Positions 1 to 64,000 of a stretch of 64,000 bases of DNA are shown here, one piece after another (within the stretch, counting starts at the first letter, position 1; each line of letters begins with the position of its first letter). The translations under genes were made by a program, and so were the position numbers. The stretch is from positions 1-64,000 of the forward strand of contig QCEN01000005.1 of assembly GCA_003280575.1 (NCBI GenBank), in the 5' to 3' direction. This DNA is from Prochlorococcus sp. AG-355-P07 (GTDB taxonomy: Bacteria > Cyanobacteriota > Cyanobacteriia > PCC-6307 > Cyanobiaceae). The notes below the pieces were generated by a model that did no database searches, was not told the DNA's origin, and saw nothing but the letters and a program-made list of their open reading frames with translations.

Positions 1-695
1 TTGCAAATTCAGAGACTGATAGGCTAACAAGACTTGTGAATGATGTATTAGATTTATCAAGATTAGAGTCAGGTAAAATAATTCAACTAGAGGAAATGGA
101 TATAAAACCTGCGATAGAGCAGACTCTTAGAAATTACAGACTTAACGCTACAGAAAAAAATGTTTCATTGGCGCATGACATAGAAGAAACTATTCCTCCA
201 ATTCTTGGTAATTTTGATTTACTTTTGCAAGTTTTTGATAATTTGCTTGGTAATGGATTGAAATTTAGTCCTAAAAACAGCAACCTTATGATTAGAGCTT
301 ATACTTGGCCAGATTCCTGTCCTGCCCTCCCGCCAAGTAACTTAGACGATGCAGCTCCTCAATGTGAGTTAGTTTCACCACTACCAAAAGTAAGAATTGA
401 GATTGCTGATACAGGATCAGGAATATCGCAAGCGGATCAAGAAAAGATATTCGACCGTTTTTATAGAGTGGAGAATTCCGTTCATACTGAGCAAGGTACT
501 GGTTTAGGTTTATCTATTGTGAGGGGCATAATTGAGAAACATGGCGGAGAAATCCGTATGGCTAGTGAAATAGGAGTTGGAACCACCTTTTGGTTTGATT
601 TGGCATTAGCACAAACTGATAAAGATGAATTATTGACTCAAACTATTAATAATGTAGATTCTTTTACTGGCTCTGAAGTTAAAGAAATTATCTAA
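1..695 (+). CDS. nblS: Two-component sensor histidine kinase, C-terminal part (NblS/Hik33-like); 5' end outside window
   Basis: Frame 3 is open from the window start (ANSETDRLTRLVNDVLDLSRLESG = HisKA H-box region), followed by HATPase motifs (DNLLGNGLKFSP, DTGSGIS, GTGLGLSIV). Symbol inferred from kai neighbourhood. Confidence 0.85.
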   Translation, partial: ANSETDRLTRLVNDVLDLSRLESGKIIQLEEMDIKPAIEQTLRNYRLNATEKNVSLAHDIEETIPPILGNFDLLLQVFDNLLGNGLKFSPKNSNLMIRAYTWPDSCPALPPSNLDDAAPQCELVSPLPKVRIEIADTGSGISQADQEKIFDRFYRVENSVHTEQGTGLGLSIVRGIIEKHGGEIRMASEIGVGTTFWFDLALAQTDKDELLTQTINNVDSFTGSEVKEII

Positions 696-2257
696 TTATT
701 TTCTATCCCTTTAAAAATATTTTGAACATTTTGATCAGGAGCAACCCTATGAGGAGCACCGCTAAATATCTGCTCAAAGTTAGAAAAGGAATCTTTTATT
801 TCAGGACCATTTTTAGTGATAATAAATTCTCTTATTCTTTTATCATGCCATGATCCCCTCATTTTAAAAACATTTAAAGCTCTAGCCATCTCTCCTTTTA
901 TTTCGACATACTGGAGTAACAATATAGTATCTGTAATCGTTGAAATGTGAGAATCAGTAATAGAATGGCTACCCATAAATTCTTCTGCAGTATTAGTAAA
1001 AAAGCCTGCTATTTCTTCTTGTTTGGTATAACCAGTTACTGCGATAACAAACTGTCTGAACGCATTCAAACTTACACCTCGAGCTAATGCTGATAAAGAA
1101 TCTATTGCCATTCTCTTTGGTTTAAATTGATTAATTTGCGTTTTTATGATTTGTAAGTGATCTTCCAAACCAGTTGATTCAGGATATGCACAAATAATTT
1201 TTAGTAACCCATCACTTTCCATCTTTTCAAAATCTATACCCCAACTTGTAGCATTCCTAAGTAATTGGGCCCTAGATTCCTCATAGGCAAAAAGTATTGC
1301 TCTTTCGCCGTTGTTATACGCGTCTTCTACAAATTTCGATACAAGCATTGTCTTACCAGTACCAGTAGCACCTGTAGCGAGGATAATGGAATCTTGAAAA
1401 TAACCTCCTCCACACATTTCGTCAAGATCTTTAACTCCTGAACTAATCCTAATATTAGAAGATCTTTGCGTAAGTCTCATTGCTCCAAGGGCAAACACAC
1501 TTATACCATCAGTTCCCATAGTAAAAGGATATTCCCCTTTCATATGAACTGTACCTCTTAACTTCAAAACTTCTAAAGTTCTTCTTCTCTTCTCTGATTC
1601 CAGAACATTTCTTAGTAGGACAACATTATCAGAAACAAATTCTTCTACTCCATATCTAGCAATAGGTCCGTAATCATCAACCCTTTCTGTAGTCATCACT
1701 GTTGTTACTCCTATTTCTTTCAATCTTGCTATTAGTCTAAATATTTCTCTTCTGACAACATAAATAGCATCATATTGTTGGAAAACCGCAGTTATTGAAT
1801 CTATTGCAACTCTTTTGGCTTTATATTTTCTTATCGCGTAACTAATTCTCTCAATAAGACCAGACAAGTCAAAGTTACCGGCGACATCTTGACCATCAGG
1901 ATCGGGAGAAGCATCTAATATAAATAACTTATTTTGATCAATTAATTCTTGCAAATCCCATCCAAAACTAGCAGCATTTCTTATTATGTCTAAAGGCGAT
2001 TCTTCAAATGTGACGAATATCCCTGGCTCATCAAAATTAAAAATCCCATGGTGCAAGTATTGAAGCGAAAAAACAGTTTTACCAGTGCCTGATGTACCAC
2101 TAACGAGCGTACTGCGTGATACAGGCAACCCTCCCCTACAAACATCATCGAAGCCTTCTATGCCTGTAGGTAATTTTTGAACTTGCATTTTATTTGATTT
2201 GCCAAATTTCTTATCTTTCATAGTGATGTGCTGAAGAAAATTAAATAAAATAAACAA
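692..2257 (-). CDS. kaiC: Circadian clock ATPase KaiC (true start probably ATG near 2221, MKDKKFGKSN)
   Basis: Duplicated RecA-like domains with two Walker A motifs (GTSGTGKT, GATGTGKT), adjacent to kaiB. Confidence 0.97.
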   Translation of the reverse strand: MFILFNFLQHITMKDKKFGKSNKMQVQKLPTGIEGFDDVCRGGLPVSRSTLVSGTSGTGKTVFSLQYLHHGIFNFDEPGIFVTFEESPLDIIRNAASFGWDLQELIDQNKLFILDASPDPDGQDVAGNFDLSGLIERISYAIRKYKAKRVAIDSITAVFQQYDAIYVVRREIFRLIARLKEIGVTTVMTTERVDDYGPIARYGVEEFVSDNVVLLRNVLESEKRRRTLEVLKLRGTVHMKGEYPFTMGTDGISVFALGAMRLTQRSSNIRISSGVKDLDEMCGGGYFQDSIILATGATGTGKTMLVSKFVEDAYNNGERAILFAYEESRAQLLRNATSWGIDFEKMESDGLLKIICAYPESTGLEDHLQIIKTQINQFKPKRMAIDSLSALARGVSLNAFRQFVIAVTGYTKQEEIAGFFTNTAEEFMGSHSITDSHISTITDTILLLQYVEIKGEMARALNVFKMRGSWHDKRIREFIITKNGPEIKDSFSNFEQIFSGAPHRVAPDQNVQNIFKGIENN

Positions 2258-2292
2258 TTAAGTTATTTCTAAGCATAAAAGTTTTCTATTTA

Positions 2293-2610
2293 TTATAAAT
2301 CTCCACTATATTCAGTTTCAGTTAATTCATCAAAAAGTAAATCTAAACCGATTAAAACTTTTTCTCTATCAGAAAGGTCGCCAATGATTCTCCTAACTGG
2401 TGGAGGTAAAATTTTAGATAAAGTTGGAGTAGCAAGAATCTTATCCTCCTCTGCAAGTTGTGGTTGCTTAAGTACATCTATAACCTTTAAGGCGTAAACT
2501 CCTTTAAATTCATTTTCTAGAATTTCTCTAAGTGTATTTAAAGCTCTCATTGAATTAGGAGTATTTCCAGCAACATATAGTTTTAAAATATAAGTTTTTC
2601 TTGCTGCCAT
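2293..2610 (-). CDS. kaiB: Circadian clock protein KaiB
   Basis: [26 protein letters not shown] thioredoxin-like KaiB signature. Confidence 0.97.
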
Positions 2611-2755
2611 TATTTTGATTCCTCAAATTGATATAGTAGATTTAAAACGACCCTTGACTTATTACACTATAAAATAAGAAAATAAACAAATTATTATGAT
2701 TGCTTATCTGGCTTAATCAAATTTTTAAATTTGAGCCTATGAGCGTCCCTAAGAT

Positions 2756-3181
2756 ATGACAAATTCTAAAAACTCCTCGAACAATTCTTCTAAAAGTAAT
2801 GAATTGTATGCAATAGCAGAAACTTCAGGCCAACAATTTTGGTTCGAAGTCAACAGATATTATGACATTGATAGGTTAAATGCAAAAGAAAAAGATAAGA
2901 TAACTCTAGAAAAAGTTTTACTTTTAAAGGATAAAAATTCCATTTCTATTGGTAAACCTTACATTAAAGATGCAAAAATTGAATTAGAAGTTGTTGCGCA
3001 CAAAAGAGATAAGAAAATTCTTGTATACAAGATGCGTCCTAAAAAAAAGACAAGAAGAAAAATGGGACATAGACAAGAACTTACAAGAGTTATGGTAAAA
3101 TCTATATCAGTTACAAAAAGTTCTACTAAGTCTTCTTCTCAAAAAGAAACTGTAAAAAAGGAACCTAAACCAAAATCTTAA
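2756..3181 (+). CDS. rplU: 50S ribosomal protein L21 with basic C-terminal extension
   Basis: YAIAETSGQQFWFEVNRYYDIDRL; adjacent to rpmA. Confidence 0.95.
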   Translation: MTNSKNSSNNSSKSNELYAIAETSGQQFWFEVNRYYDIDRLNAKEKDKITLEKVLLLKDKNSISIGKPYIKDAKIELEVVAHKRDKKILVYKMRPKKKTRRKMGHRQELTRVMVKSISVTKSSTKSSSQKETVKKEPKPKS

Positions 3182-3204
3182 AATCTACAATTTAATCATT
3201 ACTA

Positions 3205-3465
3205 ATGGCACATAAAAAAGGAACAGGTTCTACAAGGAACGGGAGAGATTCAAACTCTAAAAGATTAGGAGTTAAAGCTTATGGTGGTGAAAAAGTATCT
3301 GCAGGATCAATTTTGATTCGCCAAAGAGGTACCTCTTTTCTTCCAGGAATAAATGTTGGCAAAGGTAAAGATGATACTCTTTTTGCACTTAAAGAAGGAA
3401 TCGTAAACTTTGAAAGCATAAAGAGAAATCTAAGAAATAGAAAAAGAGTTAATATAGTTATCTAA
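3205..3465 (+). CDS. rpmA: 50S ribosomal protein L27
   Basis: [31 protein letters not shown]. Confidence 0.98.
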
Positions 3466-4198
3466 TTTTCTTGTAAGCTCTTGTAGTTATGAGAATAGGA
3501 TGAAAAACTTCTAAAAAATTTGATTGAATTGTTTTAAAAAAGTTTTCAATAATTTGATTATCATCTACATGGAATGGATATTCATTTTTTTCTCCTTTAT
3601 AAAAATACCAATTCAATAAAGCAATAGAATTACAATCCATAATCTCATTAAAAATCTCAATTTGGGTAGCTGGATTAGCTAGATGTTCCAAAACATCAAG
3701 ACAAACTATGGTATCAAATTTCGAAATTTGTGCATCCTTAATTGACTCAAAAAAAGTAATCTTTTTTTCAACTCCTAAGGCCTTAGCCCTATACTCAACA
3801 AAGTTTCTATTTGTTTCATTAATATCTACAAAAAAAACATGCTCAACTTTTGAAGACATCGCATTAGCCAATGCATGCGTACCAATCCCTCCTCCGAAAT
3901 CTAAAACTAAATCTCTAGAAAATCTTTGCTGAAGTTTTAAAGTATCAGCAATATAATCCTTGCTTGTAATATGCCAAGCAGCTAAATCAGCTAAATGCCT
4001 ATCTCCAACTATCTTTGTATAGAAATCTGATATATCACTTAAAGCGTCACCAGGGTGTAAATTTGCTAAATTCATCTTTGCATTTGCAAGGAATCCATCT
4101 AAATCACATTCTTTAATAGATAAGAATTCCATTAAATGTGATTTCAAATTGAAAGAATTGTCTAAAAACTCTTTTAAGATAAAATTATTGTTTTTCAA
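3458..4198 (-). CDS. SAM-dependent class I methyltransferase-like protein
   Basis: Motif [18 protein letters not shown] and [13 protein letters not shown]. Confidence 0.75.
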
Positions 4199-4274
4199 TT
4201 TCTTACTCTAAATTTTCAATACCAAAATCATAGAATGGTTATAAATCTTTCTCAAAGTATTCTTAATATAAAAA

Positions 4275-5198
4275 ATGGAAACTAAAGATGGATTCTTGGT
4301 AATTAATAAGGGAAAAGGCTGTACTTCACATGATTGTGTTAAACAAATAAGGAGTTTACTAAATATAAAAAGGGTCGGGCATACAGGGACTCTTGACCCA
4401 GAAGTTATAGGAACATTACCAATCGCGATAGGCAGTGCAACAAGATTTATTCAATATCTTCCTCAAGGTAAAACTTACATTGGACAAATTAAATTAGGGA
4501 TAAGAACTAATACTGATGATATTCACGGAGAAATAATTAATCAAAAAAGTTGGCCTAAAATTAGTCATGAAAAATTAGATCAATACTTAAATAGATTTAG
4601 AGGAATTATTAAACAAATTCCGCCTAAAGTATCTAGTGTGCATGTTAATGGAGAGAGAGCTTATAAAAAATCTTTTAGGAATGAAATTTTTGAATTGGCA
4701 CCAAGAGAAGTAAAGATAGAAGAGCTTATTTTAATGAAATGGGACCAACTAAACGGAATCATAGAAATAAAAATCAAATGTTCAGCTGGCACTTATATAA
4801 GAGCAATCGCAAGAGATATAGGAAAAATTCTTAATTCCGAAGGTTGCCTTCTACAACTAAAAAGAATTTCAGCTTCAGGCTTTGATGAACGAGACTCGAT
4901 AAAAATATCTGATATCGAAAAAGAAAAAAGGGGGGGGAACTCAAAAAAATTTATTATTCCAATAATTTCTGCTCTTAATCACATTTCAACATTTATCTTA
5001 AGTAATGAAGAGCAAATCAATTTTTGGCGAACAGGAAGAGCAATTAAAGTCGATCTTAATTACTTCCAGGAAAGCAATTCTTTTGACTATAAAAAACCCA
5101 TAAAAGTAATAGATCAAAAACAAACACTTCTTGGAATAGGCTTTTTAAATGAAGATCAATCTTATATAAATCCAAAATTAGTCCTTAATGCAAAATAA
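4275..5198 (+). CDS. truB: tRNA pseudouridine(55) synthase TruB
   Basis: [39 protein letters not shown]. Confidence 0.96.
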
Positions 5199-5206
5199 TT
5201 TAATTT

Positions 5207-6382
5207 CTATAGGTAATTTTTTCTAAAAGGTTTAATCTGCACACCCCTATAAAAATACTTTAATATTCTCTCAGCTTTTTGGCCTGTAGAAGCCAAATAT
5301 TTTGCACCCCATTGACTCATTCCAACTCCATGACCTGATCCCTGTCCAAAAACTATCAAACCTTTCTTTGTAGAAAATTTATTGTTTAATTCTTCCTCAA
5401 AAAATTTAAATCTCACAAAATTACTGTTGAGGCCTAATCTTTTTCTTAAAACTACCCCAGACATTTGATCAGAACCATAAGCCCCAATAAGTTTTACAAT
5501 TTTTACCCTGCCCGTGCTAGTTATATCTAGAATCTCTATATCTTTTAAACCTCCAATCTTGGGAAATAAATTTTTTAATTCATTACTAGAAAATTTTTTT
5601 TGCCATCTAAATTTTGGATTATTTTTATCAAAATCTTTCACACTTGATAAATATGGATATTTATTCTTCCATACATCTTGACTGTTTTCTGTCATTCCAC
5701 CTGAGCTACTATGGAACAAAGCATTAATTAATTTATTTTTATACGTCAAAACCAAAGATCTTGTACTTCTAACGGCTCTAATAGTTTTATAAGTTCTTGA
5801 CTCCAAACCATTATAGACTTGATTGTTCTGAGTTGAATCAATATCAAATAAATTATTTCCCTTTTGCTTTAAAGCATAAGTTCTTGAGGCAATTGCTTGA
5901 GCTTTTAATGCTTCAATAGGCCATTTTGTTGGCATCTCTGAACCAACTACACTGCTTAGGTATTTTTCAATTCCTAAAACATTCACCACCAATATTTCAG
6001 AATCAAGGACAAAGAGATCAAGCTTACCAGCAAATCTCTTCTGACCTACCCATATACCTCTTCCATCAAAAGATCTAACTTGAAATTGTTGATTACTTTT
6101 TAAGTCATATTTTTTTTGTTTATTTTTATCAAAATATAAAATTTTTCTATTTTTCTCATGTTTCAAAGTTAAACCTTTAATCTTCTTACTTGAAAAAAAT
6201 TCTCCCTCTATTATTAAAGGAATTGATTTATCTGATCTAATCCTTAAATTATCATTTTTTGATATTAAAACTCTAATTATTGGCTCTGCGGAGGCAAAAA
6301 CTCTTTCACTATGAAAAACACAAATAAATAAAATACTAATAAGGCAACATTTACTATAATAATTTTTAAATTTAAGTATCAC
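5207..6382 (-). CDS. SpoIID/LytB domain protein
   Basis: LSSVVGSEMPTKWPIEALKAQAIASRTYAL and GHGVGMSQWGAKYLA. Confidence 0.88.
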   Translation of the reverse strand: MILKFKNYYSKCCLISILFICVFHSERVFASAEPIIRVLISKNDNLRIRSDKSIPLIIEGEFFSSKKIKGLTLKHEKNRKILYFDKNKQKKYDLKSNQQFQVRSFDGRGIWVGQKRFAGKLDLFVLDSEILVVNVLGIEKYLSSVVGSEMPTKWPIEALKAQAIASRTYALKQKGNNLFDIDSTQNNQVYNGLESRTYKTIRAVRSTRSLVLTYKNKLINALFHSSSGGMTENSQDVWKNKYPYLSSVKDFDKNNPKFRWQKKFSSNELKNLFPKIGGLKDIEILDITSTGRVKIVKLIGAYGSDQMSGVVLRKRLGLNSNFVRFKFFEEELNNKFSTKKGLIVFGQGSGHGVGMSQWGAKYLASTGQKAERILKYFYRGVQIKPFRKNYL

Positions 6383-6471
6383 TTTGTTTAAAAAACAAAT
6401 GCTTAATTTGCCTAATTTTGACTAAAAGTCTAGATTTAATCCAGATATAAAAATAAAAATATCATAAATAA

Positions 6472-7410
6472 GTGAATATCACCTTCTTAGGAACAAGTTC
6501 AGGGGTTCCATCCTTAACTAGAAATGTTTCTTCTCTAGCACTTAAATTATCTCAGTCATCAGAAGTTTGGCTTTTTGATTGTGGAGAAGGAACGCAACAT
6601 CAAATAATGAAAAGCAATATTAAATCTTCACAAATCAAGAAAATATTTATTACACATATGCATGGAGATCATATTTATGGTTTGCCTGGGCTTTTGGCTA
6701 CCTTAGGTTTATCAGGAAATAGTAAGGGTATTGAAATTTACGGTCCTTCAGAGTTGAGGAGTTTCATAAATTCTGCACTTAAAAGTAGTTTTTGCAAATT
6801 GTCGTTTCCATTGCACTTTGTGGAAGTTGAAAATTTTGCATCAGAAAATAAAATCCTTTTTGAAAACAGTAAAATAACAGTTAACTGCGCTTGTCTTAAA
6901 CATAAAATACCTGCTTTTGGTTATCGAGTGAGTGAAAAAGATAAACCAGGTATATTTGATATCAAAAAAGCAGAGTCTCTAAAAATAGCACCTGGACCAA
7001 TTTATTCAGAACTCCAAAAAGGTAAAAAAGTCGTATTAGCGGATGGTAGAACATTCGATGGAAAAGAATTCTGTGGGCCTCCTAGAGAGGGTGGAAGTTT
7101 TGTTTATTGCACAGATACTTTCTTCAGCGAATCCGCTGTTTCTTTATCGAAAAATGCCGATTTACTCGTACATGAATCGACTTTTTCAGATGAGGATGAA
7201 AGCATGGCATACGAAAAATTACATTCCACTACGATCATGGCAGCTAAAACAGCATTATTATCTAATACAAAGAAATTAATTATTACTCATTTAAGTCCAA
7301 GATATACTAATAAAAATGCAATTACGCCAAGCGATTTGCTTAAAGAGGCTCAAAAAGTTTTTCCAAATACTCAGCTTGCAAAAGATTTTCTAACGGCAGA
7401 AATAAAATAA
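6472..7410 (+). CDS. rnz: Ribonuclease Z (GTG start)
   Basis: FLGTSSGVPSLTRN, FITHMHGDHIYGLPG, HESTF metallo-beta-lactamase motifs. Confidence 0.95.
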   Translation: MNITFLGTSSGVPSLTRNVSSLALKLSQSSEVWLFDCGEGTQHQIMKSNIKSSQIKKIFITHMHGDHIYGLPGLLATLGLSGNSKGIEIYGPSELRSFINSALKSSFCKLSFPLHFVEVENFASENKILFENSKITVNCACLKHKIPAFGYRVSEKDKPGIFDIKKAESLKIAPGPIYSELQKGKKVVLADGRTFDGKEFCGPPREGGSFVYCTDTFFSESAVSLSKNADLLVHESTFSDEDESMAYEKLHSTTIMAAKTALLSNTKKLIITHLSPRYTNKNAITPSDLLKEAQKVFPNTQLAKDFLTAEIK

Positions 7411-7442
7411 ACTGCAACAGTTCGTGAGAAGAAGGGTCGTAA

Positions 7443-8045
7443 ATGACCAACCCATGGAATAATGGTTTTAGGTTTTCTATATTGATGTTGATCGAAATGG
7501 TTTCTATTTTTTCATCACTACATAAGTCTTGTAAAAGACTATTTATTTTTCTTCCGTTAATCATTGGTTTACTTATTAATCCAATCTCTGCAAACGCACT
7601 TTATCCTAGTGATCCTTCATCAGTTGACGTACTAAAAGATGATCTTCACGGTGCAGACCTTCATAATACTGAATATGTTAAATATGATTTATCTAATCAA
7701 GATTTAGGAGAAGCTAATCTTCAAGGCGCATATATGAGCGTAACAACTGCAAAAAACTCTAGTTTTAAAGGGGCCAATATGAAGGACCTTATTGCATATG
7801 CTACACGCTTTGATAATGCTGATTTTACAGATGCAAATCTTACCAATGGCGAGCTAATGAAAAGTGTTTTTGATGGGGCAACTATTGATGGAGCAGACTT
7901 TACTGATGCAAATCTTGATCTTTCTCAGAGAAAATCATTATGTGAAAGAGCTAGTGGAACTAACTCACAAACTGGAGTCAACACAATTGATAGTCTTGAA
8001 TGTACTGGCTTAAAAGGTTACATGCCTCCAAAGCCAAAAGCATAA
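7443..8045 (+). CDS. Pentapeptide-repeat protein with hydrophobic N-terminus
   Basis: Repeats such as ADLHNTEYVKYDLSNQDLGEANLQGAYM...NADFTDANLTNGEL. Confidence 0.8.
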   Translation: MTNPWNNGFRFSILMLIEMVSIFSSLHKSCKRLFIFLPLIIGLLINPISANALYPSDPSSVDVLKDDLHGADLHNTEYVKYDLSNQDLGEANLQGAYMSVTTAKNSSFKGANMKDLIAYATRFDNADFTDANLTNGELMKSVFDGATIDGADFTDANLDLSQRKSLCERASGTNSQTGVNTIDSLECTGLKGYMPPKPKA

Positions 8046-8048
8046 TAT

Positions 8049-8423
8049 TTAAAGGTCACTGATTTTACAAGGCAAGATGTTACCAGGCTCTTTTGAGCCT
8101 GGTTTTTTGCTATACCACCATTCTTGTATATCAGAAGAAAATTTCTTTGAAAAAAGAGTTATAACTGTCTCAACAGGTTTTGATCCAGGTTCCAGAATCT
8201 GTACTGAGTAAGATGGGCATTTTCTTGAAGCCATATCAGCAACGAATCTAGAACCTATTCTTCTCCAACTAGGCTCCTTACTTCTCCAAGCAATCCTTGA
8301 ACAAGGCCAAGGTAACTCCTCCCTATCATAAAGCCTGCAACATGGTCCAATTACCCTATAACTGTACTGACCTCCATAACTTGATTGAACACTGCCAGTC
8401 TTGAAAAATTCAAATTTATTCAT
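8049..8423 (-). CDS. Conserved hypothetical (CCRLYDREELPWPCSR family)
   Basis: Single coding-like ORF; Cys/Trp-rich. Confidence 0.7.
   Translation of the reverse strand: MNKFEFFKTGSVQSSYGGQYSYRVIGPCCRLYDREELPWPCSRIAWRSKEPSWRRIGSRFVADMASRKCPSYSVQILEPGSKPVETVITLFSKKFSSDIQEWWYSKKPGSKEPGNILPCKISDL
8083..8108 (+). terminator. Rho-independent terminator of the pentapeptide-repeat gene
   Basis: CCAGGCTC-TTTT-GAGCCTGG-TTTTTT. Confidence 0.85.
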
Positions 8424-8426
8424 TTA

Positions 8427-8455
8427 TAAAAAAAGCCACCTTCATAGAGGGTGGC
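8427..8455 (-). terminator. Rho-independent terminator downstream of petF
   Basis: Minus strand GCCACC...GGTGGC followed by a T-run. Confidence 0.7.
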
Positions 8456-8500
8456 AGAGAAATGATAAATAATCAACTTTGGAAAATTAATTTTTTATAT

Positions 8501-8800
8501 TTAATATAATTCTTCTTCAGCGTGAGTTGTAATTGTTACATCAGAAGTTGGATAAGCAACACATGTAAGAACAAAACCAGCTTCTAGTTGGTCATCATCT
8601 AAAAAACTTTGATCTGATTGATCAACACTACCAGAAGTAACTTTTCCAGCGCATGTTGAACATGCTCCAGCTCTGCAAGAATAAGGAAGGTCGATACCCT
8701 GTTCCTCAGCAGCATCGAGGATGTACTGGTCATCAGGTACCTCAATAGTTGAATTAAGACCTTCACCTTCGTTGATGAGTGTAACTTTGTAAGAAGCCAT
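8501..8800 (-). CDS. petF: 2Fe-2S plant-type ferredoxin
   Basis: [16 protein letters not shown]...[13 protein letters not shown]. Confidence 0.96.
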
Positions 8801-8934
8801 TTAAATAAAAAATTGTTGGTAATTAATACCTATCACATACATTTTTAACATCGATTGAGTCGATATGTGAGATTTTGAAGTAAAAAATGACACAATAAAA
8901 TGTATGAAAGAGTATCTATAAGAAAAACTTATAC

Positions 8935-9846
8935 TTAGGATAGATTACTTGATTTTTGAGCAGAAATGCATACCCAATCTTTTCTAGTTGATACATCCAA
9001 TAATTTCAAGTCATTATGAATTAATATTTTTATAATTTCATCTTTTTGGGAATTCAGAATTCCACTAAATATGACTACCCCATTGTTTTTCAAGCACTTA
9101 AAAATATTTGCAATCATTTCTTTAATTACTTCAGCAAGTATATTGCATAAAACAAAATCAAATTGTTTGAGTTGATTTTTTAAAATTACCTCATTAAAAG
9201 ATCCTAAATATGTATTTAAGTTTTTTAAATTACCAAAATTTAGTTGAAAATTAGAGTTAGTTGAATTTATAGCTAAATAATCATTATCCACTGCACAAAT
9301 CTCTTTAGCGCCTAGCAATCTTGCAGCAACACTCAAAATCCCACTACCACTTCCAATATCTAATACTTTTTTACCAGAAAATAAACTATTCTCCATTTTT
9401 TCTAAACAAAGATAAGTCGAAGGGTGACTTCCTGTACCAAAGGCTGCTCCAGGGTCAATTTTTATGATTTGTTTATCTTTAAATTTTTCATTTAGATTTA
9501 TCCAACAAGGCAATATTAAAAAATTATTTCCTACTAATTCAGGTGTCCAATATTTCTTCCAGCTGTTCAACCAATCCTCCTCTTTGATAATACTCCAGTC
9601 AAAAAATTGATTCTTAGGAGAATTTATATTTAGAAGTTCTCTAATTATTTTTTCAAAACCACTTCTAGAGGTCTTGCCCCAATCATTAAATCGAAGCCAT
9701 ATATTAACCTCTTTTTTATTTTCATTTTTTATTAAATATTCAAATGAAAAACTAAATATTCCCAGCTCATTTAATTTCCAAAAAATAATTTCTTCTGCAT
9801 CACTCTCTATCTGAAAAGTTAGTTTATACCAATCTTTAATTGCCAT
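8935..9846 (-). CDS. prmA: Ribosomal protein L11 methyltransferase
   Basis: [40 protein letters not shown]. Confidence 0.95.
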
Positions 9847-9863
9847 TTATATAGCAGGCCTCC

Positions 9864-11450
9864 TTAAAGAGTAACTGGATTGGCGTTGGTAATTCCATCT
9901 ACTTCAATAATAGTGTCAAGCAACTTACTAGGAATTGGATCATCAATACTTAGAACCATTACAGCTTCCCCTCTAACAATTTTGCGCCCAACTTGCATTG
10001 AGGCAATATTTACATTGTTGCTACCCAATAAGGAACCAAGCTTACCGATAATACCAGGCATATCCCTGTGCCTAGTAACTAGCATGTATCTACTGGGAGA
10101 TACATTAACAGGATATTGATCAATACTAATAATTCTTAATTCCCCATCAGCAAAAATGCTTCCTGCTACGCTATGGTCGCCATTATCTCCATATGTGGTT
10201 AATTGAAGCGACCCGCTAGCAAATTCAGGTCTTGCCTCATCTTTACTCTCGACAACTGTAATGCCCCTAGAATCTGCTTCTAAAGAGGCATTCACATAAT
10301 TGATCCGATCTCCTAAAGCTTTACTTAGAAGACCTTTTAAACTTGCTATTATTAATGGCTGGGAAGGATGTTGAACAAACTCGCCATGAAGCTTCACCTC
10401 TAGTTTATGAATCTGTCCACCTGAAAGCTGACTTATAAGCAGACCCATTGTTTCTGCCAACTGCAAATGAGGTTTTAGACTATCCATAATATCAGGACTC
10501 AAACCTGGTATATTTACTGCAGTTCTAGCAGATAAACCAAGCAAGACATCTCTGATTTGTTCTGCAACATCAACAGCTACATTTTCTTGTGCTTCCCGAG
10601 TAGATGCTCCTAAGTGAGGGGTAAGAATAAGATTCTTTTGAACCTTCAAAAGTGGCGAATTAGATCCCAAAGGTTCCTTAGAAAAGACATCTATTGCAGC
10701 GCCTCCAATCATTGATTTATTTAAAGCTTCTGATAGTGCTTCTTCGTCAATTAAGCCTCCTCGAGCACAATTAATTAATTTTGCGCTACTTTTCATGCTT
10801 TTAAGCATATCCATATTTACTAAATTCTCTGTCTCTGGTGTGCGAGGCAAATGCAAAGTTACATAATCGGATTGTTGGAATAAATCTTCTAGTTCAGATA
10901 GTTTAACTTGTATTTGTTGAGCTCTTTCATTTGAAACGAAGGGATCATATCCGTAAACTTCCATTCCCAATGCATTAGCAACTTTCGCTACATGGGCACC
11001 AATTTTTCCTAAACCTACAACACCTAATTTTTTCTTATAAAGCTCGTTGCCAACAAATTTCTTTCTTTCCCATTTACCTAACAACGTACTACTATTAGCA
11101 ACTGGAATATGTCGAGATAAGGCCAACATCATAGCTATAGTATGCTCAGCTGCAGCTATCGTGTTACCTCCTGGAGAATTAACTACTAGAACTCCTTTTT
11201 GCGTAGCTGCCTTAACATCTACATTGTCGACTCCAACTCCAGCTCTTCCAATAATTCTCAATTTACTTGAAGAGTTAATAACTTCTTCAGTCACTTGAGT
11301 ACCAGAGCGAATCATTAAAGCATCATAATCTCCAATAATGGAAGCCAACTCAGATTCTGAGATTCCTATCTTTTGATCAACCTGAGCGACTTGTGAAAGA
11401 ATATCGATTCCTGTTTGATCAATTGGATCTGTAATGAGAACTTTTGTCAT
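9864..11450 (-). CDS. serA: D-3-phosphoglycerate dehydrogenase
   Basis: GVVGLGKIGAHVAKVANALGM, LINCARGGLIDEEAL, C-terminal ACT domain. Confidence 0.97.
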   Translation of the reverse strand: MTKVLITDPIDQTGIDILSQVAQVDQKIGISESELASIIGDYDALMIRSGTQVTEEVINSSSKLRIIGRAGVGVDNVDVKAATQKGVLVVNSPGGNTIAAAEHTIAMMLALSRHIPVANSSTLLGKWERKKFVGNELYKKKLGVVGLGKIGAHVAKVANALGMEVYGYDPFVSNERAQQIQVKLSELEDLFQQSDYVTLHLPRTPETENLVNMDMLKSMKSSAKLINCARGGLIDEEALSEALNKSMIGGAAIDVFSKEPLGSNSPLLKVQKNLILTPHLGASTREAQENVAVDVAEQIRDVLLGLSARTAVNIPGLSPDIMDSLKPHLQLAETMGLLISQLSGGQIHKLEVKLHGEFVQHPSQPLIIASLKGLLSKALGDRINYVNASLEADSRGITVVESKDEARPEFASGSLQLTTYGDNGDHSVAGSIFADGELRIISIDQYPVNVSPSRYMLVTRHRDMPGIIGKLGSLLGSNNVNIASMQVGRKIVRGEAVMVLSIDDPIPSKLLDTIIEVDGITNANPVTL

Positions 11451-11549
11451 TTAAGATTGGTTCTTTAATCTTTTACTTTAACTTAATCTATAGTGTATAT
11501 ATCTTATTTTATTAATTTGAATAACACACAAAAAGTTGAGGATTGAAAT

Positions 11550-12116
11550 TTGACAAAAAGTATTGTGATATTTGAAGACATCGATAAATGTGTCCAGCTA
11601 TTTGATGTTTTTACAGAAAAGTCAGTAATGGTCTCTGAAGCTATTTTGATCCCACCAATAATTGAAAAAATAACATCAGAAGACAAGGAACTGCTAAATG
11701 CGAAAGCAAATATCTTATTCAAATCTCAAAATTTTGAAGATATTAGAATTTTAAATCCTAAACTTGATAGAGGGATGAGACAAAAAGATATGAGTAGATG
11801 GCTAATGCCATTTGGTTTTATAGCTGGAATAGCTTTTTCTAATATGACAAATTTATCTACTTTCAGTTTTCTTGGTTTAAATAACATCGGGGAATCATTA
11901 ATTGGAGGTCTTTTAGGAATGGGTTCAGGATATTTAGGAAGCATTGTTTCTTCTGCAAGTATCAACATTAATAGAAATAAAGAGTTGAGATCGATCATTA
12001 ATTTCAACAAAGAGGGTAAATGGCTTGTTCTACTTGAAAATCAAATTGGAGCTGAATTACCATGGGCTTTGATAAAACAATCAGGAGCAAAAGATATAAT
12101 TTTTTTAGAAGGCTAA
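11550..12116 (+). CDS. Conserved hypothetical with glycine-rich membrane-like segment
   Basis: Coding-like, abuts next gene; SLIGGLLGMGSGYLGSIVSS. Confidence 0.7.
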   Translation: MTKSIVIFEDIDKCVQLFDVFTEKSVMVSEAILIPPIIEKITSEDKELLNAKANILFKSQNFEDIRILNPKLDRGMRQKDMSRWLMPFGFIAGIAFSNMTNLSTFSFLGLNNIGESLIGGLLGMGSGYLGSIVSSASININRNKELRSIINFNKEGKWLVLLENQIGAELPWALIKQSGAKDIIFLEG

Positions 12117-12908
12117 ATGATTGACCTAAAAGAGATCTTATTAAATTCAAACTACAAAAAAGAAACTGAGGAATTAATAAATATTGCTAACTTAGCGTAC
12201 AAACACTGGGAAACTTATTGGACTGGATTTAATTCAACTTATGTTTGCGAAGAGATTTTAAAAAATTTTGAAAATCTAAATGATTTCAAATTTTTTATTT
12301 ATGGAGGATTCTCCTCTTCTCAAAGATCTAGGATAGCTTGCTTTAGGGGAGATAATATTCCTGAAGAGGATGCGCTAAAAAGTAATTTTCCAGCTCAAGG
12401 AATAAAAATTATTGGAAATTTTTTATTTGATAATGCTACACAAGACGACTTTAGATCCCTCTTAATTGAAAATGGGGTTAATCAAATCAAAGTTGGAGAT
12501 ATATGGACTATTGGCGATAGGGGAGCACAAGGGATAATTGATGATTCAGATATTAAGCATCTAGATGAAAAGATTTTTTATTTAAGAGACGTAAAAGTAA
12601 AAGTTAATGTAGTAGGCATAGATGAATTACAAATACCTTCTGGGAGATCAAAAAAACTTTTCAATACAGTAGAAGCTTCAACAAGATTAGATGCTATAGC
12701 ATCTGCTGGCTTTAGGGTATCACGAACCAAAATCATTGAAAGGATAGAAAATGGAATGCTCAGATTAAATGGAAGCAAAGTTAATAAGCCAACAATTAAT
12801 CTAAAAATTGGCGACAAACTAGAACTTGAAAATAAAGGATTTATCGAAATTCTAAATTTAGAAATAACAAAAAGAGAACGATGGAAAGTTAAATTACTTA
12901 GAAAATGA
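12117..12908 (+). CDS. S4 domain RNA-binding protein (YlmH / photosystem II S4 protein type)
   Basis: RLDAIASAGFRVSRTKIIERIENGMLRLNGSKVNKP S4 domain. Confidence 0.88.
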   Translation: MIDLKEILLNSNYKKETEELINIANLAYKHWETYWTGFNSTYVCEEILKNFENLNDFKFFIYGGFSSSQRSRIACFRGDNIPEEDALKSNFPAQGIKIIGNFLFDNATQDDFRSLLIENGVNQIKVGDIWTIGDRGAQGIIDDSDIKHLDEKIFYLRDVKVKVNVVGIDELQIPSGRSKKLFNTVEASTRLDAIASAGFRVSRTKIIERIENGMLRLNGSKVNKPTINLKIGDKLELENKGFIEILNLEITKRERWKVKLLRK

Positions 12909-12957
12909 AACGCAACCTGCTATTTTCTTATAAGGGGGATCAAAGATTCCTCAATTG

Positions 12958-13029
12958 GGGCGATTAGCTCAGTGGTAGAGCACTACCTCGACACGGTAGT
13001 GGCCACTGGTTCGAATCCAGTATCGCCCA
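12958..13029 (+). tRNA. tRNA-Val(GAC)
   Basis: GGGCGAT/ATCGCCC acceptor stem, D-loop AGCTCAGTGGTAGAGC, anticodon loop TCGACAC, T-arm GGTTCGAATCC. Confidence 0.97.
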
Positions 13030-13096
13030 TTAAAACTTTTGATGACCTAGGTTATATCCACAGAAAATAATTTCATTTTTTAGATTATTAAAAAAG

Positions 13097-13714
13097 ATGA
13101 AACTTAATCAAATAATTAATCTTCATAAGGGGCTCACAGCATTTGTAGTGGTAGGTCTTATGATTTTTTTTGATAATTTTACGATCGCTCCCTACGTTTA
13201 TTTAGCTCTGCACGGTACTTATGGATTACTTTGGCTACTAAAAGAAAAGATATTCCCAGATCCTTATTTTAAAGAAAAAATTAATTTTTTAACTTCAGTT
13301 ACTGGTTTTATTTTCCTTGGAAGTTACTGGGTAGCTCCCTACATTCTTATCTCATCTCAGAAATCTGTTCCAAATATCGTAATAGCTGCATCTGTATCTA
13401 TAAATATAATAGGTGTGTTTCTACACTTTGCTAGTGATGCCCAAAAATATTTTTCTCTTAAATTAAAAAAAGATCTAATTAAAGAAGGATTTTTCAAAAA
13501 TATAAGGAATACAAATTATCTAGGAGAAATACTGATTTATCTATCATTCGCCATCCTATCAATGAGTTTCATTCCATTAGTAATTCTTGCAATATTTTTC
13601 TCTATAGTTTTTCTACCAAGAATGATAAAAAAAGATAAATCGCTCTCAAAATATGATTCATTCGAAGAATACAAAAAGAAAAGTGGTCTTATATTGCCTA
13701 AATTAAATGCCTGA
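13097..13714 (+). CDS. Membrane protein, isoprenylcysteine methyltransferase / DUF1295-like
   Basis: Several TM helices; LIKEGFFKNIRNTNYLGEILIYLSF. Confidence 0.65.
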   Translation: MKLNQIINLHKGLTAFVVVGLMIFFDNFTIAPYVYLALHGTYGLLWLLKEKIFPDPYFKEKINFLTSVTGFIFLGSYWVAPYILISSQKSVPNIVIAASVSINIIGVFLHFASDAQKYFSLKLKKDLIKEGFFKNIRNTNYLGEILIYLSFAILSMSFIPLVILAIFFSIVFLPRMIKKDKSLSKYDSFEEYKKKSGLILPKLNA

Positions 13715-14258
13715 TAACAACTTACCCAGTTGGAGGCAAGATTTAAAATCTTCTAGAAAAAAAGAGGGCAAATCTCCCTCTAATAGATGGATACAGCTTG
13801 CAACAGTCAGCGAAGAAAATGAGCCAAGATTAAGAACAGTTGTTTTCAGAGGATGGAATAAAGATAGTTCAATGATTATTTTTACAGATAGAAGAAGTGA
13901 AAAAATTGGGCATTTAAAATCTAACCCTAATGCAGAAATATTATGGTTCTTTTTGAAAACCAAATCACAATATAGATTTAAAGGGAAAATACATGAATTA
14001 AGTGATAACAAAAATTATTGGGATTTATTATCAGAAAAATCAAAATCTTCTTGGTATTGGGGATCTCCTGGAGAGAAAATAAACCCAAAAGTCCAATCTA
14101 CTTATGAAATATTATCCAATCTACCCAAATCAGAAAATTTTGTTGTTCTAAATTTTGAAATCGATTCAGTAGATCTTCTTAAATTAGAACAGCCTGTTCA
14201 TAAACGATATCTTTGGGAAAAGATTAAGAAATGGGAAAAAGTTGAAATTAATCCTTAA
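13707..14258 (+). CDS. Pyridoxamine 5'-phosphate oxidase-related flavoprotein
   Basis: RWIQLATVSEENEPRLRTVVFRG...FTDRRSEKIGHLKSNPNAEILWFF. Confidence 0.85.
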   Translation: MPDNNLPSWRQDLKSSRKKEGKSPSNRWIQLATVSEENEPRLRTVVFRGWNKDSSMIIFTDRRSEKIGHLKSNPNAEILWFFLKTKSQYRFKGKIHELSDNKNYWDLLSEKSKSSWYWGSPGEKINPKVQSTYEILSNLPKSENFVVLNFEIDSVDLLKLEQPVHKRYLWEKIKKWEKVEINP

Positions 14259-14332
14259 ATATTTCTAAATTGTATATTTAGGTTGAAAAACATATACTGA
14301 TCAGTCAGTTTTAAAAAAGAAGTATTATTCAT

Positions 14333-14506
14333 ATGAATTTCTCAGAAATTCCAGAAAACCCTTTTATTTTTTTATCTTGGGTGACAGCTATAGGGCTATT
14401 TATAAGTCTTTCTGAAGCAACAATTAAGATAAAACTTGAGAAGAGAAACAGTTATCGAAAAAGGTTAGAACTTATCAATAACCTTTATCCTAAGAAGTTA
14501 GCTTGA
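14333..14506 (+). CDS. 57-aa hypothetical membrane protein
   Basis: MNFSEIPENPFIFLSWVTAIGLFISLSEATIKIKLEKRNSYRKRLELINNLYPKKLA; ends inside the end of the opposing gene. Confidence 0.55.
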   Translation: MNFSEIPENPFIFLSWVTAIGLFISLSEATIKIKLEKRNSYRKRLELINNLYPKKLA

Positions 14507-15049
14507 AGTATCTGAGAGTATGTTCGCTTGCAAAAATTGAAATAAGCCACCTTTACTTGATTCTTCTTTGACTTCAATTTGGTTGGAAGGTTTTGCTTTT
14601 GTCGAAGGTATAGCTTCCTCCTCATCTTCTGATTTCAAAATTCTGATAATGACTTCATCCAAGGAGAAATTACCAGGACCTGTTAATGCAATCGAAGTTG
14701 CTGAAGCGAAATACAAAAGTAAAAGCTCTAGTAAGAAAATATTAAAACCTGAAGTAACAAGTGCATGATATATAGCGACAGATATTGTTCCAGCAATTGC
14801 CAAAGCTCCGAATCTTGTGGCTAATCCGATAATTAATAACCAACTACCACCTATCTCTGAAAATGCCGCTATGTATGATAAAAATATTGGGAATGGGAGA
14901 TGTAGTGGTCTTACAAAAGCATCAGCGAAATTTTCTATGTTTGCTAATTTCTCATAACCGTGATGTATAAGAACAGTTCCGGTTATAACTCTAAGAATTA
15001 ATAAAGCAGTATCTTTGCTAAACGACTTGGTAAGAATTGTTGAAAGCAC
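14498..15049 (-). CDS. DoxX family membrane protein
   Basis: LLILRVITGTVLIHHGYEKL...PFPIFLSYIAAFSEIGGSWLLIIGLATRFGAL. Confidence 0.88.
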   Translation of the reverse strand: MLSTILTKSFSKDTALLILRVITGTVLIHHGYEKLANIENFADAFVRPLHLPFPIFLSYIAAFSEIGGSWLLIIGLATRFGALAIAGTISVAIYHALVTSGFNIFLLELLLLYFASATSIALTGPGNFSLDEVIIRILKSEDEEEAIPSTKAKPSNQIEVKEESSKGGLFQFLQANILSDTSS

Positions 15050-15185
15050 TATAAAAAAATTATCCTTAAGTAAAAATAACTAGTCACAGTATCCATCGTG
15101 GATTAAAGAGCAAAAGTCGCCTCTAAATAAGTATTTATACCTAATTACCAAAGGGGTTTATTTTCTGATTAGGAATTCAACAAAG

Positions 15186-16340
15186 TTAAAAATTATTTTT
15201 TGAATAATTTTCAAATATTCTCTGATTAATTCTCGGAATGTTTTCTTTAAATTTGAAAAACCCTTTTTTGGCGAATTTCCAAGCAAATAAATCTTCATCT
15301 CTAACAAGGTTAAAAATTTTTTTATTGTGTATATTTTTAAACTCAGTAATGAAATCATAATTTTCTCCCACTCCTGGATAAATAATGTCTATTTCATATA
15401 AATTTTTAAGAGTAATTTCAAGTGAATTTGGATCAATCTGTTCAACATTATCAAATTGCTCTACAAATTCGGAGACTAAATCTTTTTTAAATTTCAAAAC
15501 AGATTCAGACAATTCAATTTGTCTTTGTTGATTCTCTAAGAGGACAATATATACTTTTTTATAGCTTGGAAGTAAATTTTTAAGGGTTGCAAGGTGCAGA
15601 TCATTTTCAAACATAATCAGATTATCTGATTTAGGATCCATATTATTTTTATAAATCTCATCTTCTAATGGTATGTGATTAGATTCTTCAAGAAAGATTT
15701 GTTGATTGCTTATTTTTTCTGAATTAAATCTATTATTTGAAAATTTTCTGAGATTTGATGATGAAAAAAGATATTGCTTTCCCTTCGTTTGCAATCCTCC
15801 GACCCATCTCCAGCTAAGGAGATTAGATGCAGCATCACCATCAAACAGATATTTAAAGAAAAACTTTGCACCCAATTGCCATGGGAGGCCTAAATTAAAT
15901 ATCCAAGTGCTCGCAAACCACATTCTTGTGTGGTTATGCAAATAGTTATACTTCTTTAATTCATGGACCCAAGAATTAAAAAAATCTATTTCTGTATTGC
16001 CATTAATTGCACTTTCATATAAACCATAATCAAAATCCAAATTGTTTTCTAAAATAAAATATCGCCAAACTTTTGGTCTATTTTCCATCCACCCTTTCCA
16101 GTAAACTCTCCAAAATATTTCTTCAACAAATTTAGTTGAATTTTTAATTTTGTATTTACTTTTAATATCATGAATTAGATCATATTCCGACAATATTCTA
16201 TGACTAATGAAAGGTGATAATTTTGATACTGAACTTTCTTTGTTAGGCCCAAAATCAAAATTTCTTAATTTTGCATAATCATTAATTTTGTATTTCGCAA
16301 AATTTTCCCAAGTATTTTGAGCTTTTAATAAAAATGACAT
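15186..16340 (-). CDS. Photolyase/cryptochrome-type FAD-binding domain followed by a C-terminal Rossmann-like region
   Basis: YNYLHNHTRMWFASTWIFNLGLPWQLGAKFFFKYLFDGDAASNLLSWRWVGGLQTKGKQYL; C-terminal NLIMFENDLHLATLKNLLPSYKKVYIVLLEN. Confidence 0.85.
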   Translation of the reverse strand: MSFLLKAQNTWENFAKYKINDYAKLRNFDFGPNKESSVSKLSPFISHRILSEYDLIHDIKSKYKIKNSTKFVEEIFWRVYWKGWMENRPKVWRYFILENNLDFDYGLYESAINGNTEIDFFNSWVHELKKYNYLHNHTRMWFASTWIFNLGLPWQLGAKFFFKYLFDGDAASNLLSWRWVGGLQTKGKQYLFSSSNLRKFSNNRFNSEKISNQQIFLEESNHIPLEDEIYKNNMDPKSDNLIMFENDLHLATLKNLLPSYKKVYIVLLENQQRQIELSESVLKFKKDLVSEFVEQFDNVEQIDPNSLEITLKNLYEIDIIYPGVGENYDFITEFKNIHNKKIFNLVRDEDLFAWKFAKKGFFKFKENIPRINQRIFENYSKNNF

Positions 16341-16618
16341 TTTCTCATAACTCTAAAAAATTTTTTTTTGTATTGATAGAAATTTCAAAAATTTACCTGC
16401 GATTTATTCCTTAAAATTTTCAATTCCACTTTTAAGTAAATATGTTTGATTGAAGTATTTAATTTAAACGACGGATCAGTACATTTTATACTCTTAAATC
16501 ACCCACTGCGTAGGAGGATATTTAGTGGTCAATTACTTTTTAAATCTAGTTTTAATTTTCAAATCTTTATTTACAATGATTTTTTCTAAAAGAATCTTAA
16601 ATATTTATCAAAATTATT

Positions 16619-17368
16619 ATGAATAATTTATTAGTGAGGGATGTTAAGTATCTAGATGAACAATACAGAATAGTTGAAGGCATAATTTCGGATGATGCAT
16701 TTAAGCAACTTGAAAAGCTCTTTATTACTGTTGATCCAAATCCTGACTACTTTAATAAAAAAAATAATAAACTTTTGCCAAAATTAGCTAAAGAAAACTA
16801 TAAAGAATTTTTGGAAAGTTTATTAACAAAAACAAGATTAAGCATTCAACCAAAAATTGATGGCTGTGCTATTGCAATTAGATATATAGATGGCAAGTTT
16901 AATAAAGCTATTACAAAAAAAGGATTTGATGTCTCAAGCAAAATTAAACAAATTAAAAATGTCCCCGATTGTATTCCTATCAAACGAGATTTTCAAATTA
17001 GAGGTGAACTATACGCTCCAAACCAAGTTGCCGGTATTTCCCAAAGAATTACAAGAAAATACCTCAATGATAAGAAAGGGATTGGAGAAAGTCTCCGCTT
17101 TTGCTGTTTCCAAATACTTAATGGAAGACTTAATCAATACGAAACCCTTAACTATCTTAAAAAATGTGGCTTCAGCACCCCTGACAGTTACTTCACAAAT
17201 CATACAAGCGAAATCCAAATATATAAAAAAAACTGGTTAGAGAAAAAAATATTTGCGAAATATCCAACTAATGGGATAGTTATAAAAATAAATAGTAGGA
17301 AATTACAGTTACTTAGAAAGAAAAGTTTATGTCAAAATAACGAATGGCAATATGCAATTGAAAAATAA
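16619..17368 (+). CDS. Stand-alone NAD-dependent DNA ligase-like adenylation domain
   Basis: PKIDGCAIAIRY (KxDG, motif I), RGELYAP (motif III), TNGIVIKIN (motif IV), NEWQYAIEK (motif V-like); 249 aa, no room for OB, zinc finger, HhH or BRCT. Confidence 0.75.
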   Translation: MNNLLVRDVKYLDEQYRIVEGIISDDAFKQLEKLFITVDPNPDYFNKKNNKLLPKLAKENYKEFLESLLTKTRLSIQPKIDGCAIAIRYIDGKFNKAITKKGFDVSSKIKQIKNVPDCIPIKRDFQIRGELYAPNQVAGISQRITRKYLNDKKGIGESLRFCCFQILNGRLNQYETLNYLKKCGFSTPDSYFTNHTSEIQIYKKNWLEKKIFAKYPTNGIVIKINSRKLQLLRKKSLCQNNEWQYAIEK

Positions 17369-17476
17369 TATTAGATATTATCTTCAATAAGAGCTCACGA
17401 TACTGACTTCCAGTATTTACAGTGGAAAAGTAATTAATTTTTGGTTAAATTCCAAAGCAATTTGCAGGATTACTAA

Positions 17477-18406
17477 ATGACTGCCACTATTTCAAGACCT
17501 AAAATCTCTAACTGGGAAACAACTAATATACCAAACCTTACAGGCAAAACAGCGCTAATTACTGGTGCGAATAGTGGTCTTGGATACTACACTGCCAAAG
17601 CCTTAGCAGAAAAAAATGCTCATGTTGTTATAGCTTGTAGATCGCTTGAAAAAGCTAATCAAACTATCAAAAAACTTCAAGGTCTTAATCCTGAAGGATC
17701 ATTTACACCTTTAGAATTAGATTTGTCAGATTTAAAAAATATTGTTGAAGTTCAGTCCAAAATTTTTGATAATTTTGAAAATTTGGATTTACTAATCAAT
17801 AATGCAGGCATTATGCATCCGCCTAAAACTCTTAGTGCCCAGGGATATGAAATACAATTTGCAGTTAATCATCTAGCTCACATGCTTTTGACCCTAAAGC
17901 TACTTCCAATTATTGAAAAAAAAGAAGAATCTAGAATAGTGACCGTTACTTCTGGAGCACAATTTTTTGGCAAAGTTGGTTGGGGAAATCTTAGAGCTGA
18001 GAACTATTACAACAAATGGGAATCTTACTCTAATAGCAAATTGGCAAATGTAATGTTTGCTTTGGAACTTAATGAAAACTTAAAGCACAAAAATATACTT
18101 TCTTTAGCTGCTCACCCAGGAATTGCAAAAACAAATCTCTTTACTGCTCAAAAACCTAACCCTAGTCCATTAGAAATTTTCTCCTTGGAATTATTTAGCC
18201 CTATTTTTCAAACTGCTGAGATGGGTGCTTTACCTCAACTTTTTGCAGCTACTTCACCAGATGCAAGAGGCGGTGACCATTATGGTCCTAGATTTAATTT
18301 CAGAGGTCATCCAAAACTATCCCCTACTTCTCCTTTCGCTATGAATAAAAAAGAAAGAAAAAATTTATGGGAAAAAAGCCTTAAAATACTCAGTAACTTC
18401 TTATAA
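17477..18406 (+). CDS. Short-chain dehydrogenase/reductase
   Basis: GKTALITGANSGLGYYTAKALA, NNAGIM, YSNSKLAN. Confidence 0.93.
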   Translation: MTATISRPKISNWETTNIPNLTGKTALITGANSGLGYYTAKALAEKNAHVVIACRSLEKANQTIKKLQGLNPEGSFTPLELDLSDLKNIVEVQSKIFDNFENLDLLINNAGIMHPPKTLSAQGYEIQFAVNHLAHMLLTLKLLPIIEKKEESRIVTVTSGAQFFGKVGWGNLRAENYYNKWESYSNSKLANVMFALELNENLKHKNILSLAAHPGIAKTNLFTAQKPNPSPLEIFSLELFSPIFQTAEMGALPQLFAATSPDARGGDHYGPRFNFRGHPKLSPTSPFAMNKKERKNLWEKSLKILSNFL

Positions 18407-18667
18407 ATTTTTCATTTTTACTAACTTTAGAAAATACTTCAAGATAAGTAATTCACTCTCTGAGAGTTTCATAAATTCCGTTAAAGCATCATAATTTTTT
18501 TCATCAATTTTTTTTGACAATTTAATAAAACTATCATGGTTTTCATTAACAAAGCGTTCAGCAATCTGAGACGGAGTTAAACCCTTTTCAATTAATTCAC
18601 CTGGAGCATTTTTCTCCCACTTTTCATAAAACCAAGAGAACCAATATTTTGCAGTATTTTCTTCCAT
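18401..18667 (-). CDS. 88-aa conserved hypothetical, paralogous to 29127-29453
   Basis: Shared pattern WFxW...P..(I/V)AE.F...N...I......DE...D.L..F.KL.E.EL. Confidence 0.65.
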   Translation of the reverse strand: MEENTAKYWFSWFYEKWEKNAPGELIEKGLTPSQIAERFVNENHDSFIKLSKKIDEKNYDALTEFMKLSESELLILKYFLKLVKMKNL

Positions 18668-18719
18668 TAATTAAATTTTCTTTTGCAAATACTATAAATA
18701 CTGAAGACAGATCTCATGA

Positions 18720-20198
18720 TTGAATTACTCCTTAAACACAATTAATATAAATGCAATTATAAATTTAATGATAGATAATCATTCTAGTAAAGGAAATATT
18801 AATCTTGTAATTGGATTAGGTAAATCTGGATTTTGGGCTGCCAAGTATTTGAAAAGCATTAATAAGAGAGTAATTGTTTGGGAAAGTAAAGATGGGATAG
18901 AATTCTTAGAAAGAAAAACAGAATTAGAAAAGCTTAATATACTGGTTTCTCTGAATAAAGAATTTGTATTTGAAGAAATTCAACCTTTTGTGAAAAAGAT
19001 CGAATCTGTTGTTGTAAGTCCATCAATACCGTATGACCATATAACTATTATTGAATTAAAAAAAAAGGGAATTAAAGTAATTGGTGAAATTAATGTTGCA
19101 TGGGAAATTTTAAAAGACGCAAATTGGATAGGTATTACTGGCACTAATGGCAAGACTACTGTCACTCATCTACTAAGCCATATACTCTGTGATAATGGAT
19201 TATATGCTCCTTTTGCTGGAAATATTGGTACACCTTTATGTAAATATGCTCACTCCAAAAAACATGAAAAAATTGATTGGGTTGTAGCTGAATTAAGCAG
19301 TTATCAAATAGAAATATCTCCAGAAGTAAAACCTAATATTGGAATATGGACAACCTTCACAGAAGATCATCTTGAAAGACATAAAACACTTGAAAACTAT
19401 TTCAACATAAAAAAAAGCTTGCTAGAAAAATCCGATTTTAGAATTTATAATTATGACGATAAAAACCTAAGGAATTACTACAGTTCGCTATCAAGTGGGG
19501 TTTGGATAACAACTTGTTTCGATAAATCAAATTTTATTCAATGCGATTATTGGATAGATGATCAAGCATACATTTTTGAGAGAGGTAAGAAATTATTCAA
19601 ACTTGAACATTTTTCTTTAAAAGGAATGCATAATCTTCAAAACCTTTTATTGGTAATTGCAGCAGCAAGAAAAGTTGGATTATCTGGCAAGAAGATTAAA
19701 GATTCTTTATCTAATTACAAACAATTACCCCATAGGATGGAAACAATTTATAAAAATAATGATCTTGAAATAATTAATGATAGTAAAGCTACAAATTTTG
19801 ACTCATCTATTGCAGGAATAAATTCAATTGAAGGTCAAATAATAATCATTGCTGGGGGTAGATTAAAAGGCAATGAATATAGTGAGTGGATAAAAGTTTT
19901 AAAGAAAAAAGTTAAATGTGTTTTCCTTTTTGGAGAAAGCTCAAAAGTCCTAAAAATGGCGCTTATTAATGAAGGATTTAAAAAAAATATTTTTGAATTT
20001 TCAGAACTTAAAGAGCTTTTAAATTTTGTTTTTCATTATTTACAAAATAATAGGGTTGGAACATTATTATTCTCACCTTCATGCTCTAGTTTTGATCAAT
20101 TTAAAAATTATGAAGAGCGTGGAGATTATTTCAAGAAACTAATAAGTGAAAAATTAAAGGTTAATAAATCCATTTTTTGTTCAAGTATCATTTCGTAA
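18720..20198 (+). CDS. murD: UDP-N-acetylmuramoylalanine--D-glutamate ligase (start may be internal near 18768)
   Basis: [51 protein letters not shown]. Confidence 0.95.
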
Positions 20199-20284
20199 TT
20201 TTCAGGTCGGTCATCACAACCGTTTACCCTCTAGCAAATATTCACTTAATTAGTTAGATTTTGTCTATAAATTAAACACTAGCA

Positions 20285-20599
20285 ATGAGTGAATCTAACA
20301 ATTTACCTCAAGCAATAAGTCATAAAAAATTAAGCTACTTGATGCTTAAGGCACAAAAAGATTCTCATTTTTCTGATGAATTAGCAGAAATAGAAAGTCC
20401 TGAAAAAAGAGAATTTGAAGAGTTAATCAACAATTGGGAAGCTTCAACTAAGAAGGTAGTTAATGAGTTATCAAAAAGAAAAGAGAATTTACTAAAAGAT
20501 AAATCACCAAATTCTTTAATTGCACTTGGTGCTATGGAAGTTCACCTTAATATGGCTTTGCAAGCCTTAAATGCATTTAATAAAGGAATTGACGAGTAA
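20285..20599 (+). CDS. 104-aa conserved hypothetical
   Basis: Isolated coding-like ORF, charged helical sequence. Confidence 0.6.
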   Translation: MSESNNLPQAISHKKLSYLMLKAQKDSHFSDELAEIESPEKREFEELINNWEASTKKVVNELSKRKENLLKDKSPNSLIALGAMEVHLNMALQALNAFNKGIDE

Positions 20600-20612
20600 A
20601 ATAACAGATAAT

Positions 20613-21344
20613 TTATAAGGAAGGCATAGAAAATAAGAGAAAATCTAAGTTTTTTTCAGTATCTATAGAAACATCATCATAATAATTAACTTCAAAACCC
20701 AAGCCATCTCCAGATTCGAGAAATATATTTGAATTAGAGTCTTTACTTTTTAATAAAAGATTACCTTCTATAATTTGTATCCAATTATATTTATCGATTT
20801 TTAATGGTAATTTTTTTTCTTTAATTGGCTTATATTTACAACGCCATAAAGAGATACTTTGATTTAGAAAAAGCTTATTATTTTTACCGTCTTTGTAATT
20901 AAAAATAAGATTGTCCCACAACTTTTCATTTAATGAAATTTGATCATATCGAGGTTTGATATTTTCTTTTTGAGGGTATATCCAAATCTGGAACAACTTA
21001 CAGTTCTCATCTTCTTCATTCTTCTCGCTATGAGAGATTCCAGTACCTGCAGACATGACTTGTACTTCATCTTTGTGAATTTTTCCAAGATTATTTAAAG
21101 AGTCTCTATGAGTTATTGCTCCTTTTGTTACGACAGTAATTATTTCCATATTTGCATGAGAATGTGTATTAAAACCTGCATTAGGAGAAATAATATCTTC
21201 GTTTATAACTCTAATTTTCCCAAAATTATCCCATTTTGGATCTCTATGCTCTGCGAAGGAAAATGAATGCATTGAATGCAGCCAATCTCTTCTTGATAAA
21301 AATCTATCATCGGATTTTCTTATCTTAATAATATTAAAAACCAT
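20613..21344 (-). CDS. Pirin family protein
   Basis: FGKIRVINEDIISPNAGFNTHSHANMEIITVVTKGAITHRDSLNN...VQVMSAGTGISHSE. Confidence 0.95.
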   Translation of the reverse strand: MVFNIIKIRKSDDRFLSRRDWLHSMHSFSFAEHRDPKWDNFGKIRVINEDIISPNAGFNTHSHANMEIITVVTKGAITHRDSLNNLGKIHKDEVQVMSAGTGISHSEKNEEDENCKLFQIWIYPQKENIKPRYDQISLNEKLWDNLIFNYKDGKNNKLFLNQSISLWRCKYKPIKEKKLPLKIDKYNWIQIIEGNLLLKSKDSNSNIFLESGDGLGFEVNYYDDVSIDTEKNLDFLLFSMPSL

Positions 21345-21437
21345 AAAAATTAAATAGAATAAAAAAATTCTAAATAATTAGAAAAATATTTGTAAAATTT
21401 TTTTGATAAATTATTCCTAAAAAAGCAAATATCAAAT

Positions 21438-21566
21438 TTAAAAATTTATTTTACTCTGAGCCTTATTAGCCTTTATCAATATTTTTTGTGCTTCATCTCT
21501 TGTAAGGCATTTTTCTGCTTTTACATTTAAGTTTTTAAGTTTTTGCAGTTGCTTTGTGTTACTCAT
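21438..21566 (-). CDS. 42-aa hypothetical (not in ORF track)
   Basis: MSNTKQLQKLKNLNVKAEKCLTRDEAQKILIKANKAQSKINF. Confidence 0.55.
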   Translation of the reverse strand: MSNTKQLQKLKNLNVKAEKCLTRDEAQKILIKANKAQSKINF

Positions 21567-21631
21567 AATTTAACCCGTTCTTAAAGTTATTTTAACATAA
21601 GTTTAAATTAATTGCCTCTTAAACCTTTGCA

Positions 21632-22174
21632 TCAAATACTTTTTAAATCTTTGAGAATGGAATTATCAGAACAGTATAGAGGATGTATTGGATTATCTTT
21701 GATTGTTTTCTTAATCAAAAGCGGTCCAAGAGGATTATCAAAATTATTTTTTCTGATTGAGTTATATTGCATTATTTTTTTTAATATTCTTTTATTTCTA
21801 TCTAGAAATTTCCCTTTGTTACCCCAACCTAACCATAAATCACAATTTTTATTTTCAGACCAGTGTTTTAAGTTTTTATAAATATGATTATTGTTTAAAT
21901 ACCCAACAGGGTTTTTGTGATTAAAGAGTCTTCCTGGATTACTTGAAATAAGAGCAAATAAATTGATTAATTTAACTGTGCCATAATTATTATTTTTCGA
22001 GATTTTAATTATCTTTTTTGTTGTATTATCCAAGAAAACTGCATCTGATAATGAAGGATTTAGACCAATAAAAATAATCTCTTTTTTAGATTTAGAAATC
22101 TTATAACTTAAACTCCATCTATATATTTTGTTAGCACTTATTAAACAATTTCTTTCTAAAAATAAATTTTTCAA
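21632..22174 (-). CDS. DUF1643 domain protein
   Basis: IIFIGLNPSLSDAVFLDNTTKKI...VKLINLFALISSNP. Confidence 0.8.
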   Translation of the reverse strand: MKNLFLERNCLISANKIYRWSLSYKISKSKKEIIFIGLNPSLSDAVFLDNTTKKIIKISKNNNYGTVKLINLFALISSNPGRLFNHKNPVGYLNNNHIYKNLKHWSENKNCDLWLGWGNKGKFLDRNKRILKKIMQYNSIRKNNFDNPLGPLLIKKTIKDNPIHPLYCSDNSILKDLKSI

Positions 22175-22656
22175 CCTAAACCTACACCTCTAGCCATAAG
22201 AGTTGCGAATAAAGGTATTGTTGCAAAGCCAACTAATTCGGTGGTAATGATTAGTCTAAACCTCTTCACTAGGTTTTCTGAAATTTCAGGTAGTTTATTC
22301 TTACTTAGTGGAATTGCCCAGAGGATATATGTTGTTGTTGGGTATAAAGAAAGTAAGCCAACCAAAATGTAGAGCGAAACCTTTATCCAGAACACAGGAT
22401 TACCCGTATAGAAATCACCTCCTTGACCAAAATACTTAACACGCAAAATCCCAGTAACCAATATTGCAACTCCTGCCAACCCATAAACCACATCTGCAAT
22501 TATCATTGAGATCGTCTCATTTCTATTAAGACCTACTTTGAGAGTCAATCTTTCAAACAAAAGAGAACCGAAACACAAAATAATTCCTAAATAATGAACA
22601 TATGCTACTAATGCACTTTTAGCAATTTCACCTGTTAATAAAGTTCCTAATAACAT
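22171..22656 (-). CDS. DUF2214-like membrane protein
   Basis: Four predicted TM segments; overlaps next gene by 4 nt. Confidence 0.7.
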   Translation of the reverse strand: MLLGTLLTGEIAKSALVAYVHYLGIILCFGSLLFERLTLKVGLNRNETISMIIADVVYGLAGVAILVTGILRVKYFGQGGDFYTGNPVFWIKVSLYILVGLLSLYPTTTYILWAIPLSKNKLPEISENLVKRFRLIITTELVGFATIPLFATLMARGVGLG

Positions 22657-22743
22657 GTTCGAGTCAAAATTTATACAATCCTAACCACCAAATGAAGAAT
22701 TTGTTTAGAAATAAATTAATAAATAAAAAGCAAGGTATTAAAT

Positions 22744-23493
22744 CTAAGACTCTAAATACCTCTTCTGGCCATCTTCAAAAAAATCCTTTTTATTCCATAC
22801 TTCGATTACATCTGGGAAATGTTTTTCCATACAATTATCACAAACCCCATGACTGAATCTAATATCACTAATTTTCGAAAGATATTTTTCTAAATGCATC
22901 CAATCGCCCTCCTTATTTTTCACTTCTCTGCAATATGAACAGACAGATAAAATACCTTCCTGTTTATGCAAGTTAGACAAAGCCTCTAGCAAGTTCAATG
23001 ACTTTTTTCTAAGCTCTAAAAATGAAACTATTTGCTTGGATAATAATTCCATAATATTGAATTGTTGTGTAGTTAAATTTCCTGGCTTTCTGTCTATTAC
23101 ACAAAGAGTTCCAAGTTTATTACCATCACTGTTTCTAAGGGGAAAACCTGCATAAAAACGAATCTTGGGGTCTCCTGTTACCAATGGATTATTTATAAAC
23201 CTTTCATCTTGGAAAGCATCATTAATAATTAATGGACTATTTTCTTTTATTGCATGGGTACAAAAAGACCAATCTCTTCTAGTTTCTGATATTTGAAGTC
23301 CTATTTTAGATTTAAACCATTGTTTATCTTTGTCTACCAATGTCATTAAAGAAATAGGCACATTACAGGTTGTAGCAGCAATTTTTGTAATATCGTCATA
23401 ACATGATTCTGGCTTGGTTCCCAAAATCCTATATTCTGCTAAAGCTTTTAATCTCCTTTCCTCTTCTTCTTTTTTTGATACAAGATTCTGCAT
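22744..23493 (-). CDS. GAF domain protein with C-terminal Cys-rich (putative zinc) segment
   Basis: DKDKQWFKSKIGLQISETRRDWSFCTHAI; CSYCREVKNKEGDW...GVCDNCMEKHFP. Confidence 0.85.
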   Translation of the reverse strand: MQNLVSKKEEEERRLKALAEYRILGTKPESCYDDITKIAATTCNVPISLMTLVDKDKQWFKSKIGLQISETRRDWSFCTHAIKENSPLIINDAFQDERFINNPLVTGDPKIRFYAGFPLRNSDGNKLGTLCVIDRKPGNLTTQQFNIMELLSKQIVSFLELRKKSLNLLEALSNLHKQEGILSVCSYCREVKNKEGDWMHLEKYLSKISDIRFSHGVCDNCMEKHFPDVIEVWNKKDFFEDGQKRYLES

Positions 23494-23612
23494 TAATCTT
23501 CACCAATAATTAAAACTTTAAAATTAAAGTTTCTCCAAAAAACTTTTTCCGTCTAATACTTAATAAAAAAAAGATAAACTTATTGAATTGTTACTTACTG
23601 ATTTATTACTTA

Positions 23613-24857
23613 TTAATTTATTATTGATTGATTTAACTTTGATACTGCCATCCCAGCGATCCATCCACTTGTCCAACAATGTTGAAAATTAAATCCACCA
23701 GTGATCCCATCAACATCCAAAACTTCTCCAGAAAAAAATAACCCTGGACAAATTAAGCTCTCCATACTTTTAAAATTAACCTCATTAATTTTTACGCCTC
23801 CGGAAGTAACAAATTCCTCTCCAAATGGACCTTTGCCCGAAATTATATATTTATCCCTCATTAGAGTATTTATCATTTTCTCTCTTTCATCCGCCAGTAA
23901 ATCAGCCCACTTTTTCTCTTTATCAATACCTATTTTCTTCAATAAAAAAATCCATAATCTTTTTGTTAATAGTGGAACAGGTCTACTATTAATAAGATTT
24001 ACCTTGCCTTTATTTAATCTTAAACAATTAATTTTTTCTTTTAACTCCTCATAACTTAAAGAAGACCATTTAATGATTAAATTAAATTTATATTTTTGGC
24101 TATAAAGTTCCCTTGCTGCAATTGATGAAAGTTTTAATACTGCTGGCCCACTAAACCCCCAATGCGTTATTAGTAAATCGCCTCTATTTTGAAAATTCTT
24201 ATTGTTTAAATTAATTTCAATATCTATGCCCCTTATAGATACCCCACTACATTCATCCAAATTTGGTTCTTTTGTGGAAAAAGTAAAAAGCGATGGTAAA
24301 GGTTTAACAATGGTGTGTCCAAGATTTTGAGCTAATTTATATCCGCTTGGATTACCTCCAGTTGAAAGAATAATATTTTTTGCTGTTAACTTTGCTTTTT
24401 TAAGACTAAAAATATTAAATATATTATCTGGAGTTTTTGCAATATCTTTTACAAAAAATCTTGTTAGTATCTCTACGTTTTTTGATAAAGCACTTTTTCT
24501 CAAACAATCAATAACATCTGAAGAAGAATTAGACACTGGGAATACTCTTAGATCTTCCTCAATTTTTAATTTTAAACCTTTTTTCTCAAACCAATCGTAT
24601 ACATCTCCAGCAGCAAAACGATTAAATGATTCCAAGAGCTGAATTCCACCTCTGGGGTAATTCTCAATTAGTTCATTCGGTATCCATGTCGCATTAGTGA
24701 CGTTACATCTTCCCCCTCCACTAATCCTTACTTTCTCCATAAGTTTTGTAGTTCCTTCAAGAATTATTATTCTTTTTACTCCATTTTCAGCAGCAGTTAC
24801 TGCTGTCATAAAACCGGCTGCACCGCCTCCAACAACTGCTAAATCAAAAGGTTCCAA
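23613..24857 (-). CDS. NAD(P)/FAD-dependent oxidoreductase, HI0933/YhiN family
   Basis: DLAVVGGGAAGFMTAVTAAENG, RISGGGRCNVTNA, GEVLDVDGITGGFNFQHCWTSGWIAG. Confidence 0.92.
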   Translation of the reverse strand: MEPFDLAVVGGGAAGFMTAVTAAENGVKRIIILEGTTKLMEKVRISGGGRCNVTNATWIPNELIENYPRGGIQLLESFNRFAAGDVYDWFEKKGLKLKIEEDLRVFPVSNSSSDVIDCLRKSALSKNVEILTRFFVKDIAKTPDNIFNIFSLKKAKLTAKNIILSTGGNPSGYKLAQNLGHTIVKPLPSLFTFSTKEPNLDECSGVSIRGIDIEINLNNKNFQNRGDLLITHWGFSGPAVLKLSSIAARELYSQKYKFNLIIKWSSLSYEELKEKINCLRLNKGKVNLINSRPVPLLTKRLWIFLLKKIGIDKEKKWADLLADEREKMINTLMRDKYIISGKGPFGEEFVTSGGVKINEVNFKSMESLICPGLFFSGEVLDVDGITGGFNFQHCWTSGWIAGMAVSKLNQSIIN

Positions 24858-25042
24858 AAACTTATTATTTAATATGCTTCAATCTGATAATAGCAAGTAG
24901 TTATAAATAAAAATTAGTCTAAAAACCATAAAAAAATAAATATAAAACCTTAAAACTAAAAAATAAATAGCTACGATTCGCTAATTTTTAAATTTCTAGC
25001 AAAATCAACACAGTCGTTATTTTTATGCTTTAAGTTAATTAA

Positions 25043-25279
25043 ATGAGTCTGCTATTTTCTTACGTTAAATATTCTGAGGCCAGTTTTCCTATGACTGGTC
25101 AATATACTGCTCTTCTTTTAATAACTTCTGTTATTTGGGTTCTACTTTGGTTTGGATATAGACAAAATAAGATAAATGATGAGATTAAGAAAAAAGAAAA
25201 AGAAGAAAGAATTAATGCGAAAGTTCAAAGAAGAAAAAAGTTAGAAAGTTTGTACCCTACTAATAAAAAAACTGTTTAA
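25043..25279 (+). CDS. 78-aa single-TM hypothetical with basic tail
   Basis: YTALLLITSVIWVLLWFGYRQNKI...KKKEKEERINAKVQRRKK. Confidence 0.6.
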   Translation: MSLLFSYVKYSEASFPMTGQYTALLLITSVIWVLLWFGYRQNKINDEIKKKEKEERINAKVQRRKKLESLYPTNKKTV

Positions 25280-25297
25280 AAAAACTATTTTAGAAAC

Positions 25298-25396
25298 ATG
25301 AAAAAAAATAATTTCAAATCATTAATTCAGTACTTACCGGGGGTTTTGATTCTTATTTATGTATTCTTTTTAGCATTTACTCAATTTATAAAATAA
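25298..25396 (+). CDS. 32-aa membrane microprotein
   Basis: MKKNNFKSLIQYLPGVLILIYVFFLAFTQFIK. Confidence 0.5.
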   Translation: MKKNNFKSLIQYLPGVLILIYVFFLAFTQFIK

Positions 25397-25417
25397 AATT
25401 TTTAAAAATTATTCGTT

Positions 25418-26290
25418 TTGATTGGAATCCTTTCTGCTTTTGGAGCTGCTACTTCTTGGACATATGCGTGCTTTATTTGGCGCTCGCAAACTCAAAAATA
25501 TAAATCAATAGATATTAATTTAATAAAAAATATAATAGCTTTTTTAATTTTTATACCTGCTTTTATCAATCTAAGTTCTACAACTGAATTAAAAAACATA
25601 TTTATCCTACTAATTAGTGGAATAATAGGTATTGGTTTGGGTGATACTTTCTATTTAAAGTCACTACAAACAATTGGCACAAGAAAAACTTTATCTATAG
25701 AAACTCTTTCTCCGTTAATGGCAGCTTTATCAGGGGAATTTTTTATTAATGAAAATTTAACAACTAAATCATGGGTTGGAATAATTATAGTGACGATTTC
25801 GCTATTCATAATTCTCAGAAAAGGTAACGATTTTAAAGAGGAAAACTCCTCTTTCTCAGAAAAAAATAACTTTAAGGTTTTAGCTTTTCCTTTTTTATCA
25901 GTTTTATGTGCTGTTCTTGGAGGTCTTTTATCAAGGATGGTTTTTCTTCAAAGCAATTTATCTCCTTTCCTTACAACTGAAATAAGATTATTAGGTGCAA
26001 TAATTTTTTTAATTAGTCTTAAAGGATTCAAGATTAATTTTTTCTTAAAAAACTTAGACAAAAAACAACAAAAAAGATTTTTTATTTCAATACTTCTTGG
26101 AACAAATGTAGGAATATTTCTACAACAAGTTGTGTTTAAAACCCTTCCCATAGGAATAGGATGGGCTTTATTAAGTATATCTCCAGTAATTTCCTTATTT
26201 TTTGCTAAGACTGAGGAAAGAGAAATTACCAAAAAAATAATATTTTTTACTTGTTCTTTATTTTTTGGCTTGACATTAATAATTCTTTAA
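25418..26290 (+). CDS. EamA/DMT family transporter
   Basis: About ten TM segments, LGDTFYLKSLQTIGTRKTLSIETLSPLMAALSGEFFINE. Confidence 0.88.
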   Translation: MIGILSAFGAATSWTYACFIWRSQTQKYKSIDINLIKNIIAFLIFIPAFINLSSTTELKNIFILLISGIIGIGLGDTFYLKSLQTIGTRKTLSIETLSPLMAALSGEFFINENLTTKSWVGIIIVTISLFIILRKGNDFKEENSSFSEKNNFKVLAFPFLSVLCAVLGGLLSRMVFLQSNLSPFLTTEIRLLGAIIFLISLKGFKINFFLKNLDKKQQKRFFISILLGTNVGIFLQQVVFKTLPIGIGWALLSISPVISLFFAKTEEREITKKIIFFTCSLFFGLTLIIL

Positions 26291-26367
26291 TCTCTGAGTT
26301 AATGTAATAAATACTCATGTTAATAAAAATCAAATTAAATAAAATTACCCTATAAACACTCAAAACA

Positions 26368-26490
26368 ATGAAAACATTAAAGAAAAAAAGACTTGGCACA
26401 TTGGAAGTTTATGTTATTTTTTTAAGTTGTATTTATGCAGGCTTTATAGGTTATAAATCTCTATTAAATGTTTTATTTACTTGTAATTAA
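26368..26490 (+). CDS. 40-aa membrane microprotein
   Basis: MKTLKKKRLGTLEVYVIFLSCIYAGFIGYKSLLNVLFTCN. Confidence 0.5.
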   Translation: MKTLKKKRLGTLEVYVIFLSCIYAGFIGYKSLLNVLFTCN

Positions 26491-26621
26491 TTAATTCTTT
26501 CTAATGATTTAATCAACTTACCTCCATCTTGGTCATCATCATCATTTGAAGCGAAAAATAAAAAAAATATTCCTAGAGAAGCTATAGATAGCGAAATTGA
26601 CAATACAGAAAGCTCATCCAT
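26487..26621 (-). CDS. 44-aa TM microprotein with DDDDQDGG tail
   Basis: MDELSVLSISLSIASLGIFFLFFASNDDDDQDGGKLIKSLERIN. Confidence 0.6.
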   Translation of the reverse strand: MDELSVLSISLSIASLGIFFLFFASNDDDDQDGGKLIKSLERIN

Positions 26622-26739
26622 AAATTAGAAATTTTTTTAATGATAAACGAAAAAAAATAAAAGACAGTAAAGAAATACACATTCTCGAAAATATATACTT
26701 CTCTTATTTGTAAAATGAAAAACAAATCCTAACTATTTC

Positions 26740-27015
26740 GTGAAAGTTCTAATATCTTCCCCCTGTAGTGCAAGCGTAATAATTCAGTATGGAATAAAAA
26801 GTTGGCCTATTTGGGCATGTGAGCCAAGCAAATTTAAATGTAATTACGATGATAAGGAAATTTGCTTAATTATTGAAGGCCAAGCGAAAATAAGTACCCA
26901 AAATGGTGACATTTATTTGATTCAAGCTGGAGATCTGGTTGAGTTTCCTGCTGGACTTTACTGCGAATGGGAAGTAACTAAAAGTATCAAAAAACATTAT
27001 CGAATAGGCAGCTAA
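26740..27015 (+). CDS. Small cupin domain protein (DUF861-like)
   Basis: WPIWACEPSKFKCNYDDKEICLIIEGQAKI...GDLVEFPAGLYCEWEV. Confidence 0.82.
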   Translation: MKVLISSPCSASVIIQYGIKSWPIWACEPSKFKCNYDDKEICLIIEGQAKISTQNGDIYLIQAGDLVEFPAGLYCEWEVTKSIKKHYRIGS

Positions 27016-27105
27016 ATATAAGAAAAAAGATTTTTTCTTTTTTATTGTTAAGTCAATACCGATAAAATATAGTTAATAAATAAATTCAAAAGGGAAACTA
27101 ATATT

Positions 27106-27276
27106 ATGCCTTTTACTGATCAAGAATATTTTGAGGTTATCGAAAAAAACGAAATAGTTAAAACTGCCTATGAAAACATTAAGCAAATTTGCTTTGATTT
27201 ACAAAAACAAACAAATTGTCCTGAAGAGGATCTAAAAGATTTTCTTGAATTTATTTCTAAACAATGGAATAAGTAA
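27106..27276 (+). CDS. 56-aa hypothetical
   Basis: MPFTDQEYFEVIEKNEIVKTAYENIKQICFDLQKQTNCPEEDLKDFLEFISKQWNK. Confidence 0.55.
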   Translation: MPFTDQEYFEVIEKNEIVKTAYENIKQICFDLQKQTNCPEEDLKDFLEFISKQWNK

Positions 27277-27341
27277 TAATTAACAAGCCTTCTTAAAAGG
27301 CCAGATTTAAATCTCAATTTAGTTTCCTGACTGAGCAAATT

Positions 27342-27524
27342 CTAATCTAATTCCTTCTTTGGTTTTGTATTGATACTGGAAGTTCCCTTAGCTGCAGAAA
27401 CGAAGAAAAAGAAGCCTACAATTCCTGATATACCAAATATCGCAGCCAAAGGATCAAAAGTGAAAGAAAACATAGAATTTATAAAATCAAGATAAATAAT
27501 AGTTTTTGAATCAAAATTGTACAA
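27342..27524 (-). CDS. Small single-TM hypothetical (likely start MFSFTFDPL)
   Basis: MFSFTFDPLAAIFGISGIVGFFFFVSAAKGTSSINTKPKKELD. Confidence 0.55.
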   Translation of the reverse strand: MYNFDSKTIIYLDFINSMFSFTFDPLAAIFGISGIVGFFFFVSAAKGTSSINTKPKKELD

Positions 27525-27753
27525 TTATTGTTAAGTATTAAAAATAACAATTACACGATTCATTATGTCATTATTAGTTTCTTAGTAGGTAGATGAAATT
27601 ATTATTCAAATTCATTTTGAAGCATAAAAAATCAATATATATCTAAGATTTATTCGTATGAAAGAAAAAAGTTCCAAAGAATATTTTTAGAAATATAGAA
27701 TAAAACCACCCAAAGGATCCACATTTGTTGTTTCTTTAGATTAAACTCATTTC

Positions 27754-27933
27754 ATGACTGAATTGTATTCTTCTTCATCTGTAATTCCATTTGCTGCTGT
27801 TGTTTGGTGTCTTTATCCAATAGCTGTTCTTGTAATCATCGAGTTACTACTTGGAGGTGGTTTCGATGATGACAATAACGATGATCAAGACGGAGGAATG
27901 TTAATACCTGCTTATTCTAGATCTAAAATTTAA
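27754..27933 (+). CDS. 59-aa TM microprotein with DDDNNDDQDGG segment
   Basis: MTELYSSSSVIPFAAVVWCLYPIAVLVIIELLLGGGFDDDNNDDQDGGMLIPAYSRSKI. Confidence 0.6.
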   Translation: MTELYSSSSVIPFAAVVWCLYPIAVLVIIELLLGGGFDDDNNDDQDGGMLIPAYSRSKI

Positions 27934-27970
27934 ATTTATTTTAAAATCAAGATCTTAAAAAAGTTAGTTC

Positions 27971-28111
27971 ATGGCAAATAATTTTGATTTAACCCTTTTT
28001 TCTTTAATCACGCTTACCATTTTTATCCTTATTTCACTCTCCTGGTTAATTTTGAGAACCCTAAAAGAAGGCAGAAAAGCTTTAGGAGAAATAAATAAGG
28101 ATAGATCATAA
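27971..28111 (+). CDS. 46-aa TM microprotein
   Basis: MANNFDLTLFSLITLTIFILISLSWLILRTLKEGRKALGEINKDRS. Confidence 0.55.
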   Translation: MANNFDLTLFSLITLTIFILISLSWLILRTLKEGRKALGEINKDRS

Positions 28112-28355
28112 ATAGCAATCATAAAAAATTTTAAAAAAAAGAAAATTTTTAATGAGATTTATTAAATTCTTAGATTTACAAGCTTTATTAACAAAAAATA
28201 AAAACCTAATAAAAACTTTTCTTTTGAAATATTCGAAATATCATAAAAAACTTTAATAAATATTAGAATTTAAAAAAAATTGTACAATTTTAGATTTATA
28301 ATTAGCACTTTTGAACTAAAAGTCTTATTTTTTATAATTACTTTCTTAAACAAAC

Positions 28356-28457
28356 ATGCATCTAAATTCTTTACTTTATATTTGTTCTATATTTTTTTTC
28401 ATTTACATAATGGCTCTATTTTGGAGAGACTTACCTAATCAAAAAAAAAATAAATAA
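28356..28457 (+). CDS. 33-aa TM microprotein
   Basis: MHLNSLLYICSIFFFIYIMALFWRDLPNQKKNK. Confidence 0.4.
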   Translation: MHLNSLLYICSIFFFIYIMALFWRDLPNQKKNK

Positions 28458-28545
28458 TAAATAATAAATAATAAATATTAATTTTGTTGCCTATCAAAAT
28501 AAATTTAGTTATTAATTTAATACTGACTTAAATTTTCCCATATAA

Positions 28546-28713
28546 ATGCTAAAAGAATCTTCAAATAAAAAAAAAGAAAACACCTTCTCAGAAACAACAA
28601 ATATCACTAAAGAAAAAATAATTTGTAAAGACGGATTCTGCTCTCTACCACATCAAAAAGAGATCACAAAAAAAGATAAAAATGATATGAATTTTTTTGA
28701 TCCTATCTTGTAA
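28546..28713 (+). CDS. 55-aa hypothetical with CKDGFCSLP motif
   Basis: MLKESSNKKKENTFSETTNITKEKIICKDGFCSLPHQKEITKKDKNDMNFFDPIL. Confidence 0.5.
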   Translation: MLKESSNKKKENTFSETTNITKEKIICKDGFCSLPHQKEITKKDKNDMNFFDPIL

Positions 28714-28776
28714 ATAAAGTATATTTTCTTGAATTAAAGATTAAATAGATAATGTTTAATCAAATTATTTGAATTT

Positions 28777-29115
28777 ATGTTTAAAGCCTTTTTAAATGCA
28801 TATCAAGAGTATTGGATTAAAGCGACTGACTTCAAGGGATTTACATCACAAGCTGACTGGTGGTTTGTTCAATTAGCGAATCTGATAATTTCTTTCTTTA
28901 CTTTTCCAATATTTTTTAAAACATTTGGTTTTAACGTATACGGAATTATTTGCATAATTCCTCAAATAGCTATTGATATAAGAAGAATCAAAGATTTTGG
29001 AAAGGATTGGAAATGGATTTTTATAAACTTAATACCAATTTTTGGATTGATCTTGTGGTTTTTCTGGTTAGGTTTTGGTAAGACAGGTCAAGGGAAAAAA
29101 AAATTTAAAAATTAA
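28777..29115 (+). CDS. DUF805 family membrane protein
   Basis: YWIKATDFKGFTSQADWWFVQLANLII...RRIKDFGKDWKWIFINLIPIFGLILWFFWLGFGKTGQG. Confidence 0.88.
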   Translation: MFKAFLNAYQEYWIKATDFKGFTSQADWWFVQLANLIISFFTFPIFFKTFGFNVYGIICIIPQIAIDIRRIKDFGKDWKWIFINLIPIFGLILWFFWLGFGKTGQGKKKFKN

Positions 29116-29126
29116 GTGTTTGTATA

Positions 29127-29453
29127 TTAGCTTTTTATTTTTTTCTTTTTTTTAAAATCTACATATCTTATATTTTTTCTTAAAGATATTTCCTTTTTAA
29201 GAATTCTAAACACATGCAACTCGCATTCTGTTAATTTCAGAAACTGATCAAGAGTATCTTTATCTTCTTCATCAAAATTCTCGAAAACTTCTGAAATAGC
29301 AATTCTATTATTAGAAATAAAATCCTCTGCAACGTCTTCTGGTTTTTTACCCCAGTCGAAATCCTGAAAAGCCTCATAAGAATTTAGTTCTCTTGTTAGC
29401 CATTTAAACCATGGTTCACACCTATGATTTTTTTCATTTCTGATTTTCTTCAT
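29127..29453 (-). CDS. 108-aa conserved hypothetical, paralog of 18401-18667
   Basis: WFKWLTRELNSYEAF...PEDVAEDFISNNRIAISEVFENFDEEDKDTLDQFLKLTECEL. Confidence 0.65.
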   Translation of the reverse strand: MKKIRNEKNHRCEPWFKWLTRELNSYEAFQDFDWGKKPEDVAEDFISNNRIAISEVFENFDEEDKDTLDQFLKLTECELHVFRILKKEISLRKNIRYVDFKKKKKIKS

Positions 29454-29675
29454 GAAAAAAAATTTTTTACTTATTTAATCATTATTAGTTATTAATTTTT
29501 TGACAGCTGTAAAATTACTCATATTTGATTTTTAATAAATTAATTAAGATAAACCTCAAAGTTTAGATTTTTACCAAAAATTTAATTATTAACTATAAAA
29601 TTCTTTCAAGAATAAGTATTTATTACGCATTTTTTAATGTAAGAGATAGCTAGACTTGTATTTTAGTAAAGAAAA

Positions 29676-29894
29676 TTGTCAATTCCATTTTATGACTTTC
29701 CCTCATCTCCAATTTTAATTATTGGTGCTCTCGGTATTGCAGTTGCAATAGTAGTTTTTTTTGTAGCATATCAAAAATATTTCAATTCACCTTTTAACAA
29801 GGAGCTTGCAGAAAAGAAAAAAGACCTAATTAAGGAACAAAAAGAATTAAATCAAAGATTAGAAAAAATAGAACAAGATTTAAAAAATTTATAA
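29676..29894 (+). CDS. 72-aa TM plus coiled-coil hypothetical (TTG start)
   Basis: TM segment then KELAEKKKDLIKEQKELNQRLEKIEQDLKNL. Confidence 0.6.
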   Translation: MSIPFYDFPSSPILIIGALGIAVAIVVFFVAYQKYFNSPFNKELAEKKKDLIKEQKELNQRLEKIEQDLKNL

Positions 29895-29979
29895 AAAATT
29901 ACTTTTTTTATAAATGACATAATGATCTCGAATTCAAGACCTTAATTTTTTAAACAAGAATTATGGTCTATAAGAAGTT

Positions 29980-30135
29980 ATGGATAAAGATCATCTTATT
30001 GAGTTAATTTCTAATAGCCTCATTTATGAGGTTAAAAATTCTGAATCAACTAAGAATCTAAGCGATTTTAAGAATTACCTAGAAAGATTAAATCTAGAAC
30101 AATTGAGAACTATGTCTAAAGAATTTATTCTTTAG
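29980..30135 (+). CDS. 51-aa hypothetical
   Basis: MDKDHLIELISNSLIYEVKNSESTKNLSDFKNYLERLNLEQLRTMSKEFIL. Confidence 0.5.
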   Translation: MDKDHLIELISNSLIYEVKNSESTKNLSDFKNYLERLNLEQLRTMSKEFIL

Positions 30136-30218
30136 TATGGTGATTAAACATTTGTTTTTATTTAGTTAATAATCAATACTTTTTATAATTGTATTTTTTA
30201 CAAAAATATTGAAGAAAT

Positions 30219-31337
30219 ATGCCCAAAGTAAAAAGAAGTGATTTTTTAATCCAGCCATTTCTAAAAAGAAATAATTTTAGAGCTTTATATCAAATTATTT
30301 CTACTATCTTCCCAATAATTTCTATTTGGTTAATTGTTTACCAAATAACAAATCAACCTTTTTCATTATTGATAAAAGGCTTTTTATTGATTCCTATTAT
30401 TTGCTTTCTAACTCTATTCTCTTCGAGGACATTTTCATTAATGCATGATTGCGGTCATAATTCTCTTTTTTCAACAAGAAAATTAAACCGCTTTTTTGGA
30501 TTTTTACTTGGTTTAGTAAATGGTATTCCTCAGAAATCATGGTCAATAGATCATGCATTCCATCATAGAAATAATGGAAACTGGGAAATTTATAAAGGTC
30601 CTATAGATGTTTTAAATCTTGAGGACTATAATTCTCTCACAAAAAGAGAAAAAACTCTTTATAAAATAAGTCGCAATTGGTTAATGCTTTTCCCTGGAGG
30701 CTTTTATTATTTAGTTTTAAAACCTAGGTTAGGACTCATAATAATCATCGTTAACTTTATTAAAGATATATTAAAAGAGACTTTTATCAAAATAAAAAAC
30801 AGAGAAATTTCTAAACTTTTAGCTATAAATTCAAGAGTTAAACCACCTTTTTCAGATTATGGAGATAATTTTAGTGAACTATTTGAATTAGTAATAAATA
30901 ACATAATAGTAATTACAGGGTGGATTTTTATGTGCAAATGGTTAGGGGTTGTTTTTTTCTTATCATTTTATTCTTTGGTATTAACTCTATCAGCTTCAAT
31001 TTTAATATGTGTTTTTTTTGTACAGCATAACTATGAAAATGCATATGCTAAAAAGACGAAAAATTGGGATATTGTTGACGGGGCGATTTTAGGTAGTAGC
31101 AATTTAGTTATACCTAATTGGCTAAATTGGTTTTTAGCAGACATATCCTTCCACAGCATTCATCATCTCTCCGAGAGAATACCAAATTACAACTTAAGAG
31201 CTTGTCATAAAGCAAACATTCATTTGCTTTATCACTCAAAGTATTTGAAATTAAGCGATTTTTCAAACTGCTTTAAATATATTATATGGGATAATAAAAA
31301 TGAAAAATTAATCCCAATAAGTTATTACCTAATTTAA
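30219..31337 (+). CDS. Fatty acid desaturase family protein
   Basis: Histidine boxes HDCGHNS, HAFHHR, SFHSIHH. Confidence 0.88.
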   Translation: MPKVKRSDFLIQPFLKRNNFRALYQIISTIFPIISIWLIVYQITNQPFSLLIKGFLLIPIICFLTLFSSRTFSLMHDCGHNSLFSTRKLNRFFGFLLGLVNGIPQKSWSIDHAFHHRNNGNWEIYKGPIDVLNLEDYNSLTKREKTLYKISRNWLMLFPGGFYYLVLKPRLGLIIIIVNFIKDILKETFIKIKNREISKLLAINSRVKPPFSDYGDNFSELFELVINNIIVITGWIFMCKWLGVVFFLSFYSLVLTLSASILICVFFVQHNYENAYAKKTKNWDIVDGAILGSSNLVIPNWLNWFLADISFHSIHHLSERIPNYNLRACHKANIHLLYHSKYLKLSDFSNCFKYIIWDNKNEKLIPISYYLI

Positions 31338-31481
31338 TCTTCTTCTCAATTTTCTTTTCAGAGGAGTACAGCTATATGCATGAGTACCAATAGATGGAGG
31401 CAAGTCATTCTTTAAAGGATGTACGATAGCGTTAGCCATACTCTCAAACATTTTAGAAAGCCAATTAATTAATGATTTCAT
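31329..31481 (-). CDS. 50-aa hypothetical
   Basis: MKSLINWLSKMFESMANAIVHPLKNDLPPSIGTHAYSCTPLKRKLRRRLN. Confidence 0.5.
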   Translation of the reverse strand: MKSLINWLSKMFESMANAIVHPLKNDLPPSIGTHAYSCTPLKRKLRRRLN

Positions 31482-31718
31482 TTGAAAATCTAAAAGTGGA
31501 CTTTTTTTATCATCTAACTAAATTGCTGAAAAGTAAATCAGTCTTTATGCTGATTTTTTCAAAGATTTCTTTATAAAAAACATTATAAATAATAAAAATT
31601 ATTGCTTCCTTTATCTTGTGAAACAAGTATATCAGTAACTTTTTAAAGGTAAACTAAGTGCAATATAAATTTAGTAAATAATACTTATTTTTTCAAATTC
31701 ACTTAATAAATCAAATTA

Positions 31719-31928
31719 TTGAACATAATTTCGTGCTATATCTCTATTCCAAATAAATCTACTAATATTATGAATGACTCATTTGTTTCTACGAACCAGA
31801 ATACAGAAATAGATTCTATTAGTTCATATTTTGATTGTATTACTGAATGCAGTATTGTTGATGGTCATCAAGAATGTATTACTCGTTGTTTAGAAATTCA
31901 TTTAAAGGGTGGAGAGCAAAATGAATAA
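31719..31928 (+). CDS. Small Cys protein with twin CX3C motif (start likely MNDSFVST)
   Basis: DCITECSIVDGHQECITRCLEIHLKGGEQNE. Confidence 0.6.
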   Translation: MNIISCYISIPNKSTNIMNDSFVSTNQNTEIDSISSYFDCITECSIVDGHQECITRCLEIHLKGGEQNE

Positions 31929-32073
31929 AAAAAACTACCCGCAGAGAAAAACTACTTTAAAATGGAACTCAAATGGAGAGCTTTCTGAAATTGATATGTT
32001 AAGAATTTTAGAGAAGATTTCATCTAATGATCTTAATCAGTGTGAATTGACATGCAATTCTGATCAAGTTTAG
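31921..32073 (+). CDS. 50-aa hypothetical, 8-nt overlap with previous ORF, CELTC motif
   Basis: MNKKNYPQRKTTLKWNSNGELSEIDMLRILEKISSNDLNQCELTCNSDQV. Confidence 0.6.
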   Translation: MNKKNYPQRKTTLKWNSNGELSEIDMLRILEKISSNDLNQCELTCNSDQV

Positions 32074-32336
32074 AAATTATTAATATGAGAACTTAATTAA
32101 TTAATAAATTTATATTTTTACAAACAAATTAATCACAAATATCTTTACAACATTATTTCTTCAAAGCCCATGAAAAAAATGAGGTCAATTAATATTTCAA
32201 AATCTTTTTGAAAAAATTTATTCATTCCGCTGATTAAAAAGCAGCCAAAGCAATTTTCCTTTACATTAATACCTATATATACGAGTTTTTAATTAATATT
32301 GATACTGTTTTAAAGTACTTTGCAGAAATTTACAAA

Positions 32337-32477
32337 TTAATTTTTAGAAGAAATATCTTTTTTTTGGAATGTTTTGTTAATTTCCTTTTTCGTTATTTCA
32401 ATTGGTTTTATCATTCCTGAATCGCCGTGAGTTGGACAATAATATGTCATTAGCATCCATTTTTTTTCTTCATCCAT
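32337..32477 (-). CDS. 46-aa hypothetical
   Basis: MDEEKKWMLMTYYCPTHGDSGMIKPIEITKKEINKTFQKKDISSKN. Confidence 0.5.
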   Translation of the reverse strand: MDEEKKWMLMTYYCPTHGDSGMIKPIEITKKEINKTFQKKDISSKN

Positions 32478-32674
32478 GAAGTTCTACTCCCATTTAATGA
32501 TTATTACTGAATAATTAAACAGGACGGATTTTGGAAAATGAATATTTTTAATCTTTTTTTCTCTTTTTCTTAATAATTTATAGATGTTTTGAAGCAATCA
32601 TCACTAAATAGATATAAATACGCATGACTTTTAAAAAAAATCCTGCTATTTATTAATAAATTCAAAATTATTTC

Positions 32675-32806
32675 ATGTCTTTAGAATCTATATTAATGGT
32701 AGTTGCTCCAATCTGTCTTTTTACAGTTGGAGTGATAGTTTTACCTATTTTGGTAAAGCCTCGTAAACAATCAGGTCTCTCAAAAAGGTACATTCGTGGT
32801 CTTTAA
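32675..32806 (+). CDS. 43-aa TM microprotein
   Basis: MSLESILMVVAPICLFTVGVIVLPILVKPRKQSGLSKRYIRGL. Confidence 0.55.
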   Translation: MSLESILMVVAPICLFTVGVIVLPILVKPRKQSGLSKRYIRGL

Positions 32807-33044
32807 ATAAGTTTTAAATAGAGGCAGTGCAAAAAATAACTATATGAATAAATTAAAAAATTTCGATGAAATTATAGAATCAAAATTTTTCGACCTAAAT
32901 TGATCTGTTCTAGGGTGAAATGTAGCTTTTGGAAATCCTATTGACAAAGAAAAATGACACAATCTTTTAATAAGAAGATGCTGTGATGGATAATAGATAC
33001 CATAAATTGATTTTTATTTAACAAAATTCTTACTTAACAAAAAT

Positions 33045-34226
33045 TTGAGAAATATAAAATTTTCGGGCCTTAAAGGCAAAGCGCTTGTAATAAGGGAAGA
33101 TGATATTCCAAGCATAAAAGAATTTAAGGATGTTATCCCAAAACATTATTTTAAGTGCAATACGAAAACTTCTTTAAGATATCTTTTACAATCAGCTTTA
33201 ATTCAATTTTTAGTAGTTGCAACAGGTTTATCTATTCCGTTTACTCCAAAAATGATTCCAATTTGGATCATATACTCATTAATATCAGGTACCACTGCAA
33301 TGGGATTCTGGGTAATTGCCCATGAATGTGGACATGGAGCATTTTCAAAAAACAAAACTTTGGAAACCATAACTGGATATTTACTACATTCATTACTCTT
33401 GGTTCCTTATTTCTCTTGGCAACGTTCTCATGCTGTTCATCATAGATTTACAAATAATGTAACCAATGGTGAAACTCACGTTCCTTTAGTCATTGATGGA
33501 AATGAATTTACAGAAAAGGGTGGAGGAGACAAAGAATTACATTTTTCAAATTCTATAGGTAAAAAAAATTACGGAATACTTCAACTTATTTTACATTTAA
33601 TATTTGGCTGGCCTGCTTATTTACTTACTGGTAGTACTGGAGGTGTTAAATATGGAACTTCTAATCATTTTTGGCCAATAAAACCATTTTCCAAAGCATT
33701 ATGGCCATCAATATGGGCTAAGAAAGTTTGGATATCAGATATTGGTGTAGTTTTAACGTTATTGGGTATTTTTTACTTTGTTTTAAAGTATGGATTATTC
33801 GCTGTCATTGCAATGTATATTGGTCCTTTGTTGGTGGTAAATAGTTGGTTAGTAGTTTATACATGGCTTCATCACACAGATTCAGATGTACCACATCTCT
33901 CAAACAAGGGATTTTCATTTATGAAAGGAGCCTTTCTATCTATTGACAGACCTTACGGGAAAATCCTTAACTTTTTGCACCATAATATTGGTTCAAGCCA
34001 TGTGGTACATCATGTCTGTCCAACCATTCCTCATTATCAAGCTAAAAAAGCGACCGTTTTAATAAAAAAAGCCTTTAAAAAGGTTTATCTTTTTAATCCT
34101 GACCCAATACCCAAAGCTCTTTGGAATATTGCTTGTAACTGCGTTGCTGTTAAGTCAGAGATGAAGGAAGGGAAAGGAAGATATATTTGGCAAGCTTCTT
34201 ACAATAAAAGAGCATTAAAAACATAA
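33045..34226 (+). CDS. Fatty acid desaturase, DesA/delta-12 type (TTG start)
   Basis: HECGHGAFS, HAVHHRFTNN, SSHVVHH histidine boxes. Confidence 0.9.
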   Translation: MRNIKFSGLKGKALVIREDDIPSIKEFKDVIPKHYFKCNTKTSLRYLLQSALIQFLVVATGLSIPFTPKMIPIWIIYSLISGTTAMGFWVIAHECGHGAFSKNKTLETITGYLLHSLLLVPYFSWQRSHAVHHRFTNNVTNGETHVPLVIDGNEFTEKGGGDKELHFSNSIGKKNYGILQLILHLIFGWPAYLLTGSTGGVKYGTSNHFWPIKPFSKALWPSIWAKKVWISDIGVVLTLLGIFYFVLKYGLFAVIAMYIGPLLVVNSWLVVYTWLHHTDSDVPHLSNKGFSFMKGAFLSIDRPYGKILNFLHHNIGSSHVVHHVCPTIPHYQAKKATVLIKKAFKKVYLFNPDPIPKALWNIACNCVAVKSEMKEGKGRYIWQASYNKRALKT

Positions 34227-34339
34227 TAAATAAAAATCCTTTCATCACATTAATTTACGCAAATCTGAAAAGAATATAAAAGAATCAGTATTATCCTAGT
34301 TTTCATCCTAAGAATTACTTTAGTTAATAAATTCTATTT

Positions 34340-34501
34340 ATGAGTGGAGACAATTTGCATGGTAAACAGCCTATTAAATTTTATTCAGAGGAAATGACTT
34401 TAACAAAAGTAGAATTATTAGAGAGACAACTTAGTCTGGGAGAAAAAGTTTCTAACTTAGATGAAAAGCATAAAGAGTGGAGTAGAAAACTTTCAAGTTG
34501 A
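34340..34501 (+). CDS. 53-aa hypothetical
   Basis: MSGDNLHGKQPIKFYSEEMTLTKVELLERQLSLGEKVSNLDEKHKEWSRKLSS. Confidence 0.5.
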   Translation: MSGDNLHGKQPIKFYSEEMTLTKVELLERQLSLGEKVSNLDEKHKEWSRKLSS

Positions 34502-34546
34502 TAAGTTATTAAAATACTTCAAAGTATAGTTATAGATCTTTTAAAT

Positions 34547-35170
34547 TTAATTAAAAACCTTCCTATAAATTATTGAAAAATTATTTGCCGGCATACCAAT
34601 AACATCTTCTTGAAAAAAGCCATTTTTTTTACCTTCTTCGCTAACTTCCTTAAGATTTCTAATCCCCCAAAGATCATTCTGCATTTTTAATGAATTATCA
34701 AATAAATAGTTACTTTTACTTGTATGCTTATTACCAATTCTAAATGGTCCATACAGTATCAAAAATTGTCCTTTTTTTAATAATTTTGCCGACTCTCTAA
34801 AGAGCGCAACTGTACAATTCCATTCTGCTACATGAATCATATTAATAGAAACTATACCTTGCAAAGAATTTACTAACTTCAGTGGAATTTCCCAAGGAAT
34901 TTTTTGTACATCTAGTATAAGAGGTTGGGGCATTTTCTTATTTAAATTTTCATACTCAATCCAAGAACTTATACTTTTTCTATGGACTAATTCTGGATCA
35001 CTTGTTTGCCACATCACTTCTGGAAAACGTTTTTGAAAAACTACTCCGTGCTCTCCACTACCACTTCCAATTTCCAATATTGAACCATTTCTCTTTATAA
35101 TTTTGGATAGTACATCTCCAATACAGGCTCTGTTTCTCTTGGTAGCCGGAAAAAAAAGTCTATTTTCCAA
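34547..35170 (-). CDS. DUF938 SAM-dependent methyltransferase
   Basis: FPATKRNRACIGDVL...ILEIGSGSGEHGVVFQKRFPEVMWQTSDPE. Confidence 0.88.
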   Translation of the reverse strand: MENRLFFPATKRNRACIGDVLSKIIKRNGSILEIGSGSGEHGVVFQKRFPEVMWQTSDPELVHRKSISSWIEYENLNKKMPQPLILDVQKIPWEIPLKLVNSLQGIVSINMIHVAEWNCTVALFRESAKLLKKGQFLILYGPFRIGNKHTSKSNYLFDNSLKMQNDLWGIRNLKEVSEEGKKNGFFQEDVIGMPANNFSIIYRKVFN

Positions 35171-35734
35171 AATGAAAATAATAAGGAAACATAGTAAAAA
35201 TTATTATTTTAATATTCTCTTTATTTCACTTTTCTCAATTTAGGAGTATTAAAAAACATTATCTTCAGGCTAGAGAACAGTATCGCAAATGTTAGAGCTG
35301 GCAAAATATAAAGTATTAAATCAGAATTAACCAGTGAAGGGATTCTTGCGAAAATTAAATGCATGTAATAAGAAGCAAATGACAATGGTTTCTTTTCATC
35401 TAATTTATTAATAGCAAATATTTGAATCCTAAAACTATATTTTTTTTAAACTAAGAATTTTAAATTAAAAGAGTCAGCCTGTATCCCTACTAGCTGACTC
35501 TTAAAATAATTTTAATTTAATTTAATTTCAATTGAGGATTAAATCCTATAAAGAAAAAACCCTAAAATCATATCGCCTTTACCAAATTTAGAAATTCATA
35601 TAGTCAAAAAGCATACTTAGATACATAAGTGTCGCATAATTGTCATTATTGAAAGTTAATTGGCAAATTTGAGAACTTTTCTTTACATTAATAAATGAAT
35701 ATGTTATATTTGTTTACAAATTACTTAAAAAAAA

Positions 35735-35842
35735 ATGACTCCAGAAGCAGAACGTTTTAATGGTTGGGCAGCAATGCTAGGTTTTGTTGCAGCAGTTGGT
35801 GCATATGTAACAACAGGCCAAATTATTCCAGGTTGGTTCTAA
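35735..35842 (+). CDS. hli: High-light-inducible protein (35 aa)
   Basis: MTPEAERFNGWAAMLGFVAAVGAYVTTGQIIPGWF; single chlorophyll-binding-like helix. Confidence 0.9.
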   Translation: MTPEAERFNGWAAMLGFVAAVGAYVTTGQIIPGWF

Positions 35843-35979
35843 TGAATAATGAATCCAAGGTTATAGAAAAAGAAAAAATCGTGGCTGAAAAGCTAAATGG
35901 TAGATTTGCAATGTTAGGCTTTGTTGCACTACTCGGAGCTTATTTGACCACAGGTCAAATTATTCCCGGTTTCATTTAA
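35842..35979 (+). CDS. hli: High-light-inducible protein (45 aa)
   Basis: MNNESKVIEKEKIVAEKLNGRFAMLGFVALLGAYLTTGQIIPGFI; TAATG overlap with preceding hli. The ORF-track start at 35764 is an upstream in-frame start. Confidence 0.9.
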   Translation: MNNESKVIEKEKIVAEKLNGRFAMLGFVALLGAYLTTGQIIPGFI

Positions 35980-36001
35980 TCAAATAACTAAAATTTTTTT
36001 T

Positions 36002-36031
36002 GAACCAAGTCTTATGCTTGGTTCTTTTTTT
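36002..36031 (+). terminator. Rho-independent terminator of the tandem hli operon
   Basis: GAACCAAG-TCTTATG-CTTGGTTC-TTTTTTT. Confidence 0.9.
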
Positions 36032-36173
36032 ATCTAAACTAAACTTCGGCGAAAATTGTAGTCTCAATATTTACTAACCACATTGTGGTATTGAACTACA
36101 AAATCAGTATAAAAACTCTACCGTAATAAAATTAATAGAATTAGATTTAATTTATCTATTTGAGGTAAATCAC

Positions 36174-36278
36174 TTGGCAAACCTAAGTTTAGAGATTTCA
36201 TTTTGGCTAATTTTATTAATTTACATTAGCGCAAGGTTCACTCAAACCAAGAAAGGTTATAGGAACCAACAATATTAA
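36174..36278 (+). CDS. 34-aa TM microprotein (TTG start), paralog of 48779-48880
   Basis: MANLSLEISFWLILLIYISARFTQTKKGYRNQQY. Confidence 0.6.
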   Translation: MANLSLEISFWLILLIYISARFTQTKKGYRNQQY

Positions 36279-36437
36279 AATAAGAAATTACACAACTAAA
36301 ATTTGAGAAAGATCCTGCACAATTAATTCAAATAAAAAATGGTAAAGGAAAGAAAGATTAATTTCATTTTTTTTCTTTTGCAAAATTTAAATTTTCCAAT
36401 AAATAATGCTAAATTTTTAAACTAATCGTATAAATTT

Positions 36438-36566
36438 ATGAGAGTAAAGCTTGAACCTGATACAGCATTTATCGGAAAAAAATTCGCATATATTTTCTTA
36501 GGAATAATATTTGGCCTTAATGCAATAATATTTGTTTGGTTTTTCTTATTCTCTAATTTGAATTAA
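36438..36566 (+). CDS. 42-aa TM microprotein
   Basis: MRVKLEPDTAFIGKKFAYIFLGIIFGLNAIIFVWFFLFSNLN. Confidence 0.55.
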   Translation: MRVKLEPDTAFIGKKFAYIFLGIIFGLNAIIFVWFFLFSNLN

Positions 36567-36673
36567 TATAAAGTTTCTAGAAGAAATAAAATTACCTTGT
36601 TTGAAAATTTAAATTTAAAACGAATAATATTCAATTTAAAAAAAAGAATATATAAGCTTAATAAAATTAACTA

Positions 36674-36880
36674 TTAAAATATTCCTGGTATTATCTGACC
36701 AGTTGTTACGTAAGCACCTAACAAAGCAACAAAACCAACCATTGCCCATCTTCCATTAACTTTTTCTGCATTTTGAGGATATCCATCGTAGGATACTGAT
36801 TCATCAATATAAGGTCTAGTTTCTGATGGGAACATATTTTGTCTTCCGCCTGATTCTGTTGTAACTCCTGTTTTTGACAT
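36674..36880 (-). CDS. hli: High-light-inducible protein (68 aa)
   Basis: AEKVNGRWAMVGFVALLGAYVTTGQIIPGIF. Confidence 0.93.
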   Translation of the reverse strand: MSKTGVTTESGGRQNMFPSETRPYIDESVSYDGYPQNAEKVNGRWAMVGFVALLGAYVTTGQIIPGIF

Positions 36881-37167
36881 TAATAAAATTATAATTGTTA
36901 ATTAAAGTAACATAAATATTAACTTATGTAAAGCAAAGTCTAATTAATATTAATGAATAAGCAGTTATGGGTCGATATGTGACAGTTTTGTTTAAAAAGA
37001 TTTAAAAAAATTTCATTAAATCCTTCTTTTGAACTACTAAGCAAAAAATCCACAATAATAAGCATTTATACTCACAATAAGTAATTTTACTTATTAGAAT
37101 ATTTGAAGCATTTAGGAAGTGCTTAACTGGTTAATTTCATAAATACGAATTTAACTAGGTCGTCATG

Positions 37168-37199
37168 AGCTTGCAGGTGGGATTCTTGCAGGCTTTTTT
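37168..37199 (+). terminator. Orphan rho-independent terminator
   Basis: AGCTTGCAG-GTGGGATTC-TTGCAGGCT-TTTTT with no annotated gene upstream on + strand. Confidence 0.6.
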
Positions 37200-37781
37200 A
37201 TTTTTTAGATAATAAATGAAACAACCAATTTTATAGTTTTCATGATTAGACATTCAGGTGTTAAATTACTGCCAAATATTTTTTTTATTGCTAAATAAAA
37301 AATAAACTAATAAAGGCGCATGTCTATAGATTTTATTCTCATTCCTTCATGTATTATTATTATCCTTTTTCTTTTAAAAAGAGAACAAATAAATCAAAAG
37401 GCTAAGTAATTTTATTAATTGATTAAGGATCCAAAGAATGCTCTAAATACTTAATTGCTTATTTCAATTTAATAGATGAAAAAACTAGCTATTTTGTGTT
37501 GAACTTAATGATCATTTAAGTTCTTTTTCAAAAGAATCTAGGTTGAAATTTTACTTAAAATTAATTTGTCCCAATATAATCTTGAATTATTAATTTGCTC
37601 TAATTTTTGTTGGCAATGTATGCACTTACATTCTTTTAATAAAGTTTTATTTTTCATTAATTTCCTCCTTTTTTTTAAATAAACAAATTCTTTGTCTTAA
37701 TGCAAGAGATAAAAAATTATTTTTTAATTAATTGGAATATTAAAGAATACAAGGAGGGATCTCTCAAGTAAAAATTTTATA

Positions 37782-39053
37782 TTGGTATACAAATCATTGA
37801 TATTTTATAATGCAAGAAAAGACAGCACAAAATTAAATAAATTCCTTTTGAAACTTTCAAATCAATCATTCATTAAAAAAACCATCAATAAAATACTAAC
37901 CCCCTGGTATTCAATACCTTTGATTGATAGATGGTTATTAGGACAAATGATACCCCCTATGATATTTGCCATTTCTGCTTTTACGGTTATTTCATTATCT
38001 GTTGGCGTGATGTTCGATCTTATAAGAAAAATTGTTGAATATGGTTTGCCTCTGTTTTTAGCCTTAAAAGTTCTTTTTTTTAGTTTGCCCAGCTTTTTAG
38101 TTTTATCATTCCCTATGGCAGTTTTGCTCACTACATTATTAGCTTATGGAAAACTATCAAGTAATTCTGAATTGCTAGCACTTAAATCATTGGGAATAAA
38201 AACTACAAGAATTATTTCTCCAGCCATTGCACTTTCAGTATTTATGACTGGGTTGACTTTCTATTTTAATGATAATTTAGTCCCCACAAGTAATAAATTG
38301 GCTGAAACAACATTAAGAGCAGGTATTGGCATTTCCTTTAGCGAAGAAAAAAGAAAAGAAAACATCATGTTTTCAAGATACGGTTCTAGAGTAGACGCTG
38401 CAACTAAAAAACCAACTAAAAATAATTCTCAACTTACTCATATTTTTTATGCTCAATGGTACGAAAACAAAATAATGAAAAACGTTACAGTATTGGATTT
38501 TTCCAGAGAAGATATTCAACAAATCCTCAAGGCAGACACCGCAAAATTTGACAAGAAAAACTCTTCTTGGATATTTTCTGAAGGAAGTATTCTATCTATT
38601 GCTCCGAGCGGGCAAACTACTAATATTAAATTTAAAGAATACACATATCCTTTCGTAGAGGGGCCATTGGAGTTAGCAAAAGTTCCTAAAGATGCTACTG
38701 AGATGACTCTGAAGCAAGCTTTAGAAGCAGAAAAAATATATAAAAAAACTGGGAACCTAAAAGAGATAAGAAGAATTCAAGTCCGCATTCAAGAAAAATT
38801 TACTCTTCCTTTTGCATGCTTAGTATTTGGTTTAATAGGAAGTAGCTTGGGATCAAAATCTAATTTAAGATCTTCTAAAAGTCAGGGATTTGGATTGAGC
38901 GTGATACTGATATTAATTTATTATGTTATGTCATTTCTATTCAGTTCATTTGGTGTAAAGGGTTTATTACCTCCAATTTTTGCAGCTTGGTTGCCTGTCT
39001 TTATATCATTGGGAGGAGGATTTTATTTCTTGAGAAAATCAAGTTCTTTGTAA
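37782..39053 (+). CDS. LptF/LptG (YjgP/YjgQ) family permease
   Basis: LLGQMIPPMIFAISAFTVISLSVGVMFDLIRKIVEYGLPL...FPMAVLLTTLLAYGKLSSNSELLALKSLGI. Confidence 0.9.
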   Translation: MVYKSLIFYNARKDSTKLNKFLLKLSNQSFIKKTINKILTPWYSIPLIDRWLLGQMIPPMIFAISAFTVISLSVGVMFDLIRKIVEYGLPLFLALKVLFFSLPSFLVLSFPMAVLLTTLLAYGKLSSNSELLALKSLGIKTTRIISPAIALSVFMTGLTFYFNDNLVPTSNKLAETTLRAGIGISFSEEKRKENIMFSRYGSRVDAATKKPTKNNSQLTHIFYAQWYENKIMKNVTVLDFSREDIQQILKADTAKFDKKNSSWIFSEGSILSIAPSGQTTNIKFKEYTYPFVEGPLELAKVPKDATEMTLKQALEAEKIYKKTGNLKEIRRIQVRIQEKFTLPFACLVFGLIGSSLGSKSNLRSSKSQGFGLSVILILIYYVMSFLFSSFGVKGLLPPIFAAWLPVFISLGGGFYFLRKSSSL

Positions 39054-39119
39054 TATTTTTATATGTATAGTTAAACTAAAAATTTAATAAAATTATTACA
39101 AAACTTAGGACTAAATTTT

Positions 39120-39704
39120 TTAGAACTTATCTATTCTTTTATATCCATACCAATCAGGATAATTAGTTTCCTCAAGTAAATTATTTTCTAAAATTAATTT
39201 TATTTCCCAACTACCTATATTTTTAATAAGTTGACTATCATCACAAGTAATTAACGTTTTTAGAGATGCGATATCATCTTTATGCTTTTTTTTACAACCA
39301 CTAAGCCATTTAGATTTAGCTTTATTTTTTGCCTCTAAGGAACTTGAAGCCACGACTAAACCAAATTCATGTTTTTCTTGCATTGAACTTGGATCATAAC
39401 CTCCAATATTGACAAACCATAAATTTTTTTTTTGGTTATTTTGATTAATTGATTGCTTATTTTTTATATTATTTTTTTTAAAATTTTTCAAATATATCCT
39501 ATAACCATCTACATATTCTATTTTTTTATAACTATCAATATGTAAACCATCAATTGATCCAAACCAATCCTTTCTCAAAGTATCGTACGTATCCTCAATT
39601 TTTGCTCCAACAACCCATCTAACATCATGTAATTCAATATTAGCTTTTCTTGCTCTTCCCCCAAGCACAATCAAATATAGAAAATTATTTTCCAATTTTT
39701 CCAC
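39120..39704 (-). CDS. DUF1543-like protein
   Basis: YLIVLGGRARKANIELHDVRWVVGAKIEDTYDTLRKDWFG; second half repeats the GGYDPSSMQEKHEFGLVVA pattern. Confidence 0.8.
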   Translation of the reverse strand: MEKLENNFLYLIVLGGRARKANIELHDVRWVVGAKIEDTYDTLRKDWFGSIDGLHIDSYKKIEYVDGYRIYLKNFKKNNIKNKQSINQNNQKKNLWFVNIGGYDPSSMQEKHEFGLVVASSSLEAKNKAKSKWLSGCKKKHKDDIASLKTLITCDDSQLIKNIGSWEIKLILENNLLEETNYPDWYGYKRIDKF

Positions 39705-39783
39705 TTTTAATAAATAAAATTTACTAATAATTAAAATTATAAAAATCTACCCTAGAGATTGTTTTACTCAGTGAGAGATTCTC

Positions 39784-39927
39784 TTAATTAAACCAACCTT
39801 TTTTCTTTGCTTTGACTTTTGGTGAAGTCTGAATCTTAGGGGCTTCGTCTACTCTACCTTTAATAATCATTAGGGGGACAATCGCCCATAGTGCTAAAAA
39901 TAATATCCAAAACAAGTAGATGTTCAT
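39784..39927 (-). CDS. 47-aa TM microprotein
   Basis: MNIYLFWILFLALWAIVPLMIIKGRVDEAPKIQTSPKVKAKKKGWFN. Confidence 0.55.
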   Translation of the reverse strand: MNIYLFWILFLALWAIVPLMIIKGRVDEAPKIQTSPKVKAKKKGWFN

Positions 39928-40266
39928 AATTTTAGAAAAATAATAAAGTCATAATAAAGTCTATATAGTAAGATTCGTGAGTTTCTTTTTAAAGTTCTAA
40001 TTTAAATGTATAATCAGATATTTTTTTTAAATTTCAGAAAAAAATTATTAAAAGATTTTATATTAATTTTAGGATAACCTTCAAAAATAAAAATTTGAAA
40101 TTTTTAATCGCGTAATTAGAAATAATTAATTGTACTCAACAAAACCACTGCTTTGCTAAAGGATGTGCAGAGTGCACTTTTTATATTGACACGATAAAAA
40201 ACATTTCGTGAATGTTTAAAAGATAATTGATCTTATCTAAAATTTATTCAACAAATTTAAAGACGA

Positions 40267-40425
40267 ATGAAAAAATGTGATTTATGTTATGAGCCAGATA
40301 AAATTCACTTCAGAGTTAAATCCATAATTCATAAAGACTGGATTTTTTGTTGTAAAAAATGTTGGAGTGAAATTTCCAAACATAAAAATTATTCCTACGG
40401 TGGCACAAGAAAGTCAAAATCGTAA
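40267..40425 (+). CDS. 52-aa zinc-ribbon-like hypothetical
   Basis: MKKCDLCYEPDKIHFRVKSIIHKDWIFCCKKCWSEISKHKNYSYGGTRKSKS (CxxC...CxxC). Confidence 0.65.
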   Translation: MKKCDLCYEPDKIHFRVKSIIHKDWIFCCKKCWSEISKHKNYSYGGTRKSKS

Positions 40426-40524
40426 ATTCTCCTTAAAACTAACTTAATTTTAATATCACGAAGAAAATAATTTATTCTTCATAAATTTTTAGCTTTGTAT
40501 TTATTTTTGGCTTCCTAATATTTT

Positions 40525-40719
40525 TTATTTTTTCTCTCTTAATTCTGGGAAGCAATTTGCAATATGAATTAATTCATAAACCTCTTTGCTATCGTATTTT
40601 TTATTAGGAATTCCACTTCCTACTTCTAAACCTATATCTTTCATCTTCTTTAATATCAATTCTTGTCTTTGCAAACTTGACATAGACTTAAATTTTTTAA
40701 TTCGTTCTTCTTTATTCAC
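40525..40719 (-). CDS. 64-aa hypothetical
   Basis: Coding-like ORF, charged helical. Confidence 0.55.
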   Translation of the reverse strand: MNKEERIKKFKSMSSLQRQELILKKMKDIGLEVGSGIPNKKYDSKEVYELIHIANCFPELREKK

Positions 40720-41005
40720 AAGATAAAATTAAGTTAAATATTAATTTTGAGGTTATATTAATTAATGATTCATTAAATAAGTGAGAAAGCCAGTAAATGT
40801 AAGTAATTTAAATCCAATAAAAAAAGGCAAATATTTTTTTACCTTTTTGCCAAAGGGCGATAATTTGTTTAATGAATTAATCATGATCTACATTAAAAGA
40901 CTAATTTTTAAATCATCCTAACGAATTTTTTTTAAAATTATCCTATTTCGATTTGTACATTTAAAAGAGTAGATTTAAACTAGAAGTATTAAGTCCCTTA
41001 TTTTT

Positions 41006-41392
41006 ATGAATGACAAAGAAACAATAATTTCATTATTAAATGAATTTGCTAATCCAAAAAATATGGCTTTATTTTTTGTTGACAATGCGACTCCAGATTT
41101 TTTATTCATAAGACCGAGTGGTAATCCAATAGATGCAAAGGGATTTGAACAAATGATTACTGGTGATATAGTTCAAGAAAAGGCAGAAATAACCAAAATT
41201 CACCGATTCGAATTTTTAAGTGAACACATAGTAATGTGCATTTTTACACTAGGTTCAAAATTTACTTATAAAGGAACACCTAATGATGACTTACCAACAG
41301 TTACGTCAATTTTTAAAAAAGTAAATAATGTTTGGAAAATTCACTGGATGCAAAGATCTACAGGAAATTCTGATTTATCTTTATGGGATTAG
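41006..41392 (+). CDS. SnoaL/NTF2-like small protein, paralog of 50984-51367
   Basis: FLFIRPSGNPIDAKGFEQM...KIHRFEFLSEHIVMCIFTLGSKFTYKGTPNDDLPTVTSIFKKVNNVWKIHWMQRSTGNSDLSLWD. Confidence 0.8.
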   Translation: MNDKETIISLLNEFANPKNMALFFVDNATPDFLFIRPSGNPIDAKGFEQMITGDIVQEKAEITKIHRFEFLSEHIVMCIFTLGSKFTYKGTPNDDLPTVTSIFKKVNNVWKIHWMQRSTGNSDLSLWD

Positions 41393-41472
41393 CAAAGTTA
41401 ATAGCCCTTTTAATGGTGCTACTACTTTTAAGTAGTTCTTTTGTTGGTTTAATTTTTTATTTTATAAATTAA
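41383..41472 (+). CDS. 29-aa TM microprotein overlapping the NTF2-like gene end
   Basis: MGLAKLIALLMVLLLLSSSFVGLIFYFIN. Confidence 0.45.
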   Translation: MGLAKLIALLMVLLLLSSSFVGLIFYFIN

Positions 41473-41865
41473 ATAAATTAAAGAATATCGAGTAAATATT
41501 TCTTTTTTAGAAAACAATTGCTTCTTTTTTGCTATTTACTTTGATTTTCAGGTAAAAATAAAAACTTTAGACAGACTTACGCCTATATCTAATGCTAATA
41601 AAGCAATTAGTAATTTACTCATTTTCTAGAACTCTCAACAATTTTTTTGTAAAGTTCTTCAGAAATAGGTTGCATATCCTTCCAAAAATCTAGTTACAAA
41701 TTAGTTATTTTAAAATTAATTTCTCGTTACTAAATATACGAATATAAGAATTTTTAAATAGGTAAAAAATATATTCACAATAAGTTTTTCTTATAACGTA
41801 TTAATAAATACTGATTTCAAAAACTTTAATAAATATTGAAACTTTTTTAAAGGAAATTAGAAATC

Positions 41866-41967
41866 TTATTTCAAGTAAATAGAACCTCTATAAGTAAGCT
41901 TTATCACTTTTTCTTCTTGTTTTCTACAGTATACGAAGGACTTTCCATTGAAATACATGTTAACCAT
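41866..41967 (-). CDS. 33-aa protein with DUF4278-like LTYRG motif
   Basis: MVNMYFNGKSFVYCRKQEEKVIKLTYRGSIYLK with AGGAG 8 nt upstream of ATG. Confidence 0.5.
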   Translation of the reverse strand: MVNMYFNGKSFVYCRKQEEKVIKLTYRGSIYLK

Positions 41968-42249
41968 GATGCAGCTCCTAAAATTGCTCAAGTCCCCGTC
42001 CTATGGCTTGAGTCGTACTGCGGTCTATCAAATGGTAGATCGGACGATTTTGTAGTTATCACTACAATCCAGTTATAAAGTATTTATACTTAGATGTCAA
42101 CAATTTTTAGACTCCAAACTTAAATTTAAAATCAGATTCTGCCCCCACAAACTCCTTTAAAAGAATGTAGAACATATAACTACGAGTAACTCCCATAAAA
42201 ATTGAAAGAAATGCTAGAACCACACAAATAGGGCAATGTGGGAATCCCA

Positions 42250-42423
42250 TTATTTATTTTCCAATATAAATTTTAATTCAGCCTCTGCATTAAGAATATC
42301 AATTCTTCTCTTTAGTAGTTTAAAAAATTTAATTATTTTTTTCAAGATTAAACCTTTCTTAGGTATCAACAATAATATTATTCTAGGAATGCATATATCA
42401 ATGAGCAAAAATACTGTATCCAT
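42250..42423 (-). CDS. 57-aa possible small protein (or shorter from internal TTG)
   Basis: ...KKIIKFFKLLKRRIDILNAEAELKFILENK; more protein-like than the overlapping + ORF 42236-42445. Confidence 0.3.
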   Translation of the reverse strand: MDTVFLLIDICIPRIILLLIPKKGLILKKIIKFFKLLKRRIDILNAEAELKFILENK

Positions 42424-43054
42424 TGATATAGCTAAAGTTTTGTAGCAATTTTATACAATAAATAACCCCAAAATATGCTCAGATACTCTTAATCAATAAA
42501 CCAATAAAGGCTAATTCAGAATCGACTATGGCTATAGATAATCAAACTCCCTTGCAGTGCTATTTTTCTTTTACTAAAAAAATAGAGCGGGTTAAAGTCC
42601 AATACTCCGCGAAGATTTAGTCCGCTGCCTAAAGCCTGAGAATATAAATTAATATAAATTAATCTAATTATAAATCTATGATTTATGAAATAAAAATCTT
42701 GTTTGCTTAATAAAATTTTTGTATATTAAAACTACAAAAATTATGAGTTTTTTTAAATTATTTACTTATTCCTCGTGGAGAAAGCATTAGTAAATTACTT
42801 TTACTGGTTACTAATAAGGTCTACCGAACCTTATATTATGGGAAATCATCTATATCTCTAGAAGTCACCTAAATCAATCAAAAGTTTCTCTTGATTTTAC
42901 AAAGTTTTTTATTTGAAGTTTTTAATTTTTAAATTCATAGCTATTTTGACATTTAAATAACTTATATAAGTTAAGTTGGTTAATTATCTCTATTGCAAAT
43001 AAAGATGAGGTTGTTAATCTTTCACTTAAAGAAGACACTTAATTTCTTAAACTG

Positions 43055-43264
43055 ATGCAATTTAATCATTTAAATTCCAACGAAGATGATGGCCTTATGT
43101 CAATAGAAGATTTAAGAGCTTTACGTCTACGAAAAAAGAAAATTGAAATTGATAAGAAAGCCAGAAAATACATCCTGGATATAAATCAAAGATACAGAAA
43201 AATTAGTAACCGCAAAAGTAATAACTTTTTAAGGAATATGAACCCTTTTAAGAAGGCCGCATAA
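43055..43264 (+). CDS. 69-aa basic hypothetical
   Basis: DDGLMSIEDLRALRLRKKKIEIDKKARKYILDINQRYRKI. Confidence 0.6.
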   Translation: MQFNHLNSNEDDGLMSIEDLRALRLRKKKIEIDKKARKYILDINQRYRKISNRKSNNFLRNMNPFKKAA

Positions 43265-43525
43265 ATTGTTAATCTTGATTTTGTTAATTTGTTTAACTTT
43301 GCATCTTTCAGAGTAAGATTTTAATGGTGTTTCTTTGGAAGAGTTTCACCAAGAGGGGGCAATTTTTGGCCCCTTCTAACCGAAGAAATTTTTAATTGAA
43401 ACGCGTTTAAAATAGACAGTAATTTACAGTAGAACTAGACTTAGAGTGATAAAATCCTCTTTTTTTATGTTTAATAGATTTATTTTTGAAAAGATAATGA
43501 CTCTTCTTATTTCTCTTTTCAGCTG

Positions 43526-43642
43526 ATGAATATTTCCCCACATTTATTAATTGATGCTGTAATATTAAGCGCTGCCCTTACGATAACTTTAGTATTAAGA
43601 GCAAAAGGTAATGCTTCTAGAAAAGAAAAAGAAAATAAATGA
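43526..43642 (+). CDS. 38-aa TM microprotein
   Basis: MNISPHLLIDAVILSAALTITLVLRAKGNASRKEKENK. Confidence 0.6.
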   Translation: MNISPHLLIDAVILSAALTITLVLRAKGNASRKEKENK

Positions 43643-43779
43643 TTAATAAAGAAGAAGAAAAAGAATTTAAAAAACCTAAATTATATAAATTTTGGAACTT
43701 TCTTATTTATGGAAGTTCTATTGCTATTGGAGCTTTCTTAGTTTATTTATATTCTGCCTATATATTTATAAATAAATGA
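43639..43779 (+). CDS. 46-aa TM microprotein, ATGA overlap with previous
   Basis: MINKEEEKEFKKPKLYKFWNFLIYGSSIAIGAFLVYLYSAYIFINK. Confidence 0.6.
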   Translation: MINKEEEKEFKKPKLYKFWNFLIYGSSIAIGAFLVYLYSAYIFINK

Positions 43780-43871
43780 CGTACATTTACGGCATAGCGA
43801 TTACTTATGGGGTTCTTAGCCTTTTATTGCTTGGTGGGTTTGCATACTTTACTTTTAAAATGAAACGCTAA
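43776..43871 (+). CDS. 31-aa TM microprotein, ATGA overlap with previous
   Basis: MTYIYGIAITYGVLSLLLLGGFAYFTFKMKR. Confidence 0.6.
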   Translation: MTYIYGIAITYGVLSLLLLGGFAYFTFKMKR

Positions 43872-43888
43872 TTTTTATGCCCTCTTAA

Positions 43889-43963
43889 ATGAAAGATTTC
43901 TTAGATAAATTTTTTGATTTATTTGAAGAATCAAATATAAAAAAGAGAAAAGAATTCAATTAA
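43889..43963 (+). CDS. 24-aa possible microprotein
   Basis: MKDFLDKFFDLFEESNIKKRKEFN. Confidence 0.4.
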   Translation: MKDFLDKFFDLFEESNIKKRKEFN

Positions 43964-44355
43964 TAAAGTTCAAAGTAAATCCTTTATTTTTTTTAAATAA
44001 CAAAGACACAAAGCACAAAAACTACATTGAGCAGCAAGCTAATTGTCTTAGAAGAGATCGACATAAATTAAAAAGGTTTTTGTACTCATGTGTAGGAGTG
44101 CGGAGTTAACCCTGAAACCGCTAGGTTCAATTCCTTTCAAATAAGAAGGAAGAGCCCTATATCATTTATACCGAATTTATTGCTTTAAGAAAAGGGGGTT
44201 ATAACTTCCTAGTAGAAATAATGCATAGCTAAAAAATTATTTACTATTAGGGTCACCTTGTTTTCCTGTTGATTTAATAAGGATTAATAACATTAAATCA
44301 AATCCTAATCTATTAAGTATTTTCTACGTTGTTTTTATTAAAGTTTCTGATTTAA

Positions 44356-44487
44356 ATGAAAAAAGCTATAGATATTTTTATGGAAAAATCATTTCTAAAT
44401 TTCATTTATTGGGTCTTAGTAAAATCATCTGAGAGCTACTATGGCGACTCAATGAAAACAGAAATACCATATACTCCTTATTTTTAG
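44356..44487 (+). CDS. 43-aa hypothetical
   Basis: MKKAIDIFMEKSFLNFIYWVLVKSSESYYGDSMKTEIPYTPYF. Confidence 0.4.
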   Translation: MKKAIDIFMEKSFLNFIYWVLVKSSESYYGDSMKTEIPYTPYF

Positions 44488-44552
44488 ATTTGTAGAACCT
44501 CATTAGAAGATTAAAATTTCGCTAAGATCTTAGCGTATAAAGGGAGCCTAGT

Positions 44553-44609
44553 TATTGGCTAATGAATAATGTGGCAGTAATCATAGAAATGGATTTCAAA
44601 ACCCCGTAA
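44553..44609 (+). pseudogene. EVE-domain-like 5' gene fragment, copy C
   Basis: YWLMNNVAVIIEMDFKTP*, colinear with copy B YWLMKSEPVFMAMDFKNR*. Confidence 0.5.
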
Positions 44610-44638
44610 AAAAATGTTCACAATATATTCATTATTAA

Positions 44639-44848
44639 ATGGCTTCACCTTCGAGTTGGGAATTCTATAAAGAAGAACAATCTAAGACTTTATGGGTCCA
44701 TATTTGTACCCAGGATTTAAAAGGTGTAGCTATTTCAATTAATAAATGGTGGAAGACAAGATATCCAGATTTCAAAATGAGAATAGTTTCTAAAAAAGAA
44801 TTCGAACATATAAAAAAGCATGAGCAGCAAAAGCTGCAACAAAATTAA
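44639..44848 (+). CDS. 69-aa hypothetical
   Basis: MASPSSWEFYKEEQSKTLWVHICTQDLKGVAISINKWWKTRYPDFKMRIVSKKEF. Confidence 0.65.
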   Translation: MASPSSWEFYKEEQSKTLWVHICTQDLKGVAISINKWWKTRYPDFKMRIVSKKEFEHIKKHEQQKLQQN

Positions 44849-44918
44849 TCTTTGGTAAATTTTAATGCTAAACATTTTAACTATTCAGCTAGTATCTTTT
44901 TAGTACATTAATAAACAA

Positions 44919-45074
44919 ATGAATTCCGCATTTGCAAAAGTCTCAAATTTGAAAGTTAATAGGGTTTCTAAAATAGCCATTACTATCGCATCATCAACTT
45001 TCTTCTTATGCGCATTAGGTCAAGCACCAATTTTCAAAAATATTCTTGCAGGTGCTTTCTCTTGTTCTGGCTAA
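44919..45074 (+). CDS. 51-aa hypothetical
   Basis: MNSAFAKVSNLKVNRVSKIAITIASSTFFLCALGQAPIFKNILAGAFSCSG. Confidence 0.5.
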   Translation: MNSAFAKVSNLKVNRVSKIAITIASSTFFLCALGQAPIFKNILAGAFSCSG

Positions 45075-45120
45075 AAAAATACTTGTTCACAAGAGATGCT
45101 GAGAATCTAGAGTAAATACT

Positions 45121-45164
45121 GATTGACAGTCGATCTAAATTAATGGGCAAGAAGCCCCTTTTTC
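45121..45164 (+). repeat. Dispersed GATTGACAGTCGATCT element, copy 1
   Basis: GATTGACAGTCGATCTAAATTAATGGGCAAGAAGCCCCTTTTTC. Confidence 0.7.
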
Positions 45165-45541
45165 TAATAGCAAAGTACACTATCCGCTTTAATTGATTCT
45201 TCGACTAGAACATCTGGCATAACAAACTCTGCAATATATCCATCTAGAAGCTTCTCATCGTAACCCCTAGATTTAGCAGACATTCCTGAGACATATATGG
45301 TAATTTTTGAATTCTTTAAATTTTGAAGATGTTCGTATAAATCTCCAGTACCTTGACCAACTATTTCACCAGCTTTTTTGCAATTTAATATTTGTACACC
45401 GTCTCCTGCTAGAAAAAGTGTTACTTTATGATCGTTTTTTTCTGCAGTGAGGGCAACCAATAAACCTAAAGTTATTTGATTTTTGGATTCTAAACCACTG
45501 TAAATATGAACTAAAACTGTATTGTCGGTAATGATAGACAT
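45164..45541 (-). CDS. DsrE-family protein
   Basis: NTVLVHIYSGLESKNQITLGLLVALTAEKNDHKVTLFLAGDGVQIL. Confidence 0.82.
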   Translation of the reverse strand: MSIITDNTVLVHIYSGLESKNQITLGLLVALTAEKNDHKVTLFLAGDGVQILNCKKAGEIVGQGTGDLYEHLQNLKNSKITIYVSGMSAKSRGYDEKLLDGYIAEFVMPDVLVEESIKADSVLCY

Positions 45542-45605
45542 TTAATCCTCACTAAATTTTGTTTTTATATCCTAAATAAAATCTATTTTCATTAGCTGTT
45601 TTTTT

Positions 45606-45647
45606 ATGAAACGCTTACTACTTACATATCTAAAAGCTAGTAATTGA
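45606..45647 (+). pseudogene. Truncated MKRLLL leader peptide remnant
   Basis: ATGAAACGCTTACTACTTACATATCTAAAAGCTAGTAATTGA; first 17 nt identical to gene at 54562. Confidence 0.4.
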
Positions 45648-45874
45648 TTGAGGATCTATTTTAGAGAGTAAACAATCCACTTTTTTTGATGAGAAACAAA
45701 TTTAAAAGATCAGCTTTTTTTATATGTCTGATGACCTTTTCTATCGAATATCACTAATCGGATTTTAGTTATTTTTAGCTCAATGGTATTTTTCCTAACG
45801 AAATATAGAGAAAAAAAAGTTAATAATATAAGTCAGATTTCCATGTCTGAACAGATTAAATTTTTAGAGCATTA

Positions 45875-46231
45875 ATGCAAAGATTTATAATTTCACCGTT
45901 ATTTGCTTTGTCTAGGTTTTTTATAAATATTTACGGAATATTTTTAAAGTTTTTTCTTCAATTAAATGGTGGTTATTGGTCAAGAATTGGTTTAGCCGAA
46001 AATATTACAAAGGAAAGAATAAAAAAAAGAAGATTATATATCCTCCCTTTTTATATTCTTCTGGCTTTATTGTTTGGATTACTATCTGCTTTATATTGGT
46101 ATTTTGTTATTCTTCATGTACCACTTTCAATAGAAAGATATTTAAGTCCTTTGAATAACAATATTGCTTTAATAATTGCTTTTGCTACTTTCTTTGGTTG
46201 GCTTTATATTCTTTGTAAAACAAAAAAATAA
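45875..46231 (+). CDS. 118-aa membrane hypothetical
   Basis: Two strong TM segments. Confidence 0.6.
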   Translation: MQRFIISPLFALSRFFINIYGIFLKFFLQLNGGYWSRIGLAENITKERIKKRRLYILPFYILLALLFGLLSALYWYFVILHVPLSIERYLSPLNNNIALIIAFATFFGWLYILCKTKK

Positions 46232-46332
46232 AATGCTTAATAAGAGATGATGTGGTCCTAGAATTAAAGATTTAATTAATCATGATTAAATCAATCTTAA
46301 GGATTCATGCAAAATATTTGAAACCGATTACT

Positions 46333-46440
46333 TTATTTATACGACAGTTCTGGTGATCGACTCGACCAAGGTTGACCAACTAGATCTTCACTAGCCAATG
46401 GTCTGCAACACCAAGGTAAATTAACTTTTCTAACCTTCAC
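46333..46440 (-). CDS. 35-aa ORF (GTG start) resembling part of the 8049-8423 family
   Basis: MKVRKVNLPWCCRPLASEDLVGQPWSSRSPELSYK vs GPCCRLYDREELPWPCSR. Confidence 0.4.
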   Translation of the reverse strand: MKVRKVNLPWCCRPLASEDLVGQPWSSRSPELSYK

Positions 46441-46617
46441 GGAAAGTAAGTTAAGTGATCAGAAATTAAACTCTTGGGATTAATTCTGAACTATCTTAAA
46501 AATAAAGTCGTTTGTAAAGCATGAAGAAGTGAGAAATCACTTTTACTTCCAAAACTAATTTCTAAGAAAATTCTTAATCTGATTATTAAATAGATCTCCT
46601 TTCTGTCGTCACCATAA

Positions 46618-46647
46618 AAAAAAAGACCTATAACAAAGTCTTTTTTT
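46618..46647. terminator. Bidirectional terminator-like hairpin
   Basis: AAAAAAAGAC...GTCTTTTTTT. Confidence 0.45.
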
Positions 46648-46834
46648 ATGTCTTAAATTTTATTGATTTACTGTTAATCCACAAATAACTAAATATTTTT
46701 ATCTCACTCTTTCACAATCAGTTAATGCTTTTTCAAAAGTAGAAAAGAAAGTACAAATGCTATTCAATGCAACCAACAAAAGAACTACTGATCTTCCATG
46801 TTGATTTAATTGAAGTGTTCTTTGAGTCATACTC

Positions 46835-47017
46835 TTAATAATCTTCGTTGTAATCGGATGGACTACCAGTTAAAGAACAAACAACTGATTCCTCTTTTTT
46901 CATTTCTTTTATTTCCATTATTGGTCTGCCCATTTTCTTAAGAACATCTATATCTTCTTTAGTCTGACAGCGAGCAATTATGTTTCCTTTTTGATCAAAG
47001 CAACTGTAGTAAGTCAT
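46835..47017 (-). CDS. 60-aa hypothetical
   Basis: MTYYSCFDQKGNIIARCQTKEDIDVLKKMGRPIMEIKEMKKEESVVCSLTGSPSDYNEDY. Confidence 0.65.
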   Translation of the reverse strand: MTYYSCFDQKGNIIARCQTKEDIDVLKKMGRPIMEIKEMKKEESVVCSLTGSPSDYNEDY

Positions 47018-47117
47018 TTTATTAAATGCAATTTAAAGTTTATGGTTGATTTCAGTTGTAGCAATGCAACCGACTCATGACAACCATATTTCTAATTTAG
47101 GTCAGCCATAGATTTAA

Positions 47118-47192
47118 ATGACTAAAAAAACATACCTCTTTCCGTACCTAAATGTTCCTCAAACCGCACACATTAGATACGCAGTATTTTAG
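47118..47192 (+). pseudogene. 24-aa ORF with VPxTAHI motif, possible fragment related to 48435 region
   Basis: MTKKTYLFPYLNVPQTAHIRYAVF. Confidence 0.35.
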
Positions 47193-47243
47193 TCAAATCA
47201 ATTAGAACAACGATGTAGCTAAACAAATATACAATGAGAATTT

Positions 47244-47381
47244 ATGAGTGGAGATTTCGAAACACTTGAAATTAATCAACCAAAAATTACATATTTAAAA
47301 CCAGATGACAATACATATTGGTTAGACAAATTAATTAATAATATTGAGGACATGAAGAACAAGATATCAAAAGATTGCTAG
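47244..47381 (+). CDS. 45-aa hypothetical
   Basis: MSGDFETLEINQPKITYLKPDDNTYWLDKLINNIEDMKNKISKDC. Confidence 0.55.
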   Translation: MSGDFETLEINQPKITYLKPDDNTYWLDKLINNIEDMKNKISKDC

Positions 47382-47595
47382 AAATTTAAGAAAGAAACTT
47401 TTTTATTAGATCTATAGTTTGAATGAGAAGCAATTCAAAAAAGAATTTAAATTTTGTATTTAAGGTAACCGCTTTTTTGTGAGCATTATTCAGAATAGGA
47501 GTCCGACTATTTTTTTATGCAAAAAAATTCAAATGAAAATTCTTATAAAAAAAGAATTGAAAATATAGAAAAAGGAAAATCTTATTTAAAAAGTA

Positions 47596-47871
47596 ATGGA
47601 TTTTTTAAATCAAAATCTAATCTATTTGAAGACATACAAAAATTTTTTTATAAAAGGTAATTTTAAAAAATTTTTTACTTTTGATTTATTAAATTTCTCT
47701 ATAAGCAAGCCATCACATAAAAGAACGAAAGACTTGAAAATGTTAGGAGAAAAAAGAATGGGTCAATTTTCTATAACTAAATTTAATCCCAAGAATCCTG
47801 CAGTGAAGCTAATAGCAGCAAAGATTACGAACTCGATTGAATCTCTCGGGGCAGAGTTCATAAAAAACTGA
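47596..47871 (+). CDS. Hypothetical; C-terminal half coding-like, N-terminus uncertain (overlaps 47-aa ORF 47517-47660 in another frame)
   Basis: MLGEKRMGQFSITKFNPKNPAVKLIAAKITNSIESLGAEFIKN. Confidence 0.4.
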   Translation: MDFLNQNLIYLKTYKNFFIKGNFKKFFTFDLLNFSISKPSHKRTKDLKMLGEKRMGQFSITKFNPKNPAVKLIAAKITNSIESLGAEFIKN

Positions 47872-47885
47872 TTTGAGTCATAATT

Positions 47886-48080
47886 TTATGACTGGAGAGA
47901 ATCTCTTAAATCAAACTTTTCAGCTTTTTCAATTTGACACTCAGTATCATCTTCAGCGCATTTGATTTCAGCTTTTTTGTTCATGTGGCTACTACAACCG
48001 CCTGCTATAACTGGTAAACCGGTCGTAGCCGTAAAACCTGTTAAACATACAAAGGCTATAAAAGGAAAAAGTCTTTTCAT
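47886..48080 (-). CDS. 64-aa exported lipoprotein-like protein
   Basis: MKRLFPFIAFVCLTGFTATTGLPVIAGGCSSHMNKK. Confidence 0.55.
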   Translation of the reverse strand: MKRLFPFIAFVCLTGFTATTGLPVIAGGCSSHMNKKAEIKCAEDDTECQIEKAEKFDLRDSLQS

Positions 48081-48266
48081 TAAATTGTTACTTTATGTAA
48101 ACTTATTATGTTACATAAAAAGCTCAAGCGTGAGTAGCTTATAGTTCGCGTGAACCATATACCAACCATCACTTCCCTAAATAGAAACTTTGATGGATAA
48201 TAAACATATAAAAAAATTCTGATTCTAGCAAAATTCTGGTAGATAAATTACTCCAAATCCCCTGAT

Positions 48267-48311
48267 ATGACTGAAGAAAAATTTTGGCTAATGAAAAGTG
48301 AACGCGACTAG
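48267..48311 (+). pseudogene. EVE-domain-like 5' gene fragment, copy A
   Basis: MTEEKFWLMKSERD*. Confidence 0.5.
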
Positions 48312-48342
48312 CTAATACTTGGATCTAAAGAAATCATAATTT

Positions 48343-48364
48343 TTTACTCAAACTTTACTCAAAC
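48343..48364 (+). promoter_or_regulatory. Perfect 11-bp tandem direct repeat (TTTACTCAAAC x2)
   Basis: Two exact consecutive copies upstream of the small Cys gene. Confidence 0.5.
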
Positions 48365-48539
48365 TTTTTTAAATTTGAAATTAATAATTTTGAAGATATT
48401 CGGCTGGTCATTATTTTGAATTTGAGAGTCTTTTTTGATCCTTAATCCGTACAATTTTGTTCCTCTAACCGCACACATAAAACTTGAGATTAACTATTCA
48501 AATGAATTAGAACATAAGTGTAGTCAAGAGGTAAGTCTT

Positions 48540-48692
48540 ATGGCATTAAACGACACATTTACCATCCAAGAGATGGTCTTGGATACAAAAGATCTTTCAT
48601 ACGATATTAAGGCGAAAGAACTTGAAGCTTACTGGAATAAAGAATGCGAAAAGCATCCTAGTAATAACCATTGCAAAATTTTTTGCGATTAA
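48540..48692 (+). CDS. 50-aa protein with CP12-like C-x3-P-x4-C C-terminus (ORF track start 48435 is upstream)
   Basis: MALNDTFTIQEMVLDTKDLSYDIKAKELEAYWNKECEKHPSNNHCKIFCD. Confidence 0.6.
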   Translation: MALNDTFTIQEMVLDTKDLSYDIKAKELEAYWNKECEKHPSNNHCKIFCD

Positions 48693-48778
48693 TACTCGAA
48701 CTTTTTAAGTATTCTTACGCTTGATTTTTATATATCATCCGTACTAAAGCATAGTCAGATAGAAAGGAGGAAAAGCAG

Positions 48779-48880
48779 ATGACTAATTTAAATATAGAGA
48801 TTCTATTTTGGGCAATTTTAGTTTCTTATCTGGGATTAAGATTTTCTAAAACCTGGGATGGCTTCAAAAAACAGTATTAA
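48779..48880 (+). CDS. 33-aa TM microprotein, paralog of 36174-36278
   Basis: MTNLNIEILFWAILVSYLGLRFSKTWDGFKKQY with AAAGGAGG Shine-Dalgarno. Confidence 0.65.
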   Translation: MTNLNIEILFWAILVSYLGLRFSKTWDGFKKQY

Positions 48881-48893
48881 TTAGGAGGGAAAA

Positions 48894-49040
48894 ATGAAAC
48901 TTCAAACACAATTCACAGTTCCAAACAAAGGTCTGCGAGATCTTGATTATGTCAATAAAGTAGAAGTTTTAGAAGAAACTTTTAAGAGAGAATGTCAAGA
49001 TTACCCAACTAAAGAAGATTGTTTAGTTTGTTGTAACTGA
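48894..49040 (+). CDS. 48-aa protein with CP12-like C-x3-P-x4-C C-terminus
   Basis: MKLQTQFTVPNKGLRDLDYVNKVEVLEETFKRECQDYPTKEDCLVCCN with AGGAGGG Shine-Dalgarno. Confidence 0.65.
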   Translation: MKLQTQFTVPNKGLRDLDYVNKVEVLEETFKRECQDYPTKEDCLVCCN

Positions 49041-49112
49041 CTATTCATTAATCGGTTTTCATAGCTTATAAATTTTAAAAATATTCATAAATTTTTAAGG
49101 AGAGGTTTAACT

Positions 49113-49631
49113 ATGAAATTAAAATTCATGCCAACAAAAATTTTTAGAGAGACTCCAAAAGTTATATTCTTTGATGCAGGATTGGGGGCATCTAATGGTT
49201 GTGATGTGGTAATTCATTCTGAAGAAGCTATATCTCCTCCAGATGATTTTAAAGATGAGCAATATTACGTTCACAATCATCAAATTGATCACAACTTAGT
49301 TATTACTGGGGAAAGAATATTTGTTTTAATAAATCCTGCATGGGATGAACCTCATCATGTGATTTATTTAAATAGATCTATGGGAGCTTTAGAAATTCCT
49401 GTTGGAACTTATCACAGATCAATCTCAGGAAAAGAAGGAAGTATTGTTTTAAATCAACCCACAAGAGATAATTTTTTTGATCCAGCTAAAGAATTTATCC
49501 CACAAAAATTAGACCAAATAAGTTTAATAAAGGCAAGAAAAACTCCACCTGTTTATTGGGTTTGGGAAAATGATCAAATTAAGAGAGTTGGGTTTAATCC
49601 CTTAGAACGAAGAATTAAGACCCTTGCTTAA
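49113..49631 (+). CDS. Cupin-like conserved protein
   Basis: DHNLVITGERIFVLINPAWDEPHHVIYLNRSMGALEIPVGTYHRSISGKEGSIVLNQPTRD; AAGGAGAGG upstream. Confidence 0.7.
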   Translation: MKLKFMPTKIFRETPKVIFFDAGLGASNGCDVVIHSEEAISPPDDFKDEQYYVHNHQIDHNLVITGERIFVLINPAWDEPHHVIYLNRSMGALEIPVGTYHRSISGKEGSIVLNQPTRDNFFDPAKEFIPQKLDQISLIKARKTPPVYWVWENDQIKRVGFNPLERRIKTLA

Positions 49632-50499
49632 TATGAACAAAACACAAAAAGGTATTTCAACCAAAATTAATAATTCAAAAAATCTGAATTTAATTATTAA
49701 TTCTGATACGTATAAATTGGCTTATGAAGATATTGGTTTGCTCAACAGAAACGAAATGCGCGGAGTCAGAATGCTGCTTGAAATTACTAAACCAGATTTA
49801 ATCCTAGAAGAAAATAAAATTCTTTCAACCATAATAATTTTTGGAGGCGCAAGTATTACAGAAGAATCAAAAACAAAAGAGAAAATTGACGAAATAAAAA
49901 AGTTAATTAAAAAAAATCCTTCATCGGTTTTGCTTAAACGAAATTTAAGTAGATTAGAAAATTTGCTATCAATGAGTCACTATTATCAATCCGCAAGAGA
50001 GTTTTCTAAACTTGCTTCAAAAAATAATCAAAGTAAATCATGTAATTCTCATGTGATTGTGACTGGTGGGGGTCCAGGGATTATGGAAGCTGCTAATAGA
50101 GGTGCGTTTGAAGCAAATTGTAAATCTATAGGGTTAAATATCAGTCTTCCCAATGAACAAATCCCCAATGCTTTTATAACACCAGGTCTATGCTTTAAAT
50201 TTAATTATTTTGCATTAAGAAAGATCCATTTCGTCATGCGATCAATAGGAGCTGTATTTTTCCCTGGGGGTTTTGGAACATTAGATGAATTATTTGAACT
50301 TTTAACACTTCGTCAAACAGGAATGAAAAACAAAATCCCAATAATACTTTTTGGAAGAGAATATTGGGATAAGATAATTAACTTCGAATATCTAGCTGAT
50401 CTTGGATTAATTTCAGATGAGCACTTAAAACTTTTTGAATATGCAGACACCGCATCCGAAGCATGGGAAATTATCAAATCATCAAATATCTCAGATTAG
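49624..50499 (+). CDS. LOG-family (lysine decarboxylase-like, TIGR00730-type) protein
   Basis: VTGGGPGIMEAANRGAF, PGGFGTLDELFELLTLRQTG. Confidence 0.88.
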   Translation: MLNMNKTQKGISTKINNSKNLNLIINSDTYKLAYEDIGLLNRNEMRGVRMLLEITKPDLILEENKILSTIIIFGGASITEESKTKEKIDEIKKLIKKNPSSVLLKRNLSRLENLLSMSHYYQSAREFSKLASKNNQSKSCNSHVIVTGGGPGIMEAANRGAFEANCKSIGLNISLPNEQIPNAFITPGLCFKFNYFALRKIHFVMRSIGAVFFPGGFGTLDELFELLTLRQTGMKNKIPIILFGREYWDKIINFEYLADLGLISDEHLKLFEYADTASEAWEIIKSSNISD

Positions 50500-50603
50500 G
50501 ATAGGTATCCAAAAAATAATGAAGTTTCCCCATACCACCCATCACTTTCCTAAATAGAAGCTTTAATGGATAATGATTTTATAAAGGCAAATCTTATATT
50601 TCA

Positions 50604-50622
50604 TTCACGATTCATTCACGAT
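50604..50622 (+). promoter_or_regulatory. 11-bp-phased direct repeat TTCACGAT-N3-TTCACGAT
   Basis: TTCACGATTCATTCACGAT. Confidence 0.45.
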
Positions 50623-50648
50623 TTGCAATATTCTCTTAATCCCTTGAT

Positions 50649-50720
50649 ATGACTGATATTAATTACTGGCTAATGAAAAGTGAGCCAGTATTCATGGCAA
50701 TGGATTTCAAAAACCGTTAA
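50649..50720 (+). pseudogene. EVE-domain-like 5' gene fragment, copy B
   Basis: MTDINYWLMKSEPVFMAMDFKNR*; YWLMKSEP is the N-terminal hallmark of EVE-domain proteins. Confidence 0.6.
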
Positions 50721-50727
50721 AAAAATG

Positions 50728-50746
50728 TTCACGATATATTCACGAT
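50728..50746 (+). promoter_or_regulatory. 11-bp-phased direct repeat TTCACGAT-N3-TTCACGAT
   Basis: TTCACGATATATTCACGAT. Confidence 0.5.
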
Positions 50747-50783
50747 TTTTACAGCTAAAATAAATTGAAAAAATTTGATGATA

Positions 50784-50930
50784 ATGGCAATTTCAAACTA
50801 TAGAAAGCAAAGGATAATGCTATTAGCAAGACTCAATCTTGGTTTAGCTAGTGAAGATAAAGAAGAAATTGATCTTTATAATCACTATCAAAAAAATATT
50901 TATTCAGAACAAAATCACCAGCAGCAATAA
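50784..50930 (+). CDS. 48-aa hypothetical
   Basis: MAISNYRKQRIMLLARLNLGLASEDKEEIDLYNHYQKNIYSEQNHQQQ. Confidence 0.55.
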   Translation: MAISNYRKQRIMLLARLNLGLASEDKEEIDLYNHYQKNIYSEQNHQQQ

Positions 50931-50940
50931 AAAATAACTT

Positions 50941-50980
50941 ATTGACAATCGATCTAAAATAAGGGGCATTAGCTCCTTTT
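50941..50980 (+). repeat. Dispersed TTGACAGTCGATCT element, copy 2
   Basis: ATTGACAATCGATCTAAAATAAGGGGCATTAGCTCCTTTT, 3 nt before the NTF2-like start codon. Confidence 0.75.
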
Positions 50981-50983
50981 CTA

Positions 50984-51367
50984 ATGTCAAATACTAAAGC
51001 CATAGAAGATTTAATTAATGGTTATGCAACCAGTGAAGATTCTTCTTTTCTAATACCAAACGTAACTGAAGATTTTTTAGCTGTAAGACCAAGTGGAAAT
51101 CCTATATCTGCTAAGGGATTAGAGGGAATGTTTGATAGCAAAGACTTAGTTGCAGAATCATCAGAACTAATCAAAATCCACAAAATTGAAATTTACGGTG
51201 AGATAGCTTACGCAGTTTTTACTTTAAATGAAATCTTCAGTTATAAAGGAAATCAAAATAAAGATCTTTCAACTTATACTTGCATTTTTAAAAATGTAAA
51301 TGGTACTTGGAAGTATTCTTGGATGCAAAGATCTCAAGGCACTACTGATATGACCACATGGGAATAA
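50984..51367 (+). CDS. SnoaL/NTF2-like small protein, paralog of 41006-41392
   Basis: FLAVRPSGNPISAKGLEGMFD...KIHKIEIYGEIAYAVFTLNEIFSYKGNQNKDLSTYTCIFKNVNGTWKYSWMQRSQG. Confidence 0.8.
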   Translation: MSNTKAIEDLINGYATSEDSSFLIPNVTEDFLAVRPSGNPISAKGLEGMFDSKDLVAESSELIKIHKIEIYGEIAYAVFTLNEIFSYKGNQNKDLSTYTCIFKNVNGTWKYSWMQRSQGTTDMTTWE

Positions 51368-51460
51368 ATGAAAAGATTCCTAATCCCACTGCTAGCTGCT
51401 CAAGCATTGCCTATGAATAGTTGTGAGTTCTTTAGGTTAAAGCTAAGAATTCTTTTGTAA
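51368..51460 (+). pseudogene. MKRFLIPLLAAQALP leader remnant (30 aa)
   Basis: ATGAAAAGATTCCTAATCCCACTGCTAGCTGCTCAAGCATTGCC. Confidence 0.4.
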
Positions 51461-51703
51461 TAATCTAATGCCAGATATTACAGAGATTATCGATGCAATA
51501 CCAAGAAATATCGAATAAAAAGGCTGCAAATTAATAATGCCAAAATTACCTGTATGCCATTTGATCAACCCAAAAGCATCTACTCCTAATGGTTGAAGAA
51601 AACTATAGATAGTCCCAGATATAAGAGTAATTAATAAAGGTATTGAAGAAATTGCAGCTACTTTTCTATGTATTTTCCTTTTACTAAGTTTAAATTTTTG
51701 CGT
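51443..51703 (-). CDS. 86-codon PepSY-TM-like ORF without canonical start, in frame after the upstream gene's TAA
   Basis: TQKFKLSKRKIHRKVAAISSIPLLITLISGTIYSFLQPLGVDAFGLIKWHTGNFGIINLQPFYSIFLGIASIISVISGIRLLQKNS. Confidence 0.55.
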   Translation of the reverse strand, partial: TQKFKLSKRKIHRKVAAISSIPLLITLISGTIYSFLQPLGVDAFGLIKWHTGNFGIINLQPFYSIFLGIASIISVISGIRLLQKNS

Positions 51704-51925
51704 TTACATTCTTAGGTACTTATGTAATTCTTTTTCATCCTCACATGGAAGCCATTTCTCTTTGTTCTTATGTGTTCCTTGACAACCAAGTTCTAATGAC
51801 TTTTTTAAAGCATCTTGCTCAGAAGAATATGTTCCTTTCATATGAGCATGTGAATATGAATTGAAATTAAGAAATATAAAAATGAAAAAAGTAAGAATTT
51901 TTATCTTTCTAAAAACAAAAGTCAT
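51704..51925 (-). CDS. DUF3721-like small exported protein
   Basis: HAHMKGTYSSEQDALKKSLELGCQGTHKNKEKWLPCEDEKELHKYLRM. Confidence 0.72.
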   Translation of the reverse strand: MTFVFRKIKILTFFIFIFLNFNSYSHAHMKGTYSSEQDALKKSLELGCQGTHKNKEKWLPCEDEKELHKYLRM

Positions 51926-51948
51926 TATTAATCAAATTAGTATTTTTG

Positions 51949-52467
51949 TTAGGGTGAAATTTTGTCGAATATTTTTGTTTTGCCACTATTACTAAATGAA
52001 ACTACTTTGTAATTTTCATAATTATGCGAGTGTGATTCGTGAGAATGCATTTCCATTCCAGGCGAACCAAGAGGCATGCCAGGAACTGCTATACCAGAGA
52101 TAATTGGTTTTTCTTTAAAAAGTTTAGTGATTGATTCAATCGGCACATGTCCTTCAATTGCGTAGTTTCCTATTTTTGCAGAGTGGCAGGACCTTAAATT
52201 ATTGGGAATTTTATATTGGTTTTTAATTCCCGAAACATCTTCAAGAATATTATCAACAACTTCTAATCCATTTTGGCGTAAATGATTTACCCATTTCTTA
52301 CAACAACCGCATGATGCTGATCTATAAGAAACGACTTTAGGTATATCTATATTATCTTGATTTTTAGCACTACTCTTTTGGGCATTAAATATATTTACTA
52401 TGAGAAATCCAGAAAATAAAAGAGTCTTTAGTAAATGCTTCTTAAAGAATGATTTCTTAAATGCCAT
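51949..52467 (-). CDS. DUF411 metal-binding protein
   Basis: YRSASCGCCKKWVNHLRQNGLEVVDNI...SCHSAKIGNYAIEGHVPIESITKLFKEKPIISGIAVPGMPLGSPGME. Confidence 0.92.
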   Translation of the reverse strand: MAFKKSFFKKHLLKTLLFSGFLIVNIFNAQKSSAKNQDNIDIPKVVSYRSASCGCCKKWVNHLRQNGLEVVDNILEDVSGIKNQYKIPNNLRSCHSAKIGNYAIEGHVPIESITKLFKEKPIISGIAVPGMPLGSPGMEMHSHESHSHNYENYKVVSFSNSGKTKIFDKISP

Positions 52468-52528
52468 TTCAGTAAGGAATTCTTATTTTCAAAACTATTA
52501 ATAAAATAAATGAAATTTTATAAAATTG

Positions 52529-52981
52529 TTATTTAATCAAAATCAAAGCACTCATAATTGCCATTAAAAGATTTTCAATAAAACTAATAACTCCTAAAGG
52601 AATTTTTGTATATCCTCCAACGCATGCACAATTTAATTTTAATTTATCTAAATAAACAGCTTTAAAAACTGATGCCATTCCAAAAATTCCTAGTATTAAA
52701 GCAATTAAAATAATTAAAGAGGGAGGTGAAGATAGTAAAAAACATAAGCCAATTAATAATTCGCAAAAAGGATAGATATAAATCCAATTTTTAAATCGAG
52801 AAGTAATTAAATCATATTTTTTATAACTCAAACCAAAAGCTTCAATATCCATAAGCTTCAGCATCGCTAAAAGACATATTGATATGCCCATAAAAACTTG
52901 GAAGCTTTTAATCAAAATAATAGTTATAAGAAATGAAGTACCAAATACTGCAACCAATGGTGTAAAAGACTTTAATTGCAT
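52529..52981 (-). CDS. MauE/DoxX-like membrane protein with CACVGG motif
   Basis: Four TM segments, KLNCACVGGYTKIPLG. Confidence 0.75.
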   Translation of the reverse strand: MQLKSFTPLVAVFGTSFLITIILIKSFQVFMGISICLLAMLKLMDIEAFGLSYKKYDLITSRFKNWIYIYPFCELLIGLCFLLSSPPSLIILIALILGIFGMASVFKAVYLDKLKLNCACVGGYTKIPLGVISFIENLLMAIMSALILIK

Positions 52982-52984
52982 TTT

Positions 52985-53227
52985 TTAACTTTTAAGAACA
53001 GAGTCACAAATACTAGATGGATTTGCCTGCTTAACTATTCTTAGCTTTTTGATAAGAGTGTCTCGATCTATTTGATGTTTTAAATATTTAATACAAAGAT
53101 TCTTTTCCCTATTTAAATAAGCTTCTGTTCTTAAACTGCTAGCAATAGAGAATAAATTAATAGCAATAATCGCTAATAAAATGCTCATTGGGTATTTTTT
53201 GATAAAAGGAAGAACTTTATTTTTCAT
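52985..53227 (-). CDS. 80-aa membrane-anchored hypothetical
   Basis: Co-oriented and nearly contiguous with the MauE-like gene. Confidence 0.6.
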   Translation of the reverse strand: MKNKVLPFIKKYPMSILLAIIAINLFSIASSLRTEAYLNREKNLCIKYLKHQIDRDTLIKKLRIVKQANPSSICDSVLKS

Positions 53228-53277
53228 TATTTATAATCTTTATTTTAATCTAAATAGCATAGCAATATTTTAAATTT

Positions 53278-53409
53278 CGCAGCCGCGATATGAAGGGTTC
53301 TCTTCACACTTAAGTTTCCAATAAATTACTTTAATATTTGCTCCATTATCTATATCATTAATAGTCCTAAAGTATTTAGGAATGATTGTATAAGGAACTC
53401 TTTTATTCA
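53278..53409 (-). CDS. Approximately 46-aa protein with C-x3-P-x4-C C-terminus (coordinates approximate)
   Basis: MNKRVPYTIIPKYFRTINDIDNGANIKVIYWKLKCEENPSYRGCEI. Confidence 0.55.
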
Positions 53410-53651
53410 TGATTTCCTCTTACTTACTACACCTATGCTCTAACTACCTACGCATATTATTTATGAGTATCACAATGTACGGTTTAAGGAAGAATAAAGT
53501 TCGGGTAGAGGACCAAATTTTGAGACTGTTATTTAATTACCAGTCCTAGGATTAATACATGGTTGTCATGAGGCAGTTGCAGGCATACAATTGAAGCCAA
53601 TCATAAATTATTTGAGATAAAGTCGAGAGAGAGATATCAATCAGTAAATAG

Positions 53652-53678
53652 ATGATTGACTGTCGATATAAAAATCTA
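53652..53678 (+). repeat. Dispersed TTGACAGTCGATCT element, degenerate copy 3
   Basis: ATGATTGACTGTCGATATAAAAATCTA. Confidence 0.5.
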
Positions 53679-53749
53679 AATTTAAAGATAAATTAAATAC
53701 TTTTTAAATTATCGTTTTTAGATTGAAATTACACTATTGAATTTTAATT

Positions 53750-54070
53750 ATGGCTTACTATCACGTTCATGGAGTTATCCCAGATACTCTTTCGCAATCT
53801 GAAGGGTACAAACTCTTTGAACAATATATTGCTTCCGGCGCACCTAAGGATAATTTTGACGGCTTTGAATTGATAAGTAGAGTCCATGCTCCTCAAACCG
53901 GAGAAGTTTTCGTAACATGCAAAGCTGACAGTCATCTTAAAATGGCTGAACATTTTGGTATTTGGAGAGCAAAATTTGGCGTTGAATGGAATGTACTTCC
54001 TGTTTTTAATGATGAAGAAGTTATTCTAAGAAATAAACAACTTGCTGAAGAAGTAGCAGCGATGGGATAA
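53750..54070 (+). CDS. DUF3303-like protein
   Basis: MAYYHVHGVIPD...RVHAPQTGEVFVTCKADSHLKMAEHFGIWRAKFGVEWNVLPVFNDEE. Confidence 0.75.
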   Translation: MAYYHVHGVIPDTLSQSEGYKLFEQYIASGAPKDNFDGFELISRVHAPQTGEVFVTCKADSHLKMAEHFGIWRAKFGVEWNVLPVFNDEEVILRNKQLAEEVAAMG

Positions 54071-54075
54071 TTTAA

Positions 54076-54124
54076 TTGATTGACAGTCGATCTAAAATAA
54101 GGGGCAATTAGCTCCTTTTTTTTT
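54076..54124 (+). repeat. Dispersed TTGACAGTCGATCT element, copy 4, ending as a terminator-like hairpin
   Basis: TGATTGACAGTCGATCTAAAATAAGGGGC-AATTA-GCTCCTTTTTTTTT. Confidence 0.8.
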
Positions 54125-54152
54125 AATATGTTTATATAAATTCCTTAAGTTT

Positions 54153-54557
54153 ATGCGTTCACTTTTATTATTGCCTTTGCTTTTAGGTTTTTCATTTCCA
54201 GCGAATGCAAAGTCAGAGACTTACTTTATTGATGTTTCAGCAGAAAGTATAGAAAACTATATTCTTAGTGGTAAAGATAAAAATGGATCTGTAAGTGGGA
54301 ATGATCCTACAGTTACTGTTAATAAAGGAGATACTATTGTTTTTAATGTTGATGCGTTTAGTCATCCGTTTTATATAAAGACTGAATTTTCTCGTGGAGG
54401 CGGTGATCAAGTAACCAAAGGGACATTATCAGGTACCCCTGGAACTCAAGATGGAAAACTATCATGGAACACAACGGGTGTATCAGCTGGGAAATACTAT
54501 TATGTTTGTTCTCCTCATGCACCTTTTGGGATGGGAGGCTCAATTATTGTTGAATAA
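54153..54557 (+). CDS. Exported plastocyanin-like cupredoxin
   Basis: Signal peptide MRSLLLLPLLLGFSFPANA; SHPFYIK and YYVCSPHAPFGMGGSIIV (C, H, M ligands). Confidence 0.85.
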   Translation: MRSLLLLPLLLGFSFPANAKSETYFIDVSAESIENYILSGKDKNGSVSGNDPTVTVNKGDTIVFNVDAFSHPFYIKTEFSRGGGDQVTKGTLSGTPGTQDGKLSWNTTGVSAGKYYYVCSPHAPFGMGGSIIVE

Positions 54558-54561
54558 ATAA

Positions 54562-55131
54562 ATGAAACGCTTACTACTCCCATTACTAGCTGCCCTCGCT
54601 TTACCAACTGGTGTTAATGCTGAAATATCTGATGAATTACATAAAAAATGTTTAGAAGCACGAGATTATGCAGGATGTGTGAAAACTAATAAAAAACTAT
54701 CTCATAAAAAAGATAAGGAAATATCAGGGATTGGAATAAGGCTTTTTCTCAATAGTGACACTGCTGAATTAACTATTCAATCTGTAATAAATGATTCACC
54801 TGCTGCTTCAGCTGACATTAAACCAAATGATGTAATCATAAAAATAGATGGCAAATCAACTAAAGGAATGGGTATAAATGAAGCTGTTTCTCTCATAAAA
54901 GGACCAAAAGATAAGCCAATTAAATTAGTTTTATCAAGAATTAATGAGGCAGGTAAAAAGGAAAAAATAAATGTTCGATTAGTAAGAGATACTTTTAAAG
55001 TCTCAACAAAAGACTATTTATATGAAGGTGATTTAAGGAGGCAATTAGAGTTTTTCTTTCCAGAAAATATAAAACAGATTTTTCCAGAAAATGATTCCTC
55101 GTCAAAGCTCAAAGAAGGAACTTCAATTTAA
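54562..55131 (+). CDS. Exported PDZ-domain protein
   Basis: MKRLLLPLLAALALPTGVNAE leader; GIGIRLFLNSDTAELTIQSVINDSPAASADIKPNDVIIKIDGKSTKGMGINEAVSLIKGPKDKPIKLVLSR. Confidence 0.85.
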   Translation: MKRLLLPLLAALALPTGVNAEISDELHKKCLEARDYAGCVKTNKKLSHKKDKEISGIGIRLFLNSDTAELTIQSVINDSPAASADIKPNDVIIKIDGKSTKGMGINEAVSLIKGPKDKPIKLVLSRINEAGKKEKINVRLVRDTFKVSTKDYLYEGDLRRQLEFFFPENIKQIFPENDSSSKLKEGTSI

Positions 55132-55139
55132 ATTTCTGA

Positions 55140-55352
55140 ATGAAACGCATACTCCTAGTTGAACTTTTATTAGTTTTAATTACCATAATTTATGTTTCTC
55201 TAAACCCAATTTCAAGAATTTATATTGCTGATTATTTAGAAAAGATATCCTTATTTTTATTTAAAACAGTAAGTGAAGAAGATTTAAATAAGTGGTATGA
55301 GAAAAGAGATAAGTATGAATTACTTGAGAAATTAGGAGGAACTGCTTATTGA
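55140..55352 (+). CDS. 70-aa membrane-anchored hypothetical
   Basis: MKRILLVELLLVLITIIYVSLNPISRIYIADYLEKISLFLFKTVSEEDLNKWYEKRD. Confidence 0.6.
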   Translation: MKRILLVELLLVLITIIYVSLNPISRIYIADYLEKISLFLFKTVSEEDLNKWYEKRDKYELLEKLGGTAY

Positions 55353-55390
55353 TTGACAGTCGATCTACCATAATTAGCATTTAGCTCCTT
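55351..55390 (+). repeat. Dispersed TTGACAGTCGATCT element, copy 5 (decayed hairpin)
   Basis: GATTGACAGTCGATCTACCATAATTAGCATTTAGCTCCTT. Confidence 0.65.
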
Positions 55391-55391
55391 C

Positions 55392-55649
55392 TCAACCTCT
55401 TTGAGTTCCTCTCAATAATTCTCGTAATTTTAACCTAAGACTAAAAATGAAATCAGGTTCAGAAAACCAATTATCTTTATCTGTTATTTCTACAGTTTCG
55501 TTTAAAAATTTAGCGGAAGAAGTCAAAGAATTTGCAATAATTACTTTTGATTTTGGACTTGAGTAAATAAATCCAATAATTAACACAATTAAAAATATGG
55601 ACCCTTTAACTTTAAGTGATTTAATAAATTCTTTTTTTAAGTAACCCAA
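55392..55649 (-). CDS. 85-aa membrane-anchored hypothetical
   Basis: FLIVLIIGFIYSSPKSKVIIANSLTSSAKFLNETVEITDKDNWFSEPDF. Confidence 0.6.
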   Translation of the reverse strand: MGYLKKEFIKSLKVKGSIFLIVLIIGFIYSSPKSKVIIANSLTSSAKFLNETVEITDKDNWFSEPDFIFSLRLKLRELLRGTQRG

Positions 55650-55701
55650 AATAATTTAAAAATTAAATTTATTTTAGGAGTTGATATTTAAAGACAGATT
55701 A

Positions 55702-55725
55702 AATTGACAGTCAATCTAAAATAAA
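55702..55725 (+). repeat. Dispersed TTGACAGTCGATCT element, copy 6 (no hairpin)
   Basis: AATTGACAGTCAATCTAAAATAAA. Confidence 0.55.
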
Positions 55726-55746
55726 AAAAGTGATAAGTTTTTAAAA

Positions 55747-55914
55747 ATGAGTAAATTTTCCTCTCAGGAAATAGAAAGTCAATATAACTTAATAAAAACG
55801 CTTTTATCTAATCCTGAAAAGTATAAAGATGCGATAGATGCAGTTAAAAAAGATATTGCTTATATGCCACTAGAACTTAAGAAAAAACTTGAAGAAGAAA
55901 ATATTACTTTATAA
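55747..55914 (+). CDS. 55-aa hypothetical
   Basis: MSKFSSQEIESQYNLIKTLLSNPEKYKDAIDAVKKDIAYMPLELKKKLEEENITL. Confidence 0.6.
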   Translation: MSKFSSQEIESQYNLIKTLLSNPEKYKDAIDAVKKDIAYMPLELKKKLEEENITL

Positions 55915-56914
55915 ATAATATTTTGGAAGACTTCGAAATATTTACTAAATAAAGCATCAAAGGAACTTCTACTAGTACCCCAACGATGGTAGCCAAAGCA
56001 GCTCCTGAATTAATACCAAAAAGAGTTATCGATACAGCTACTGCAAGTTCAAAAAAGTTTGAAGCGGCTATCATCGAGCCTGGACAGGAAATAGAAAACT
56101 TTTGCCTAAAAAACTTCATTGAAAAAGCAGTTAAATAAAAAATAAAAAGAGTCTGAATTATTAATGGAATTGAAATTAAGATTATATGAATAGGATTTTG
56201 TAATATAGATTTTGATTGAACAAAGAATAATAAAAAGACTGTAAGAATTAAAAAAAACAACGAATAACTTTTACTTTTATTCAAAATACTTTTTATTCTT
56301 TTTTCGCTATAGATTTTATTTTTTAAAAATATTGCTAGAAAAAGTGGTACCAAAATAAAGATTATTACAGAACCGAAAACAGTATCTAACGGGATATCTA
56401 TACTGTTAAATCCTAAAAGAATTTTTGACAATAATGGAAAGGCTAAAATTAATATTAGATCATTAATAGCTACTTGGATTAAAGTAAATAAAGGATCGCC
56501 TTTAACAAGATTACTCCAGACAAAAACCATTGCTGTACATGGCGCTATTCCTAATAGGATCATTCCAGAAACATATTCTTTAGCAAGTACAGGATCTATA
56601 AAATTACCATATAAAAAATATAAAAAAGAGGCTGCAATGATTGCCATTGAAACTGGTTTTATTAACCAATTAATAAAAAGGACAATAGAAAATCCTTTAA
56701 TCTTATATTTCAAATTTATTATTGACTTGAAATCTATTGATAACATCATTGGAAAAATCATTCCCCAGATAAGAATTGCTATTGGAAGATTTATTCTTGA
56801 GAGTTCTAATTCGCCTATAAATTGAGATAAATTAGGAAATAAATAACCGGATAAAGATCCAATACACATTGCTAAGAAAACCCAAACACTTAGATATCTA
56901 TCAGAAAATTGCAT
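55904..56914 (-). CDS. ACR3-type arsenite efflux permease
   Basis: GIAPCTAMVFVWSNLVKGDPLFTLIQVAINDLILI and AASNFFELAVAVSITLFG are ACR3 signatures. Confidence 0.92.
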   Translation of the reverse strand: MQFSDRYLSVWVFLAMCIGSLSGYLFPNLSQFIGELELSRINLPIAILIWGMIFPMMLSIDFKSIINLKYKIKGFSIVLFINWLIKPVSMAIIAASFLYFLYGNFIDPVLAKEYVSGMILLGIAPCTAMVFVWSNLVKGDPLFTLIQVAINDLILILAFPLLSKILLGFNSIDIPLDTVFGSVIIFILVPLFLAIFLKNKIYSEKRIKSILNKSKSYSLFFLILTVFLLFFVQSKSILQNPIHIILISIPLIIQTLFIFYLTAFSMKFFRQKFSISCPGSMIAASNFFELAVAVSITLFGINSGAALATIVGVLVEVPLMLYLVNISKSSKILFIK

Positions 56915-56959
56915 TTAATTTATCTTTACTTAACTATTCATCCTAGTATTTAATTTAGT

Positions 56960-57775
56960 CTAAATAATAGCCTTTCTTATTTTTGCTGTAATCCATTCAC
57001 TAAAAACTACTGCCACTACTATTGCTAATAAAATAACTGATACCTTAGCCCAAGCTAAGTCTCCTATTTGAGCATCTAATTCTATCCCTATACCTCCTGC
57101 TCCAACTAAGCCAACAACAGTTGCTTCTCTTATATTTATATCCCACCTATAAATAGAAATACTCGTAAATGCTGGGAGAATTTGAGGCACTATGCCAAAG
57201 GTCATAATTTGTGCTTTATTTGCCCCTGTTGCCTCAATAGCTTCAATTTGGTTTTCATCAATTTCCTCTATAGCTTCATAAAGTAATTTTCCACAAAATC
57301 CAATCGATCTTAATCCGATAGCAATTATGCCAGCCAAGACTCCCGGACCGACAACTGCAACCAGAAGTAATGCCCAGATTACTGAATTAATTGATCTGCT
57401 TGAAACTATGCAAAATAAGGCTAAAGGTCTTAAAAACTTTTTACTTGGGGTAGTATTGTTTGCGGATAAAAAAGCTAATGGTATTGCAATTAAAGTTCCA
57501 ATCGTTGTACCAATAGTCGCGATATTTAAAGTATCCCAAATAGGTTTTATTAAAGTGAAGAAATAATTAGTTTCTGGAGGAAACATCCTACCTAAAAGAT
57601 CTAAAGCCTCATTATGTGAATCAAATACATAAAACCAGATTGTTTTACTACTAATCAGACCGAAACAAAAGCTAAAAATTAAAGTACCTAAGAACCAACA
57701 AAGCCAGTTTTGTAAATCTCTTTTTCGATCAAATTTTTTCCAGGTTTTGTAATCCTTTTGTTTTATTATTGGCAT
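56960..57775 (-). CDS. phnE: Phosphonate/phosphite-type ABC transporter permease (PhnE-like)
   Basis: EAIEATGANKAQIMTFGIVPQILPAFTSISIYRWDINIREATVVGLVGAGGIG. Confidence 0.9.
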   Translation of the reverse strand: MPIIKQKDYKTWKKFDRKRDLQNWLCWFLGTLIFSFCFGLISSKTIWFYVFDSHNEALDLLGRMFPPETNYFFTLIKPIWDTLNIATIGTTIGTLIAIPLAFLSANNTTPSKKFLRPLALFCIVSSRSINSVIWALLLVAVVGPGVLAGIIAIGLRSIGFCGKLLYEAIEEIDENQIEAIEATGANKAQIMTFGIVPQILPAFTSISIYRWDINIREATVVGLVGAGGIGIELDAQIGDLAWAKVSVILLAIVVAVVFSEWITAKIRKAII

Positions 57776-58572
57776 TACTTTATTAATTTCCTGAGATGAC
57801 TAGATGTATATTCAACAATCATCACGATAGAAATAATTACGATAAGAACAGCCGCTGCAGTCTCAAATTCATATCTATCAAAAGCTGTATTTAAGGTAGA
57901 ACCAATACCTCCTCCCCCAACAATTCCAATTACCGCTGACTCTCTAAAATTAATATCCAATCTGTATAAAGATAATCCAATAAATCTTGGCATAACTTGA
58001 GGCTGGACACCATAATTAACCCATTGAAACCAACTGCTGCCAGTAGATTTGATTGCTTCAGCTTGGGATTTATTTATGTCTTCAATATCTTCAGATAATA
58101 ATTTAGCGAAAAACCCTATTGTCGATAAACTCAGAGTTACCATTCCAGCAAAAGGTCCAAAACCCATTAACTTAACAAAAAATATTGCTAGGATAACTTC
58201 CTGAAAACTCCTCGACAATGTGATAACTCCTCTTGATAAGAAATAAACAAATTTAGGAGCTATGTTTTTAGCCGCCCCTAAGGATACAGGTATAGAAATA
58301 AGTATCCCCACAATAGTTGCAACAATAGTCATCCATAGACTTTCAAAAATACCTGCCAAAATCTCATCAGATCTAGTTATAAAATCTGGAGGGAAAAAAG
58401 CAAATATAAAATTTTTACCCCTTGGGATCCCTTCAAGAATTCTTTGCCAATCAATTTCGGTAGTTAGGAAAACAGATAATAAGTAAGTACTAATTATCAA
58501 AATTAATCCAATTCTTAATAACCTATTTTTTATTAACGGTTTTCTTTTCCAAATTACTTTCTTATCATTCAT
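57775..58572 (-). CDS. phnE: Phosphonate/phosphite-type ABC transporter permease (PhnE-like), second copy
   Basis: EAIKSTGSSWFQWVNYGVQPQVMPRFIGLSLYRLDINFRESAVIGIVGGGGIG. Confidence 0.9.
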   Translation of the reverse strand: MNDKKVIWKRKPLIKNRLLRIGLILIISTYLLSVFLTTEIDWQRILEGIPRGKNFIFAFFPPDFITRSDEILAGIFESLWMTIVATIVGILISIPVSLGAAKNIAPKFVYFLSRGVITLSRSFQEVILAIFFVKLMGFGPFAGMVTLSLSTIGFFAKLLSEDIEDINKSQAEAIKSTGSSWFQWVNYGVQPQVMPRFIGLSLYRLDINFRESAVIGIVGGGGIGSTLNTAFDRYEFETAAAVLIVIISIVMIVEYTSSHLRKLIK

Positions 58573-58583
58573 TTAATATATTC

Positions 58584-59351
58584 CTAATTTGCTGCAGTTT
58601 TAGACCAGTCTTCTTCTCCATATATTTTTGTAAGTATTGCCTCTGATAAGCCACTTGGCTTGCCATCGTAAACAATTTCTCCAGCTTTTAAACCTATTAT
58701 TCTTTCTGCAAAATTCTGAGCAAGAAAAACATCATGAATATTTATAATCGCAGCAAGATTTCTTTCATTACATAACTCGCATATTAATCGCATAATTTGC
58801 CTGGAATTTTTGGGATCTAAACTAGCGGTAGGTTCATCTACTAAAAGTAACATTGGATTTTGTATCAAAGCTCTAGCAATTCCTACTCTTTGCCTCTGCC
58901 CTCCTGACAATTCATCGGCTCTTTTATCAAGCATATGCTCTAGTCCAATTCTTTGAAGCAGACGGAATGCTTCTTCAATATCTTTTTGAGGAAATTTCCT
59001 GAAAAAACTATTCCAAAATCCTACGTAACCTAATCTGCCGGAAAGGACATTTTCCATTACACTTAATCTTTCTACCAAAGCAAATTCCTGGAAAATCATT
59101 CCAATTTGTCTTCTTATTTTTCTTAATTTAGATTTATTTAAAGAAGTAATGTCATTTTTTTCATTAGCGAAATAAACTTTCCCTGAAGTGGGCTCAACTA
59201 ATCTATTTATTGTTCTAATAAAAGTACTTTTACCAGCACCTGAAGGACCGATAAGAGCAACTACTTGCCCATTAGGAATTTCTAGGTTTATTCCTTTAAG
59301 CGCCTCTTCTCCATTTGGATAAACCTTTTTGAGGTTTATTGTTTTAAGCAT
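58584..59351 (-). CDS. phnC: Phosphonate/phosphite-type ABC transporter ATP-binding protein
   Basis: [46 protein letters not shown]. Confidence 0.94.
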
Positions 59352-59382
59352 TAAGTCTGATTTTATTTATGATTAAAAATTT

Positions 59383-60381
59383 TTATTTGCAATCATAAAC
59401 AACACCATTAGCCTTATCTATTTTTCTAATAACATCCCAATCGTGCTTGTGACTTATTGAAATGAATCTATCAGCCTTTTTAAATTCTTTATCTAATGTT
59501 GAATTATCCCAGTTATAGGTGTAAAAAGCTTGCTTTACTTTTGCAACTACAGCTGGATGTAGATTATGAGCATGAGCATAACCTGTCGTTGGGAAGGTTT
59601 GGGATTTATAAATAGTTCTTATTTTAGAAGAATCAACAACACCTCTTGCATCCATTCTTGTAAGAACTGAGTTAGCAATTGGTGCTACTTCATAATCTTT
59701 GTTTGCAACACCCATTATTGAATTTTGATGCTTGCCAGAAAAGACTGGGGTGAAATCTTTATTTGCCTCAAGACCAAATTCTCCTTTAAGAATTGCCGAT
59801 GGTGCTTTAAATCCTGAATTAGATGTCTTAGATGTAAATGTAACTTTTTTACCTTTTAAATCTGCAGGAGAATTAATTGGGCTATCAGAAGGTACGATGA
59901 TTTCCATTTCATAACCGTAAGACAAATCTTTTTTAGCCATCATTCCAAAAGGAACTGCTCCTGCACATGCTGCTGCCACAGTATTACTACCGGTATTAAT
60001 TCCTGCTACGTGAAGACGACCAGATCTCATCGCTTCAACTTGTGCAGCATAAGATTGAACTGGTAAGAATGTTACTTTTTTACCAGTCACCTTAGACATA
60101 TGTATTACAAAATCTTCCCAAACTTTTGCATAAACGGAGGGGTCTTCAACAGGTGTATATGAGAACACAATAGTTTCAGGATCTATCCATTCATCTTCGG
60201 CAAGGGGTAGATCTGCGAGAAAATCTCCATCTCGATCACAATATTTGCTGTCAACAGTATTATTTGGATTGCAATCAGATAAATCTAAATCTCCAATTAA
60301 ATTTTTTGATTTATTTCCACAACTTGAAATGCTTGCACTGATTATTGATAGACCTAAGACTATCTTTAATAAATTATTCAT
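59383..60381 (-). CDS. phnD: Phosphonate/phosphite-type ABC transporter substrate-binding lipoprotein
   Basis: IVFSYTPVEDPSVYAKVWEDFVIHMSKVTGKKVTFLPVQSYAAQVEAMRSGRLHVAGINTGS. Confidence 0.92.
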   Translation of the reverse strand: MNNLLKIVLGLSIISASISSCGNKSKNLIGDLDLSDCNPNNTVDSKYCDRDGDFLADLPLAEDEWIDPETIVFSYTPVEDPSVYAKVWEDFVIHMSKVTGKKVTFLPVQSYAAQVEAMRSGRLHVAGINTGSNTVAAACAGAVPFGMMAKKDLSYGYEMEIIVPSDSPINSPADLKGKKVTFTSKTSNSGFKAPSAILKGEFGLEANKDFTPVFSGKHQNSIMGVANKDYEVAPIANSVLTRMDARGVVDSSKIRTIYKSQTFPTTGYAHAHNLHPAVVAKVKQAFYTYNWDNSTLDKEFKKADRFISISHKHDWDVIRKIDKANGVVYDCK

Positions 60382-60572
60382 TAGTGTTGAATTTATTCTC
60401 CATATTTAACTTGCTCTAAAGAGATTAACTTTTTCCCAAAAAGAGTTTAAATTCTGATTAAGTGTTTTATTTTGAGTTACTCAATTTTTAATCAGATTTA
60501 TTAAGGAATTAAATAATTTTTAATTTATTTTTAATTTTATAAATTTAGGGTGATTGAATTTAAGAAATAAAT

Positions 60573-61109
60573 ATGATAATTCCTGAAAAGCAAAATATAG
60601 AATTTAAAGAAAATACAATTCTAGAAGTCAAATCAGGAATATTAATAATGGAATCAAAAATCAAGAATAAGAAAAATATTGTTGGGATAATAAATAAAAA
60701 TGTTGTAATAAATTTGGAATTATGTAACTACGAAAATATTAAATTAATTACGTTGACAACTTGCGAAATTAAAACAATTAAAAGAGGGCTATTTTTTTCA
60801 TCTACAGACTTATTAACAAAAAGTCTAAAAAGAATTGATCAATTGGAAAAACTTTTATTAATAAGGGATATAAAAAAATCAGAAGAAAAACTAAAAGAAT
60901 TTCTTTTATACTTATCCTCAATAATTGGCTTAAAAAAAGATAAACATTTTTATCTAAATTTAAAAGAATTTAATTTTACCCATAAAATTATCGGTAATTC
61001 AATTTCTTCAACAAGAGTAACCGTAACAAGAAATTTAAAAATACTAGAAAAAAAAGGTTGGCTCAAATTTGAAAAAAAAGGTATTTTAATTCCGTTTAAA
61101 GATAATTAA
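60573..61109 (+). CDS. Crp/Fnr-type transcriptional regulator, short N-domain
   Basis: C-terminal HTH FTHKIIGNSISSTRVTVTRNLKILEKKGWLKFEKKGILI. Confidence 0.8.
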   Translation: MIIPEKQNIEFKENTILEVKSGILIMESKIKNKKNIVGIINKNVVINLELCNYENIKLITLTTCEIKTIKRGLFFSSTDLLTKSLKRIDQLEKLLLIRDIKKSEEKLKEFLLYLSSIIGLKKDKHFYLNLKEFNFTHKIIGNSISSTRVTVTRNLKILEKKGWLKFEKKGILIPFKDN

Positions 61110-61161
61110 CTAAGCCTTAATAAAATAGATTTATTTTATATATACAAACAATATCTTTATT

Positions 61162-61467
61162 ATGTCTTGTTCTATAACATCTGTTTTTACTTTTAAAATT
61201 GAAAGCACTTTCGATGAATGGGCTGCAATATTTGATAGTGCAGAAGCAGATAAAAGGCATTCAGAATTTGATATTAAGCCACTTTTTAGAGGAATAAGTA
61301 AGAAAGATCCTCAAAAAGTTATTGTCATTCATCAAGCTCCAGAAGGAAATGTTCAGAAGTTTGTGGAAGCTAATGGAGACTGGATGGCAACCCATAGAGT
61401 TAACCTTTCAACAATGGAAGAATCATCTTGGACTTCTTCAGCTACAACGGAAAGTTGTTGTGATTAA
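61162..61467 (+). CDS. Small conserved protein, DUF3764-like
   Basis: TFKIESTFDEWAAIFDSAEADKRHSEFDIKPLFRGISKKDPQKVIVIHQAPEG. Confidence 0.72.
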   Translation: MSCSITSVFTFKIESTFDEWAAIFDSAEADKRHSEFDIKPLFRGISKKDPQKVIVIHQAPEGNVQKFVEANGDWMATHRVNLSTMEESSWTSSATTESCCD

Positions 61468-61470
61468 CAA

Positions 61471-61719
61471 ATGAAAAGACTGCTATTCCCACTACTAGCT
61501 CTCTCAACTATTTTCCTTGCGAGTTGTACTAATAACTCAAACAAAATAGCTACTCAAAAGATTTCTGAAACCCAAAAACAGAGAGAAGTTTGTCTCGATT
61601 GGTATGGATACAGAATTGATACCAAGAAAGCAATTAATGATTTAAATCTCAAAATCGAAACCGAATCAGAATTAATGGCTTACTGTGATTTCTTCAAGAA
61701 TGTAGCTGATACAAAATAA
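61471..61719 (+). CDS. 82-aa lipoprotein with MKRLLFPLLAL leader
   Basis: MKRLLFPLLALSTIFLASCTNNSNK lipobox. Confidence 0.65.
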   Translation: MKRLLFPLLALSTIFLASCTNNSNKIATQKISETQKQREVCLDWYGYRIDTKKAINDLNLKIETESELMAYCDFFKNVADTK

Positions 61720-61735
61720 ATTTTTACAAAAGAAT

Positions 61736-61906
61736 TTATTTTTTGGTGTCTTGCGATCTCATTTCTTTTTGTGCTTCCCTAATTCTTTCTTCAAAGACTG
61801 ATCTTCTATATGGAGTAACTTCTCCATTTTTAGTTGCCAAGATTTGGGCTTCATAAAGCCTCTTGGCTCTTGTAATTTTTTCTCTTATTTGAGAGAGCTC
61901 ATTCAT
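61736..61906 (-). CDS. 56-aa hypothetical
   Basis: MNELSQIREKITRAKRLYEAQILATKNGEVTPYRRSVFEERIREAQKEMRSQDTKK. Confidence 0.6.
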   Translation of the reverse strand: MNELSQIREKITRAKRLYEAQILATKNGEVTPYRRSVFEERIREAQKEMRSQDTKK

Positions 61907-62057
61907 GATCTTATGCAGTTAATGAGAATCCCGTTCCCTATTCTCATTTCATGCGTCCAAATAAATTGGATGAACGTAGAAGTAAGCTAACATTAAAAAA
62001 AAAGGTCGGATTTAAGATATATTTAAAAAATCTTTAAAAGTAGTTTTTAATAAAATT

Positions 62058-62312
62058 TTAAATAGAAATTTTATCTAGAGGTAAAATATTTTGGACAATG
62101 ATTCTGTCATGATAATTTTCATTCTCTAATGTTTTGTATAGTCTCCTTGATTGAGGTGATTTAAGGGCATTATTGTAATTTTCAATAAATTCCGAATCAT
62201 CCAAAATAGATTTATTTTCTCTTTTAAAACTTTCTTGATAAGAATATTTGATATGCCTTATTTCTTTGACTTGATTTGAGTTTTTGGGAGAAGGTGAATT
62301 TTTTTTAATCAT
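62058..62312 (-). CDS. 84-aa hypothetical
   Basis: Charged coding-like ORF. Confidence 0.55.
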   Translation of the reverse strand: MIKKNSPSPKNSNQVKEIRHIKYSYQESFKRENKSILDDSEFIENYNNALKSPQSRRLYKTLENENYHDRIIVQNILPLDKISI

Positions 62313-62658
62313 TTATTATTTTTTTATATGATTGTCTTCAATATTTAAGGCGTAAAAATATAGAATACTTATAAAACCTAAGATTATTGGATTAAGAAGT
62401 TATTAAGTAAAAAATAAATTTGTTTAAAAAATTTCTAAATTTCTAAATTAAATATTTTTTCTAATAATCAAAAGTTTATTTAATAAGAATTTAATTAAAA
62501 GTTAACAATAGATACCTATAAGAAAAACATGAACAAAAATAAACTTATTAACTTCATTACATTTTCAATTATTGAAAGTAAAAGAATTGAAGACAGATTA
62601 TGTTGAAAAGAAATTTATAGCTATCTTACCCAACTAAATAAAAAACAATTAAAAGCAA

Positions 62659-63090
62659 TTGCAAATGAATTTATCATTTAAAAAAAATATGAAAAAGTTA
62701 CTGGTTGTATTTATTCTTATTCTTACTTCTTGCAGTACAAAAGATGAATTATCCATTACCCAAGATGAATTATCCATTACAAAAGATGAAATTTCGATTA
62801 CGAAAGGTAAATCATCCATTAATGATGAAAAAAAATTATTTTATGTAACTAAAAAAACTGCTGTTCGTCTTTGTGGAGGTAAATCCAGAATAATTGAAAG
62901 TGAAAATGAAGAAATAATCAAAATAGAAGTAAAGGATTTTTCAAATGTTGAAAAAGAAAAATTTGTTCAATTTACTCTTGTTGAGACAGATAGAAAAGGT
63001 GGTAAATATAGAATTGTTAATTGTATTCCAAATAAAGATCCGAAAAAATCGGTAATTAAAACAATCAAGACTAATTACAAGTTAAATTAG
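62659..63090 (+). CDS. Lipoprotein with heptapeptide repeats (start probably MKKLLVV at 62689)
   Basis: MKKLLVVFILILTSCSTKDELSITQDELSITKDEISITKGKSSI. Confidence 0.7.
   Translation: MQMNLSFKKNMKKLLVVFILILTSCSTKDELSITQDELSITKDEISITKGKSSINDEKKLFYVTKKTAVRLCGGKSRIIESENEEIIKIEVKDFSNVEKEKFVQFTLVETDRKGGKYRIVNCIPNKDPKKSVIKTIKTNYKLN
62737..62820 (+). repeat. In-frame 21-bp tandem repeat, four units
   Basis: ACAAAAGATGAATTATCCATT / ACCCAAGATGAATTATCCATT / ACAAAAGATGAAATTTCGATT / ACGAAAGGTAAATCATCCATT. Confidence 0.8.
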
Positions 63091-63110
63091 TCTTAGGTCA
63101 ACTAGATCAA

Positions 63111-63464
63111 ATGAAAATATTTAAATTTCTATTTGTAATTCCTGTAATAACTTTAATAATTATTTTTCAAACCTCTTTGCAAAATAGATATCTAATGGCT
63201 TCTGAAATTAGAGATGGAGAAAAAATTTTTAGAAATGTTTGTGCAGGCTGCCATGTAAGAGGGGGATCAGTTGTTCTTAAAGGATCCAAATCATTAAAAC
63301 TTTCTGACCTTGAAAAAAGAGGAATAGCAGATGTAAATTCAATAACAATAATTGCTAATGATGGGATTGGTTTTATGAAGGGTTATAAAAATAAATTAAA
63401 GGATGGTGAGGATAAGGTTCTTGCACAATGGATTATTCAAAATGCAGAAAAGGGTTGGGAGTAA
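63111..63464 (+). CDS. Class I cytochrome c (c6-like)
   Basis: ASEIRDGEKIFRNVCAGCHVRGGSVVLKGSKSLKLSDLEKRG; CxxCH heme motif. Confidence 0.9.
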   Translation: MKIFKFLFVIPVITLIIIFQTSLQNRYLMASEIRDGEKIFRNVCAGCHVRGGSVVLKGSKSLKLSDLEKRGIADVNSITIIANDGIGFMKGYKNKLKDGEDKVLAQWIIQNAEKGWE

Positions 63465-63833
63465 ATGAAAAGCGTACTTCTTGCATCGTTTTTATTTCTA
63501 TTAGCTGAATTCTCTTTTGCTGAGGAATTAACTAATTACACAATTACGTCTGATTCTCAAATAAATACTTTAGAAGGTGATTTAGAGGCTAAAGGAAATG
63601 TAGTTATTAAGAGTAATAGCGATAATTTTGAGGCTTATTCTGAAAAGCTTTCTTTTGACAAGGATGATAAATCCCTAAAACTTATTGGTAATGTATATGT
63701 TAAAAATTTAGAGTCTGAAGGAATTACAATTGAAGAATCATCTGGAGATGAGTTGACCATATTTACTGATACAGGAATTTTTGAATTCAAATCTCAAAAT
63801 AAAAATAGAGTAACAACAAAAATTAAATTCTAA
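63465..63833 (+). CDS. LptA/OstA-like periplasmic protein
   Basis: TITSDSQINTLEGDLEAKGNVVIKSNSDNFEAYSEKLSFDKDDKSLKLIGNVYVKN. Confidence 0.75.
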   Translation: MKSVLLASFLFLLAEFSFAEELTNYTITSDSQINTLEGDLEAKGNVVIKSNSDNFEAYSEKLSFDKDDKSLKLIGNVYVKNLESEGITIEESSGDELTIFTDTGIFEFKSQNKNRVTTKIKF

Positions 63834-64000
63834 ATAAAGGCTTGCTTTTAAAAAAAAGAAGTTTCTAAAAAGATTGCTTACTTAAATGCTGAAAGGATTT
63901 ATGACATAAAAAATTAGAGAATTAAAAAAAGATTTAAATACTAGTAAACGTTTTTGGGATGGCTGATAAGAAAAAGAAAAAGAAATGCAAAAAGAAAAAA

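Follow-up and report, generated by a model that had tools for sequence, protein, structure and literature searches.

Displaced 5′ ends of an EVE gene in a Prochlorococcus island as probable junctions of successive site-specific integrations

Prochlorococcus has few recognized mobile elements, yet it possesses islands with fast turnover and niche genes. The window analyzed here, a stretch of 64,000 nucleotides from one Prochlorococcus contig, holds an island in which three tiny open reading frames (ORFs) begin like one and the same gene. How does the start of a gene come to be repeated along an island, and what joined these starts to the unrelated DNA that follows them?

Displaced EVE 5′ ends in the window

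The first-pass annotation had described the ORFs as 5′ fragments of an EVE-domain-like gene, produced by repeated duplication of a promoter-plus-5′-gene cassette and not by independent decay. We found them as written, at 48267 (copy A, MTEEKFWLMKSERD and a stop codon), at 50649 (copy B, MTDINYWLMKSEPVFMAMDFKNR and a stop codon), and in the frame around 44553 (copy C, YWLMNNVAVIIEMDFKTP and a stop codon), together with the block shared by A and B upstream and that shared by B and C downstream. An own-genome search with copy B matched copy C (84% identity over 83 bp, E = 7e-20), copy A (71% over ~143 bp, E = 1e-13), and two further blocks of contig C5, at 68963-68999 and 69122-69160. The latter cover the start of the sole intact EVE gene (69123-69581; PF01878, E = 3e-52, 69135-69572) and its upstream region; this gene lies on the same contig, ~5 kb beyond the right edge of the window. 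The intact EVE gene and the significant nucleotide alignments on which the annotation had made its reading depend were thus both found, and the EVE origin of the fragments was borne out by their match to the 5′ end of this single gene. A PWM scan of 80 kb yielded four sites, with scores of 45, 41, 40, and 18, corresponding to the three displaced copies and EVE; no fifth site scored above 9. As had been noted, a small gene comes after each displaced copy in the window; it has the same orientation as the copy.

The fragments contain an 11-mer, TGGCTAATGAA, which in EVE represents the codons Trp-Leu-Met (TGG CTA ATG AA). We refer to this 11-mer as the core, to the modules upstream and downstream of it as X and Y, respectively, and to the DNA from one core to the next as a unit. 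The array of the window comprises the following features.

44556..44566 (+), core site C, displaced (TGGCTAATGAA); leftmost in the array and more decayed than the others
44614..44633 (+), Y (left-end) arm repeats of unit C to A, degenerate TTCACG type, ATGTTCACA and ATATTCATT, spacing 11 bp
44556..48284 (+), unit C to A, putatively integrated, 3.7 kb, small-ORF cargo; same cargo between cores in G009, G107, G108, and G110
48172..48191 (+), upstream palindrome of module A, TTCCTAAATAGGAA type, ~115 nt 5′ of the core
48222..48241 (+), X (right-end) arm repeats of copy A, ATTCTAGCA and ATTCTGGTA
48267..48311 (+), EVE 5′ end A, displaced; left half similar to EVE-attached DNA of G107 (92.6% over 417 nt)
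48285..48295 (+), core site A, putative crossover interval
48345..48364 (+), Y (left-end) arm repeats of unit A to B, TACTCAAAC twice
48285..50666 (+), unit A to B, putatively integrated, 2.4 kb; cargo including a LOG-type Rossmann protein (49636-50499) and another protein of 172 aa; same cargo between cores in G075 (8123-10498)
50545..50564 (+), upstream palindrome of module B
50601..50620 (+), X (right-end) arm repeats of copy B, TCATTCACG twice
50649..50720 (+), EVE 5′ end B, displaced; left half similar to EVE-attached DNA of G002 (91.4% over 420 nt)
50667..50677 (+), core site B, putative crossover interval
50725..50744 (+), Y (left-end) arm repeats of unit B to EVE, ATGTTCACG and ATATTCACG
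50667..64000 in the window (+), unit or units B to EVE, 18.5 kb, reaching as far as the EVE core (contig position 69141)
55904..56914 (-), cargo of B to EVE, Acr3 arsenite efflux
56960..60381 (-), cargo of B to EVE, PhnE, PhnE, PhnC, and PhnD-like genes of a phosphonate/phosphite ABC transporter

The arm types differ between the two ends of the 18.5-kb stretch from B to EVE, which may consist of several units with decayed cores inside. No integrase gene or clear remnant of one was found in the array of this genome (~80 kb examined), so that activity here must be past or in trans. The units of the window are presumably remnants or satellites, whose movement would depend on functions supplied in trans.

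A second dispersed repeat, TGATTGACAGTCGATCTAAAATAAGGGGC..TAGCTCCTTTTT, is present at 45120-45163, 50939-50982, 54077-54120, 55350-55393, and 55703-55724. It precedes several island genes, is accompanied by a terminator-like GGGGC/GCTCC stem, and in some relatives (loci L217 and L226) seems to start just past the Y arms.

The core site across the genus

Of the 101 genomes from the genus, 84 were found to have EVE, never in more than one copy. The locus set comprised 81 regions of at most 20 kb each (~80 kb for this genome), 75 of which include EVE, with 1.01 Mb of sequence upstream of the gene and 0.29 Mb downstream. Around these 75 EVE loci, many of which come from related genomes and do not count as independent events, further exact copies of the core number 78 upstream on the EVE strand and one on the opposite strand, with none downstream. 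Exact displaced cores, one or more per locus, are present in 35 of the 52 loci that have at least 10 kb of upstream sequence, and the largest array (G066) has seven upstream of EVE and none downstream. The immediate downstream neighbors of EVE are conserved in 71 to 72 loci; its upstream neighbors are not. The sole inverted exact core is located on the minus strand of L099 (G101), ~2.8 kb upstream of EVE, perhaps as the result of an inversion within the array.

To locate the joints, we considered alignments at 88% identity or more between the left halves of displaced copies and EVE-attached copies of other genomes. All 236 reach core base 11, and 92 stop exactly there. Conversely, matches between displaced copies that involve the right half only start no later than core base 1 in all cases but one. 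This places the putative crossover within the 11-bp core and the predicted attB within the 5′ coding region of EVE. The matches of copy A to G107 and of copy B to G002 are natural before/after pairs, and each displaced X half evidently served as the 5′ end of EVE itself until another element integrated. The core of G306 is altered to TGGATCATGAA, at EVE as well as at the displaced copy.

The modules on either side of the core were then compared. The X modules form 62 clusters, 16 of which occur both attached to EVE and displaced, and the Y modules form 23. As many as 76 different X-Y combinations are found among 89 displaced sites; X and Y assort freely across the core. The proposal of a repeated 5′ cassette holds in part: promoter-plus-5′-end modules do recur in the island, but they are not one duplicated cassette, as the X halves are of many types. 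The similarity reported to extend into the flanks is real for the block downstream of B and C, but this block is the left end of an element and not EVE sequence. The annotation's further suggestion that the fragments now act as leaders or upstream ORFs is unsupported.

An in-frame ATG within 9 codons of the core is present in 73 of 73 EVE-attached and 72 of 90 displaced modules, compared with 10.6% of random positions; all 73 exact EVE-attached modules thus supply EVE with a restored frame and a start codon. The upstream palindrome occurs in 62 of 89 displaced and 44 of 72 EVE-attached modules (random, 2.75%). This conserved palindrome, TTCCTAAATAGGAA, is found in many X modules with differing arm types and is a candidate operator or promoter part of EVE.

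Arm repeats and the integrase of relatives

Two direct repeats of 9 bp start 63 to 66 bp before the core in the X modules, and repeats of the same kind lie 58 to 60 or 70 bp after the core start in the Y modules. The members of a pair are spaced by 11 bp in 129 of 162 X regions and 78 of 89 Y regions. Pairs identical at 9 of 9 positions occur in 66 of the 162 X and 57 of the 89 Y regions, and in none of 162 shuffled X regions. X and Y have a vocabulary in common, consisting of ATTCTAGCA, TTCACGA, CATACCAGC, TAYYCAAAC, ATTCGAAC, RTCCACA, and RTTCACAC; the repeat TGACTAGCA occurs on the X side only.

With arm types that were defined only after inspection of the data, the two ends of one unit (Y at its core and X at the next core) agree in 20 of 50 cases (expected, 7.0; p = 5e-5), i.e., in under half of the units. 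Inclusion of the inverted form of TAYYCAAAC (the D arm) gives 30 of 65 (expected, 12.8), and removal of duplicate unit types gives 16 of 43 (expected, 8.4; p = 0.002). No match between types is seen for X versus Y across one core (4 of 45; expected, 5.6), nor in a later count (9 of 50; expected, 9.9). Agreement is strongest in the EVE-adjacent units (7 of 18; expected, 2.2). It is not significant for internal units alone (9 of 25; expected, 6.3; p = 0.12), as would be expected if old arrays are reshuffled.

Pfam profiles for Phage_integrase and Resolvase detected no recombinase in the EVE islands of the 101 genomes. An integrase was found by reading the ORFs of units with matching ends; the profile search had missed it because the scores are too low. 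The reference protein P0001 scores 18.4 bits with PF00589, below the cutoff of 27.1, and 17 of 18 homologues match this profile at E values up to 0.01. In G072, the 10.2-kb unit adjacent to EVE opens 118 nt past the core with a 522-aa protein that matches PHROG integrases (phrog_1, E = 3e-14). Close relatives of this protein come immediately behind a core and its Y arms in G164, G212, G184, G150, G031, and G201, and G204 has a frameshifted one. The Y arms on the integrase side are the same as the X arms at EVE in G184, G150, G072, G201, and G204, as well as in G320 and G361 of other genera. In other genera, homologues with at least 59% identity are all located upstream of EVE and on its strand wherever the same contig holds both genes (G329, G304, G320, G354, G306, G366, and G361, plus a remnant in G374); more distant homologues do not lie so relative to EVE. 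No match for the integrase was found in INPHARED phages or in plasmids, and a sequence search of the PDB gave chance matches only; nothing meaningful in INPHARED matched copy B.

Structure prediction with AlphaFold was poor with 7 sequences (pLDDT of 49) and reached a pLDDT of 78.5 with 18. Comparison of the model with the PDB gave lambda Int (1z1b, E = 2e-7) as the best match, followed by Cre, XerA, and the Tn1549 Int. The ~525-aa integrase is thus predicted to be a lambda-Int-like tyrosine recombinase, with a modeled fold closest to that of lambda Int. The catalytic candidates K373, R458, and Y490 are invariant. The usual first catalytic Arg is a Ser in the EVE clade (Ser294, motif GMSPEE), and three distant homologues have Arg at this position. 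The protein encoded at L110:6918-8486 and its homologues have this Ser, which is found throughout the EVE-targeting clade.

Comparison of 17 integrases gave a mean identity over residues 1 to 66 of 87.6% between proteins with the same arm type versus 49.5% between those with different types. The clearest cases are the integrases associated with RTCCACA arms (G421, G354, and G366; only Y arms are present on the G421 contig) and those associated with TTCCAAC arms (G329, G320, and G306), which are 95 to 99% identical to each other in residues 330 to 522 and 50 to 52% identical in residues 1 to 66. The integrase of G204 is closest in its N terminus to proteins of other genera with the same arms (59 to 61%) and in its C-terminal part to those of its own genus (81 to 85%). 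In these alignments, the N-terminal domain follows the arm type, with a nearly identical catalytic part in the clearest cases. We infer that the N-terminal domain binds the paired arm repeats and that the catalytic part binds the shared core.

Probable integration at the EVE start, alternatives, and known systems

The displaced fragments are very probably attL-type junctions, left behind as elements integrated one after another, in a site-specific manner, into the 5′ end of the coding sequence of EVE, a single-copy gene. Successive integrations in the EVE start region account for the polarity, the joints, the module exchange, the arm matching, and the linkage to an integrase. An element with an attP composed of X arms, the core TGGCTAATGAA, and Y arms would recombine with the Trp-Leu-Met codons of EVE. 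The old upstream region and start codon of EVE would be displaced to the far side and joined to the left end (Y) of the element, while its right end (X) would give EVE a new upstream region, presumably with promoter activity, an ATG in frame with the gene, and a handful of new residues at the N terminus. As this rebuilt gene would carry the site once more, the next elements would stack between the earlier ones and EVE. The resulting order would be X0-core-[Y1 cargo X1]-core-[Y2 cargo X2]-core-EVE, in which EVE is invariably the final member. The lambda-Int-like tyrosine integrase of ~525 aa would act as the recombinase, and most units, which lack its gene, would be remnants or satellites, presumably moved in trans.

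Could a promoter-plus-5′-gene cassette instead have been copied by duplication, or by homologous recombination at short repeats, and scattered to sites upstream of small genes, much as the first-pass annotation proposed? The recurrence of modules and the retention of the in-frame ATG (72 of 90) and of the upstream palindrome (62 of 89) in displaced copies are compatible with such copying, which leaves unexplained, however, the polarity restricted to one side and one strand with EVE last, the confinement of joints to 11 bp, the paired arms on both sides whose types match within a unit but not across the core, and the linked integrase. We consider this origin most improbable. It is also very unlikely that the X modules are selected regulatory leaders, i.e., actuaton-like cassettes of small RNAs or 5′ untranslated regions that provide a shared promoter for cassette genes, with the EVE peptide being incidental. 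Actuatons are known in cyanobacteria (PMC5386190), and the conserved palindrome and ATG, as well as the small same-strand gene after each displaced copy of the window, would suit such leaders. Nevertheless, the conserved parts fit equally well the functional 5′ region with which every element has to provide EVE, some copies precede genes on the opposite strand, and an Rfam scan revealed no known RNA family at the displaced copies. A leader role would be a by-product of the modules and not their origin. Finally, we give almost no credence to the independent decay of several EVE paralogues, which the annotation had already set aside. The fragments are indeed EVE-like, but no more than one EVE copy is present in any of the 84 genomes where the gene was found, and the downstream halves of the displaced copies are recurrent non-EVE left ends with no decayed EVE body.

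The proposed integration at the EVE start combines traits of known systems. Replacement of the promoter and N terminus of the target gene is known from islands in dusA (IMEVchUSA3 and others) and from SXT/R391 integrative and conjugative elements in prfC, and occasional tandem integration is known as well (PMC8409611, PMC4482086). Like these, EVE elements use a predicted attB in the 5′ coding region of a gene and restore the frame with a new N terminus, and an integrase gene lies near the att site in relatives of the array, though not in this window. They differ by their target and host group, by arrays of many short units (median, 3 kb), mostly without integrase, that include displaced 5′ ends, and by interchangeable arm types matched to swapped integrase N-terminal domains. 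Additive flexible genomic islands such as fGI-2 of Methylophilaceae, with repeats of a tRNA-Lys 3′ end (PMC10872708), likewise grow by repeated insertion at one site, with short att repeats and mostly unknown small genes; at EVE, in contrast, insertion would target the start of a protein gene and not the end of a tRNA gene, and would rewrite the upstream region and N terminus each time. The tycheposons of Prochlorococcus, as far as they are described in the same article, border one of seven tRNA genes. On that description, they share with EVE elements a tyrosine recombinase (in relatives of the array), nutrient-gene cargo, and a location in Prochlorococcus islands, but EVE elements border EVE with an 11-bp protein-coding core, and their repeats are EVE codons and not parts of a tRNA gene. 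The only tRNA gene in the window is that of tRNA-Val, at 12958-13029.

Actuatons resemble the X modules as transferable 5′ cassettes in front of different genes, but they are defined by an abundant small RNA (PMC5386190), whereas the EVE modules are explained by recombination. With lambda integrase, the EVE integrase shares a predicted fold, an N-terminal domain followed by core-binding and catalytic parts, and paired arms around a core; it differs in sequence, with only 13% identity in the structural alignment, by several interchangeable arm vocabularies, and by Ser in place of the first catalytic Arg. The literature covered, which did not extend to the primary tycheposon paper and most subscription papers, contained no article on EVE as such a site in Prochlorococcus. 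To our knowledge, the EVE start was not previously recognized as a gene-capture hot spot of Prochlorococcus and its relatives, though priority is unproven.

Integration at the EVE start would provide one hypervariable island with a concrete mechanism that has a defined 11-bp site and an integrase family, element ends that can be read, and insertions whose order is recorded. The cargo in the window includes genes for phosphonate/phosphite transport and arsenite efflux. The integrases form a natural set in which changes in the N-terminal domain went along with changes in its DNA repeats and the catalytic part hardly changed, which should allow the arm-recognition code to be worked out. More tentatively, the EVE start might be a dedicated cassette-capture platform of picocyanobacteria, integron-like in function but served by a lambda-type integrase. 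Mini-cassettes of 1 to 5 kb, with no content other than arm sites, their cargo, and an extra EVE 5′ end, would be mobilized in trans by integrases with swapped arm-binding domains, and each capture would reset the upstream control and N terminus of EVE. If so, EVE expression would follow the history of the island. We regard this wider role as possible, somewhat short of an even chance.

Three minor observations concern RNAs and small proteins in and near the island. The island small RNAs Yfr11 and Yfr16 were considered as candidates for the copies and rejected, as their MED4 coordinates (358606 and 657392; PMC2518516) do not coincide with the copies at ~1.354 to 1.368 Mb of G015, presumed to be MED4. 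A glutamine-II riboswitch (RF01704, E = 2e-12) is located upstream of the array, at 41987-42049 on the minus strand. The island also encodes small redox proteins, one cytochrome c6-like (63111-63464) and one plastocyanin-like (54153-54557), both with scores below the NCBIfam cutoffs.
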